Of a stretch of 64,000 nucleotides of DNA, positions 1 to 64,000 are shown piece by piece. Where the stretch lies: contig OX387184.1 of the NCBI GenBank assembly GCA_947561395.2, forward strand, positions 44,444,766-44,508,765. The letters run 5' to 3'. A program made the translations under genes and the position numbers. Positions within the stretch are counted from its first letter, which is position 1; each line of letters starts with the position of its first letter. This stretch comes from Buxus sempervirens. Its lineage: Eukaryota > Streptophyta > Magnoliopsida > Buxales > Buxaceae. The notes beneath the pieces were generated by a model, which saw only the letters and a list, made by a program, of their open reading frames with translations, made no database searches and was not told the DNA's origin.

Positions 1-402
1 TTGGGGTTGATCGTATGAGAGTTTTTGTTTTGGGCATTTGGCGGCTGCAAAGGGAGAAAATGAATAGGAGAGAGAAAGAAAGATTGAGAAGAGAAGAGGA
101 AGAAGGAGGGAGAGGAGAGCGTGATGCCTGGTTTCTCAGTTTCCCAGGAGTGTTTTGCATCTGTGAAGTGAGGAAACGATTGCTGGAAAGAGGAGGAAGA
201 GGTGATCTCACGCGAACAGAAGTAGGTAACACACTATGTTTTTCGTTGATTTGTGTTTCCTTCGTGTTTGATCGTAAAAGCATGCTTAATCGTAGTGTAT
301 ATGTGTATTTTGTTGGATTATTATTGTATAAATATATGTAGAAATCGTTGAGATTGAGGAAATCACACTGCACAAATTCTTGGATTAACCGCACTATTTA
401 GA

Positions 403-438
403 GCGCCAACCTCCCATCACTTGGTTGTCGATTGGCGC
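403..438. repeat. Short inverted repeat (GCGCCAA / TTGGCGC)
   Basis: A 7-bp arm GCGCCAA at 403-409 is matched by TTGGCGC at 432-438, with a 22-nt loop. It is one of two neighbouring palindromes in the family C remnant. Function unknown. Confidence 0.5.
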
Positions 439-485
439 CCCTTTTATTTAAACAGAATCCGTGTTTCCGTAATGCGTTATCGCTG

Positions 486-518
486 ATGGACGCTAAGTTG
501 TTTGGGGTTAGCGTCCAT
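486..518. repeat. Perfect 11-bp stem-loop in family C remnant
   Basis: ATGGACGCTAA at 486-496 is exactly complementary to TTAGCGTCCAT at 508-518, with an 11-nt loop. It lies next to other GCGCC-containing half-palindromes at 519-545. Confidence 0.65.
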
Positions 519-1119
519 TAGCGCCTATTGGCACCCATTATCGTCCAAACGTAAAAAGTAAAACAAAAGGCTAAGTAATCATTATAAGCCTAAATTTTAA
601 ATATTTATATATACCTTAATGAATAAAAACTTAAACTTAAATACTTTTCTCTTACTTTATCGAATTAAACTAAAATCTAAATACTTTCATTTGCCTTTTT
701 AACCCTCACCAAACTCTAAATAACTTGAAAACCTTAACCCAAACCTAATTAGATTGTATACGTATATTACTCTTCACTAAATCCAAACTTTAATAATTTT
801 TAATATTTTAACCAAATCTTAAATAAATCCTATTATTTTAACACGACCCCACCTACACTATTAAACAATTAAATATTTTTATATTAACATAATTAATACA
901 TTATTAGACCCGCACCTTAGCATGCGTGTTATGTGTCCAAATCCCTGTGTAATTAAATATCTGTCTAACACTAAATTGAGTTATCACGTTAAGTGTATTT
1001 TTCTGTACTGAACAAAATGTTATGATTAATAAACTAAAGAACCGTTGTAGGGACGAGACTAGGGATTATCAATTAAACATGAACCAAATGTGTTATACAT
1101 AATATTGAAATTGAGAATT

Positions 1120-1545
1120 ATTTGTATATTGGCTTGGTGGCCAGTTTTATTGATAACCTGCTTGGTGGCAGAGATCTGTTTATATTACCCGCTTGGTGGC
1201 GGAGACCCATACCCGCTTGGTGGCGAAGACTTTACCCGCTTAGTGGCGGAGACATTACCTCCTTCAAGAGAGACATTTTTCCTCCTGTGGGGCAGATATA
1301 TTTCCGATGGATTGCATCCTACAAGAGAGGTACCTCATGTGGGGGAGATGTCATTATACCCACATGTGAGTTATCACTGAAAGGTGAGGAAGCTATCTCC
1401 TACGGTAGAGGTAGATGCTGTGTGTCCACATCCTGCGGTCGAGTTATGTTATCTCCTGCAGGAGGTACCTGTAGTTGTAGAGATATGCATTTTCCTGTGG
1501 AGTTAGTGTGGATATTATGTGTTTACGTCCCGCGGTATAGGTAGG
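1120..1545 (+). repeat. Degenerate minisatellite (CGCTTGGTGGCGGAGAC-like)
   Basis: A motif close to CGCTTGGTGGCGGAGAC repeats at about 1131, 1160, 1190, 1216 and 1237. It then decays into related units (TGTGGGGGAGATG, CCTGCGGTCGAG, CCTGCAGGAGGTACC) as far as about 1545. Open frames through it are by-products of the repeat. A similar Cys/Gly-codon-rich tract (TACCTCGGAGTGG, TATCTTGGAGTTG) lies at 62045-62120 in the related right-hand copy. Confidence 0.6.
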
Positions 1546-1811
1546 CTACTACTGGATAGTGAATTTCTTCTACTAATTATATGATTGATTCTAAGATTGA
1601 ATGATTGGGCTAAAGGTATCTGACTAGATTGTTTATTTTAAATGAAATATTGAAATGTCAAAATTGAACAGAATTGCTATGACTTAGTTAAAATTAAATA
1701 TGATGGAATCATGAATAAAATGTAGAATTGTTCTTAGGGAGACACAAATTAAAATAAATTGAAAACCAGGTGATTATGATCTATAATACATTGTTCTAAT
1801 AATTGAAATGA

Positions 1812-1816
1812 AACTT
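1812..1816. repeat. Left 5-bp target site duplication AACTT
   Basis: AACTT directly precedes the LTR terminus TGTAGACACC. The identical AACTT follows the LTR end ...TCTCACA at 57013-57017. Five base pairs is the usual duplication for Ty3/gypsy integrases. Confidence 0.85.
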
Positions 1817-2046
1817 TGTAGACACCCCAAATTGCACAAACAATCATCAAAAATCATTATCTCCTGGAAAGCCAGCACAGAATTTGAAGAAAATAAATTT
1901 TTGCCAGTATCCGGATACTCAATCTGGATACAAGTGCTCCTCCTCGTATCCGGATACTCATACCGGATACGTGTGGGCCTTAGCGTATCCGATACCATGT
2001 ACCGGATACCTTAAGGCCCTTTGTTATCCGGTCTGATATACCGGAT
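1817..2046 (+). mobile_element. 5' LTR fragment of outer plus-strand element
   Basis: This matches the first ~230 bases of the LTRs at 39912 and 54750, including the terminal TGTAGACACCCC and four hairpin units. There is no polypurine tract before it, as expected for the outer 5' end. It breaks off at about 2046 in the fourth hairpin unit and joins LTR sequence in the opposite orientation. Confidence 0.8.
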
Positions 2047-2048
2047 AA
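1907..2048. repeat. 39-bp-period palindrome array, outer 5' LTR fragment
   Basis: Four 25-bp palindromes start at 1907, 1946, 1985 and 2024, exactly 39 bp apart. Arms are GTATCCGGA/T and (A)CCGGATAC. Two units carry single-base decay (ATCTGG in unit 1, ATCCGAT in unit 3), and the last unit is cut by the junction at about 2047. Confidence 0.8.
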
Positions 2049-2590
2049 TAAGAAGATCTAGGAATGTAAAGACAAAAAATAAAAAGAAAAGTTTAGGCTT
2101 ACCTGAGTGCTGGAGGCGATTCCACAGCGGTTTCCTTCTTCTCTTGGAGTTCTTCTTTGCGAGAATTCAAAACAAGAGTTGTGTGCCATTTGCTCAAGGA
2201 GGAGGCTCCTATTTATAGGCAAGGGCTAAGGTCATCGGTAGACACAAATTAATGTCTAGAACCCCTCCAACCTAAACCCTAAGGTTATTTCCGCGATTTC
2301 CCCTCATTTAATGAGGGACATGATGGTAAAAGTGAAAAGCTCTCGGAAAACCCTAATTTTGAGCAAACTTAAGGTATCCGGTATATCAGGCCGGATAACA
2401 AAGGGCCATAAGGTATCCGGTACAAGGTACCGGATACGCTAAGGCCCACAAGTATCCGGTATGAGTATCCGGATACGGGAAGGAGTACTTGTATCCGGAT
2501 TGAGTATCCGGATACAGGTAAAAGCTTATTTTCTTCAAATTCTGTGCTGGCTTTCCAGGAGATAATGATTTTTGATGATTGTTCGTGCAA
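2047..2590 (-). mobile_element. Inverted LTR fragment
   Basis: Reverse-oriented LTR sequence running from the leader/U5 part (the AGATCTAGGAATG motif) back to about 20 bases short of the LTR start (the TTGTGCAA side). It includes the donor complement ACCTGAG, the TATA complement and four palindromes. Comparable intact sequence is at 5375-5917. It is flanked on both sides by plus-oriented LTR pieces. Confidence 0.75.
2374..2515. repeat. 39-bp-period palindrome array in inverted LTR fragment
   Basis: Units start at 2374, 2413, 2452 and 2491, exactly 39 bp apart. Each is 25 bp with GTATCCGG-type arms. Confidence 0.85.
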
Positions 2591-3675
2591 AGAAATGGAT
2601 GGATATGGTTTTTGAAGTATTTGTGTTCATCTTACACGAATTTCATTTTTTATCAATTTTCGGATTTGGTTTTTACTCAAAAATGGCTTAGCTTGACAGC
2701 ACCTGTACCCTTACTTCGGACGTCCGTAACTTCATCATCCGGATGAATTTTGGGGCGATTCCAGAACCATGGGAAAGGTGAGGCTGTCTAGTTTATGTCC
2801 ACCAAATTTCATGAATTTCTATCTAGCCGATTTTTGACACTTCTCTGTCGAAGTTAAGTGGACAGTTCAGGTCCAAGTACAGAACTTGTCACTTCGACGG
2901 ACCGCCATGTGTTCGTTTTAAGTCCTATTCGAGTGATTTTTATTTCTGGGTACTCCTTTATGAGTCTATTTTCAAATCCAGTTGGTTTCATAATTTTTGG
3001 ATTCCATTTGAATTATTGGTAGCCGATTTACTCAGAACTGCTCATTTGCATTTTTCTGGGTAAATCTGTGATCTTCGGGGCCTGTTCGGGAGACCACCCA
3101 AGGCACGTCCGAAGGGATTTTTGTATGAGGCTAGTTTCTATGGAAAGATGGCCATACAAACTTCAATCACACCAAATTTCACGGATTTCTATGTAGTGGA
3201 TTTTTCTAGACAATTTTCCAAAGTTGCCCACTTACCACTTTTAAAAATCCCCAACAGCAACTTCAAAGGAGCATAACTCCTAGTTTTTTCGTCGGAATAA
3301 AGTGAAATTTTGCATGAGACTCTTATTTACCCTAATCTTTCAAATGGATTTGATTTGGTTCAATTTAGAATTGGATTTGAATGATTTCAATGCAAATGGC
3401 ATACTTTTTACCGAATTTTCCGGATTTGATTTAACTAGGTTTTATGCAACCTCTATTTTGATTTCCATCTTTTGAGATATTCCAGAAGTGATATTGACAT
3501 GAGAGAAGATCTAAAATCCATTTAGATCTTCATGTGAAAATATCATACATTGTTCCTTTTTCAAGGCTTTTTCATGATTTTTAGCAAGCTTCTTATTTTC
3601 TTTTTAGCATGAACATACACTTGGCAACCACTTCGTGTGGATGAATGGGGGTGCATAACACCTTCCCCCGTTCAA
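2591..3675 (+). mobile_element. Plus-oriented LTR fragment (U5-side half)
   Basis: This matches LTR sequence from the middle (about 40900) to the CCCCCGTTCA motif (about 41972). Bases at 3290-3400 resemble the minus-strand LTR at 3676-5931 more than the plus-strand LTRs, so this piece seems to be an inverted partner of its right neighbour. It joins that neighbour at about 3675 with a short shared TCAACACACGG sequence near the junction. Confidence 0.75.
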
Positions 3676-5931
3676 CACACGGAGTGATCGTCCCTCCGTC
3701 AACACACGGGCTCAACGCAAAAATTGGGAGAGTCGCCACCATTCATGATTTTGGGGTGAGAATGGACACCAAAGAGTTCAAAACTAGGCAAAAATAGCCA
3801 AAAGACAAATTCTAGGATAAAAATAACCCTACTTGAAAATCAAATCCAGAGATGGGTAAGGGGATTAGATTATGAACGGGGGAAGGTGTTAGGCATCCCC
3901 ATTCATCCACACGAAGTGGTTGCCAAGTGTATATTCATGCAAAAACAAAGTAAGAAAGCTTGCTAAAAATCATGAGAAACCTTGAAAAAGGTCAATGTAT
4001 GATATTTGCACATGAAGATCCAAATGGATTTTAGATCTTCTCTTATGTCAATATCACTTCTGGAGTATTTCAAAAGATGGAAATCAAAGTAGAGGTTGCA
4101 TAAAACCAAGTTAAATCAAATCCGGAAAATTCGGTAAAAAGTATGCCATTTGCCTTAAAATCGTTCAAATCCAATTCTGAATTAAACCAAACCAAATCCA
4201 TTTGAAAGATTAGGGTAAATAAGAGTCTCTTGCAAAATTTCACTTCATTCCAATGAAAAATCTAGGAGTTATGCTCCTTTGAAGTTGCTGTTGGGGATTT
4301 TTAAAAGTAGTAAGTGGGCAACTTTGGAAAATTGTCTAGAAAAATCCACTACATAGAAATCCACGAAATTTGGTGTGATTGAAGTCTGTATGGCCATCTT
4401 TCAACAGAAACTAGCCTCATACAAAAATCCCTTCGGACGTGCCTTGGGTGGTCTCCCGAACAGGCCCCGAAGATCACAGATTTACCCAGAAAAATGCAAA
4501 TGAGCAGTTCTGAGTAAATCGGCTACCAATAATTCAAATGGAATCTAAAAATTATGAAACCATCTGGATTTGAAAATAGACTCAAAAAGGAGTACTCAGA
4601 AATAAAAATCACTTGAATCGGACTTAAAACGAACACTTGGCGGTCCGTCGAAGTGACAAGTTCTGTACTTGGACCTGAACTGTCCACTCAACTTCGACAG
4701 AGAGGTGTCAAAAATCGGCTAGATAGAAATTCATGAAATTTGGTGGACATAAACTAGACAGCCTCACCTTTCCCATGGTTCTGGAATCGCCCCAAAATTC
4801 ATCCGGATGATGAAGTTACGGACGTCCGAAGTAAGGGTACAGGTGCTGTCAAGCTAAGCCATTTTTGAGTAAAAACCAAATCCGAAAATTGATAAAAAAA
4901 ATGAAATTCGTGTAAGATGAACACAAATACTTCAAAATCATCCGAAAGGCATTCCAGAATTGATTGAGGCCATTTATTTGAGATTTATCACAATAAATGC
5001 AATAAACCCCAAATATGAGCCTATCCCGCCAAAATAGTGATATGTGTGCAAAAGTGAAAAAAACTAGCAAGATCCATACACATGCATATAGATTCAATAA
5101 AATAGGTTCTAGCATAGCCTAGGGTTCCGTTCCATTATCGTTTCCCTCTGTTCTCTTTAAGATAATCAAGGGTACTTTGAATATGGAACGGTTTACAATC
5201 AATCAAAAAGGCCTTATGCTATATAGGTTCTAGCACTAGGGTCAATCCCCAGTCTCGTTTCTCCTAGATCCGCCTTCACGTTTTACGGCTAGGGGAGTCT
5301 TGAGATACTTTGAGCCGGGGAAGGATTTCCACACATGCAAACAAGGCTTTACACTACAGAAAGGTAGAAGAAAAGATCTAGATCTAGGAATGTAAAGACA
5401 AAAAATAAAAAGAAAAGTTTAGGCTTACCTGAGTGCTGGAGGCGATTCCACAGCGGTTTTCTTCTTCTCTTGGAGTTCTTCTTTGCGAGAATTCAAAACA
5501 AGAGTTGTGTGCCATTTGCTCAAGGAGGAGGCTCCTATTTATAGGCAAGGGCTAAGGTCATTGGTAGACACAACTTAATGTCTAGAACCCCTCCAACCTA
5601 AACCCTAAGGTTATTTCCGCGATTTTCCCTCATTTAATGAGGGACATGATGGTAAAAGTGAAAAGCTCTCGGAAAACCCTAATTTTGAGCAAACTTAAGG
5701 TATCCGGTATATCAGACCGGATAACAAAGGGCCTTAAGGTATCCGGTACATGGTACCGGATACGCTAAGGCTCACCTGTATCCGGTATGAGTATCCGGAT
5801 ACGGCAAAGAGTACTTGTATCCGGATTGAGTATCCGGATACAGGTAAAAGTATATTTTCTTCAAATTCTGTGCTGGCTTTCCAGGAGATAATGATTTTTG
5901 ATGATTGTTTGTGCAATTTGGGGTGTCTACA
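3676..5931 (-). mobile_element. 3' LTR of element A-rev (terminal ~25 nt missing)
   Basis: On the minus strand it starts with TGTAGACACCCC at 5931 and runs down to about 3676. The last ~25 bases seen in intact copies (to ...TCTCACA) are replaced by the junction with the plus-oriented fragment. The PPT lies directly outside at 5936-5944. The TATA box (complement about 5537-5545), the splice donor complement and four hairpins are present. Confidence 0.85.
5700..5841. repeat. 39-bp-period palindrome array, A-rev 3' LTR U3
   Basis: Four 25-bp palindromes start at 5700, 5739, 5778 and 5817. They are spaced exactly 39 bp, with 14-bp spacers that differ in sequence. Confidence 0.9.
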
Positions 5932-5935
5932 ACTG

Positions 5936-5944
5936 CCCCTCTTT
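5936..5944 (-). promoter_or_regulatory. Polypurine tract of A-rev
   Basis: The minus strand reads AAAGAGGGG followed by CAGT and then the LTR start TGTAGACA. The same tract precedes the LTRs at 21408(-), 39912(+) and 54750(+). It is the expected plus-strand primer for reverse transcription. Confidence 0.85.
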
Positions 5945-6318
5945 GTGGGAGCTGCGAAGCAGTGAGCTGCAAAGAGTAGACAAGCCCAAATTGCATTCCC
6001 TTGAGCATGATTTGCTCGGTTCAATTCAATTTCTGTAGAAAACCATTTTTGAGTGGAGATTTGCCAAAAAGCCCTCACTTTAAGGGGGCATCTCTCCAAG
6101 AGTTCTTAAATTCCACCGAGCCCTTTGTGGCTGTGAAGTGGATTTTAAGCCCAAAAATAGGGTTTTTGAAAAACTGATTTTTTTATCAAACCAAGTTGAA
6201 AATTGAGTGAATATCATCCTTTTGACCAGACACTTTTCCCAGAGTTGTCCCAAATTCCACAGAGCTCTCGTGGCTGTGAAGTGGATTTCAAGACAAAAAT
6301 TGGATTTTTGAGAAAATA

Positions 6319-6451
6319 GTAAGAATTATAGCACAAGTTTGCTTTTTTTTTTCTTTTCTTTTTGCTTTTTGGCTTTCTTTTTGCCTTTTTTTTTTTTTGC
6401 TTTTTTTTTTTTTTTTTTACAATGTGCTGACATATCTCCCTTCCTTTGCAG
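6319..6451 (+). other. Predicted U-rich intron of the antisense gene (copy 1)
   Basis: Donor ATA|GTAAGA at 6318/6319, a 133-nt very T-rich body, a branch-point-like TGCTGAC at 6425-6431, and acceptor CTTCCTTTGCAG ending at 6451. This is a typical plant intron profile. Copy 2 (minus strand, near 39383-39515) keeps the acceptor but has GT changed to GA at the donor. Copy 3 (near 54184-54330) keeps the donor but has AG changed to AA. So only copy 1 has both sites. No ATG was found in phase in the short exon upstream, so that exon may be 5' UTR. Confidence 0.5.
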
Positions 6452-7330
6452 CTTTGGCTACTTGATCATCTGAGCCAGATTGAAGAGATCAATCGACACT
6501 TCTTCCCGAGTCTGAAAGTCCTTCTCTTGATGAGCAACAGGGGGTGCCCCGATATTCCAGGCGGCAAACAGGGCTGGTTCACTTTCTTGGGCTCACTTCA
6601 GGAAGACCAGGTGAGATGGCCTGGCACTTATCAGCCCAATGCAGCGACAGTGATTAGCTTCCGAGACCGCAACTTTCTGATTCTGGCTGGCCTGAGGCAT
6701 GCAGTGCTGTATCTTCCTCTGCGGGTCCTTCGTCAGTTCCGTGCGACCCAGGGGATTATCATCCCATGTGGATATGAGGATCGTCTTGGGCCCCTTTCTA
6801 TGAAGCTGAATGCCTGGTTGATGAAGGAGTGGTCCTATGTCCGCTTTATGCATGGTCCAGTCTTCTCAGAAGCCCATGTGAAGGATTATCTCTTCTGGAT
6901 CAAGGAACAGGTACAGACTCAGGCCCCAGTACCCGAAGATCCTCCTGTAGTCTTGGCTCCCACCTATGAGGACATTCTAGAGTCTGAGCGGGCTTCTCAT
7001 AAGCGGCTTCAGCAGATATGGGTACGGGAGGCCCAGGAGCTCAGGATACAGGGCGCTTATCTGGAGAGGCAGCTTGAGGAGCAGATCTCACGCCGCATTG
7101 CCGTGGAAGAGAAGCTGGAGGAGCAGAGGCAGGCCCGTTGCTTCGAGGTCTGTATGATCCGGCAGAAGTACCAGGATACTTTGGCCAGCCTTAGGAGTAT
7201 GAGGATCCAGCAGGCCCTTTCAGATGAGGTCATTTCCTTCCTGAGTGATCCCGCTACAGAGGGGGCTTCAGGAGTCATTGCAGCTCAGGCAGCTCGGATT
7301 CGGGAGCTTGAGGAGCGGCTAGGAGATTAG
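6452..7330 (+). CDS. Antisense retrotransposon ORF (aORF), copy 1, intact
   Basis: This is an open frame of 293 codons from the predicted splice acceptor; the first ATG is at 6530, giving 267 residues. It lies antisense to gag-pol between pol and the 3' LTR, where Tat elements such as Grande carry an extra antisense gene. The N-terminal half is globular, with W..PGTY, GLRHAVLYLPLRVLRQF and ATQGII...CGYEDRLGPL motifs. That arrangement reminds me of the plant retroelement domain DUF7745, which is a guess needing a profile search. The C-terminal half (about residues 185-290) is strongly charged and heptad-like (LEEQISRR, EEKLEEQRQ, RIRELEERL), a likely coiled coil. No signal peptide or membrane segment is visible. 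Function unknown. Of three copies in the window, this and 53305-54183 are open. Confidence 0.65.
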   Translation, partial: LWLLDHLSQIEEINRHFFPSLKVLLLMSNRGCPDIPGGKQGWFTFLGSLQEDQVRWPGTYQPNAATVISFRDRNFLILAGLRHAVLYLPLRVLRQFRATQGIIIPCGYEDRLGPLSMKLNAWLMKEWSYVRFMHGPVFSEAHVKDYLFWIKEQVQTQAPVPEDPPVVLAPTYEDILESERASHKRLQQIWVREAQELRIQGAYLERQLEEQISRRIAVEEKLEEQRQARCFEVCMIRQKYQDTLASLRSMRIQQALSDEVISFLSDPATEGASGVIAAQAARIRELEERLGD

Positions 7331-8267
7331 CTTTATTTCCTGCACATTTTTCATACCTTTGTACAAAATTGAACTCCAATAGTGGAAATACAAAGGATTT
7401 AATTCAAAATAAAGTTTTTATATTATTGGCCTCAGAATGCTCAGATGCTTGTAAAAACAAAGGTTTTATGAAAAGTATTTGATTTCTCATCACTGGCCAA
7501 AGTATAATTTTTCCTTTTTATATTTTTTTGTATTTTTGAAATTTTGTCCATGCACTTAATCACCTATAATTAAAGGAATTAAAACCAGGTTAAATAATGA
7601 AAAGGGTAGTCCACAAAATACTGAGGGATCAGAACCGTCCATCTTAGGACCTTTAGAGTCATCCCCAACTACCAAAACTGCCCCATTCTGCTCATGCCAA
7701 CTTTGCTTGAAGCTCAGATCCCCATGATCAACTCAACCTCTGATTTTCTTTCATTTTTCTTATTTTTTTCTTTTTTTCCTTTTTGCCAATATTGCCCCTA
7801 GCGCCAGTTATGGTTTTCACTAGGGCCGGCTTCTGAATTCCGTCATCACCAATCTTACTCTGACATTTGAATGAACAAACTAAGATCACCGAGGGCTTAA
7901 AAATAGGACGAAATAAAGGCTAGGCTCAGTTTATGAAAGAAAGGGTATTAAAGGCCCAAAATTTTTCAAGTGTGGAAATAGGTCAACCGGACTTACAGTC
8001 ATGATGAATTTAACCCTTTTTACCCAAATTGCATTTTTTTGCATCTTTTTTCACACTTGGCTTTCATTTGCCATTTTTCATTGCTTTTCCTCTCTTTTTC
8101 TTTTTCTTTCCTCACTTTTGCCCCAATTGATTTTGCCCCAATTTGACTGTAAATCCGGTTTGGGTTGATCAAAGAAACGAACCGGCTCAACTTGGCTAGA
8201 CTAGGGATTAAAATTTTTGAAGGAAATAAAGAAAAATGGCCTCGGATCATTTCCTAGAAATATTCAC
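7331..8267. other. Noncoding spacer between convergent aORF and pol of A-rev
   Basis: There is no open frame of note. The region is T-rich and separates the 3' ends of two convergent genes, so it probably holds polyadenylation signals for the aORF. Matching spacers are at 37569-38503 and 52380-53304. A diverged version lies at about 22370-23640 in element B. Confidence 0.6.
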
Positions 8268-11200
8268 TCAAGGAAAATACCTTTTTACCGCATCAGAGTT
8301 AATGGGCTCAGGAAAATCTGACCCATCCATTTCTGCTAAGACGAGTGCACCCCCTGACAGTACTTTCTTGACGACATATGGGCCTTCCCAATTGGGCTTG
8401 AACTTACCACGAGGATCTTCCAAAAATGGTAGAATTTTCTTTAGCACTAAGTTTCCTTCTTGGAAAGTTCTGGGCCTCACTTTCTTATTGTAAGCCCGGG
8501 CCATTCTCTTCTGGTACAACTGTCCATGGCAAAGCGCTTTCAACCGCTTTTCTTCTATCAGGTTAAGTTGATCATGTCTCGACTGGATCCATTCGGTTTC
8601 TTCTAGTTCTGCTTCCATGAGCACTCGGAGTGATGGGATCTCTACTTCCACGGGCAAGACTGCTTCCATCCCGTAGACTAGGGAGTACGGGGTTGCTCCA
8701 GTTGAGGTCCGGATCGAGGTTCTGTATGCATGCAGAGCAAGTGGCAGCATTTCATGCCAATCCTTGTAGCTCACTACCATCTTCTGAATGATTTTCTTTA
8801 TGTTCTTGTTTGCTGCTTCTACTGCCCCGTTCATCTTTGGCCTGTATGGAGCTGACTTGTGGTGGATGATCTGAAACTGCTCACACATTTTCTTCATGTC
8901 CTTGTTCTTAATATTTGAAGCATTGTCGGATACTATGGCATTTGGCAGTCCATAGCGACAAATGATATTGTGCTTCAAAAATTTCATAACATGGTTGCTT
9001 GTGATATTTGCATACGAAGCCGCTTCCACCCACTTAGTGAAATAGTCAATGGCCACCAGGATGAATCTGTGTCCGTTTGATGCCTTAGGGGAGATCATGC
9101 CAATGACATCTATGCCCCACATAGAGAAGGGCCAGGGTGATGTCATGTTGTGCAGCTCACCTGGGGGTGCATGCTTGTTATCTGCATAGATTTGGCATTG
9201 ATGGCACCTCCTGACATGTATACAACAATCGTGCTCCATGGTTGTCCAGTAATATCCTAGCCTCAGGATCTTCTTTGCCAGCATGTGTCCACTCATATGG
9301 GGCCCACAGACTCCTCCATGTACAGTCTCAATCAGCCTTTCCGATTCAGCCTTGGCAACACATCTGAGCAAAATGTCGTTATGTGACCTTTTGTACACAT
9401 GTCCACCACTTAGTAGAAATTGACCAGCCAATCTCTGTATTGTTCTCTTCTCAGTAGCCGTGGCATTTTCTGGCAAACTCCGATTGTTCAAGAAATTTTT
9501 GATATCTTGAAACCATGGTGTTTCTTCTTCTTGTGCTCCCTCTAGAACGAGACAGTAAGCTGGTTCATCTCGGACCTCAATTTCCAGTGGTCTGATGTCT
9601 ACTCCTTCTGGTATGCTGACCATTGAAGCCAAGGTTGCTAGAGCATCTGCAAACTGATTCTTGGCCCTTGGCATATAGTTGAAGGAAATTCGAGTGAAAT
9701 TTGTGCTTATCTCTTCCAAATACTGGTGATAGGGGATCAATTTGTGATCCTTGGTTTTCCACTCACCAGTTGTTTGGAAGATGATAAGACTCGAATCCCC
9801 GTATATGTCAAGTTCCTCTACTCCATGATCCATGGCTGCTTGCAATCCAATTATGCATGCTTCATATTCTGCTATGTTATTGGTACACTGGAATCTCAGC
9901 TTTACTGCAATCGGGATGTGTGAACCATCTGGTTTGACCAAGACTGCCCCTATTCCGTTTCCATTCATGTTGGCGGCCCCATCAAAGAACATCTGCCAAG
10001 AACTCTCACTGTCCTCCTCTTCAGTGTACAGAATTGCCTCATCAGGAAAGTTGGTCTTCAAGGGTTGATATTCTGGCAAAGGATGTGCAGCCAGGTGATC
10101 AGCTATGGCTTGACCCTTGATTGCCTTCTGGGTGATGTATGTGAGGTCAAACTCGGACAGTAGTAGTTGCCACTTTGCCGTCCTGCCAGTCAGTGCCGGT
10201 TTCTCAAATAAATATTTCAGCGGGTCCATCCGGGATATCAATAGTGTGGAGTGACTAAGGAAATAATGCCTTAGCCTCTGAGTGGCCCACACTAGAGCAC
10301 AAGAAGTCTTCTCCAATGATGAGTACTTAGCTTCATATTCTGTGAATTTTTTACTCAGATAGTAAATTGCCCTTTCTTTTCTACCAGTCTCATCATGCTG
10401 CCCCAAGACACATCCCATTGATGTTTCCAACACTGACAAGTATAGGATCAGTGGTCTTCCTGGAGTTGGTGGCACTAGTACAGGTGGGTTCAGCAAATAC
10501 CTCTTTATTGTGTCAAATGCCTGTTGGCAGTCCTCATTCCAGACCGTCGGGTTATCTTTCCTCAAAAGTTTGAAAATTGGTTCACAGATAGCAGTGAACT
10601 GTGCTATGAACCGGCTTATGTATTGAATCCTTCCAAGAAAGCCCCTGACCTCCTTCTCGGTTCTGGGTGCTGGCATTTCAATTATGGCCTTGGCTTTAGC
10701 CGGGTCAATTTCAATTCCTCTTCGGCTTACTATAAACCCCAGTAACTTCCCTGATGTAGCCCCAAAGACGCACTTAGCCGGGTTAAGCCGTAGACTGTAC
10801 TTCCTGAGCCGATCAAACACTTTCTTCAGATTGATCAAGTGGTCCTCCTCTTTGCATGATTTGGCAATCATATCGTCCACATAGACTTCCATCTCTTTGT
10901 GGATCATGTCATGAAACAGTGCTGTCATGGCCCGCTGATATGTTGCCCCAGCGTTCTTAAGCCCAAATGGCATGACTGTGTAGTGGAATGTGCCCCAAGG
11001 TGTGATAAATGCTGTTTTCTCTTGATCTTCCTTAGCCATCTTGATCTGATTATATCCTGAGAACCCATCCATGAAGGAAAACAGGCTATGTACCGCAGTA
11101 TTATCGACCAGAATGTCGATGTGTGGAAGCGGAAAATCGTCCTTTGGGCTTGCCCTGTTCAAGTCTCTATAATCCACGCACATTCGGACCTTCCCGTCCT

Positions 11201-11870
11201 TCTTTGGTACCGGCACTATGTTTGCGAGCCACTCTGGGTATGTAGAGACTGCCAAAAATCCAGCTTGGAATTGTTTGACCACTTCGTCCTTGACCTTCAA
11301 GGTCCATTCTGGCTTCAATCTTCTCAGCTTCTGCTTAATCGGCTTAACCCCTGGCAAAATTGGCAACTTGTGCACCACCATGTCAGTGTCCAACCCCGGC
11401 ATGTCCCGATACGACCAAGCAAACACATCCTTGTAATCTGCCAAGAACTGTGACATTTCATTTTTCTGCACATCAGACAAGCATGACCCGATTTTCACAA
11501 TTTTTGGGTCCTCTTCGGTCCCAAGATTTATGGATATGGTCTCCTCAATATTAGGTTGGACCCCCTTTTCATGACGTTCCAATTGGTATTCAATTTCTTT
11601 TGGAACGTCTTCTTCTTCGACCTCGGTCTCTTCTTCGACCCCCATGAGATCAAAGTCGAGCTCAAGGTCGAAGTCATATTCAACCTGGTCCAATTCGGTC
11701 TGATTATATGGCTCATAAGTGGTTTGGACTTTTTTGAAAAAATTAAATTTTCTAGAAAAATAGAAAAATCTTTTTGGGTTTTTTGTGGGCATTCTAAACA
11801 TAATTCCCCTGAAGACGAAGGCCCATTAGAACCTTCAGGGAAATGGCATTCCACTATTGGAGTTTTTTTT
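8268..11870 (-). pseudogene. pol: pol polyprotein (RT-RNaseH-aRNaseH-integrase), A-rev, frameshifted near N-terminus
   Basis: The main frame 11801-8268 gives 1177 codons. Approximate residues: acidic spacer 1-110; reverse transcriptase 150-370 with YVDD at about 305; a first RNase H region 430-545 in which the usual catalytic D is absent (VLETSMGCVLGQ); a second, archaeal-like RNase H 602-735 with FFDGAA, AEYEA, YGDSS and FADAL supplying D-E-D-D; integrase with HHCC zinc residues 830-885 (H..H, CHQC) and D-D-E core 895-1000 (GIDVIG, VSDNAS, GAVEAAN). No chromodomain follows, and it ends ...AVKRYFP. Relative to the copies at 33981 and 48782, one T is missing in the run at about 11765-11775. 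The frame entered from the upstream frameshift site therefore does not reach RT. Otherwise the catalytic residues are intact. Confidence 0.9.
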
Positions 11871-11871
11871 T
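11803..11871 (-). promoter_or_regulatory. Predicted -1 ribosomal frameshift site between gag-pro and pol, A-rev
   Basis: On the minus strand a run of nine A (complement 11871-11863) lies in frame as AAA AAA AAA, 6 nt before the gag-pro stop (11856-11854). A stem of 12 bp follows (arms 11844-11833 and 11814-11803, one G-U pair, 18-nt loop). The pol frame is -1 to gag and has no nearby ATG. The other two copies show the same layout at 33964-34032 and 48773-48841. Confidence 0.55.
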
Positions 11872-14800
11872 GGATGCCGCGTCAGTTTGCCACACAGACG
11901 CTGCTTCAAAGGTAAGAGGAGTTTCCTCCCAATTGTTCAATACAAAATTTTGGGGAGCAGGGGAAATAGGGAAAGCCTGCTCCTCAAGCCCAGCATCCGA
12001 TGCCATCATCACCGGGTGGGTACTGCCCTTTTCTGCTACGGGGCCCAATTCAGAAATGACCTTGTCTGGAATCTTCACTGCGGCCCAGTCAATAAATGGC
12101 AGTTCCATGTCTGCCCCTGTCTTTTCGCCTTCAGTCATGGTGAAGAATGCACCAACATCTTCAGAAAAGTCCACCTGCTGCTCGGGCTATGGTCCAGGCC
12201 CATCCACGGCTCCCAGTATTGGAGATGGGTTATAGGGTTGTAGGACCGAAACAGAAGGCTTTTGAAATGGGTTGACATTTCGGTATGGGGGTTTGGACTG
12301 GTCCATGGGAGGAGAAATTTGGATTATGTAGGAGGGTTTTGGAAAGTTCACCCTCAGATGCGGGAGTTTTCCTTTGCTTCTGCTCTCCCCTTCTTCGTGT
12401 TTCATTCTTCTCCAGCCTCTGGGCTTGAAGCCCAACCCTACCTTTGGGATTAGTTTCTTAGCCGTGATTGGCTCCACCATCCCCTGCAGATTGATCCCCA
12501 GGCCTTTCCCTGGGTGAAAGTGGTATTTCTCCATCACTTTCTTGACCATCCTTTTTGCAGTGGTCCCCTTTTCTTTCTTTTTCTCACACCCCCCAGGTAT
12601 GTAATTTACCGCCTCAAATTGAAATGAGTGGAATGCAATCTTGTCGACGGTTAGGTCCACATTGATCAAGGGTACATCAGGTGACACGATGGGCGGCACC
12701 AAGTTTTCAGCTAGGACTGTTATCACCCTTTGCCCTCTTATATATTTCACCCTCTGGTGGAGCGTGGATGGTATTGCCCTAGCCGAATGTATCCACGGCC
12801 TTCCTAGGAGCAGATTGAAGGCTGCGGGTATATCCATCACTTCAAATGTGATGTTAAAGATATTCGGCCCAATTGTGACCGGCAGTTCAATCTCCCCTAG
12901 GGAGTGGGTCTTGGAGCTATCAAAAGCCCTTACTATCCGCCCATTTTGTTTGATCCTCGACTGGTCTAGACCCAGCTTGGTAAAAGTGATTAACGGGCAA
13001 ACGTTTAATGCCGACCCGTTGTCAATTAAAACCCGTGCAACCATGCAGCCCTTACAAAGCACAGTGATGTGCAAAGGGTCCACATGATAACACCCACCTG
13101 GGCTGATCTCACCCTCTGAGAAACTTATCACATTATGTGACAAGATTTGACCAACCATTTTGCCAAGCTGGTCTGGATCGATGGTCTGGGATACATGTGC
13201 ACTCTGTAGCACCCTTAACAATGCATCCCTGTGCTTTTCGGAATTCAGCAAAAGGCCCAGTATTGAAATCTTGGCCGGGACCTTGTTCAGCTGATCCACA
13301 AGATTGAATTCACTTTTCTTTATTATTTTTATGAGGTCTGCTGCCTCATTTTCTGCACCCTGGGGGGTGTCTTCTCCTACTTTATTTTTTCCCTTCTGTT
13401 TTCTTTTTTCTTCATTTTCTCTTTTTTCTTTCTCCACTTCTGTCTCTTTTTCTTTCTCTTCACCCCCTGCACATCTCCCCGACCTCGTCATGAGGTTCAC
13501 CTCCTCCTGGTTCTGGTTCCTGACCATTGGAACCGTAGCCGTGATTCCCTTGCTGTAGTTCCATGGTACAGCGGCCTCTGAATAGGCTAATTTAGGGATG
13601 TCAACCACTAGTGGCTGGAGTTTGGACCGGGATGTATGGGCCGGTTTAGGGATAGTATGGGCTGGCTGCACATTTACAACCAGGGGTTGAAGTTTGGATT
13701 TGGTGGGGACAGAAGAAGTGATGGAAGCAGTGGTGGGGTCAAGATTGATGACCAGTGGAGCCTTAGACGGCTTGGATGGGGAACAAGTGGGTAGACTGCA
13801 ATTGAAGACCAATGGAGGCCTTGCAGTATTTATCTGGGCCATCAGAGAAGAGACCCGGTTTAAGGAGGAGCTTATGTCCTCAGCAGCAAGATTATTTTTT
13901 TGGGAGACCATGTTGATCTCCTCTTCGTCCTCCTCTGGGAAGAATCGGACCTGGACTGTAGTCCCCACAGGGGCTATAAGCTGTGATGGGTCAAAGGCCC
14001 TTCTGGTGGTAGATATGGCAGTGATGGAGTTGGATGGGCCTGCCCCATTGTGGTACGGCAGAGGGTTCTGCCCAATATCATTTCCCGACGGGGCGGGTGC
14101 AGCAGTGTTAAAGACCAAAGCCTTCTGGTCCAACAGGTCCTGGACCGCATGCTTCAGCACCCAGCAGTTATCAGTAGAATGCCCCGGTGCACCCATGTGG
14201 AAATCACAGGTGACGGATGTGTCAAAATTTCTCCCCCTGGTGGCATTCGGGTTGGGCTCTTTCAGAGTCAAGTATTCACCCTTTAGCAGGGTTGGCAATA
14301 GTTGGGAAAGAGATATGGGTAGAGGAGTGAAAACCCGGTTCTTTCTTGCCGCGAACCAGGCATCCCGCTTTTCCTTAGAAAAAGTCCTCCTTGTGTTAGC
14401 TGGCACAGAGGGAGGGAAATTGACATTCAGCGGGGTCTGGTACGACTGCTGGGCCTGTTGGGGTGCCGAGATGTTGACGTGCAGTGGCTTCTTGGCTGGA
14501 GTAGCCTGGACCAGGTTCACCTCCCCTTCTTTTCGGGCCCCCGTCTTTTTGAATCCGGCCCCTTTCTTCTGGGCCATGGAGGCCGAGGAATCAGACTGCC
14601 CAGTCAGAGTAGAGTAGTCTATCAGCCGTCCTGACCTGACCCCTTCCTCGATCCGGTCCGCTACCTGTACCAGGGCTGCAAAGTTGGTGGTGATCTGACC
14701 CACCAGATGGTTGTAAAAGGGCTGCCCCAGTGTGCCCATAAATGTGGAGATCATTTCCGGCTCTTGCATAGGTGGCCTGACCTGGGAGGCGGCCTCTCTC

Positions 14801-15606
14801 CATCTCTTGGCGTACTGCCGTATCGGTTCATCTTTCCCCTTGGTCATCCTCATCATGTCGTACCGGTCCGGCACGATCTCCGAGTTGAACTTGTATTGGT
14901 CCAGGAAAGCGTCGGCTAGGTCCTTCCACCTTCTAATCCTTCCATGGTCCACTGTAGCGAACCACCGAAGGGCTGACCCGGTTAGACTCCTTTGAAAGAG
15001 CTGGATCAGTATTCCATCGTCCCGGCCAAACTGGCACAGGGCCCCGCAGTATAATTTGAGATGGCTCAATGGGCAGCCTGTGCCATCAAATTTATCGAAG
15101 TCTGGGCACCTGAACTTAGCCGGTAGACAGACGTCCGGGTACATGCACAGGTCCTCGAAGGTGGTGCCTGCATGGCTGCCTCCCCCCTTCACCTCTTTCA
15201 GCTCTGCCTGGATTCTTTCTATCCTCAGCAGCATTTTCTTTTCCATCTCATCTCGGGCCTTTTCTTTCTCCAGCTCTTTCTCAGACTCCGCCATATTTTC
15301 CCTGATCAGAATGGGTTCAGGGACTGGTTCAGAAATGGGCTCAGGCATAGGCTGAACCGGAGGCGGAATGTAGGCCTGAGGTGGTGGTGCCTGATGGGAA
15401 GTAGATGCCTGGTTCGGGGCTTGGGCCTGTTGGGCCTGAGCCGCCAGTAGGTCCCCCAGCATTTTGGCCAGACCGGCCACTTGCTCCTGCAGTTGAGTAA
15501 AGTCCTGAGCAGGGACGGTAGCTTGGGCTTGGTTCTCTTCAGTATTCATTGTTCTTGCTTTGGATCTGGTCACAGGAGCAATGATTGCCAATAAGTGTAA
15601 ATGTAC
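11854..15606 (-). pseudogene. gag-pro: gag-protease polyprotein, A-rev, one nonsense codon
   Basis: The exon begins at 15606 after the predicted acceptor; the first ATG is at 15549-15547. Residue positions counted from 15591: Pro/Gln-rich N-terminus 1-100; coiled-coil-like charged stretch 100-140; Retrotrans_gag-type core 150-330 (CPDFDKFDG, LTGSALRWF, WKDLADAFL, MGTLGQPFYNHLV); a CHHC zinc-knuckle-like motif at about 462-476 (CDFH..APGHSTDNC); a long low-complexity linker; aspartic protease at about 850 with LIDNGSALNV, where DNGS replaces the commoner DTG/DSG; and a G-patch-like motif at about 1015-1040 (HPGKGLGINLQG). CAG to TAG at 12189-12187 ends the frame early. Without it the frame continues to 11854, where the frameshift site lies. 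Confidence 0.88.
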
Positions 15607-15739
15607 CTGAGGGAAAAAAATGAATAGAACATGTTAGCTTCCACTTAGCTTGAGTCACACCCCTATATATGTAAACCAGTAGGTTAGGTGAACACCAGCC
15701 AGAAAAATTTTTTTGTTTTTGTTTTTGTTTTTTTTTTTT

Positions 15740-16835
15740 TGAGTTGGAATATTCTAGGGCTTCCAAGGGTCCCAATTTTTTTTTTTTTGATTTGATTGAT
15801 AAAAATAACCAACCAAGGTTTTCATGGAATATTCTAGGGCTTCCAAGGGGCCCAATTTTTTTTTGATTTGATTGATAAAAAGAACCAACCAAGGTTTTCA
15901 TTTTTTTTGATTTGATTGATAAAAATAACCAACCAAAGGTGTCTTGGACTACTCTATCCAAGTATCCCACAAATGTTTTGATTTGATTGATAAAAATAAC
16001 CAACCAAAGGTGTCTTGGAATATTCTAGGGCTTCCAAGTATCCCACAAATGTTTTGATTTGATTGATAAAAATAACCAACCAAAGGTGTCTTGGACTACT
16101 CTATCCAAGTATCCCACAAATGTTTTGATTTGATTGATAAAAATAACCAACCAAAGGTGTCTTGGAATATTCTAGGGCTTCCAAGTATCCCACAAATGTT
16201 TTGATTTGATTGATAAAAATAACCAACCAAAGGTGTCTTGGACTACTCTATCCAAGTATCCCACAAATGTTTTGATTTGATTGATAAAAATAACCAACCA
16301 AAGGTGTCTTGGACTACTCTATCCAAGTATCCCACAAATGTTTTGATTTGATTGATAAAAATAACCAACCAAAGGTTTTCATTTTTTTTTTGATTTGATT
16401 GATAAAAATAACCAACCAAAGGTGTCTTGGAATATTCTAGGGCTTCCAAGTATCCCACAAATGTTTTGATTTGATTGATAAAAATAACCAACCAAAGGTG
16501 TCTTGGACTACTCTATCCAAGTATCCCACAAATGTTTTGATTTGATTGATAAAAATAACCAACCAAAGGTTTTCATTTTTTTTTTTTGATTTGATTGATA
16601 AAAATAACCAACCAAGGTTTTCATGGAATATTCTAGGGCTTCCAAGGGTCCCAATTTTTTTGATTTGATTGATAAAAATAACCAACCAAGGTTTTTATTT
16701 TTTTTTTTTGATTTGATTGATAAAAATAACCAACCAAGGTTTTCATGGAATATTCTAGGGCTTCCAAGTGTCCCACTTTTTTTGATTTGATTGATAAAAA
16801 TAACCAACCAAGGTTTTCATCATTTTTTTTTTTTA
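15740..16835 (-). repeat. 71/76-bp leader minisatellite, A-rev
   Basis: About 16 copies of a core containing TTTGATTTGATTGATAAAAA and ACCAACCAAAGG. Two unit types occur: a 71-bp type with GGACTACTCTATCC and a 76-bp type with GGAATATTCTAGGGCTTCC. Shorter poly-T-linked units flank them. It sits in the leader just 5' of gag, inside the predicted intron. Long open frames on the minus strand (repeating VGYFYQSNQ or GWLFLSIKS) result from the repeat lacking stops and are not considered genes. Confidence 0.9.
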
Positions 16836-18635
16836 TTTGAAATCTGATGCATTTTAGAAGATTTTCAAGTTCTAAAGCTGGATTGACATATGTTTGAGTT
16901 GAGTTGGTGTCAAAAAATATGACACCTTGGTTTCCTCTTTCATTTTCAAACTTAGGTTAAATCCTGAAAGAATATTTTATTTTATTCTTTTTTGTTTTTT
17001 TTTCTTTGATTTTGTATTTTTGGGAAAATTTCTTATGTTCTTTTCGGGGTGCCTAAGGATTATCCACAGTGTTTTAGGCATTTTATTTTGAAAATTTGGG
17101 CTGAAAAGCCAATTTGTGCATTTTTTGAATGTATCCGGTATACTATTCCGGATAAGAATATGCCTTATTGTATCCGGTCATCATAACCGGATATATGCAT
17201 ATGCCTTTGTATCCGGAAATATATACCGGATATGATTAGAGCTGTTATTAACCGGCCTGAGTTACCGGTTATTGCCGAAATGGCCCTTTTTGACTCATTT
17301 TTTCACCAGATTAGTTTTTTTTTTATTCCCAATTGATGTTCACCTTAATTTGACCTTCAAAACTTGCCCCAAATTGGGCTTGGACATTATATTTGCAAAA
17401 TCCCCAAATTCATGAAAAGAACATGGTTTTACCTTGCCACCTTGTATTACCTTCATTTAATATGGTATTCACATTATACCTTGGCCTGTAAAACCTGCAA
17501 ACGGCCTTCCCACATTTACACCCAATTCCCCAAACGCAATTGTGTGCTTTTAGCTGAAAACGTGTTTCTCCACCTTCAAGCGTATGTTTTTTTGGGTTTT
17601 GGCTTAATTGGCAACTTAGAACTCAAGTCTAGTGATGCCCGGAATCGAATCACAGATCCCATTGTCATCACATCATTGACCTAAACTCTAAGGTAAATGT
17701 TTTCACTTTCGCTTTCCGAAGTCACGACCTCGGTGCGCCAAGCTACACACATTCATGGTTCAACTTCCTAATAGGTAAAGGGTAGGCTGTGCAAATTGTT
17801 TCAAGTGCTCAAGTGCAATTTTAAATTGTGGTAACATTCACAACGTCCCAGCCCCTTGCCACTCTTTTTCGTAGCCATGCATTCAATTTCAAGCCAAGGT
17901 ACGAATGACAAAGATAATGAAGCTAAATACAAGCAAGCAAGCACCAAAACAACTAAATATGCACAAAAAATATTACATGCCCAAAAAGTGTTATACAAAA
18001 CATGTTATTTGTACAAACAATAATTAAATCATGTAAGCATGCTTGAAACTCAAAAGCATTCCCTAAAATCCCAGATTTCATGCTCTTTTTCATGCTCAAA
18101 GTATACCATTTCGACCCCAAATTGGAGCCTAAAATTTTAGCACTACTTGACATGATACCAAAGTGTTTCAATGAGGTAAAACATGCTTAAAATTTCCAGA
18201 AATATGCACTAAAATTTTCAGATTTCTCATGCTCAAAAGTGCATCATTTATACCCCAAATTAATGCCCAAACATTTACCAACTACTTGACATGGTATAAG
18301 GAGAGTTTTGATGGTAAAAACATGCTTGAAAACCCCTATGATGGCTACTGAATTTACCGATTTTTGCTCAATGTTTTCATGCTCAAATAATAGCACTAAG
18401 AACCTCCTAACCCAAGGCAAACAAAAAACAAGTAGGCATGCACAACAAAGTAAGGCCCTAAACATGATCCTTAGCATATCCAAGCATACACACATGCCTT
18501 CATCAATGTAAAATTTAAAAGTATCCCAATCAGATTTAGAATACACCAATATACACCAATAAAGTAAACAAAATAGCAAGCATTCAAAAGTGATGAAAAA
18601 GCATGAATATACACAAAATGGCTTAAATCCACAGA
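16836..18635 (-). other. Leader of A-rev between PBS and minisatellite
   Basis: Noncoding leader, about 1.8 kb. It contains the palindrome array 17131-17272. Small open frames such as 17364-17684 and 18244-18741 show no recognisable domain. They are repeated in the other copies only because the leader is repeated. Confidence 0.6.
17131..17272. repeat. 39-bp-period palindrome array in the leader of A-rev
   Basis: Four 25-bp palindromes start at 17131, 17170, 17209 and 17248, exactly 39 bp apart. The core is TATCCGG...CCGGATA in three units and TTAACCGG...CCGGTTA in the fourth. This is the same architecture as the LTR array, but lies between PBS and gag. Confidence 0.9.
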
Positions 18636-18653
18636 TCCCCAGCAGAGTCGCCA
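18636..18653 (-). promoter_or_regulatory. Primer binding site of A-rev
   Basis: The minus strand reads TGGCGACTCTGCTGGGGA, two bases after the LTR end TCTCACA. From memory, Tat/Ogre elements have a PBS like this, assigned to an arginine tRNA. The tRNA match was not checked. Confidence 0.75.
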
Positions 18654-20425
18654 GTTGTGAGACATGGGAAAAAATCACCGGAGTGATCGTCCCTCCGTCA
18701 ACACACGGGCTCAACGCAAAAATTGGGAGAGTCGCCACCATTCATGATTTTGGGGTGAGAATGGATACCAAAGAGTTCAAAACTAGGCAAAAATAGCCAA
18801 AAGACAAATTCTAGGATAAAAATAACCCTACTTGAAAATCAAATCCAGAGATGAGTAAGGGGATTAGATTATGAACGGGGGAAGGTGTTAGGCACCCCCA
18901 TTCATCCACACGAAGTGGTTGCCAAGTGTATATTCATGCAAAAACAAAGTAATAAAGCTTGCTAAAAATCATGAGAAACCTTGAAAAAGGTCAATGTATG
19001 ATATTTGCACATGAAGATCCAAATGGATTTTAGATCTTCTCTTATGTCAATATCACTTCTGGAGTATTTCAAAAGATGGAAATCAAAGTAGAGGTTGCAT
19101 AAAACCAAGTTAAATCAAATCCGGAAAATTCGGTAAAAAGTATGCCATTTGCCTTAAAATCGTTCAAATCCAATTCTGAATTAAACCAAACCAAATCCAT
19201 TTGAAAGATTAGGGTAAATAAGAGTCTCTTGCAAAATTTCACTTCATTCCAATGAAAAATCTAGGAGTTATGCTCCTTTGAAGTTGCTGTTGGGGATTTT
19301 TAAAAGTAGTAAGTGGGCAACTTTGGAAAATTGTCTAGAAAAATCCACTACATAGAAATCCACGAAATTTGGTGTGATTGAAGTCTGTATGGCCATCTTT
19401 CAACAGAAACTAGCCTCATACAAAAATCCCTTCGGACGTGCCTTGGGTGGTCTCCCGAACAGGCCCCGAAGATCACAGATTTACCCAGAAAAATGCAAAT
19501 GAGCAGTTCTGAGTAAATCGGCTACCAATAATTCAAATGGAATCCAAAAATTATGAAACCATCTGGATTTGAAAATAGACTCAAAAAGGAGTACTCAGAA
19601 ATAAAAATCACTTGAATCGGACTTAAAACGAACACTTGGCGGTCCGTCGAAGTGACAAGTTCTGTACTTGGACCTGAACTGTCCACTTAACTTCGACAGA
19701 GAAGTGTCAAAAATCGGCTAGATAGAAATTCATGAAATTTGGTGGACATAAACTAGACAGCCTCACCTTTCCCATGGTTCTGGAATCGCCCCAAAATTCA
19801 TCCGGATGATGAAGTTACGGACGTCCGAAGTAAGGGTACAGGTGCTATCAAGCTAAGCCATTTTTGAGTAAAAACCAAATCCGAAAATTGATAAAAAATG
19901 AAATTCGTGTAAGATGAACACAAATACTTCAAAATCATCCGAAAGGCATTCCAGAATTGATTGAGGCCATTTATTTGAGATTTATCACAATAAATGCAAT
20001 AAACCCCAAATATGAGTCTATCCCGCCAAAATAGTGATATGTGTGCAAAAGTGAAAAAACCTAGCAAGATCCATACACATGCATATAGATTTAATAAAAT
20101 AGGTTCTAGCATAGCCTAGGGTTCCGTTCCATTATCGTTTCCCTCTGTTCTCTTTAAGATAATCAAGGGTACTTTGAATATGGAACGGTTTACAATCAAT
20201 CAAAAAGGCCTTATGCTACATAGGTTCTAGCACTAGGGTCAATCCCCAGTCTCGTTTCTCCTAGATCCGCCTTCACGTTTTACGGCTAGGGGAGTCTTGA
20301 GATACTTTGAGCCGGGGAAGGATTTCCACACATGCAAACAAGGCTTTACACTACAGAAAGGTAGAAGAAGAGATCTAGATCTAGGAATGTAAAGACAGAA
20401 AATAAAAAGAAAAGTTGAGGCTTAC

Positions 20426-20512
20426 CTGAGTGCTGGAGGCGATTCCACAGCGGTTTCCTTCTTCTCTTGGAGTTCTTCTTTGCGAGAATTCAAAACAAGA
20501 GTTGTGTGCCAT
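20426..20512 (-). CDS. Predicted gag exon 1 in the LTR (29 codons), A-rev
   Basis: ATG at 20512-20510, open for exactly 29 codons to the donor CTCAG|GTAAG, phase 0. The peptide is basic/acidic with several Arg and Glu. The ATG lies only ~28 nt after the first T of the TATA box, so the transcript may begin at or after it. In that case the exon would be untranslated leader and gag would start at its internal ATG. Confidence 0.35.
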
Positions 20513-20531
20513 TTGCTTGAGGAGGAGCCTC

Positions 20532-20540
20532 CTATTTATA
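20532..20540 (-). promoter_or_regulatory. LTR TATA box
   Basis: TATAAATAG on the minus strand in the context CC-TATAAATAG-GAGG, ~190 nt downstream of the palindrome array. It is identical in all complete LTRs. Confidence 0.75.
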
Positions 20541-20695
20541 GGCAAAGGCTAAGGTCCTTGGTAGACACAACTTAATGTCTAGAACCCCCCAACCTTAACC
20601 CTAAGGTTATTTCCGAGATTTCCCCTCATTTAATGAGGGACATGATGGTAACAAGTGATTTCTGTCGGAAAACCCTAATTTTGAGCAAAACTAGC

Positions 20696-20837
20696 GTATC
20701 CGGTATATCAGGCCGGATACACAAGGTCTTTAAGGTATCCGGTATACAATACCGGATACACTAAGCACTGCTTGTATCCGGTATTGATCACCGGATACAA
20801 AGAAATGTACTTGTATCCGGCCTGAGTTGCCGGATAC
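20696..20837. repeat. 39-bp-period palindrome array, subtype B U3
   Basis: Units start at 20696, 20735, 20774 and 20813, each 25 bp with 14-bp spacers. Stem GTATCCGG(T) / (A)CCGGATAC is kept while loops and spacers differ from those of subtype A. Confidence 0.92.
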
Positions 20838-20878
20838 AAGGAAAAAAGCCTTTTTTCCAAATTTTAACACAGACAATA

Positions 20879-20960
20879 CTTATTTACATGTAATATCGTT
20901 TAAGTAAATGTCCTCGTATTTTTTAATCTCCATTTACTTAAGATATTACATGTAAATAAG
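20879..20960. repeat. 30-bp inverted repeat in subtype B U3
   Basis: The left arm 20879-20910 and right arm 20931-20960 are complementary over 30 bp apart from a 2-nt bulge, with a 20-nt loop. The arms begin CTTATTTACATGTAATATC. The second LTR carries the same structure at 32055-32136. Confidence 0.85.
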
Positions 20961-21412
20961 CAAACACCCCCCCATTTGAATCCATTAAAAATAGTTCCAG
21001 ACCCAAATTCCAAGTGAATAAAAAGTCAACTTTCCAGTTCTAGGCAAAATTCCGATTTTTCAGGTCTGGAAAAAAGGTTCAATATGTTAAAACCAAGGTA
21101 TTCGCCAAGATTTAAAATCTCAAAAAATTCTTTTATGCAATAACATGGCTAAAAACCTGATTACCGGGAAAAATTATCTTGAAATCTGGCTTTAAAAAAT
21201 ATTTCATTTTCTGGGGTCAAAAGTCAACAAAATTCAACCGGAAAAAGTTTGACTTTGCACAAAAGATTGAATTCAGGCCTTTTCCTTTATGGTTTTGGAT
21301 TCAAATGGGTTAAGTATCTCAAACCCAATGCAAAGAACTGAAAATTCCAATAAAATATTTCTCTCCTTCAAGATTTATCAAAAGTCGTGCAATTTTGGGG
21401 TGTCTACAGCTG

Positions 21413-21421
21413 CCCCTCTTT
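21413..21421 (-). promoter_or_regulatory. Polypurine tract of B-rev
   Basis: AAAGAGGGG on the minus strand, followed by CAGC and the LTR start at 21408. It matches the A-element PPT except for one base next to the LTR. Confidence 0.85.
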
Positions 21422-23897
21422 GCTGGAGTTGTACTACAATGAACAGCAAAGAATAGACACAACTCAAAATTGCACGTTTGAAAGACACCTCATTAATTGA
21501 ACTTGCTTTGGTCAAACAAATGAGTGATAAAAAACATGGATTTGAAGATAGCCAATGAAGCCCCTGCTGTGTATAGTCTGACGGGGTGGCGTCTCTTCCT
21601 TATCTCAGATTTCTTTGAGCTCTCGTGGCTATGAAAAGAAATCTGAGACAAGCAAATTTTGGAAAGAATGTGGATTTAAAATTGACCTCTGCAAACTCAA
21701 TTGCTTTTGATGTTTTTCAACAATAAGGAAGGAAATATTTTATTGAAATTTTCTGATTGATTTTCTTATTTGATTTACCTGGGTGCCATTTGATGCCCAA
21801 ACCTGTGCTTGAATATTCTGAAACTTACTTTTGCTTCATCTTCTTGCTCTCTCAATAAGGATGTATGTGCCATTGCTGCCCATAACCTGCCTTCATTCTT
21901 TTCAACTGCCCAAGTGAATGGCTCTTCTTGACTGATGGATTTGAAAATCCTGATCTGTTAATCTAACCTCATACCCTTACAACCCATAACCTCTCATTCA
22001 TGCCTTCTTACTGCTCCAGTAAAATCCTTCTTCAGAATTGGAAACCTTTGTTTAAATGAGGAAACATGCAACTGCTTCAAAGCTTCTTCTTTTTTTCTTT
22101 CAAATCCGAAGACTAAGGCCTGACTGCTTCTTCCAGATGCTGTAATTTATTTCAATGAAAACTCAGAGGGAAAGGCGCTGAGCATGCCCCAGTTTTGATT
22201 GCTTGAAGTAGTATTTGCCCCTCAGCAGAGATGATCCTCTTTTTTCCCTTTTTTTTCTTTTCTTTTTTCTTTCTTTCTTTTTCTCTTTTTCTCTTTCTTC
22301 TTCTTTTTTTTTCTTTTTTTTAACCTTTGCAAAAAGAAACCCTTATAAAGGAATGCAAATACAAAAATAGGTTTTATACTAGTGGCCTCAGAATTCTCTA
22401 ATGCTTGCAAAACCAATGTTTTTATGAAAAGACATAGATGCTCATCATAGGCCAAAAATATATTTTTTGCTTTTTTGTGCTTTTTTTTTTTTTTTGAAAA
22501 ATGATCCAATTACTTGTTAGCATATAGTCCAAAAGAATTAAAATCAAGTTGAATAATGAGAAGATTATTTCCGAAAAGGAAGAAAGACCAAAATAAGCCT
22601 TCAGAACCTTTAGAATCATTCCCATGACCATCGGCTTGTCAATTGATGCTCCAGATATGCCAACTCTTTCAATCTGACTATTTTGCCCCAGTCTAGAAAG
22701 ACATTTTCTTTCATCCAATTGAAGAGCAATTGTTTCTCCATTGTATCCATGATATGAGAATTTATGACTTCAACTTCCGCAATAATTTCCTAATGGCAAT
22801 TTTGATGGCCATCAACTTGTTCACAAATGCTTTATACCACAGCTCTGATTATGTTTGCTTCAATCTTGAAAAGAAGACTTTCCTCAATCACTTGAAGAGT
22901 GAAAAATAACCACTAGCCTGAGGATTTCACCTGGATTTATGCCAATTCTGGACTTTTCTCTCTGACAATTTCCTTCTTGTAGATAGCTAATTATTTGCCA
23001 TGTAGCGTCTTTCTGGGTTTTCACTACATTTTCTCCATTTTTCTCTTTTTGTTTTTTTTTTTTGTTTTTTTTTATCCTTCATCACCAGCAGCTATGTAGT
23101 TAAAACCGCCTTAATTCAAAATTTCTTAATCAAAGAGGACTTATGGATGGGACGAAACGAAGGCTTGGTGTTTGTTTAGAAAGAAAAGGAATAAAAGGCT
23201 CAAATACCATATGATCTAATGGGTTAACTGAAATTGCAATTTTTAAGGCATTTCTTCCCTTAGAATGAATACAAAATTGCCCCCCAGTAATGAAGTTCTT
23301 CACCCACTTTGATTTCTTCATTTAAAACTTATTTCCCATTATTGAACTTCTTTTCTCATTCTTCCCTTCACAATTTTGAAGATATAGCATTTGATGATCT
23401 GTTTTTCTTCTTTCTTCCCTCTTTTTTTTTTCATTTCTTTGCCCCCTTTTCTGAAAACATCTTCAAAATCCCTTTTGAACTTCAATAATGTCCCCCTTCT
23501 CTTGTCCCTTCATTCTTTTCTTTTTTATGCCTTAATAGATTTGCCCCAGTGTGGGGTTGCAATTCTCAGTTTAGGTTACTTGGAAAAATTTATTAAGCTC
23601 AAAGAGTTTAACTAGGGATTTCAAAAATTTTGGGGATATAAGAAAGAAAGGCCTCTTATCATTTTAATAAAAGTTTGAATTTTCAGACTTGACAGAGTTG
23701 TACTACATGACTGGCTCAGGATTTTTCTTTTTCTTTTTTTTTTTTTTTTTGATCACCGCCACCTGGGAAGATAAAATTTCAACCATAAAACATCCTTCTC
23801 ATCAAATCAGCCTCTTAAATCGCAATCCAAATCTTTCCATATTTTTCGATGGAGAGTGCAAACTAGGAGTCATCTTCAAATGCAAAAATTTCATCTT
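21422..23897 (-). other. 3' noncoding region of B-rev
   Basis: No supportable gene. Parts resemble the spacer of A elements: GTGGCCTCAGAATTCTC at about 22383 compares with 7424, and GGGACGAAACGAAGGCT at about 23149 compares with 7905. The zone that would correspond to the antisense ORF (about 21600-22350) has no equivalent frame. Long T-rich runs occur at 22240-22320, 22480-22496 and 23725-23750. Confidence 0.6.
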
Positions 23898-24152
23898 TCA
23901 GTTTCTTCTCCATCTGCTTTTCCTTGACGAGCAAGTGATGCGATCCTCTCTGTACTTGCTGCTTTCAAGTGAAAACTTCAGGTCATCTTTGGTTCTAAAG
24001 TCCATAAGATTGGTCACTTCAAAATTTTGCAGAAATATTCTTCTCATGACACTTAAAAAGATTTGAATTTTCATATAAAATGTCTTTTTCTTCGATTTCG
24101 GTCTCAAAATTGAGCCCAATGTCGAAGTCATATTCAACTTAATGAAATTCAA
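23898..24152 (-). pseudogene. Remnant of the pol N-terminal spacer in B-rev
   Basis: The 84-codon frame contains LNMTSTLGS and PKSKKKTF. These match an out-of-frame reading of the acidic spacer at the start of pol in A elements (LNMTSTLSS, PRSKKKTF at about 11680-11600). The downstream RT to integrase part is deleted. This shows that B derives from an element that once had pol. Confidence 0.6.
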
Positions 24153-24363
24153 TGGGAGATATGACTCATAAGTAAAACAGGACCTTGTTGAAAACCTTTT
24201 TTTTTTTTTTTAGAAAAATGTTAAAGGGGAAAATCTTTTTTTTTTTATAACAAAATCTTAAAGGAAAACTCTCTTTTTTTTTTTTTTTTTTTGAAAGAGC
24301 CTTTATTGAAATCACTTCCTGAGAACAAGGCTCCTTAGGATCCTCAGGAAATGTGCATTCTTC

Positions 24364-26490
24364 TTAAGGGGGTTTCTTTTCAGAGAATAGGGGAATTTGA
24401 AAATTGCCCCTGTTCTCAAAGGCAAAAGCTAACTTTTCTTTCTTTTTCAGAAAATTTCTTTCTGCTACTGAGTGAGGCAAGTTTCTCTTTTCATGAATGG
24501 GGATGATCCCCTTCTCTGGGGTATTGTGCTCAGTTTCTGAAAGAAGTGACATTCCTTTATACGGAATCTGGATAGCAGCCCAGTCAATCAATGGAAGCTT
24601 AAACTTGGCCTCAATCTTTTCTTTTAAATCTTCTTCTTTCTTTTCTTGGGATTCTTCCTCTTCAATTACCTTTGCTTCATTTCCTTCTTGTATGAAGAGT
24701 GATTCCATACCCTTCAGACAATCCAATTTGTCCATACTGAACTCTTGTTCAACATCAAGTGCTATGCCATTTATTTGCTCAAACTGCTCAAATGGAATTG
24801 TTTGCACTTCCTTTGCCCTTTCACCTGTCATTTCCTTTTCTTTCACCTTCGGCTTAAAATCTGCCCCTGTGTGAGTCTCTTTCTCCACATGGCCCCCTTC
24901 ATCTTCTTTTTCAAAATAAACTTGGACTGTGGTACCAACCGGAGCAATAAGTTGAGAAGGGTCAAATCTTCTTTTTCCTAAAAAAATTGACCCTATTGCA
25001 TTTGAGCTGCTTGCCCCATTGTTGCTGGTGGGAGGAGGAGTGGGTGTGACTGAATTGAATGATAAAGAGTTATTATCCAGCAAATCCTGAATTGCATGCT
25101 TTAGGGCCAAGCAACGATCTGTGGTATGCCCTGGACTACTCATATGATATTCACAAATTGCAGATGGATCATAACCCTTCCCCTTGCTTGCATGAGGATT
25201 TGGCAACCTCAAAGTCACATAACCCTTTTGAAGTAAGGTAGGCAAAAGTTCAGATGGTCTCATAGGCAGTTTTGAAAACTCCCTTCTCTTTCTTACTTAT
25301 GTTTTCTCCTTCACAGGCTGTGCAGAAGGGACATTAATTTTGATAGGCAGCAAAGGAACTGGATGGGCATTGGCTTGAAAGGGTCCCTTGGGAAGCTGCA
25401 CCATATTCACTTCTGCTTCTCTCATTTCCTCAGATTTTTTCTTTCCATTACCATTTCCCTTGTTATGAGTGGAGTCTTGTTGACTGATCATGGTGGAATA
25501 ATCAATTATCTTGCCAGATTTGATCCCATCCTCAATCCGGCCGGCCACTTGTACCAGGGCTGCAAAATTGGTGGTAATCTGACCCACCAGATGATTGTAG
25601 AAAGGCTGCCCCAGTGTACCCATGAACGTTGAGATCATTTCCGGTTCCTGCATAGGCGGCCTGACCTGGGAGGCAGCCTCTCTCCACCTCTTGGCATATT
25701 GCCGCACAGATTCATCTTTGCCCTTGCTCATCCTCATAATGTCGTACCGGTCTGGCACGATCTCCGAGTTAAATTTGTATTGGTCTAAGAAGGTGTCTGC
25801 CAGGTCCTTCCATCCTCTAATCTTCCCATGATCAACTGTGGCAAACCACCTCAAGGCCGATCCTGTCAAACTCCTCTGGAAGAGTTGAATCAATATGCCA
25901 TCATCCCGACCAAACTGGCACAAAGCCCCGCAGTATAGTTTCAAATGGCTCATAGGGCAGCCTGTGCCGTCGAACTTGTCGAAGTCCGGGCACTTGAACT
26001 TGGCCGGTAGACATACGTCAGGATACATGCACAGATCCTTGAAAGTGGTGCCTCCATAGCTATTTCCCCCTTTCACCTCTTTCAGTTCTTCTTGGATCCT
26101 TTCTATCCTGAGCAGCATTTTCCTTTCAGTTTCTTCCCTGGCTTTTTCCTTCTCTAGTTCTTTCTCGGATTCTGCTGTATTTTCCTTGATCAGAATGGGT
26201 TCAGGGACTGGTTCGGAAATGGGCTCAGGCATGGGCTGAACCGGAGGCGGAATGTAGGCCTGAGGTGGTGGTGCCTGATGGGAAGTAGATGCCTGGTTCG
26301 GGGCTTGGGCCTGTTGGGCCTGAGCCGCCAGTAGGTCCCCCAGCATTTTGGCCAGACCGGCCACTTGCTCCTGCAGTTGAGTAAAGTCCTGAGCAGGGAC
26401 GGTAGCTTGGGCTTGGTTCTCTTCAGTATTCATTGTTCTTGCTTTGGATCTGGTCACAGGAGCAATGATTGCCAATAAGTGTAAATGTAC
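24364..26490 (-). pseudogene. gag: gag of B-rev with one in-frame stop, protease deleted
   Basis: The exon starts at 26490 after the acceptor CCCTCAG. The first part (to about 25299) has the gag core (CPDFDKFDG, LTGSALRWF, MGTLGQPFYNHLV). One TAA near 25297 interrupts it. The same frame continues with a zinc-knuckle-like motif (CEYH..SPGHTTDRC), the DPSQLIAPVGTTVQV block, and a tail with LPLIDWAAIQIP matching the end of A-type gag-pro. The segment with the protease LIDNGS and the G-patch is missing. The first ~100 codons are nearly identical to A-rev, whereas the rest is clearly diverged (for example RENMAES to KENTAES, GGGSHAG to GGNSYGG). Confidence 0.82.
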
Positions 26491-26639
26491 CTGAGGGAAA
26501 AAAAATGAATAGAACCTGTTAGCTTCCACTTAGCTTGAGTCACACCCCTATATATGTAAACCAGTAGGTTAGGTGAACACCAGCCAGAAAATTTTTTTTG
26601 TTTTTGTTTTTGTTTTTTTGTTTTTGTTTTGAGTTGGAA

Positions 26640-27850
26640 TATTCTAGGGCTTCCAAGGGTCCCAATTTTTTTTTTTGATTTGATTGATAAAAATAACCAA
26701 CCAAGGTTTTCATGGAATATTCTAGGGCTTCCAAGGGTCCCAATTTTTTTTGATTTGATTGATAAAAATAACCAACCAAGGTTTTCATTTTTTTTTGATT
26801 TGATTGATAAAAATAACCAACCAAAGGTATCTTGGAATATTCTATCCAGGTATCCCACAAATGTTTTGATTTGATTGATAAAAATAACCAACCAAAGGTG
26901 TCTTGGACTACTCTATCCAAGTATCCCACAAATGTTTTGATTTGATTGATAAAAATGACCAACCAAAGGTGTCTTGGACTACTCTATCAGAGTATCCCAC
27001 AAATGTTTTGATTTGATTGATAAAAATGACCAACCAAAGGTGTCTTGGACTACTCTATCCAAGTATCCCACAAATGTTTTGATTTGATTGATAAAAATAA
27101 CCAACCAAAGGTGTCTTGGACTACTCTATCCAAGTATCCCACAAATGTTTTGATTTGATTGATAAAAATAACCAACCGAAGGTGTCTTGGACTACTCTAT
27201 CCAAGTATCCCACAAATGTTTTGATTTGATTGATAAAAATAACCAACCAAAGGTGTCTTGGAATATTTTAGGGCTTCCAAGTATCCCACAAATGTTTTGA
27301 TTTGATTGATAAAAATAACCAACCAAAGGTGTCTTGGACTACTCTATCCAAGTATCCCACAAATGTTTTGATTTGATTGATAAAAATAACCAACCAAAGG
27401 TTTTCATTTTTTTTTTTGATTTGATTGATAAAAATAACCAACCAAAGGTGTCTTGGAATATTCTAGGGCTTCCAAGTATCCCACAAATGTTTTGATTTGA
27501 TTGATAAAAATAACCAACCAAAGGTGTCTTGGACTACTCTATCCAAGTATCCCACAAATGTTTTGATTTGATTGATAAAAATAACCAACCAAAGGTTTTC
27601 ATTTTTTTTTTGATTTGATTGATAAAAATAACCAACCAAGGTTTTCATGGAATATTCTAGGGCTTCCAAGGGTCCCAATTTTTTTGATTTGATTGATAAA
27701 AATAACCAACCAAGGTTTTTATTTTTTTTTTGATTTGATTGATAAAAATAACCAACCAAGGTTTTCATGGAATATTCTAGGGCTTCCAAGTGTCCCACTT
27801 TTTTTGATTTGATTGATAAAAATAACCAACCAAGGTTTTCATCATTTTTT
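26640..27850 (-). repeat. 71/76-bp leader minisatellite, B-rev
   Basis: About 18 units of the same repeat as at 15740-16835, with a different order of 71- and 76-bp types. This indicates copy-number change since the copies separated. Confidence 0.9.
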
Positions 27851-29811
27851 TTTTGTTATTTGAAATCTGATGCATTTTAGAAGATTTTCAAGTTCTAAAG
27901 CTAGATTGACATATGTTTGAGTTGAGTTGGTGTCAAAAAATATGACACCTTGGTTTCCTCTTTCATTTTCAAACTTAGGTTAAATCCTGAAAGAATATTT
28001 TATTTTATTCTTTTTTGTTTTTTTTTTTCTTTGATTTTGTATTTTTGGGAAAATTTCTTATGTTCTTTTCGGGGTGCCTAAGGATTATCCACAGTGTTTT
28101 AGGCATTTTATTTTGAAAATTTGGGCTGAAAAGCCAATTTGTGCATTTTTTGAATGTATCCGGTATACTATTCCGGATAAGAATATGCCTTATTGTATCC
28201 GGTCATCATAACCGGATATATGCATATGCCTTTGTATCCGGAAATATATACCGGATATGATTAGAGCTGTTATTAACCGGCCTGAGTTACCGGTTATTGC
28301 CGAAATGGCCCTTTTTGACTCATTTTTTCACCAGATTAGTTTTTTTTTTATTCCCAATTGATGTTCACCTTAATTTGACCTTCAAAACTTGCCCCAAATT
28401 GGGCTTGGACATTATATTTGCAAAATCCCCAAATTCATGAAAAGAACATGGTTTTACCTTGCCACCTTGTATTACCTTCATTTAATATGGTATTCACATT
28501 ATACCTTGGCCTGTAAAACCTGCAAACGGCCTTCCCACATTTACACCCAATTCCCCAAACGCAATTGTGTGCTTTTAGCTGAAAACGTGTTTCTCCACCT
28601 TCAAGCGTATGGTTTTTTTTTGGGTTTTGGCTTAATTGGCAACTTAGAACTCAAGTCTAGTGATGCCCGGAATCGAATCACAGATCCCATTGTCATCACA
28701 TCATTGACCCAAATTCTAAGGTAAATGTTTTCACTTTCGCTTTCCGAAGTCACGACCTCGGTGCGCCAAGCTACACACATTCATGGTTCAACTTCCTAAT
28801 AGGTAAAGGGTAGGCTGTGCAAACTGTTTCAAGTGCTCAAGTGCAATTTTAAATTGTGGTAACATTCAAAACGTCCCAGCCCCTTGCCACTCTTTTTCGT
28901 AGCCATGCATTCAATTTCAAGTCAAGGCACATATGACAATATAATGAAGTTAAATACAAGCAAGCAAGGGAACCAAAGCAACCAAATATGCACACAAGTA
29001 TTACATGCCCAAAAAGTGGTATACAAACATGTCATTTGAATAACAATTGAACCATGGAAGCATGCTTGAAACCCAAAAGCACTCCTTAAAATTCCAGATT
29101 TTCATGCTCTTTTTCATGCTCAAAGTGTACCATTTCTACCCAAGTTGAAGCCCTAAAATTTAGCACTACTTGACATGGTCCAAAAAGTGTTTCGATTTGG
29201 TAAAATATGCTTGAAAACCCCCAAATATACACTGAAATTTCCAGATTTTTTGTTCCTCATTTTTTGTGCTCAAATGACATTGTTTTATGCCCAAATCCAA
29301 GCCTAAAACCCAGAAGCTAACAACATGACATAAAAAGCTTTTAGCTTGGGAAACATATGCTTGAAAATCCCCAAAATTCCCACCAAGCATTTCAGATTTT
29401 TTTTTCATTGTTTTCATGCTCAACTCATGTCATCCCATACCCCCAAGTCCAAATCATGGCATAAAACAACCATTAAGCACAAAAAGCATTATTCATGGGA
29501 AACATGCTTGAATACTCAAAATTTACACCAAATTTCCAGATTTTGAAAATTTCTTTTTCATGGCATAACAACTTAAATCAGAGCATGTTATCACAAAACA
29601 CATCCAAATCATGTTTCAAAATAGGCTTCTTCTAGACACATTTCTAGCCAACATCAAGCCACACATACATGCTTTTGATACATACAAATTTCTAAGCATC
29701 CTAATCTGATTTGAAATATAACAATATGCACAAATAAAACAAACAAAATAGCAAGCATTCAAAAGTGATGAAAAAGCATGAATATACAAAAAAATGGCTT
29801 AAATCCACAAG
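27851..29811 (-). other. Leader of B-rev, mosaic
   Basis: From 27851 to about 28920 the sequence is nearly identical to the A-rev leader (16836-17895). From about 28922 to 29770 it is clearly diverged, although still alignable in places (repeated GCATGCTTGAAA blocks). It becomes similar again near the PBS. No gene is supported; the small frames at 28389-28724 and 29166-29423 have no recognisable domain. Confidence 0.6.
28156..28297. repeat. 39-bp-period palindrome array in the leader of B-rev
   Basis: Units start at 28156, 28195, 28234 and 28273. They are identical in layout and sequence to 17131-17272. Confidence 0.9.
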
Positions 29812-29829
29812 TCCCCAGCAGAGTTGCCA
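29812..29829 (-). promoter_or_regulatory. Primer binding site of B-rev
   Basis: The minus strand reads TGGCAACTCTGCTGGGGA, one base different from A-rev (G to A at the fifth base). It is placed two bases after the LTR end. Confidence 0.7.
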
Positions 29830-29831
29830 GT

Positions 29832-32564
29832 TGTGAGACATGGGAAAAAATCACCGGGGTGATCATCCCTCCGTCTGCACACGGGCTCAACGCAAAAATT
29901 GGGAGAGTCGCCACCATTCATGATTTTGGGGTGAGAATGGACACCAAAGAGTTCAAAACTAGGCAAAAATAGCCAAAGGACAAATTCTAGGGTAAAAATA
30001 ACCCTACTTGAAAATCAAATCCAGAGATGGGTAAGGGGATTAGATTATGAACGGGGGAAGGTGTTAGGCACCCCCATTCATCCACACGAAGTGGTTGCCA
30101 AGTGTATATTCATGCAAAAACAAAGTAAGAAAGCTTGCTAAAAATCATGAGAAACCTTGAAAAAGGTCAATGTATGATATTTGCACATGAAGATCCAAAT
30201 GGATTTTAGATCTTCTCTTATGTCAATATCACTTTTGGAGTATTTCAAAAGATGGAAATCAAAGTAGAGGTTGCATAAAACCAAGTTAAATCAAATCCGG
30301 AAAATTCGGTAAAAAGTATGCCATTTGCCTTAAAATCGTTCAAATCCAATTCTGAATTAAACCAAACCAAATCCATTTGAAAGATTAGGGTAAATAAGAG
30401 TCTCTTGCAAAATTTCACTTCATTCCAATGAAAAATCTAGGAGTTATGCTCCTTTGAAGTTGCTGTTGGGGATTTTTAAAAGTAGTAAGTGGGCAACTTT
30501 GGAAAATTGTCTAGAAAAATCCACTACATAGAAATCCACGAAATTTGATGTGATTGAAGTCTGTATGGCCATCTTTCAACAGAAACTAGCCTCATACAAA
30601 AATCCCTTCGGACGTGCCTTGGGTGGTCTCCCGAACAGGCCCCGAAGATCACAGATTTACCCAGAAAAATGCAAATGAGCAGTTCTGAGTAAATCGGCTA
30701 TCAATAATTCAAATGGAATCCAAAAATTATGAAACCATCTGGATTTGAAAATAGACTCAAAAAGGAGTACTCAGAAATAAAAATCACTTGAATCGGACTT
30801 AAAACGAACACTTGGCGGTCCGTCGAAGTGACAAGTTCTGTACTTGGACCTGAACTGTCCACTTAACTTCGACAGAGAAGTGTCAAAAATCGGCTAGATA
30901 GAAATTCATGAAATTTGGTGGACATAAACTAGACAGCCTCACCTTTCCCATGGTTCTGGAATCGCCCCAAAATTCATCCAGATGATGAAGTTACGGACGT
31001 CCGAAGTAAGGGTACAGGTGCTATCAAGCTAAGCCATTTTTGAGTAAAAACCAAATCCGAAAATTGATAAAAAATGAAATTCGTGTAAGATGAACACAAA
31101 TACTTCAAAATCATCCGAAAGGCATTCCAGAATTGATTGAGGCCATTTATTTGAGATTTATCACAATAAATGCAATAAACCCCAAATATGAGCCTATCCC
31201 GCCAAAATAGTGATATGTGTGCAAAAGTGAAAAAACCTAGCAAGATCCATACACATGCATATAGATTTAATAAAATAGGTTCTAGCATAGCCTAGGGTTC
31301 CGTTCCATTATCGTTTCCCTCTGTTCTCTTTAAGATAATCAAGGGTACTTTGAATATGGAACGGTTTACAATCAATCAAAAAGGCCTTATGCTACATAGG
31401 TTCTAGCACTAGGGTCAATCCCCAGTCTCGTTTCTCCTAGATCCGCCTTCACGTTTTACGGCTAGGGGAGTCTTGAGATACTTTGAGCCGGGGAAGGATT
31501 TCCACACATGCAAACAAGGCTTTACACTACAGAAAGGTAGAAGAAGAGATCTAGATCTAGGAATGTAAAGACAGAAAATAAAAAGAAAAGTTGAGGCTTA
31601 CCTGAGTGCTGGAGGCGATTCCACAGCGGTTTCCTTCTTCTCTTGGAGTTCTTCTTTGCGAGAATTCAAAACAAGAGTTGTGTGCCATTTGCTTGAGGAG
31701 GAGCCTCCTATTTATAGGCAAAGGCTAAGGTCCTTGGTAGACACAACTTAATGTCTAGAACCCCCCAACCTTAACCCTAAGGTTATTTCCGAGATTTCCC
31801 CTCATTTAATGAGGGACATGATGGTAACAAGTGATTTCTGTCGGAAAACCCTAATTTTGAGCAAAACTAGCGTATCCGGTATATCAGGCCGGATACACAA
31901 GGTCTTTAAGGTATCCGGTATACAATACCGGATACACTAAGCACTGCTTGTATCCGGTATTGATCACCGGATACAAAGAAATGTACTTGTATCCGGCCTG
32001 AGTTGCCGGATACAAGGAAAAAAGCCTTTTTTCCAAATTTTAACACAGACAATACTTATTTACATGTAATATCGTTTAAGTAAATGTCCTCGTATTTTTT
32101 AATCTCCATTTACTTAAGATATTACATGTAAATAAGCAAACACCCCCCCATTTGAATCCATTAAAAATAGTTCCAGACCCAAATTCCAAGTGAATAAAAA
32201 GTCAACTTTCCAGTTCTAGGCAAAATTCCGATTTTTCAGGTCTGGAAAAAAGGTTCAATATGTTAAAACCAAGGTATTCGCCAAGATTTAAAATCTCAAA
32301 AAATTCTTTTATGCAATAACATGGCTAAAAACCTGATTACCGGGAAAAATTATCTTGAAATCTGGCTTTAAAAAATATTTCATTTTCTGGGGTCAAAAGT
32401 CAACAAAATTCAACCGGAAAAAGTTTGACTTTGCACAAAAGATTGAATTCAGGCCTTTTCCTTTATGGTTTTGGATTCAAATGGGTTAAGTATCTCAAAC
32501 CCAATGCAAAGAACTGAAAATTCCAATAAAATATTTCTCTCCTTCAAGATTTATCAAAAGTCGT
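29832..32564 (-). mobile_element. 5' LTR of B-rev, truncated at its start
   Basis: Nearly identical to 18656-21408 but stops at ...AAAAGTCGT (32564), so the terminal ~20 bases with TGTAGACACC are lost. It carries predicted gag exon 1 (31688-31602), the donor (31602|31601), a palindrome array (31872, 31911, 31950, 31989) and the 30-bp inverted repeat (32055-32136). Confidence 0.85.
31872..32013. repeat. 39-bp-period palindrome array in B-rev 5' LTR
   Basis: Units start at 31872, 31911, 31950 and 31989, exactly 39 bp apart, matching 20696-20837. Confidence 0.9.
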
Positions 32565-32579
32565 ATCCCAAAGCGGTTT
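32565..32579. other. Junction filler between the minus- and plus-strand blocks
   Basis: Fifteen bases (ATCCCAAAGCGGTTT) belong to neither the truncated LTR on the left nor the gag-pro sequence on the right, which resumes with CCTTTTGCTGAATTCC. The AGCGGTTTCC part occurs in the complement of the LTR leader (ACAGCGGTTTCC, about 20450), so the filler may be templated. There is no target duplication. Confidence 0.6.
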
Positions 32580-33981
32580 CCTTTTGCTGAATTCCGAAAA
32601 GCACAGGGATGCATTGTTAAGGGTGCTACAGAGTGCACATGTATCCCAGACCATCGATCCAGACCAGCTTGGCAAAATGGTTGGTCAAATCTTGTCACAT
32701 AATGTGATAAGTTTCTCAGAGGGTGAGATCAGCCCAGGTGGGTGTTATCATGTGGACCCTTTGCACATCACTGTGCTTTGTAAGGGCTGCATGGTTGCAC
32801 GGGTTTTAATTGACAACGGGTCGGCATTAAACGTTTGCCCGTTAATCACTTTTACCAAGCTGGGTCTAGACCAGTCGAGGATCAAACAAAATGGGCGGAT
32901 AGTAAGGGCTTTTGATAGCTCCAAGACCCACTCCCTAGGGGAGATTGAACTGCCGGTCACAATTGGGCCGAATATCTTTAACATCACATTTGAAGTGATG
33001 GATATACCCGCAGCCTTCAATCTGCTCCTAGGAAGGCCGTGGATACATTCGGCTAGGGCAATACCATCCACGCTCCACCAGAGGGTGAAATATATAAGAG
33101 GGCAAAGGGTGATAACAGTCCTAGCTGAAAACTTGGTGCCGCCCATCGTGTCACCTGATGTACCCTTGATCAATGTGGACCTAACCGTCGACAAGATTGC
33201 ATTCCACTCATTTCAATTTGAGGCGGTAAATTACATACCTGGGGGGTGTGAGAAAAAGAAAGAAAAGGGGACCACTGCAGAAAGGATGGTCAAGAAAGTG
33301 ATGGAGAAATACCACTTTCACCCAGGGAAAGGCCTGGGGATCAATCTGCAGGGGATGGTGGAGCCAATCACGGCTAAGAAACTAATCCCAAAGGTAGGGT
33401 TGGGCTTCAAGCCCAGAGGCTGGAGAAGAATGAAACACGAAGAAGGGGAGAGCAGAAGCAAAGGAAAACTCCCGCATCTGAGGGTGAACTTTCCAAAACC
33501 CTCCTACATAATCCAAATTTCTCCTCCCATGGACCAGTCCAAACCCCCATACCGAAATGTCAACCCATTTCAAAAGCCTTCTGTTTCGGTCCTACAACCC
33601 TATAACCCATCTCCAATACTGGGAGCCGTGGATGGGCCTGGACCACAGCCCGAGCAGCAGGTGGACTTTTCTGAAGATGTTGGTGCATTCTTCACCATGA
33701 CTGACGGCGAAAAGACAGGGGCAGACATGGAACTGCCATTTATTGACTGGGCCGCAGTGAAGATTCCAGACAAGGTCATTTCTGAATTGGGCCCCGTAGC
33801 AGAAAAGGGCAGTACCCACCCGGTGATGATGGCATCTGATGCTGGGCTTGAGAAGCAGGCTTTCCCTATTTCCCCTGCTCCCCAAAATTTTGTATTGAAC
33901 AATTGGGAGGAAGCTCCTCTTACCTTTGAAGCAGCGTCTGTGTGGCAAACTGACGCGGCTTCCAAAAAAAAACTCCAATAG
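32580..33981 (+). pseudogene. gag-pro: gag-protease C-terminal part, Fwd-1
   Basis: The open frame from the junction to TAG at 33979-33981 holds the aspartic protease motif LIDNGSALNV, the G-patch-like HPGKGLGINLQG and the IDWAAVKIP tail. The gag core and zinc knuckle are missing because the 5' part was lost at 32579. There are no internal stops, unlike the A-rev and Fwd-2 copies. Confidence 0.85.
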
Positions 33982-34032
33982 TGGAATGCCATTTCCCTGA
34001 AGGTTCTAATGGGCCTCCGTCTTCAGGGGAAT
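33964..34032 (+). promoter_or_regulatory. Predicted -1 frameshift site, Fwd-1
   Basis: A9 run at 33964-33972 in frame as AAA AAA AAA, then CTC CAA TAG. The -1 frame is closed by TGA at 33951-33953 upstream and open downstream through all of pol. A 12-bp stem, 33991-34002 with 34021-34032, starts 18 nt after the run. This spacer is longer than the 5-9 nt typical of known sites. Confidence 0.55.
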
Positions 34033-37000
34033 TATGTTTAGAAGGCCCACAAAAAACCCAAAAAGATTTTTCTACTTTTTCTAGAAAATTTAATTTTTTC
34101 AAAAAGGTCCAAACCACTTATGAACCATATAATCAGACCGAATTGGACCAGGTTGAATATGACTTCGACCTTGAGCTCGACTTTGATCTCATGGGGGTCG
34201 AAGAAGAGACCGAGGTCGAAGAAGAAGACGTTCCAAAAGAAATTGAATACCAATTAGAACGTCATGAAAAGGGGGTCCAACCTAATATTGAGGAGACCAT
34301 ATCCATAAATCTTGGGACCGAAGAGGACCCAAAAATTTTGAAAATCGGGTCATGCTTGTCTGATGTGCAGAAAAATGAAATGTCACAGTTCTTGGCAGAT
34401 TACAAGGATGTGTTTGCTTGGTCGTATCAGGACATGCCGGGGTTGGACACTGACATGGTGGTGCACAAGTTGCCAATTTTGCCAGGGGTTAAGCCGATTA
34501 AGCAGAAGCTGAGAAGATTGAAGCCGGAATGGACCTTGAAGGTCAAGGACGAAGTGGTCAAACAATTCCAAGCTGGATTTTTGGCAGTCTCTACATACCC
34601 AGAGTGGCTCGCAAACATAGTGCCGGTACCAAAGAAGGACGGGAAGGTCCGAATGTGCGTGGATTATAGAGACTTGAATAGGGCAAGCCCAAAGGACGAT
34701 TTTCTGCTTCCACACATCGACATTCTGGTCGATAATACTGCGGTACATAGCCTGTTCTCTTTTATGGATGGGTTCTCGGGATATAATCAGATCAAGATGG
34801 CTAAGGAGGATCAAGAGAAAACAGCATTTATCACACCTTGGGGCACATTCCACTACACAGTCATGCCGTTTGGGCTTAAGAACGCTGGGGCAACATACCA
34901 GCGGGCCATGACTGCACTATTCCACGACATGATCCACAAGGAGATGGAGGTCTATGTGGACGATATGATTGCCAAATCCTGCAGAGAGGAGGACCACTTG
35001 ATCAATCTGAAGAAAGTGTTTGATCGGCTCAGGAAGTACAGTCTACGGCTTAACCCGGCTAAATGCGTCTTTGGGGCTACATCGGGGAAGTTACTTGGGT
35101 TTATAGTGAGCCGAAGAGGAATTGAAATTGACCCGGCTAAAGCCAAGGCCATAATTGAAATGCCAGCACCCAGAACCGAGAAGGAGGTCAGGGGCTTTCT
35201 TGGAAGGATTCAATACATAAGCCGGTTCATAGCACAGCTCACTGCTATCTGTGAACCAATTTTCAAACTTCTGAGGAAGGATAACCCAACGGTCTGGAAT
35301 GAGGATTGCCAGCAGGCATTTGACACAATAAAAAGGTATTTGCTGAACCCGCCTGTGCTAGTGCCACCAACTCCAGGAAGACCACTGATCCTATACTTGT
35401 CAGTGTTGGAAACATCGATGGGATGTGTCTTGGGGCAGCATGATGACACTGGTAGAAAAGAAAGGGCAATTTACTATCTGAGTAAAAAATTCACAGAATA
35501 TGAAGCTAAGTACTCATCATTGGAGAAGACTTGCTGTGCTCTAGTGTGGGCCACTCAGAGGCTAAGGCATTATTTCCTTAGTCACTGCATGCTATTGATA
35601 TCCCGGATGGACCCGCTGAAATATTTATTTGAGAAACCGGCACTAACTGGCAGAACGGCAAAGTGGCAACTACTACTGTCCGAGTTTGACCTCACATACA
35701 TCACCCAGAAGGCGATCAAGGGTCAAGCCATAGCTGATCACCTGGCTGCACATCCTCTGCCAGAATATCAACCCTTGAAGACCAACTTCCCAGATGAGGC
35801 AATTCTGTACACTGAAGAGGAGAACAGTGAGAGTTCCTGGCAGATGTTCTTCGATGGGGCCGCCAACATGAATGGGAACGGAATAGGGGCAGTCTTGGTT
35901 AAACCAGATGGTTCACACATCCCGATTGCAGTAAAGCTGAGATTCCAGTGCACCAATAACATAGCAGAATATGAGGCATGCATAATTGGACTGCAAGCAG
36001 CCATGGATCATGGAGTAGAGGAACTTGACGTATATGGGGATTCGAGTCTTATCATCTTCCAAACAACTGGTGAGTGGAAAACCAAGGATCACAAATTGAT
36101 CCCCTATCACCAGTATTTGGAAGAAATAAACACAAATTTCACTCGAATTTCCTTCAACTATATGCCAAGGGCCAAGAATCAGTTTGCAGATGCTCTAGCA
36201 ACCTTGGCTTCAATGGTCAACATACCAGAAGGAGTAGACATCAGACCACTGGAAATTGAGGTCCGAGATGAACCGGCTTACTGTCTCGTTCTAGAGGGAG
36301 CACAAGAAGAAGAAACACCATGGTTTCAAGATATCAAAAATTTCTTGAACAATCGGAGTCTGCCAGAAAATGCCACGGCTACTGAGAAGAGAACAATACA
36401 GAGATTGGCTGGTCAATTTCTACTAAGTGGTGGACATGTGTACAAAAGGTCACATAACGACATTTTGCTCAGATGTGTTGCCAAGGCCGAATCGGAAAGG
36501 CTGATTGAGACTGTACATGGAGGAGTCTGTGGGCCCCATATGAGAGGACACATGCTGGCAAAGAAGATCCTGAGGCGAGGATATTACTGGACAACCATGG
36601 AGCACGATTGCTGTATACATGTCAGGAGGTGCCATCAATGCCAAATCTATGCAGATAACAAGCATGCACCCCCAGGTGAGCTGCACAACATGACATCACC
36701 CTGGCCCTTCTCTATGTGGGGCATAGATGTCATTGGCATGATCTCCCCTAAGGCATCGAACGGGCACAGATTCATCTTGGTGGCAATTGATTATTTCACT
36801 AAGTGGGTGGAAGCAGCATCATATGCAAATATCACAAGCAACCATGTTATGAAGTTTTTGAAGCACAATATCATTTGTCGCTATGGACTGCCAAGTGCCA
36901 TAGTATCTGACAATGCTTCAAATATTAAGAACAAGGACATGAAGAAAATGTGTGAGCAGTTTCAGATCACCCACCATAAGTCAGCTCCGTACAGGCCAAA

Positions 37001-37568
37001 GATGAATGGGGCAGTAGAAGCAGCAAACAAAAACATAAAGAAAATCATTCAAAAGATGGTAGTGAGCTACAAAGATTGGCATGAAATGCTGCCACTTGCT
37101 CTGCATGCATACAGAACCTCGATCCGGACCTCAACTGGGGCAATCCCATACTCCCTAGTCTATGGGATGGAAGCAGTCTTGCCCGTGGAAGTAGAGATCC
37201 CATCACTCCGAGTGCTCATGGAAGCAAAACTAGAAGAAGCCGAATGGATCCAGTCGAGACATGATCAACTCAAGCTGATAGAAGAAAAGCGGTTGAAAGC
37301 GCTTTGCCATGGACAGTTGTACCAGAAGAGAATGGCCCGGGCTTACAATAAGAAAGTGAGGCCCAGAACTTTCCAAGAAGGAAACTTGGTGCCAAAGAAA
37401 ATTCTACCATTTTTGGAAGATCCTCGTGGTAAGTTCAAACCCAATTGGGAGGGCCCATATGTCGTCAAGAAAGTCCTATCAGGGGGTGCACTCATCTTAG
37501 CAGAAATGGATGGGTCAGATTTTCCTGAGCCCATTAACTCTGATGCGGTAAAAAGGTATTTTCCTTGA
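33981..37568 (+). CDS. pol: pol polyprotein (RT-RNaseH-aRNaseH-integrase), Fwd-1, fully open
   Basis: This frame has 1195 codons beginning at a GTG that overlaps the gag-pro stop. There is no suitable ATG, consistent with entry by -1 frameshifting rather than its own start. Reverse transcriptase: VPVPKKDGKVRMCVDYRDLN, the MPFGLKNAGATYQ block and YVDD (34953-34964). The first RNase H has lost its catalytic acid. The second RNase H keeps FFDGAA, AEYEA, YGDSS and FADALA. Integrase: HHCC zinc-binding domain and D-D-E core (GIDVIG, VSDNAS, GAVEAAN). The C-terminus lacks a chromodomain. It is the only intact pol in the window, yet its element lacks gag and the 5' LTR, so it could act only in trans. 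Confidence 0.9.
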   Translation: MECHFPEGSNGPPSSGELCLEGPQKTQKDFSTFSRKFNFFKKVQTTYEPYNQTELDQVEYDFDLELDFDLMGVEEETEVEEEDVPKEIEYQLERHEKGVQPNIEETISINLGTEEDPKILKIGSCLSDVQKNEMSQFLADYKDVFAWSYQDMPGLDTDMVVHKLPILPGVKPIKQKLRRLKPEWTLKVKDEVVKQFQAGFLAVSTYPEWLANIVPVPKKDGKVRMCVDYRDLNRASPKDDFLLPHIDILVDNTAVHSLFSFMDGFSGYNQIKMAKEDQEKTAFITPWGTFHYTVMPFGLKNAGATYQRAMTALFHDMIHKEMEVYVDDMIAKSCREEDHLINLKKVFDRLRKYSLRLNPAKCVFGATSGKLLGFIVSRRGIEIDPAKAKAIIEMPAPRTEKEVRGFLGRIQYISRFIAQLTAICEPIFKLLRKDNPTVWNEDCQQAFDTIKRYLLNPPVLVPPTPGRPLILYLSVLETSMGCVLGQHDDTGRKERAIYYLSKKFTEYEAKYSSLEKTCCALVWATQRLRHYFLSHCMLLISRMDPLKYLFEKPALTGRTAKWQLLLSEFDLTYITQKAIKGQAIADHLAAHPLPEYQPLKTNFPDEAILYTEEENSESSWQMFFDGAANMNGNGIGAVLVKPDGSHIPIAVKLRFQCTNNIAEYEACIIGLQAAMDHGVEELDVYGDSSLIIFQTTGEWKTKDHKLIPYHQYLEEINTNFTRISFNYMPRAKNQFADALATLASMVNIPEGVDIRPLEIEVRDEPAYCLVLEGAQEEETPWFQDIKNFLNNRSLPENATATEKRTIQRLAGQFLLSGGHVYKRSHNDILLRCVAKAESERLIETVHGGVCGPHMRGHMLAKKILRRGYYWTTMEHDCCIHVRRCHQCQIYADNKHAPPGELHNMTSPWPFSMWGIDVIGMISPKASNGHRFILVAIDYFTKWVEAASYANITSNHVMKFLKHNIICRYGLPSAIVSDNASNIKNKDMKKMCEQFQITHHKSAPYRPKMNGAVEAANKNIKKIIQKMVVSYKDWHEMLPLALHAYRTSIRTSTGAIPYSLVYGMEAVLPVEVEIPSLRVLMEAKLEEAEWIQSRHDQLKLIEEKRLKALCHGQLYQKRMARAYNKKVRPRTFQEGNLVPKKILPFLEDPRGKFKPNWEGPYVVKKVLSGGALILAEMDGSDFPEPINSDAVKRYFP

Positions 37569-38503
37569 GTGAATATTTCTAGGAAATGATCCGAGGCCAT
37601 TTTTCTTTATTTCCTTCAAAAATTTTAATCCCTAGTCTAGCCAAGTTGAGCCGGTTCGTTTCTTTGATCAACCTAAACCGGATTTACAGTCAAATTGGGG
37701 CAAAATCAATTGGGGCAAAAGTGAGGAAAGAAAAAGAAAAAGAGAGGAAAAGCAATGGAAATGGCAAATGAAAGCCAAGTGTGAGAAAAATGCAAAAAAT
37801 GCAACTTGGGGAAAAAGGGTTAAATTCATCATGACTGTAAAGCCGGTTGACCTATTTCTACACTTGGAAATTTTTTGGGCCTTTAATACCCTTTCTTTCA
37901 TAAACTGAGCCTAGCCTTTATTTCGTCCTATTTTTAAGCCCTCGGTGATCTTAGCTTGTTCATTTAAATATCAGAGTAAGATGGGTGATGACGGAATTCA
38001 GAAGCCGGCCCTAGTGAAAACCGTAACTGGCGCTAGGGGCAATATTGGCAAAAAGGCAAAAAGAAAAAAAAATGAAAAAAAATCAGAGGTTGAGTTGATC
38101 ATGGAAATCTGAGATTGAAGAACAGTTGGCATGAGCAGAATGGGGCAGTTTTGGCAGTTGGGGATGACTCTAAAGGTCCTAAGATGGACGGTTCTGATCC
38201 CTCAGTATTTTGTGGACTACCCTTTTCATTATTTAACCTGGTTCTAATTCCTTTAATTATAGGTGATTAAGTGCATGGACCAAATTTCAAAAAAATACAA
38301 AAAAAAATACAAAAAAAGCAAAAATATATATTTTTGGCCAGTGATGAGAAATCAAATACTTTTCATAAAACCTTTGTTTTTACAAGCATCTGAGCATTCT
38401 GAGGCCAATAATATAAAAACTTTATTTTGAATTAAATCCTTTGTATTTCCACTATTGGAGTTCAATTTTGTACAAAGGTATGAAAAATGTGTAGGAAATA
38501 AAG
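37569..38503. other. Noncoding spacer between pol and aORF, Fwd-1
   Basis: Same as 7331-8267 in reverse orientation; no gene. It contains A-rich runs at 38065-38085 and 38290-38330. Confidence 0.6.
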
Positions 38504-39382
38504 CTAGTCTCCTAGCCGATCCTCAAGCTCCCGAATCCGAGCTGCCTGAGCTGCAATGACTCCTGAAGCCCCCTCTGCAGCGGGATCACTCAAGAAGGAA
38601 ATGACCTCATCTGAAAGGGCCTGCCTGATCCGCATACTCCTAAGGCTGGCCAAAGTATCCTGGTACTTCTGCCGGATCATACGGACCTCGAAGCGACGGG
38701 CCTGCCTCTGCTCCTCCAGCTTCTCTTCCACGGCAATACGGCGTGAGATCTGCTCTTCAAGCTGCCTCTCCAGATAAGCACCCTGTATCCTGAGCTCCTG
38801 GGCCTCCCGTACCCATATCTATTGAAGCCGCTTATGAGAAGCCCGCTCAGACTCTAGAATGTCCTCATAGCTGGGAGCCAAGACTACAGGAGGATCTTCG
38901 GGTACCGGGGCCTGAGTCTGTATCTGTTCCTTGATCCAGAAGAGATAATCCTTCACATGGGCTTCTGAGAAGACTGGACCATGCATGAAGCGGACATAGG
39001 ACCACTCCTTCATCAACCAGGCATTCAGCTTCATAGAAAGGGGCCCAAGACGATCCTCATATCCACATGGGATGATAATCCCCTGGGTCGCACGGAACTG
39101 ACGAAGGACCCGCAGAGGAAGATACAGCACTGCATGCTTCAGGCCCGCTAGGATCAGAAAGTTGCGGTCACGGAAGCTAATCACTGTCGCTGCATTGGGC
39201 TGATAAGTGCCAGGCCATCTCACCTGGTCCTCCTGAAGTGAGCCCAAGAAAGTGAACTAGCCCTGTTTGCCCCCTGGAATATCGGGGCACCCCCTGTTGC
39301 TCATCAAGAAGGGGACTTTTAGACTCGGGAAGAAGTGTCGATTGATCTCTTCAATCTGGCTCAAATGATCAAGTAGCCAAAG
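38504..39382 (-). pseudogene. Antisense ORF copy 2, broken by two nonsense codons
   Basis: Homologous to 6452-7330. TGG to TAG at about 39256-39258 and CAGCAG to CAATAG at about 38817-38822 split it into frames of 142 and 75 codons. The splice acceptor TTTGCAG is kept, but the donor GT is changed to GA (AATAGAAAGAATT instead of AATAGTAAGAATT). Confidence 0.8.
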
Positions 39383-39911
39383 CTGCAAAGGAAGAGAGAT
39401 ATGTCAGCACATTGTTAAAAAAAAAAAAAAAAAAAAAAAAGAAAGAAAAAAAAAGAGAAAAGAAAAGAAAAAAAAGAAGAAAAAAAAGAAAAGAAAAGAA
39501 AAGCAAACTTGTGCTATAATTCTTTCTATTTTCTCAAAATCCTATTTTTGTCTTGAAATCCACCTCACAGCCACGAGAGCTCTGTGGAATTCGGGACAAC
39601 TTTGGGAAATGTGCCTGGTCAAAAGGATGATATCCACTCAATTTTCAACTTGGTTTGATAAAAAATCAGTTTTTCAAAAACCCTATTTTTGGGCTTAAAA
39701 TCCACTTCACAGCCACAAAGGACTCGGTGGAATTTAAGAACTCTTGGAGAGATGCCCCCTTAAAGTGAGGGCTTTTTGGCAAATCTCCACTCAAAAATGG
39801 TTTTCTACAGAAATTGAATTGAACCGAGCAAATCATGCTCAAGGGAATGCAATTTGGGCTTGTCTACTCTTTGCAGCTCACTGCTTCGCAGCTCCCACAA
39901 AGAGGGGCAGT
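39383..39911. other. Region between aORF copy 2 and the LTR, with PPT at its end
   Basis: Contains a long A/purine run (39419-39503), the decayed intron equivalent, and the conserved ~400-bp segment upstream of the PPT. No gene is visible on the plus strand. Confidence 0.55.
39899..39907 (+). promoter_or_regulatory. Polypurine tract of Fwd-1
   Basis: AAAGAGGGG followed by CAGT and the LTR start TGTAGACACC at 39912. Confidence 0.85.
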
Positions 39912-40001
39912 TGTAGACACCCCAAATTGCACAAACAATCATCAAAAATCATTATCTCCTGGAAAGCCAGCACAGAATTTGAAGAAAATAAATTTTTGCC
40001 A

Positions 40002-40143
40002 GTATCCGGATACTCAATCCGGATACAAGTGCTCCTCCCCGTATCCGGATACTCATACCGGATACGTGTGGGCCTTAGCGTATCCGGTACCATGTACCGG
40101 ATACCTTAAGGCCCTTTGTTATCCGGTCTGATATACCGGATAC
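40002..40143. repeat. 39-bp-period palindrome array, middle LTR
   Basis: Units start at 40002, 40041, 40080 and 40119, exactly 39 bp apart, 25 bp each. In the LTR at 54750 the first unit is collapsed by a 13-bp deletion between CCGGATA direct repeats. The other three keep the 39-bp phase (54866, 54905, 54944). Confidence 0.92.
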
Positions 40144-40299
40144 CTTAAGTTTGCTCAAAATTAGGGTTTTCCGAGAGCTTTTCACTTTTACCATCATGTC
40201 CCTCATTAAATGAGGGGAAATCGCGGAAATAACCTTAGGGTTTAGGTTGGAGTGGTTCTAGACATTAAGTTGTGTCTACCAATGACCTTAGCCCTTGCC

Positions 40300-40308
40300 T
40301 ATAAATAG
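40300..40308 (+). promoter_or_regulatory. TATA box of the middle LTR
   Basis: TATAAATAG, 157 nt after the palindrome array. It would place the transcript start at roughly 40325-40340. The same box in the last LTR is at 55125-55133. Confidence 0.78.
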
Positions 40309-40327
40309 GAGCCTCCTCCTTGAGCAA

Positions 40328-40414
40328 ATGGCACACAACTCTTGTTTTGAATTCTCGCAAAGAAGAACTCCAAGAGAAGAAGAAAACCGCTGTGGAATCG
40401 CCTCCAGCACTCAG
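40328..40414 (+). CDS. Predicted gag exon 1 in the LTR (29 codons), Fwd-2
   Basis: ATG at 40328-40330, then 29 open codons up to the donor CACTCAG|GTAAGC. It ends in phase 0 and would join the gag frame at 45039. It is conserved in every complete LTR, with one Glu/Gly change in subtype B. The ATG is very close to the expected transcript start, so whether it is translated is uncertain. Confidence 0.35.
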
Positions 40415-42190
40415 GTAAGCCTCAACTTTTCTTTTTATTTTCTGTCTTTACATTCCTAGATCTAGATCTCTTTTTCTACCTTTCTGTAGTGTAAAGCCTT
40501 GTTTGTATGTGTGGAAATCCTTCCCCGGCTCAAAGTATCTCAAGACTCCCCTAGCCGTAAAACGTGAAGGCGGATCTAGGAGAAACGAGACTGGGGATTG
40601 ACCCTAGTGCTAGAACCTATGTAGCATAAGGCCTTTTTGATTGATTGTAAACCGTTCCATATTCAAAGTACCCTTGATTATCTTAAAGAGAACAGAGGGA
40701 AACGATAATGGAACGGAACCCTAGGCTATGCTAGAACCTATTTTGTTGAATCTATATGCATATGTATGGATCTTGCTTGGTTTTTTTCACTTTTGCACAC
40801 ATATCACTATTTTGGCGGGATAGGCTCATATTTGGGGTTTGTTGCATTTATTGTGATAAAACTCAAATAAATGGCCTCAATCAATTCTGGAATGCCTTTT
40901 GGATGATTTTAAAGTATTTGTGTTCATCTTACACAAATTTCATTTTTTTATCAATTTTCGGATTTGGTTTTACTCAAAAATGGCTTAGCTTGACAGCACC
41001 TGTACCCTTACTTCGGACGTCCGTAACTTCATCATCCGGATGAATTTTGGGGCGATTCCAAAACCATGGGAAAGGTGAGGCTGTCTAGTTTATGTCCACC
41101 AAATTTCATGAATTTCTATCTAGCCGATTTTTGACACCTCTCTGTCGAAGTTGAGTGGACAGTTCAGGTCCAAGTACAGAACTTGTCACTTCGACGGACC
41201 GCCATGTGTTCGATTTAAGTCCGATTCGAGTGATTTTTATTTCTGAGTACTCCTTTTTGAGTCTATTTTCAAATCCAGTTAGTTTCATAATTTTTGGATT
41301 CCATTTGAATTATTGGTAGCCGATTTACTCAGAACTGCTCATTTGCATTTTTCTGGGTAAATCTGTGATCTTCGCGGCCTGTTCGGGAGACCACCCAAGG
41401 CACATCCGAAGGGATTTTTGTATGAGACTAGTTTCTATGGAAAGATGGCCATACAGACTTCAATCACACCAAATTTCGTGGATTTCTATGTAGTGGATTT
41501 TTCTAGACAATTTTCCAAAGTTGCCCACTTATCACTTTTAAAAAGCCCCAACAGCAACTTCAAAGGAGCATAACTCCTAGGATTTTTATCGGATTAACTT
41601 GAGATTTTGCATGAGCTCCTTATTTATCATAATCTTTTAAATAGAGTTGGGTTGAATCAATTCAGAATTGGATTTGAAGGAGTTCAAGGCAAATGGCATA
41701 CTTTTTACCGAATTTTCCGGACTTGATTCAACTTGGTTTTTGAGCAACTTGTGCTTTGATTTCCATCTTTTGAGATATTTCAGAAATGATATTGACATAA
41801 GAGAGGATCTAAAATCCATTTAGATCTTCATGTGAATATATCATACACTTGTTCCTTTTTCAAGGCTTTTTCATGATTTTTAGCAAGCTTTCTTACTTTG
41901 TTTTTGCATGAATATACACTTGGCAACCACTTCGTGTGGATGAATGGGGGTGCCTAACACCTTCCCCCGTTCATAATCTAATCCCCTTACCCATCTCTGG
42001 ATTTGATTTTCAAGTAGGATTATTTTTATCCTAGAATTTGTCTTTTGGCTATTTTTGCCTACTTTTGAACTCTTTGGTGTCCATTCTCACCCCAAAATCA
42101 TGAATGGTGGCGACTCTCCCAATTTCTGCGTCGATCCCCGTGTGTTGACGGAGGGACGATCACTCCGGTGATTTTCCCATGTCTCACAAC

Positions 42191-42208
42191 TGGCGACTCC
42201 ACTGGGGA
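42191..42208 (+). promoter_or_regulatory. Primer binding site of Fwd-2
   Basis: TGGCGACTCCACTGGGGA, two bases after the LTR end. It differs at two positions from the minus-strand elements (TGGCGACTCTGCTGGGGA). Confidence 0.75.
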
Positions 42209-44022
42209 TCTGTGGATTTAAGCCATTTTGTGTATATTCATGCTTTTTCATCACTTTTGAATGCTTGCTATTTTGTTTACTTTATTGGTGTATATTGGTG
42301 TATTCTAAATCTGATTGGGATACTTTTAAATTTTACATTGATGAAGGCATGTGTGTATGCTTGGATATGCTAAGGATCATGTTTAGGGCCTTACTTTGTT
42401 GTGCATGCCTACTTGTTTTTTGTTTGCCTTGGGTTAGGAGGTTCTTAGTGCTATTATTTGAGCATGAAAACATTGAGCAAAAATCGGTAAATTCAGTAGC
42501 CATCATAGGGGTTTTCAAGCATGTTTTTACCATCAAAACTCTCCTTATACCATGTCAAGTAGTTGGTAAATGTTTGGGCATTAATTTGGGGTATAAATGA
42601 TGCACTTTTGAGCATGAGAAATCTGAAAATTTTAGTGCATATTTCTGGAAATTTTAAGCATGTTTTACCTCATTGAAACACTTTGGTATCATGTCAAGTA
42701 GTGCTAAAATTTTAGGCTCCAATTTGGGGTCGAAATGGTATACTTTGAGCATGAAATCTGGGATTTTAGGGAATGCTTTTGAGTTTCAAGCATGCTTACA
42801 TGATTTAATTATTGTTTGTACAAATAACATGTTTTGTATAACACTTTTTGGGCATGTAATATTTTTTGTGCATATTTAGTTGTTTTGGTGCTTGCTTGCT
42901 TGTATTTAGCTTCATTATCTTTGTCATTCGTACCTTGGCTTGAAATTGAATGCATGGCTACGAAAAAGAGTGGCAGGGGCTGGGACGTTGTGAATGTTAC
43001 CACAATTTAAAATTGCACTTGAGCACTTGAAACAATTTGCACAGCCTACCCTTTACCTATTAGGAAGTTGAACCATGAATGTGTGTAGCTTGGCGCACCG
43101 AGGTCGTGACTTCGGAAAGCGAAAGTGAAAACATTTAACTTAGAGTTTGGGTCAATGATGTGATGACAATGGGATCTGTGATTCGATTCCGGGCATCACT
43201 AGACTTGAGTTCTAAGTTGCCAATTAAGCCAAAACCCAAAAAAACATACGCTTGAAGGTGGAGAAACACGTTTTCAGCTAAAAGCACACAATTGCGTTTG
43301 GGGAATTGGGTGTAAATGTGGGAAGGCCGTTTGCAGGTTTTACAGGCCAAGGTATAATGTGAATACCATATTAAATGAAGGTAATACAAGGTGGCAAGGT
43401 AAAACCATGTTCTTTTCATGAATTTGGGGATTTTGCAAATATAATGTCCAAGCCCAATTTGGGGCAAGTTTTGAAGGTCAAATTAAGGTGAACATCAATT
43501 GGGAATAAAAAAAAAAAACTAATCTGGTGAAAAAATGAGTCAAAAAGGGCCATTTCGGTAATAACCGGTAACTCAGGCCGGTTAATAACAGCTCTAATCA
43601 TATCCGGTATATATTTCCGGATACAAAGGCATATGCATATATCCGGTTATGATGACCGGATACAATAAGGCATATTCTTATCCGGAATAGTATACCGGAT
43701 ACATTCAAAAAATGCACAAATTGGCTTTTCAGCCCAAATTTTCAAAATAAAATGCCTAAAACACTGTGGATAATCCTTAGGCACCCCGAAAAGAACATAA
43801 GAAATTTTCCCAAAAATACAAAATCAAAGAAAAAAAAACAAAAAAGAATAAAATAAAATATTCTTTCAGGATTTAACCTAAGTTTGAAAATGAAAGAGGA
43901 AACCAAGGTGTCATATTTTTTGACACCAACTCAACTCAAACATATGTCAATCCAGCTTTAGAACTTGAAAATCTTCTAAAATGCAACAGATTTCAAATAA
44001 CAAAAAAAAAATGATGAAAACC
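42209..44022 (+). other. Leader of Fwd-2 between PBS and minisatellite
   Basis: Nearly identical to the A-rev leader (16836-18635). The open frame 42265-42600 has no recognisable domain. The palindrome array is at 43561-43702. Confidence 0.6.
43561..43702. repeat. 39-bp-period palindrome array in the leader of Fwd-2
   Basis: Units start at 43561, 43600, 43639 and 43678, exactly 39 bp apart. The first is an AACCGG...CCGGTT unit and the others are ATCCGG...CCGGAT. Confidence 0.9.
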
Positions 44023-44900
44023 TTGGTTGGTTATTTTTATCAATCAAATCAAAAAAAGTGGGACACTTGGAAGCCCTAGAATATTCCATGAAAACCTTGG
44101 TTGGTTATTTTTATCAATCAAATCAAAAAAATAAATAAAAACCTTGGTTGGTTATTTTTATCAATCAAATCAAAAAAATTGGGACCCTTGGAAGCCCTAG
44201 AATATTCCATGAAAACCTTGGTTGGTTATTTTTATCAATCAAATCAAAAAAAAAAAAATGAAAACCTTTGGTTGGTTATTTTTATCAATCAAATCAAAAC
44301 ATTTGTGGGATACTTGGATAGAGTAGTCCAAGACACCTTTGGTTGGTTATTTTTATCAATCAAATCAAAACATTTGTGGGATACTTGGAAGCCCTAGAAT
44401 ATTCCAAGACACCTTTGGTTGGTTATTTTTATCAATCAAATCAAAACATTTGTGGGATACTTGGAAGCCCTAGAATATTCCAAGACACCTTTGGTTGGTT
44501 ATTTTTATCAATCAAATCAAAACATTTGTGGGATACTTGGATAGAGTAGTCGAAGACACCTTTGGTTGGTTATTTTTATCAATCAAATCAAAACATTTGT
44601 GGGATACTTGGATAGAGTAGTCCAAGACACCTTTGGTTGGTTATTTTTATCAATCAAATCAAAACATTTGTGGGATACTTGGATAGAGTAGTCCAAGACA
44701 CCTTTGGTTGGTTATTTTTATCAATCAAATCAAAAAAAATGAAAACCTTGGTTGGTTATTTTTATCAATCAAATCAAAAAAAAATTGGGACCCTTGGAAG
44801 CCCTAGAATATTCCATGAAAACCTTGGTTGGTTATTTTTATCAATCAAATCAAAAAAAAAAAAAATTGGGACCCTTGGAAGCCCTAGAATATTCCAACTC
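44023..44900 (+). repeat. 71/76-bp leader minisatellite, Fwd-2
   Basis: About 13 units (GGTTGGTTATTTTTATCAATC core), fewer than in A-rev and B-rev. It ends in an A-rich run at 44901-44936. Confidence 0.9.
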
Positions 44901-45038
44901 AAAAAAAAAAAAAAAAACAAAAACAAAAACAAAAAAATTTTTCTGGCTGGTGTTCACCTAACCTACTGGTTTACATATATAGGGGTGTGACTCAAGCTAA
45001 GTGGAAGCTAACATGTTCTATTCATTTTTTTCCCTCAG

Positions 45039-48000
45039 GTACATTTACACTTATTGGCAATCATTGCTCCTGTGACCAGATCCAAAGCAAGAACAATGAA
45101 TACTGAAGAGAACCAAGCCCAAGCTACCGTCCCTGCTCAGGACTTTACTCAACTGCAGGAGCAAGTGGCCGGTCTGGCCAAAATGCTGGGGGACCTACTG
45201 GCGGCTCAGGCCCAACAGGCCCAAGCCCCGAACCAGGCATCTACTTCCCATCAGGCACCACCACCTCAGGCCTACATTCCGCCTCCGGTTCAGCCTATGC
45301 CTGAGCCCATTTCTGAACCAGTCCCTGAACCCATTCTGATCAGGGAAAATATGGCGGAGTCTGAGAAAGAGCTGGAGAAAGAAAAGGCCCGAGATGAGAT
45401 GGAAAAGAAAATGCTGCTGAGGATAGAAAGAATCCAGGCAGAGCTGAAAGAGGTGAAGGGGGGAGGCAGCCATGCAGGCACCACCTTCGAGGACCTGTGC
45501 ATGTACCCGGAAGTCTGTCTACCGGCTAAGTTCAGGTGCCCAGACTTCGATAAATTTGATGGCACAGGCTGCCCATTGAGCCATCTCAAATTATACTGCG
45601 GGGCCCTGTGCCAGTTTGGCCGGGACGATGGAATACTGATCCAGCTCTTTCAAAGGAGTCTAACCGGGTCAGCCCTTCGGTGGTTCGCTACAGTGGACCA
45701 TGGAAGGATTAGAAGGTGGAAGGACCTAGCCGACGCTTTCCTGGACCAATACAAGTTCAACTCGGAGATCGTGCCGGACCGGTACGACATGATGAGGATG
45801 ACCAAGGGGAAAGATGAACCGGTACGGCAGTACGCCAAGAGATGGAGAGAGGCCGCCTCCCAGGTCAGGCCACCTATGCAAGAGCCGGAAATGATCTCCA
45901 CATTTATGGGCACACTGGGGCAGCCCTTTTACAACCATCTGGTGGGTCAGATCACCACCAACTTTGCAGCCCTGGTACAGGTAGCGGACCGGATCGAGGA
46001 AGGGGTCAGGTCAGGACGGCTGATAGACTACTCTACTCTGACTGGGCAGTCTGATTCCTCGGCCTCCATGGCCCAGAAGAAAGGGGCCGGATTCAAAAAG
46101 ACGGGGGCCCGAAAAGAAGGGGAGGTGAACCTGGTCCAGGCTCCTCCAGCCAAGAAGCCACTGCACGTCAACATCTCGGCACCCCAACAGGCCCAGCAGT
46201 CGTACCAGACCCCGCTGAATGTCAATTTCCCTCCCTCTGTGCCAGCTAACACAAGGAGGACTTTTTCTAAGGAAGAGCGGGATGCCTGGTTCGCGGCAAG
46301 AAAGAACCGGGTTTTCACTCCTCTCCCGATATCGCTGTCCCAACTACTGCCAACCCTGCTGAAAGGGGAATACTTGACTCTGAAGGAGCCCAACCCGAAT
46401 GCCACCAGGGGGAGAAATTTTGACACATCCGTCACCTGTGATTTCCACATGGGTGCACCGGGGCATTCTACTGATAACTGCTGGGTGCTGAAGCATGTGG
46501 TCCAGGACCTGTTGGACCAGAAGGCTTTGGTCTTTAACACTGCTGCACCCGCCGCGTCGGGAAATGATATTGGGCAGAACCCTCTGCCGTACCACAATGG
46601 GGCAGGCCCATCCAACTCCATCACTGCCATATCTACCACCAGAAGGGCCTTTGACCCATCACAGCTTATAGCCCCTGTGGGGACTACAGTCCAGGTCCGA
46701 TTCTTCCCAGAGGAGGACGAAGAGGAGATCAACATGGTCTCCCAAAAAAATAATCTTGCTGCTGAGGACATAAGCTCCTCCTTAAACCGGGTCTCTTCTC
46801 TGATGGCCCAGATAAATACTGCAAGGCCTCCATTGGTCTTCAATTGCAGTCTACCCACTTGTTCCCCATCCAAGCCGTCTAAGGCTCCACTGGTCATCAA
46901 TCTTGACCCCACCACTGCTTCCATCACTTCTTCTGTCCCCACCAAATCCAAACTTCAACCCCTGGTTGTAAATGTGCAGCCAGCCCATACTATCCCTAAA
47001 CCGGCCCATACATCCCGGTCCAAACTCCAGCCACTAGTGGTTGACATCCCTAAATTAGCCTATTCAGAGGCCGCTGTACCATGGAACTACAGCGAGGGAA
47101 TCACGGCTACGGTTCCAATGGTCAGGAACCAGAACCAGGAGGAGGTGAACCTCATGACGAGGTCGGGGAGATGTGCAGGGGGTGAAGAGAAAGAAAAAGA
47201 GACAGAAGTGGAGAAAGAAAAAAGAGAAAATGAAGAAAAAAGAAAACAGAAGGGAAAAAATAAAGTAGGAGAAGACACCCCCCAGGGTGCAGAAAATGAG
47301 GCAGCAGACCTCATAAAAATAATAAAGAAAAGTGAATTCAATCTTGTGGATCAGCTGAACAAGGTCCCGGCCAAGATTTCAATACTGGGCCTTTTGCTGA
47401 ATTCCGAAAAGCACAGGGATGCATTGTTAAGGGTGCTACAGAGTGCACATGTATCCCAGACCATCGATCCAGACCAGCTTGGCAAAATGGTTGGTCAAAT
47501 CTTGTCACATAATGTGATAAGTTTCTCAGAGGGTGAGATCAGCCCAGGTGGGTGTTATCATGTGGACCCTTTGCACATCACTGTGCTTTGTAAGGGCTGC
47601 ATGGTTGCACGGGTTTTAATTGACAACGGGTCGGCATTAAACGTTTGCCCGTTAATCACTTTTACCAAGCTGGGTCTAGACCAGTCGAGGATCAAACAAA
47701 ATGGGCGGATAGTAAGGGCTTTTGATAGCTCCAAGACCCACTCCCTAGGGGAGATTGAACTGCCAGTCACAATTGGGCCGAATATCTTTAACATCACATT
47801 TGAAGTGATGGATATACCCGCAGCCTTCAATCTGCTCCTAGGAAGGCCGTGGATACATTCGGCTAGGGCAATACCATCCACGCTCCACCAGAGGGTGAAA
47901 TATATAAGAGGGCAAAGGGTGATAACAGTCCTAGCTGAAAACTTGGTGCCGCCCATCGTGTCACCTGATGTACCCTTGATCAATGTGGACCTAACCGTCG

Positions 48001-48790
48001 ACAAGATTGCATTCCACTCATTTCAATTTGAGGCGGTAAATTACATACCTGGGGGTGTGAGAAAAAGAAAGAAAAGGGGACCACTGCAGAAAGGATGGTC
48101 AAGAAAGTGATGGAGAAATACCACTTTCACCCAGGGAAAGGCCTGGGGATCAATCTGCAGGGGATGGTGGAGCCAATCATGGCTAAGAAACTAATCCCAA
48201 AGGTAGGGTTGGGCTTCAAGCCCAGAGGCTGGAGAAGAATGAAACACGAAGAAGGGGAGAGCAGAAGCAAAGGAAAACTCCCGCATCTGAGGGTGAACTT
48301 TCCAAAACCCTCCTACATAATCCAAATTTCTCCTCCCATGGACCAGTCCAAACCCCCATACCGAAATGTCAACCCATTTCAAAAGCCTTCTGTTTCGGTC
48401 CTACAACCCTATAACCCATCTCCAATACTGGGAGCCGTGGATGGGCCTGGACCACAGCCCGAGCAGCAGGTGGACTTTTCTGAAGATGTTGGTGCATTCT
48501 TCGCCATGACTGAGGGCGAAAAGACAGGGGCAGACAAGGAACTGCCATTCATTGATTGGGCCGCAGTAAAGGTTCCAGACAAGGTCATTTCTGGATTGGG
48601 CCCCATAGCAGAAAAGGGCAGTACCCACCCGGTGATGATGGCATCGGATGCTGGGCTTGAGGAGCAGGCTTTCCCTATTTCCCCTGCTCCCCAAAATTTT
48701 GTATTGAACAATTGGGAGGAAACTCCCCTTACCTTTGAAGCAGCGTCTGTGTGGCAAACTGACGCGGCTTCCAAAAAAAAACTCCAATAG
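45039..48790 (+). pseudogene. gag-pro: gag-protease polyprotein, Fwd-2, one frameshift
   Basis: The exon starts at 45039; the first ATG is at 45096. It has the same domain order as A-rev: Pro/Gln-rich N-terminus, gag core, CHHC zinc knuckle, linker, protease with LIDNGS, G-patch, IDWAAVKVP tail. The CAG mutated to TAG in A-rev (12189-12187) is intact here. One G is lost from a G6 run at 48051-48055, which ends the first frame at 48110. The remaining ~230 codons continue in another frame from 48095 to TAG at 48788-48790. Protease lies before the break. Confidence 0.88.
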
Positions 48791-48841
48791 TGGAATGCCA
48801 TTTCCCTGAAGGTTCTAATGGGCCTTCGTCTTCAGGGGAAT
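48773..48841 (+). promoter_or_regulatory. Predicted -1 frameshift site, Fwd-2
   Basis: A9 run at 48773-48781, gag-pro stop at 48788-48790, stem arms 48800-48811 and 48830-48841. It matches the other two copies; one loop base differs between copies. Confidence 0.55.
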
Positions 48842-51800
48842 TATGTTTAGAAGGCCCACAAAAAACCCAAAAAGATTTTTCTATTTTTTCTAGAAAATTT
48901 AATTTTTTCAAAAAGGTCCACACCACTTATGAACCATATAATCAGACCGAATTGGACCAGGTTGAATATGACCTCGACTTCGAGCTCGACTTTGACCTTA
49001 TGGGGATCGAAGAAGAGACCGAGGTCGAAGAAGAAGACGTTCCAACATAAATTGAATACCAATTGGAACGTCATGAAAAGGGGGTCCAACCTAATATTGA
49101 GGAGACCATATCCATAAATCTTGGGACCGAAGAGGACCCAAAAATTGTGAAAATCGGGTCATGCTTGTCTGATGTGCAGAAAAATGAAATGTCACAATTC
49201 TTGGCAGATTACAAGGATGTGTTTGCTTGGTCGTATCGGGACATGCCGGGGTTGGACACTGACATGGTGGTGCATAAGTTGCCGATTTTACCAGGGGTTA
49301 AGCCGATCAAGCAGAAGCTGAGAAGATTGAAGCCGGAATGGACCTTGAAGGTCAAGGACGAAGTGGTTAAACAATTTCAAGCCGGATTTTTGGCAGTCTC
49401 TACGTACCCAGAGTGGCTCGCGAACATAGTGCCGATACCAAAGAAGGACAGGAAAGTCCGAATGTGCGTGGATTATAGAGACTTAAACAGGGCAAGCCCA
49501 AAGGACGATTTTCCGCTTCCACACATCGACATTCTGGTCGATAATACTGCGGTACATAGCCTGTTTTCCTTCATGGATGGTTTCTCAGGATATAATCAGA
49601 TCAAGATGGCTAAGGAAGATCAAGAGAAAACAGCATTTATCACACCTTGGGGCACATTCCACTACACAGTCATGCCATTTGGGCTTAAAAACGCTGGGCC
49701 AACATACCAGCGGGCCATGACTGCACTATTTCATGACATGATCCATAAGGAGATGGAGGTCTATGTGGACGATATGATTGCCAAATCCTGCAAAGAGGAG
49801 GACCACTTGATCAATCTGAAGAAAGTGTTTGATCGGCTCAGGAAGTACAGTCTACGGCTTAACCCGGCTAAATGCGTCTTTGGGGGGCTACATCAGGGAA
49901 GTTACTTGGGTTTATAGTGAGCCGAAGAGGAATTGAAATTAACCCGGCTAAAGCCAAGGCCATAATTGAAATGCCAGCACCCAGAACCGAGAAGGAGGTC
50001 AGGGGCTTTCTTGGAAGGATTCAATACATAAGCCGGTTCATAGCACAACTCACTGCTATCTGTGAACCAATTTTCAAACTTCTAAGGAAGGATAACCCGA
50101 CGGTCTGGAATGAGGACTGCCAGCAGGCATTTGATACAATAAAGAGGTATTTGCTAAACCCACCTGTGCTAGTGCCACCAACTCCAGGAAGACCACTGAT
50201 CCTGTACTTGTCAGTGTTGGAAACGTCGATGGGATGTGTCTTGGGGCAGCATGATGAGACTGGTAGAAAAGAAAGGGCAATTTACTATCTGAGTAAAAAA
50301 TTCACAGAATATGAAGCTAAGTACTCATCATTGGAGAAGACTTGTTGTGCTCTAGTGTGGGCCACTTAGAGGCTAAGGCATTATTTCCTTAGTCACTCCA
50401 CACTATTGATATCCCGGATGGACCCGCTGAAATATTTATTTGAGAAACCGGCACTGACTGGTAGGACGGCAAAGTGGCAACTACTACTGTCCGAGTTTGA
50501 CCTCACGTACATAACCCAGAAGGCAATCAAGGGTCAAGCCATAGCCGATCACCTGGCTGCACATCCTCTGCCAGAATATCAACCCTTGAAGACCAACTTC
50601 CCAGATGAGGCAATTCTGTACACTGAAGAGGAGAACAGTGAGAGTTCCTGGCAGATGTTCTTCGATGGGGCCGCCAACATGAATGGGAACGGAATAGGGG
50701 CAGTCTTGGTTAAACCAGATGGTTCACACATCCCGATTGCAGTAAAGCTGAGATTCCAGTGCACCAATAACATAGCAGAATATGAGGCATGCATAATTGG
50801 ATTGCAGGCAGCCATGGATCATGGAGTAGAGGAACTTGACGTATACGGGGATTCGAGTCTTATCATCTTCCAAACAACTGGTGAGTGGAAAACAAAGGAT
50901 CACAAATTGATCCCCTATCACCAGTATTTGGAAGAAATAAGCACAAATTTCACTCGAATTTCCTTCAACTATATGCCAAGGGCCAAGAATCAGTTTGCGG
51001 ATGCTCTAGCAACCTTGGCTTCAATGGTCAGCATACCAGAAGGAGTAGACATCAGACCGCTGGAAATTGAGGTCCGAGATGAACCGGCTTACTGTCTCGT
51101 TCTAGAGGGAGCACCAGAAGAAGAAACACCATGGTTTCAGGATATCAAGAATTTCTTGAACAATCGGAGTCTGCCAGAAAATGCCACTGCTACTGAGAAG
51201 AGGACAATACAGAGATTGGCTGGTCGATTTTTGCTAAGTGGTGGACATGTGTACAAGAGGTCACATAATGACATTCTGCTAAGATGCGTAGCCAAGGCTG
51301 AATCGGAAAGGCTGATTGAGACTGTACATGGAGGAGTCTGTGGGCCCCATATGAGTGGGCACATGCTGGCTAAGAAGATCCTGAGGCGAGGATATTACTG
51401 GACAACCATGGAGCACGATTGCTGTATACATGTCAGGAGGTGCCATCAATGCCAAATCTATGCAGATAACAAGCATGCACCCCCAGGTGAGCTGCACAAC
51501 ATGACATCACCCTGGCCCTTCTCTATGTGGGGCATAGATGTCATTGGCATGATCTCCCCTAAGGCATCGAACGGGCACAGATTCATCTTGGTGGCAATTG
51601 ATTATTTCACTAAGTGGGTGGAAGCAGCATCATATGCAAATATCACAAGCAACCATGTTATGAAGTTTTTGAAGCACAATATCATTTGTCGCTATGGACT
51701 GCCAAGTGCCATAGTATCTGACAATGCTTCAAATATTAAGAACAAGGACATGAAGAAAATGTGTGAGCAGTTTCAGATCACCCACCATAAGTCAGCTCCG

Positions 51801-52379
51801 TACAGGCCAAAGATGAATGGGGCAGTAGAAGCAGCAAACAAAAACATAAAGAAAATCATTCAAAAGATGGTAGTGAGCTACAAAGATTGGCATGAAATGC
51901 TGCCACTTGCTCTGCATGCATACAGAACCTCGATCCGGACCTCAACTGGGGCAATCCCATACTCCCTAGTCTATGGGATGGAAGCAGTCTTGCCCGTGGA
52001 AGTAGAGATCCCATCACTCCGAGTGCTCATGGAAGCAAAACTAGAAGAAGCCGAATGGATCCAGTCGAGACATGATCAACTCAAGCTGATAGAAGAAAAG
52101 CGGTTGAAAGCGCTTTGCCATGGACAGTTGTACCAGAAGAGAATGGCCCGGGCTTACAATAAGAAAGTGAGGCCCAGAACTTTCCAAGAAGGAAACTTGG
52201 TGCCAAAGAAAATTCTACCATTTTTGGAAGATCCTCGTGGTAAGTTCAAACCCAATTGGGAGGGCCCATATGTCGTCAAGAAAGTCCTATCAGGGGGTGC
52301 ACTCATCTTAGCAGAAATGGATGGGTCAGATTTTCCTGAGCCCATTAACTCTGATGCGGTAAAAAGGTATTTTCCTTGA
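48782..52379 (+). pseudogene. pol: pol polyprotein, Fwd-2, disrupted
   Basis: Homologous to 33981-37568 with three breaks. A TAA at 49048-49050 lies in the acidic spacer. Two extra G in a run at 49882-49887 shift the frame after the RT catalytic region. CAG to TAG at 50367-50369 lies in the first RNase H. YVDD, the second RNase H and the integrase D-D-E residues are still readable. From about 51480 to the end it is almost identical to Fwd-1. Confidence 0.9.
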
Positions 52380-53304
52380 GTGAATATTTCTAGGAAATGA
52401 TCCGAGGCCATTTTTCTTTATTTCCTTCAAAAATTTTAATCCCTAGTCTAGCCAAGTTGAGCCGGTTCGTTTCTTTGATCAACCTAAACCGGATTTACAG
52501 TCAAATTGGGGCAAAATCAATTGGGGCAAAAGTGAGGAAAGAAAAAGAAAAAGAGAGGAAAAGCAATGGAAATGGCAAATGAAAGCCAAGTGTGAGAAAA
52601 ATGCAAAAAATGCAACTTGGGGAAAAAGGGTTAAATTCATCATGACTGTAAAGCCGGTTGACCTATTTCTACACTTGGAAATTTTTTGGGCCTTTAATAC
52701 CCTTTCTTTCATAAACTGAGCCTAGCCTTTATTTCGTCCTATTTTTAAGCCCTCGGTGATCTTAGCTTGTTCATTTAAATATCAGAGTAAGATGGGTGAT
52801 GACGGAATTCAGAAGCCGGCCCTAGTGAAAACCGTAACTGGCGCTAGGGGCAATATTGGCAAAAAGGCAAAATGAAAAAAAAATCAGAGGTTGAGTTGAT
52901 CATGGAAATCTGAGATTGAAGAACAGTTGGCATGAGCAGAATGGGGCAGTTTTGGCAGTTGGGGATGACTCTAAAGGTCCTAAGATGGACGGTTCTGATC
53001 CCTCAGTATTTTGTGGACTACCCTTTTCATTATTTAACCTGGTTCTAATTTCTTTAATTATAGGTGATTAAGTGCATGGACCAAATTTCAAAAAAATACA
53101 AAAAAAAATACAAAAAAAGCAAAAATATATATTTTTGGCCAGTGATGAGAAATCAAATACTTTTCATAAAACCTTTGTTTTTACAAGCATCTGAGCATTC
53201 TGAGGCCAATAATATAAAAACTTTATTTTGAATTAAATCCTTTGTATTTCCACTATTGGAGTTCAATTTTGTACAAAGGTATGAAAAATGTGCAGGAAAT
53301 AAAG
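52380..53304. other. Noncoding spacer between pol and aORF, Fwd-2
   Basis: Same as 37569-38503 apart from a shorter A-rich run at about 52871-52881. No gene. Confidence 0.6.
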
Positions 53305-54183
53305 CTAGTCTCCTAGCCGCTCCTCAAGCTCCCGAATCCGAGCTGCCTGAGCTGCAATGACTCCTGAAGCCCCCTCTGCAGCGGGATCACTCAAGAAGGA
53401 AATGACCTCATCTGAAAGGGCCTGCCTGATCCGCATACTCCTAAGGCTGGCCAAAGTATCCTGGTACTTCTGCCGGATCATACGGACCTCAAAGCAACGA
53501 GCCTGCCTCTGCTCCTCCAGCTTCTCTTCCACGGCAATACGGCGTGAGATCTGCTCCTCTAGCTGCCTCTCCAGATAAGCGCCCTGTATCCTGAGCTCCT
53601 GGGCCTCCCGTACCCATATCTGCTGAAGCCTCTTATGAGAAGCCCGCTCGGACTCTAGAATGTCCTCATAGGTGGGAGCCAAGACTACTGGAGGATCTTC
53701 GGGTATCGGGGCCTGGGTCTGTATCTGTTCCTTGATCCAGAAGAGATAATCCTTCACATGGGCTTCTGAGAAGACTGGACCATGCATAAAGCGGACATAG
53801 GACCACTCCTTCATCAACCAGGCATTCAGCTTCATAGAAAGGGGCCCAAGACGATCCTCATATCCACATGGGATGATAATCCCCTGGGTCGCATGAAACT
53901 GACGAAGGACCCGCAGAGGAAGATACAGCATTGCATGCTTCAGGCCCGCTAGGATCAGAAAGTTGCGGTCACGGAAGCTAACCACTGTCGCTGCATTGGG
54001 CTTATAAGTGCCAGGCCATCTCACCTGGTCCTCCTGAAGTGAGCCCAAGAAAGTGAACCAACCCTGTTTACCCCCTGGAATATCAGGGCACCCCCTGTTG
54101 CTCATCGAGAAGGGGACTTTTAGACTCGGGAAGAAGTGTCGATTGATCTCTTCAATCTGGCTCAAATGATCAAGTAGCCAAAG
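53305..54183 (-). CDS. Antisense ORF copy 3, open but splice acceptor lost
   Basis: 293 codons homologous to 6452-7330, including the LRVLRQF and CGYEDRLGPL blocks and the C-terminal coiled coil. The internal ATG that could start a 267-residue protein is conserved. The acceptor AG is changed to AA (TTTGCAAC), while the donor AATAGTAAG is kept near 54363-54371. A pure-purine/T-run region (54218-54340) takes the place of the T-rich intron body. The frame is maintained while its splicing signal is lost, so current expression is doubtful. Confidence 0.6.
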   Translation of the reverse strand, partial: LWLLDHLSQIEEINRHFFPSLKVPFSMSNRGCPDIPGGKQGWFTFLGSLQEDQVRWPGTYKPNAATVVSFRDRNFLILAGLKHAMLYLPLRVLRQFHATQGIIIPCGYEDRLGPLSMKLNAWLMKEWSYVRFMHGPVFSEAHVKDYLFWIKEQIQTQAPIPEDPPVVLAPTYEDILESERASHKRLQQIWVREAQELRIQGAYLERQLEEQISRRIAVEEKLEEQRQARCFEVRMIRQKYQDTLASLRSMRIRQALSDEVISFLSDPAAEGASGVIAAQAARIRELEERLGD

Positions 54184-54736
54184 TTGCAAAGGAGAAGGGA
54201 TATTTCAGTATATTGTAAAAAAAAAAAAAGCAAAAAAAAAAAAAAAAGAAAAAGAAAAAGAAAAAAAGGAAAGAAAAAACAAAAAAAAAAAAGAAAAGAA
54301 AAGAAAAAAAAAAGAAGAAGAAAAGGAAAAAAGGAAAAAAGCAAACTTGTGCTATAATTCTTACTATTTTCTCAAAATCCTATTTTTGTCTTGAAATCCA
54401 CCTCACAGCCACGAGAGCTCTGTGGAATTTAGGACAACTTTGGGAAATGTGCCTGGTCAAAAGGATGATATCCACTCAATTTTCAACTTGGTTTGATAAA
54501 AAATCAGTTTTTCAAAAACCCTATTTTTGGGCTTAAAATCCACTTCACAGCCACAAAGGGCTCAGTGGAATTTAAGAATTCTTGGAGAGATGCCCCCTTA
54601 AAGTGAGGGCTTTTTGGCAAATCTCCACTCAAAAATGGTTTTCTACAGAAATTGAATTGAACCGAGCAAATCATGCTCAAGGGAATGCAATTTGGGCTTG
54701 TCTACTCTTTGCAGCTCACTGCTTCGCAGCTCCCAC

Positions 54737-54745
54737 AAAGAGGGG
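54737..54745 (+). promoter_or_regulatory. Polypurine tract of Fwd-2
   Basis: AAAGAGGGG followed by CAGT and the LTR start at 54750. Confidence 0.85.
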
Positions 54746-54749
54746 CAGT

Positions 54750-57012
54750 TGTAGACACCCCAAATTGCACAAACAATCATCAAAAATCATTATCTCCTGG
54801 AAAGCCAGCACAGAATTTGAAGAAAATAAATTTTTGCCAGTATCCGGATACAAGTGCTCCTCCCCGTATCCGGATACTCATACCGGATACGTGTGGGCCT
54901 TAGCGTATCCGGTACCATGTACCGGATACCTTAAGGCCCTTTGTTATCCGGTCTGATATACCGGATACCTTAAGTTTGCTCAAAATTAGGGTTTTCCGAG
55001 AGCTTTTCACTTTTACCATCATGTCCCTCATTAAATGAGGGGAAATCGCGGAAATAACCTTAGGGTTTAGGTTGGAGTGGTTCTAGACATTAAGTTGTGT
55101 CTACCAATGACCTTAGCCCTTGCCTATAAATAGGAGCCTCCTCCTTGAGCAAATGGCACACAACTCTTGTTTTGAATTCTCGCAAAGAAGAACTCCAAGA
55201 GAAGAAGAAAACCGCTGTGGAATCGCCTCCAGCACTCAGGTAAGCCTCAACTTTTCTTTTTATTTTCTGTCTTTACATTCCTAGATCTAGATCTCTTCTT
55301 CTACCTTTCTGTAGTGTAAAGCCTTGTTTGTATGTGTGGAAATCCTTCCCCGGCTCAAAGTATCTCAAGACTCCCCTAGCCGTAAAACGTGAAGGCGGAT
55401 CTAGGAGAAACGAGACTGGGGATTGACCCTAGTGCTAGAACCTATGTAGCATAAGGCCTTTTTGATTGATTGTAAACCGTTCCATATTCAAAGTACCCTT
55501 GATTATCTTAAAGAGAACAGAGGGAAACGATAATGGAACGGAACCCTAGGCTATGCTAGAACCTATTTTGTTGAATCTATATGCATATGTATGGATCTTG
55601 CTTGGTTTTTTTCACTTTTGCTCACATATCACTATTTTGGCGGGATAGGCTCATATTTGGGGTTTGTTGCATTTATTGTGATAAAACTCAAATAAATGGC
55701 CTCAATCAATTCTGGAATGCCTTTTGGATGATTTTAAAGTATTTGTGTTCATCTTACACAAATTTCATTTTTTATCAATTTTCGGATTTGGTTTTACTCA
55801 AAAATGGCTTAGCTTGACAGCACCTGTACCCTTACTTCGGACGTCCGTAACTTCATCATCCGGATGAATTTTGGGGCGATTCCAGAACCATGGAAAAGGT
55901 GAGGCTGTCTAGTTTATGTCCACCAAATTTCATGAATTTCTATCTAGCCGATTTTTGACACCTCTCTGTCGAAGTTGAGTGGACAGTTCAGGTCCAAGTA
56001 CAGAACTTGTCACTTCGACGGACCGCCATGTGTTCGATTTAAGTCCGATTCGAGTGATTTTTATTTCTGAGTACTCCTTTTTGAGTCTATTTTCAAATCC
56101 AGTTAGTTTCATAATTTTTGGATTCCATTTGAATTATTGGTAGCCGATTTACTCAGAACTGCTCATTTGCATTTTTCTGGGTAAATCTGTGATCTTCGGG
56201 GCCTGTTCGGGAGACCACCCAAGGCACATCCGAAGGGATTTTTGTATGAGGCTAGTTTCTATGGAAAGATGGCCATACAGACTTCAATCACACCAAATTT
56301 CGTGGATTTCTATGTAGTGGATTTTTCTAGACAATTTTCCAAAGTTGCCCACTTATCACTTTTAAAAAGCCCCAACAGCAACTTCAAAGGAGCATAACTC
56401 CTAGGATTTTTATCGGATTAACTTGAGATTTTGCATGAGCTCCTTATTTATCATAATCTTTTAAATAGAGTTGGTTTGAATCAATTCAGAATTGGATTTG
56501 AAGGAGTTCAAGGCAAATGGCATACTTTTTACCGAATTTTCCGGACTTGATTCAACTTGGTTTTTGAGCAACTTGTGCTTTGATTTCCATCTTTTGAGAT
56601 ATTTCAGAAATGATATTGACATAAGAGAGGATCTAAAATCCATTTAGATCTTCATGTGAATATATCATACACTTGTTCCTTTTTCAAGGCTTTTTCATGA
56701 TTTTTAGCAAGCTTTCTTACTTTGTTTTTGCATGAATATACACTTGGCAACCACTTCGTGTGGATGAATGGGGGTGCCTAACACCTTCCCCCGTTCATAA
56801 TCTAATCCCCTTACCCATCTCTGGATTTGATTTTCAAGTAGGATTATTTTTATCCTAGAATTTGTCTTTTGGCTATTTTTGCCTACTTTTGAACTCTTTG
56901 GTGTCCATTCTCACCCCAAAATCATGAATGGTGGCGACTCTCCCAATTTCTGCGTCGATCTCCGTGTGTTGACGGAGGGATGATCATTCCGGTGATTTTC
57001 CCATGTCTCACA
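54750..57012 (+). mobile_element. 3' LTR of Fwd-2, outer right end of the composite
   Basis: 2263 bp, TGTAGACACC to TCTCACA, followed by AACTT. It contains hairpin units at 54866, 54905 and 54944 plus a collapsed first unit, TATA at 55125-55133, the exon 1 ATG at 55153 and a donor at 55239|55240. The donor has no downstream acceptor here. Confidence 0.9.
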
Positions 57013-57017
57013 AACTT
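57013..57017. repeat. Right 5-bp target site duplication AACTT
   Basis: Matches 1812-1816 exactly. Confidence 0.85.
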
Positions 57018-57578
57018 ACATGAAAAAATTTCTTTATTTAGAGCATTGATTTGAGGATGGTTTTATATCGTTATTAATTGTTTATCATACCGACTGTGAT
57101 TACTCGTTTGTTTTACTGATCATGAAATCACTGCTATTTTCCATATCTATATAAATTGTTTTTCTTCATGCATAGTGTTACTTACTGAGATATTCATATC
57201 TCACCCTTGCTTTATATTCTGTTTTTTAGGTCATCTTGGAGACGACGCCATGGGTTAGGCTTATAGTGGGCTTGCAATAAAGAAAGTTCAGAAAACAAAA
57301 GTAGGAAATTTTATATAGATGTATTTATTTTCTTGGATTAATAGTAGGTGCTCTAGAAGGATTTATGAGTTAGTTAAATTATAGTTGCCCTTTTATTGCT
57401 GAATCTGATGTAATCATATTTTGAGGATTTTGTTCAATTAAGAGAAGTTTATTAGCGCACTCTGAAATATTTCTTAACTCTTTATGCTTATGTACTTGAT
57501 TGCTCTATTATCATACAAGTAATGCCTTGATCTGAGTCAAAAAAAAAAAAAAAAGGGACCCGGATTTGAGGCGCTACA
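57018..57578 (+). repeat. End of family C LTR-like repeat (right half of the insertion target)
   Basis: Contains TTACTTACTGAGATATTCATATCTCACC, a TTTTTTAGGTCATCTTGGAGACGACGC junction, GCGCACTCTGAA and a terminal GACCCGGATTTGAGGCGCTACA. The same landmarks occur in order at 62586-63034. This supports an LTR-like repeat that was split by the composite. No coding domain. Confidence 0.45.
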
Positions 57579-58071
57579 GAGTCGTGGGGTGGCAAATTGG
57601 TTTTGGGTGGTTAGCTCGATTGACAGACACACCAATCCACAAGTCCTGTACAAACACTTTATACTGAGATTTGTATTGTTTTAATGAGCTGCGTTTTCAC
57701 ATGGTTTTGATATGGCTTGGACACATGGCATATGAGCATGTTTCTATTATTTGAAAGTTGCATAAACTGTTTCTTACCATGCATTTTGCTACTTGCTGGG
57801 ACATTAATCTCACGTGTGTTTTGTTTTATCTGTTTTGTTTTCAGATTTTGCTGGTGAGCAGGGTATTGGGGCAAATTTACAAGGTGAACCGGAGTATAGG
57901 CCGGAGGATTATTTCCCCTATGTAGGGTCTCTATCCATGGCAGTCATAGGATTGTGATCTTTTTGGATTCATGTTTTAATTGTATATGTTTGTACATATA
58001 AGAGAGAGTATGTGTAAGCGGATAGTTGCCCATTTTGTAGATCATCCTTTATTTACTTTTGGTGTACTAGC
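57579..58071 (+). repeat. Fragment related to family C LTR end
   Basis: Carries a third version of the landmark (CTACTTGCTGGGACATTAATCTCACG, TTTTCAGATTTTGCTGGTGAG, CCCCTATGTAGGG). No gene. The boundaries of the fragment are uncertain, and the element at 58072 interrupts it. Confidence 0.35.
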
Positions 58072-58617
58072 TGTAAACACCTCATTTTTGCACCCCTCGG
58101 AAAGCCAGAAGTGAAAACCCTAAAAGACAGATCAAACCCTAAGGGAGCAAAAATTAACTTTATGATCAAGCTTGAATTGACTGCTATACCCTATCCCAAT
58201 GATAGGAAATTCCGACATGATTCCAACGCAACTGAGTTTGCCAGAATTGGAGTCCAGATGAAGAAGATATGAGCAGAACAACCCTAAGGGCAAAACTGTA
58301 AATAAATGCAGAAATTCTGTCCACGTGGCTAATGTGCAAGCCACATTTGCCAAATTGAAAATTAAATGGCTAAAGGACAAAATAAGAAAAGGAGAAAACA
58401 TAAAAATAAAATATCTTGATTAAAATAATATTATTTTCTAAAATATCGTAATTATTTAATAATAAAATCAAAGGATGATTCTCTCATTTATGGGAGGTCA
58501 CCTCATATACGGTCAGTAAATCTTCAAATCACATACTATATACGGTTATGCCTGGAAGATTCACAAATCTTGTCCGAAATCTATCATAGAATCAAATCAA
58601 ATCAAAGAAAATCAAAT

Positions 58618-58817
58618 AAACCGTATTGGGCATACGGTTTGGAAAAAATGAACTGAAAATGGTGTGTCTGTACTTCCAATACGGTTTTGGAAGATTTGGT
58701 TGAAATCTTATCCTCTACGCGAATCTACCACGTGGACAAATCTGATCATTGCAAACAAGACAGCCAAAACCATATAAAGTATATGGTTTTGACCAAACCG
58801 TATATTGTATATGGTTT
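58618..58817. repeat. Palindromes with AAACCGTAT-type stems, left arm
   Basis: AAACCGTAT/ATACGGTTT at 58618-58640 with a 5-nt loop; AAAACCATAT/ATATGGTTTT at 58766-58790; AAACCGTATA/TATATGGTTT at 58795-58817. The last two have centres exactly 28 bp apart. Confidence 0.75.
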
Positions 58818-59153
58818 TGACTTTTATTTATATATATGAACTTGCACCTTAGTGTAAGGGTTGGCAGTTCTTGGCTTCCTCTCTAAGCCAACGACACTAA
58901 GTTTGCTGAAAATAGATATCGGACCAAAAAGATATGGCAGATCAAAGTTTTAGCAAAACTGCCAACGTGGGTGGCAAAAGAGCAGGAAAAAGTTGCAGCA
59001 AATAAATATCAGAAATTAAACATTTATTTTATAAAGAATATCAAGATTTTTTTCATTAAAATAATAAAAATATCCAAAGAAATCGGACAGAATCTGAACT
59101 CAAAACTAAATTGGATAAAGGATTTCAAATCCAGCATTTAAAAAACGTGTGTG

Positions 59154-59339
59154 ACCGCATTTGAAGCGGTTTGGCCTAAACCGCACTTCAAATGCGGATT
59201 CGATAATCATTTCAATGGACAGCTGGCGGATTCGCATGGATTTGCACACATGGGCAGCTCGACCGCATTTTACATGCGGTTAAGGTGTGACCGCATTTCA
59301 AATGCGGTCGAGGCATGACCGCACTTGAAATGTGGTCAC
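59154..59339. repeat. 28-bp-period palindromes with GACCGCATTT stems, left arm
   Basis: Palindromes ACCGCATTTGAAGCGGT (59154-59170), CCGCACTTCAAATGCGG (59181-59197), ACCGCATTTTACATGCGGT (59262-59280), a 21-bp GACCGCATTT/AATGCGGTC unit (59289-59309) and a 23-bp TGACCGCA/TGTGGTCA unit (59316-59338). The last three centres lie at about 59271, 59299 and 59327, 28 bp apart. They end just upstream of the TATA box. Confidence 0.8.
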
Positions 59340-59351
59340 GGAAATTTTGTC

Positions 59352-59360
59352 TATAAAAGG
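59352..59360 (+). promoter_or_regulatory. TATA box, left arm of inverted element
   Basis: TATAAAAGG, 13 nt after the last palindrome. Confidence 0.6.
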
Positions 59361-59861
59361 GGGCCCCAGCCCCCATTGTTTAAGGTTGGTCCCCCCATCT
59401 TCTTCCTTGGCTCCCTCACGACCAGCAACCCTTCTGAACTGTCCTTATCTCCCTCAAGCCCAAAAAATACCCAAAATACCCCTCTTCTCCCCTTTGCTCA
59501 CCCCATGCTGTCACCTTTGTACACAAAAGACAAGGAGGAGACTGCTTCTGAGAACCAAGGGAGGACGTCGAAGCGCTGTCCACATCTCCCGGAGAATCAT
59601 CACTCATCCGAATAGAAAGGTAATAGCAAGGTGATATCCCCGGTAAATTTGTATTCAACATATCTTAAATTCAGACAAGGAGGACACTGCTTCCTTCTTG
59701 AGTGAGAGTGAGGAAGAAGAGAGAGAAGGGGTTGAATGATCTTAGGATGGTGTGGGGAGGGTGTAAGGGCAAAGAGAGATGAAAAGGGAGGGGTTCAAAC
59801 TAGTGAGGGAGGGGAAAAAAGGGGTTAAGGCCAGCAACCCTTGGCCAGGGGGGTTGCTGGC

Positions 59862-59870
59862 CTATTTATA
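59862..59870 (-). promoter_or_regulatory. TATA box, right arm of inverted element
   Basis: TATAAATAG on the minus strand, 12 nt downstream (minus sense) of the palindrome array 59883-60089. Confidence 0.6.
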
Positions 59871-59882
59871 GCAAAAAAAAAT

Positions 59883-60089
59883 GTATCTGACCTTGGAGGT
59901 CGGATACACTATGCACCCTTTGTATCCGACATTTGATGTCGGATACAAACACAATTATTTCGAAAATTGAATTTTGTCAGCGAATCTGTCAGTGAATCTG
60001 AGCGTGTCTGATGAGCAAATCTTTTGTATCCGAAATATAATTTTGGGTATGAAGGAAAACATGTGTATCCGACCAAATATGTCGGATAC
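59883..60089. repeat. 39-bp-period palindromes with GTATCCGAC stems, right arm
   Basis: Units of 25 bp at 59883 and 59922 (39 bp apart) and at 60026 and 60065 (39 bp apart), arms GTATCCGAC and GTCGGATAC; the unit at 60026 is degenerate. The gap between the pairs is 104 bp, so at least one unit has been lost or altered. Unit length and spacing equal those of the Tat elements' arrays. Confidence 0.8.
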
Positions 60090-60638
60090 AAAAAGGATAT
60101 TTACAGATTTACCCCTGGATTTGACTGATTTGACATTAAAGATAATCGCAGATTGCCCCCTGAGATATTTTTAGCATTTTGGATATCTATGGATTCACCC
60201 CTAAGATTATTTTAGCACTTTTGATATTGACGGATTCGTCCCTGAGATATTTTTTTGCTCTTTTGCCACGTGTGCAGTTTCCGACAATGCTACCTTAGAT
60301 CTTTAACTACTCATATCTTCTTCATCCGGACTCCAATTTAGGCAAACTCAGTTGTGTTAGAACCGTATCAGAGTCCTCTATCCATTGGGATAGGGTTAAG
60401 AGGCTGTTTTGGGGTTTAGCAGAAAGTCAATTTCTGCTCCGCCTCAAGTTTGACCGACCTGTAAATCCTTCATCCGGACTCCGATTCCAGCAAACTCAGT
60501 TGTGTTGGAACTATATCGGGATTCTCTATCCATTGAGGTAGGGCAAGGTGCTCAATTATCACTTGATGAAAAAGTCAACTTTTGCCCCCTTAGGGTTTGA
60601 ATTTCCAGTTAGGATTTGTATTTTCTGGCACTTCCGGG

Positions 60639-61087
60639 AAGAGCCGGCAAAATATGACTCGATCCGACGGGTCAACCCGATTTTAAACGGGTTGGGTTGA
60701 CGCATTTATTAATTGGGTTGGGTGCAGGTTGGGGTTTCCCTGACCCGCTAGTAATCGGGTCAAGCCGATTATGACCCGCCAACCCGAGGGGTAACTCGAT
60801 TAAAGAAAAAGTAGACAAAAGTGTTTCCTCCCGACCCGATTAACCCACAACCCGACCCGAACCCAGTACAACCCAATTAATCCCACAACCCTATGTTAAT
60901 CTTATTTTTTGAAAAATAAAAATAATAATAATAATAAACGGGTTGGCGGGTTAAACCCGTTTATTGGCGGGTTGGGTTTGGGTTGGGGGTTTTCCAACCC
61001 ACCTTAATTTAGTCCAACCAGAACCCAACCCGATTAATCCTTAACCTGATTATGACCTGACCCGAACTTGACCCGTTTCCAGCTCTT
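60639..61087. mobile_element. hAT-like MITE
   Basis: Terminal inverted repeats AAGAGCCGG (60639) and CCAGCTCTT (ending 61087), flanked by an 8-bp duplication with one mismatch (CTTCCGGG 60631-60638, CTTCTGGG 61088-61095). The interior is rich in GGGTTGGGTTGAC / AACCCGACCCG blocks, as in many plant hAT-type miniature elements. It carries no ORF and interrupts the right arm of the inverted element. Confidence 0.75.
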
Positions 61088-61118
61088 CTTCTGGGGGCAC
61101 AAAAATGAGGTGCTTACA

Positions 61119-63034
61119 CTAAGGTAAGAGGAATAGATCAAACCATGTTTCCTACGTTTTGTTCTAAGTTTGTTAAGTTATGAAAAATATGTTCTTTTGA
61201 TCTAAACCATTGGGATTTACTGGAGTGTGATTTCTGGATTGCTTGGAGAAGGATTTAATCCTAGAAGAGAGGTAAGTAGCCCCTTACAATTTGCATAAAC
61301 AAATATGTTTTTGTTTATCGAAGAACATGTTTAAATGAAAGATTTTTTAGATTGTTTGTAAATGATTTGTTATGGAAACCTGTGGATTGATGTATTTGAT
61401 CATCTGGAATAACTTAAAATATTTAGAAGATAAAAAACCCAGGATTTGGAAGTGATTTGAAATGCTAAAATTGGGAAAAAACATGTCTAAAATTGAAAAA
61501 GTCACGAATCCCAAAAATTTATGAAAAATAACGGATGCCTACAATGACGCTCGTGTGTCACACCAGGCGCCATGTTATTGGGTGTCAACGCTCGAGCGCC
61601 ACTCAGGGCGCCCTGCCTATGTTTTTTTTTTTTAAATTCCAAAACCCGAAAGTTAACAAATTTTGATAAACCGAGCGCCCGAGAGAACACTTGGGTGCGA
61701 TCCCAAGCAGTTGAGTCTGGATAAATTGGTTTTGCACAAGCACCTGCAAGAGAGCCCAACAACTCTCGAGCGCTCTTGACAGAAATTTTGTATTCCTGAA
61801 ATTAGTCTAATTTTTTATTATAAAATTGTTTTTATTGAATTCCAACTGATGTACCAATAAGATTAGGTACGTTCTAGTGAAATAGCTTTTGTTCGAGTTT
61901 ATCATTCCAAACTCTTACCTTTTTTGCTTTATTTGATTTTATTGGTTTTTACACTTGTATTTAACCTACCTAAAGATGTTTTCAATGTTGTTATGACTGA
62001 ATTGTTATTATTTTTGTTATGACAGAATTATTATTATTTTCCTCCGCGTACCTCGGAGTGGTTATTCTCACTCATGTAGCTTGAGTTTGAGATTTGGATT
62101 TCCTCATGTATCTTGGAGTTGACTTGTGGATTATTAATGATGTTTCTGGTATCTAAAATAATTGTTTTTGGTTTACCACTGTCGAGTGGGGTTAGCTCTT
62201 ACATGGATCCATAGAGTAACTAGTAAGTGAAATGGTTTTTAGAGTTCGGATTCTGTGTCATAGGCATTCCATCATCTCGAGGATGGTACCGCTCCTGGAT
62301 TGGTTGATTGCTACGTCATCCACTCCTGGATTGGTTGGACCGTACATGCTAACTCACTCCGGTATCGGTTGAGTTCTTCCGTTGGGTGTTGAATAACCTG
62401 ACCAGTAGCAGCTAGCCCACCTATAAATCGGTTAAGTAGCATATTGGCATAGCCTATCGTTTCCTCTATTCTTTATTTCATGAGTCCTACAAGACTTATC
62501 GTGAATGCTTGTTTATGATTTAATTGCTGGATTAATCTGATTATTCGCTGGCATATTTTGAATTGTGTAAATATTTCTTTTCTGCATGGCTACTTGTTGA
62601 GATTTTATTATCTCGCATTGTTTTATCGGATTTGTTTTCAGGTTATCTTGGTGAGGAAGTTGCAGAGCCTGATTCGCAAGGGGATTATTCTGATTATAGA
62701 GAAGAAGTACTTCACTATGTAGGATTAGGGAACAATATTATTTGATGTTTCATTTGAGTAGGGAGTTTATAGTAGATGATCATGGGTTATTTTAGGGTAC
62801 TGTAGTTAAACCCGTATTAGACAGTTTTATTTGATGGTTATTGTTGATTGGTGGTTATGATTGGATACTTTGATTTGTTTAATCCACGCTTTTATTTAGA
62901 ATTCAAATTTTCCTTCTGCGCTCTAATTATGAATAAATTTAAATTTTGATTATTGTTTGGTTTAGTATGCTTTTGGGCCACTGTTATTTTAACACTTCAG
63001 GTTTGGATATGAGATCCGGATCCGGGGCGTTACA
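61119..63034 (+). repeat. Family C LTR-like repeat, right copy
   Basis: Contains GCGCC/GAGCGC palindromic blocks (61548-61780), a CTCGGAGTGG-type degenerate minisatellite (62040-62460), the CTACTTGTTGAGATTTTATTATCTCGC and TTTTCAGGTTATCTTGGTGAGG landmarks (62588-62655), and an end CCGGATCCGGGGCGTTACA at 63034. The 60-codon frame 62563-62745 crosses the landmark and has no recognisable domain. Confidence 0.45.
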
Positions 63035-63052
63035 TTAATCCTATCTAAACTC

Positions 63053-64000
63053 TTTTTTTTGGTAATGAAACATGTAATCTTATATATCAAAAAACAGTAC
63101 TTAAATTGTCCAATAGTACATCCATACCATGAACATGTTCATTAACCCAAAAAATTGATCTTTCTAGAGATAGTCATAGCTTAGCTAAACCATCAACTGT
63201 TCTATTGACTTCCCTTCGAACATATTTAATCTTTACTAATAAGTGTTGTAACAAACCTCTTACTTCTCGGATGATCGTTTTTCGATATCATGGTGATGTT
63301 TCCTTATTCACAACTGCCTTAATAACCTATAAGGATTCTCCTTCTATTTCCAATCTACGCACACCTACTTTGAAAGCTATACATAGACCTTTAAATAAAA
63401 CAATTAATTCAGCTTTAAAATGATTCGTTACACCAATTTTTGAAGTAAAAAAACAAACTGGGATTCCTCTGTCATTCCTCAAAATACCACTGATCGCAGC
63501 TCTTCCTAACTTACTCACCGCTCCATTGAAGTTGAGTTTTAACCAATTTTCTTCTGGACATGTCCACACCACCATTTGTTCTCTTCTTCTTCCATCAACA
63601 CTCTCCTTGCTACCTGTACATTCATTCTTGGAAGATGTATTGGCTTCATTGTACAAAGTAAGATGTGAAGCAGCATTTTCAATAACTTTTCTTGGGTGAA
63701 TTAAAACTTTATCATGTTTCATCTTATTTCTGGCTTCCCATAATTTCCAATAAATAGCAAGTGATTTTTCAAATAGATTCAGATTTTTATTTGCGATTTT
63801 AGTAGGACATTGCCAAATAGTCTTATTATCTTGATCCATTACTTGATGTAAAGTACTATTTAATTGCCATATCTATTTATTGAAAATACATTCCTTAAAC
63901 AGATGATTGTTATCTTCATTATCACATAGAACGCATTTTTTGTTAATATTATTCATCCTTTCAGCTAAAAAGGCACAGTAGCTAAACACCTATGCAAAAA
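63053..64000 (-). pseudogene. 3' part of a plant LINE (zinc-knuckle and RNase H domain), broken, runs off the window
   Basis: On the minus strand a zf-RVT-like motif (CVLCDNEDNNHLFKEC, about 63895-63945) is followed by an in-frame stop. A 170-codon frame (63839-63327) then has the RVT_3/RNase H-like pattern (WLKLNFNGAVSK, ISGILRND, FKAELIVLFKGL, IEGESL), and after another stop VRREVNRTVDGLAK. The usual catalytic D in the first motif is N and in the third is E, so it is unlikely to be active. An A-rich end (complement of T8 at 63053-63060) fits a LINE 3' terminus. The 5' part lies beyond 64000. Confidence 0.7.

Follow-up and report, generated by a model that had tools for sequence, protein, structure and literature searches.

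We found that the LTRs of Tat-type Ty3/gypsy retrotransposons carry in U3, upstream of the TATA box, a series of palindromes at a 39-bp pitch, four in the typical array, and that a further series of the same kind is present in the leader. The half-sites of these palindromes are almost unchanged over arrays that have diverged elsewhere. We favor, with moderate confidence, the interpretation that the LTR arrays are promoter-proximal binding arrays for a sequence-specific dimeric protein. All array evidence comes from one window, the whole stretch of 64,000 nt that was analysed, in which the following features were located:

39912..42188, plus strand: LTR of the A type (TGTAGACACC...CTCACA), with a purine-rich tract before it and a PBS-like site after it
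40002..40143, plus strand: U3 array of four palindromes at a 39-bp pitch, in this A-type LTR
40300..40307, plus strand: TATA box TATAAATA, 156 bp downstream of the array 40002..40143
1907..2048, plus strand: A-type array in an LTR fragment, which starts at 1817 and stops at the array
2374..2515, minus strand: A-type array in an inverted LTR fragment, TATA box 156 bp downstream
5700..5841, minus strand: A-type array in the LTR starting at 5931 (minus), TATA box 156 bp downstream
20696..20837, minus strand: B-type array in the LTR starting at 21408 (minus), TATA box 155 bp downstream
31872..32013, minus strand: B-type array, TATA box 155 bp downstream
54840..54968, plus strand: A-type array of three full units and a collapsed unit 1, in the LTR at 54750, TATA box 156 bp downstream
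17131..17272, minus strand: leader array
28156..28297, minus strand: leader array
43561..43702, plus strand: leader array, with a compensated T-A to A-T pair change in unit 1

A scan of the window allowing up to five mismatches detected 39 full units, 17 of them distinct, in ten arrays, of which seven are located in LTRs or LTR fragments (1907, 2374, 5700, 20696, 31872, 40002 and 54866) and three in leaders (17131, 28156 and 43561). All 32 unit starts listed in the original prediction carried the palindrome type described there, 39 bp apart inside each array; the list had missed two LTR arrays, with units at 31872/31911/31950/31989 and 54866/54905/54944. When up to three mismatches were allowed, 42 matches were observed, as compared with a mean of 0.05 and a largest count of 1 in 100 dinucleotide-preserving shuffles of the window. 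Thirty-six of the 42 are units of the Tat-type element arrays, three (59883, 59922, 60065) come from another LTR family, and a further three inside an antisense ORF described below (7155, 38655, 53456) are probably due to chance. The outermost unit of each leader array (17248, 28273, 43561) has four mismatches and hence falls outside the 42. In an independent scan, 22 strong inverted repeats were detected in the window, as compared with 5, 7 and 4 in three sequences simulated with a Markov model; array units account for 14 of the 22, and the second LTR family for six more.

The tandem palindrome pattern gave no match in a collection of viral contigs, and matched 21 stretches in a genome-contig collection, every one in a record titled as bacterial; these are taken as unrelated. 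Ten Clostridiaceae loci (L001, L003, L005, L007, L008, L010, L012, L014, L016 and L020) showed an exact match at a distance of 62-65 bases from the start of the locus, which may be an unrelated repeat of bacterial contig ends.

The carriers were classified by the order of their pol domains, using the following reading frame:

33981..37568, plus strand: pol, in the order RT, RNase H, archaeal-type RNase H (RVT_3), integrase

Within this ORF, RT_RNaseH was matched at residues 465-569, RVT_3 at 624-742 and rve at 909-1006; the domains of the element are gag (Retrotrans_gag), G-patch, RT, RNase H, archaeal-type RNase H and integrase. In Ty1/copia elements, the integrase stands ahead of RT. Here it follows RT and RNase H, which is not the pol order of Ty1/copia, the superfamily of the Sireviruses. 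The archaeal-type RNase H is placed between RNase H and the integrase, as is the extra archaeal-type RNase H of Ogre/Retand in the Tat clade (PMC6317226), and by this Ogre/Retand domain order the carriers are assigned to the Tat clade of Ty3/gypsy; elements of this type point to a plant as the probable host. A search of the viral contig collection with a 193-aa RT stretch returned ten pattern stretches, none of which was confirmed as a relative. The G-patch domain was found downstream of the gag domain at 48095-48790, 32584-33981 and 12187-15591, and tandem repeats of about 71-147 bp are present in the leaders (15905-16840, 26634-27863 and 43993-44897). A 307-aa ORF antisense to gag occurs in two copies, at 13694-14617 (plus) and 46028-46951 (minus); the scanned copy had no Pfam match, and the ORF may be due to chance.

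The array is assigned to U3 because TATAAATA is located downstream of it, at 40300. In six of the seven LTR copies, the distance from the end of the array to this TATA box is 155-156 bp, and the seventh (1907) breaks off at the array. The distance from the LTR start to the array is 90 bp in the A type and 571 bp in the B type. No TATA box was present at the corresponding position of the leader array. The LTR at 5931 (3660-5931) is a mosaic, with an A-type U3 and a B-like second half (compared with 18640-21408 and 39912-42190) that is 98-100% identical to the B-type LTR in most 100-column blocks, which suggests that recombination swapped the U3 module. An identical 5 bp (AACTT) is found at 1812-1816 and 57013-57017, beside the start of the first LTR and the end of the last one; the 55-kb block as a whole may thus be a single insertion complex shaped by later rearrangement.

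Read in element orientation, the units share the consensus TATCCGG-N9-CCGGATA. Of the 39 full units, 34 match it exactly in the two half-sites, and 37 retain CCGG in each of them; the base just outside is G, T or A at the left and C or A at the right. The N9 gap is in part a search criterion, because an N9 pattern served to find the units. Arms of 9 bp around a 7-nt loop, as initially described, apply to only part of the units (11 of the 17 distinct ones have a Watson-Crick pair at 9/17), and the conserved arms are 7 + 7 bp around nine variable bases. The pitch, which had been called exact, is 39 bp in nine of the ten arrays, the exception being the LTR at 54750, in which 13 bp were lost inside unit 1 (now 54840-54851). 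The sites had also been called phased; in the helical sense this was rejected, because 39 bp corresponds to about 3.7 turns of 10.5 bp, which is not a whole number of turns.

We compared the A, B and leader arrays with each other. Between A and B, none of 56 half-site positions differed, in comparison with 32 of 78 positions in loops and spacers (Fisher P 1e-9). The corresponding values were 2/56 and 50/78 for A and leader (P 4e-14), and 2/56 and 44/78 for B and leader (P 1e-11). The proposal that the stem is kept while loops and spacers differ was thus borne out, and the selection on the dyads that it implied is well supported. The two leader differences fall in a single pair (4/22 of unit 1), T-A to A-T, and were therefore counted as compensated. 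Of 28 half-site pairs, 25 are invariant, this one is compensated and two show one-sided changes, both in the LTR fragment at 1907.

The A (40002) and B (20696) arrays differ by 33 substitutions and no indel, in comparison with 116 substitutions and eight indels in the LTR downstream of the array, although the absence of indels between A and B alone is weak evidence (P 0.10). Over A, B and leader, about 120 substitutions were estimated in non-arm columns, and no indel was seen where 8 to 15 were expected at local indel rates; the resulting P of 3e-4 to 2e-7 is rough, as the distances are near saturation and each type is represented by one array. Homology beyond the arms was supported for leader and B (36/78 columns, 5 of 5000 shuffles as good) and unsupported for leader and A (28/78 columns, 356 of 5000). 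The orientation of the leader array relative to the LTR arrays is ambiguous, because the reversed leader array scored about as well against them.

Three options had originally been offered for these arrays. The best fit is given by sites for a dimeric DNA-binding protein, as conservation goes beyond pairing and extends to the sequence of the arms; RNA hairpins and a methylation switch fit less well. Near-invariant half-sites, a set gap, free centres and a set distance to the TATA box make up the footprint that a dimeric factor would leave; the 13-bp deletion in the array at 54840 and a 104-bp interval in the second LTR family are counter-points to a strict layout. We propose that each TATCCGG-N9-CCGGATA site would be bound by one dimer of a sequence-specific DNA-binding protein, probably host-encoded, and that the bound protein would control transcription from the TATA box 155-156 bp downstream, through either activation or repression. 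Inside the element, the leader array may offer this protein another place to dock. Since CCGG is contained in every half-site, binding is potentially methylation-sensitive. Candidate host factors that were considered are of the LBD, GARP/type-B ARR and MYB-related kinds, none of which is named here as the binder.

An alternative explanation is that the arrays act as RNA hairpins, the leader array near the 5' end and the U3 array near the 3' end of genomic RNA, in packaging, in dimerisation or as small-RNA substrates. The predicted folds are very stable, at -81.1 kcal/mol for A (z -10.7), -82.6 for B (z -11.6) and -60.7 for the leader (z -7.7), and none of 200 shuffles was as stable in any of the three; however, strong folding follows from the palindromes themselves, because any DNA palindromes of this kind yield such hairpins. 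Some pairing extends beyond the arms, with 12 tests made: the spacers around unit 3 are complementary in the A-type arrays A40 (30/55 non-arm columns, 3 of 5000 shuffles) and A6 (28/55, 20 of 5000), and the whole B array is partly self-complementary outside the arms (36/78, 56 of 5000), whereas the extended pairing around unit 3 is weak in the leader array (351 of 5000) and in the B array (637 of 5000). Over the alignment, which has only six distinct rows, 85.2% of pairing cells were paired, as compared with 82.8% after shuffling (4 of 500 as high), and no shuffle out of 500 reached the covariation score. Covariation is thus present in places and modest. Selection on structure only predicts many compensated changes, and the arm sequence is nearly fixed. 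Compensated arm changes, for which a search had been recommended, do exist in the window arrays and are rare: 4 of 44 pairs over the four-unit structure, only one of them in the half-sites, a level also reached by 106 of 500 shuffles. A search of Rfam with 39900-45054 gave nothing up to E 0.1. On the other side, an excess of maize small RNAs at Sirevirus palindrome clusters is noted in PMC10760457, citing Bousios 2016. Taken together, we regard hairpin function as unlikely, if worth keeping in mind.

A second alternative involves an ORF of the element itself:

53305..54189, minus strand: ORF of 294 aa in antisense, located between pol and the 3' LTR and subject to purifying selection
6446-7330 (plus strand) and 38507-39388 (minus strand): further copies of the antisense ORF; one of the three copies has two stops

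Its protein might bind the palindromes as an autoregulator or as an anti-silencing factor, in the manner of VANC of Arabidopsis VANDAL, a DNA transposon; we consider this distinctly unlikely. The ORF is selected in its own frame, with omega of 0.14, 0.16 and 0.16 in the three pairs (0.08 for pol), as compared with 0.24 to 2.13 in the other five frames. Its C-terminal part was modelled as one long helix, confident along much of its length, which is taken for a putative coiled coil, in a model of low overall confidence (mean pLDDT 55). A role of the protein as a regulator is possible. However, Pfam revealed no DNA-binding, TRP28 or Transposase_28 domain (DUF7745 matched one of two copies below threshold, E 0.08), none of 1895 candidate homologues reached E <=0.001, and the model had no match in the PDB at E <=0.001. 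The short motif to which VANC21 binds forms arrays in the non-coding DNA of the elements that VANC21 belongs to, which resembles the present case in the motif arrays and in the extra protein encoded by a mobile element; the VANC motifs are arrayed in one orientation and in variable copy number, and palindromes are not mentioned in the passages on these motifs (PMC5735166). A system of the VANC type also has the element-encoded protein remove methylation once it is on the arrayed motif. In Retand, also a Tat-clade element, an antisense ORF with TRP28 lies between pol and the 3' LTR in 97% of clusters, and DNA binding and regulation have been proposed for these proteins (Vicient 2025, PMC11963269). 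The antisense ORF found here shares this location, and differs in having no TRP28 match. In the main text of PMC11963269, "inverted repeat" and "TATA" are absent, and "palindrom" occurs in the reference list only.

The CCGG dyads could instead serve mainly as a methylation-sensitive switch or as a site of heterochromatin nucleation, imposed or exploited by the host. The observed/expected ratio of CpG is 1.19 in the A array and 1.08 in the B array, as compared with 0.60 and 0.59 for the remaining LTR sequence downstream, but these array values derive from small counts (11 and 8). Moreover, the flanking TAT/ATA is about as conserved as CCGG, and a methylation site alone would not need such flanks. 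This explanation therefore seems very unlikely to us as the main function.

Palindromes also precede the TATA box in a second LTR family at 58-61 kb, in which two diverged LTR-like stretches face each other, from ~58072 (plus) and ~61119 (minus). One segment of the plus stretch has two matches in the minus stretch, at 78% and 76% over ~133 bp. Two arrays were located:

59883..60089, minus strand: palindrome array of the other LTR family, with arms GTATCCGAC/GTCGGATAC, 12 bp upstream of a TATA box
59261..59337, plus strand: three GACCGCATTT-type palindromes at a pitch of ~28 bp, 14 bp upstream of the TATA box at 59352

The units of the minus stretch are at 59883, 59922, 60026 (degenerate) and 60065, with spacings of 39, 104 and 39. 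One second-family array has arms that differ symmetrically, with CCGA/TCGG in place of CCGG. Palindromes of different sequence thus sit before a TATA box, and such series are therefore not tied to one palindrome sequence. More palindromes, of the AAACCGTAT and AAACCATAT types, occur farther upstream in the plus-strand LTR, at 58618-58640 and 58763-58817; two of these are separated by 28 bp. Beyond the arms, the best comparison of the second-family array with the Tat-element array matched 15 of 32 columns, and 560 of 5000 shuffles were as good; blastn of the second family against the B LTR gave 50 bp at 80% (E 2e-5), shared arms included. The arms common to the minus stretch and the Tat-element arrays could be homologous or convergent. 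A bolder hypothesis is a Ty3/gypsy control circuit in which the antisense-coded protein would read the U3 and leader palindromes, lifting silencing or tuning transcription, and in which arms and protein would co-evolve between families (CCGG, CCGA and unrelated palindromes); we attach very little probability to it.

That the arrays are a functionless relic of a tandemly duplicated palindrome, kept only through the recency of the copies, is highly improbable: the copies are alike (~92-100% within the A-type arrays, the two B copies identical) and the two arm changes at 1907-2048 are transitions at methylatable C (one CpG, one CHG), as decay would give, but A, B and leader differ at 41-64% of non-arm sites while the arms are still shared, and because of this divergence simple, recent tandem duplication is disfavoured.

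The binding of a dimeric protein is the preferred explanation, and a similar layout in Sireviruses speaks for it. The layout had been thought to be without a published description; the repeated motifs (RMs) of Sireviruses come close to it (Bousios 2010, PMC2829016). As set out in the passages of that paper on the RMs, these are palindromic boxes in many copies, at least eight per element, with a CGG-CCG signature in 12 of 13 RM sequences; most of them are found in the upper LTR half, ahead of a TATA box, extra copies occur in the internal linker of nine env-bearing Sireviruses, and "classic" copia elements are without them. Its authors suggested a role in regulation and called for experimental confirmation. 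The arrays described here likewise combine CGG-CCG palindromes before the LTR TATA box (CCGG in both half-sites of 37/39 units, TATA box at 155-156 bp in 6/7 LTRs) with a second internal cluster, and the citrus RM AATCCGGCTWRCCGGATT has the half-site ATCCGG/CCGGAT in common with them (PMC2829016). An element has four units per LTR and four in the leader, or eight if one LTR is counted together with the internal cluster, which is how the table of PMC2829016 counts. Unlike the Sireviruses, which are Ty1/copia elements, the carriers are Ty3/gypsy elements with four units, a 39-bp pitch and an N9 gap, and the internal cluster precedes gag, whereas that of Sireviruses precedes the env-like gene (PMC2829016). 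The superfamily, the 39-bp pitch, the N9 gap and the leader site are thus new here with respect to the Sirevirus layout. Tobacco Tnt1 has tandemly repeated U3 boxes with a possible role in transcription; it is a Ty1/copia element, and in the passage on them the boxes are not presented as a regular palindrome series (PMC3601003). Among the matches listed from the open-licence PMC literature, there was no description of such arrays in Ty3/gypsy LTRs: in PMC11302176, on einkorn centromere elements, "palindrom" occurs in one reference only, and the palindromes treated in PMC6911290 are located at insertion sites, outside U3.

If the preferred explanation is correct, promoter-proximal palindrome arrays with similar CCGG half-sites would be present in both great superfamilies of plant LTR retrotransposons, which would indicate a common host factor or a common constraint, and a probe derived from the array could recover the factor. 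The window itself, with its A, B and leader arrays and the second LTR family, provides a comparison set for deciding which bases matter.
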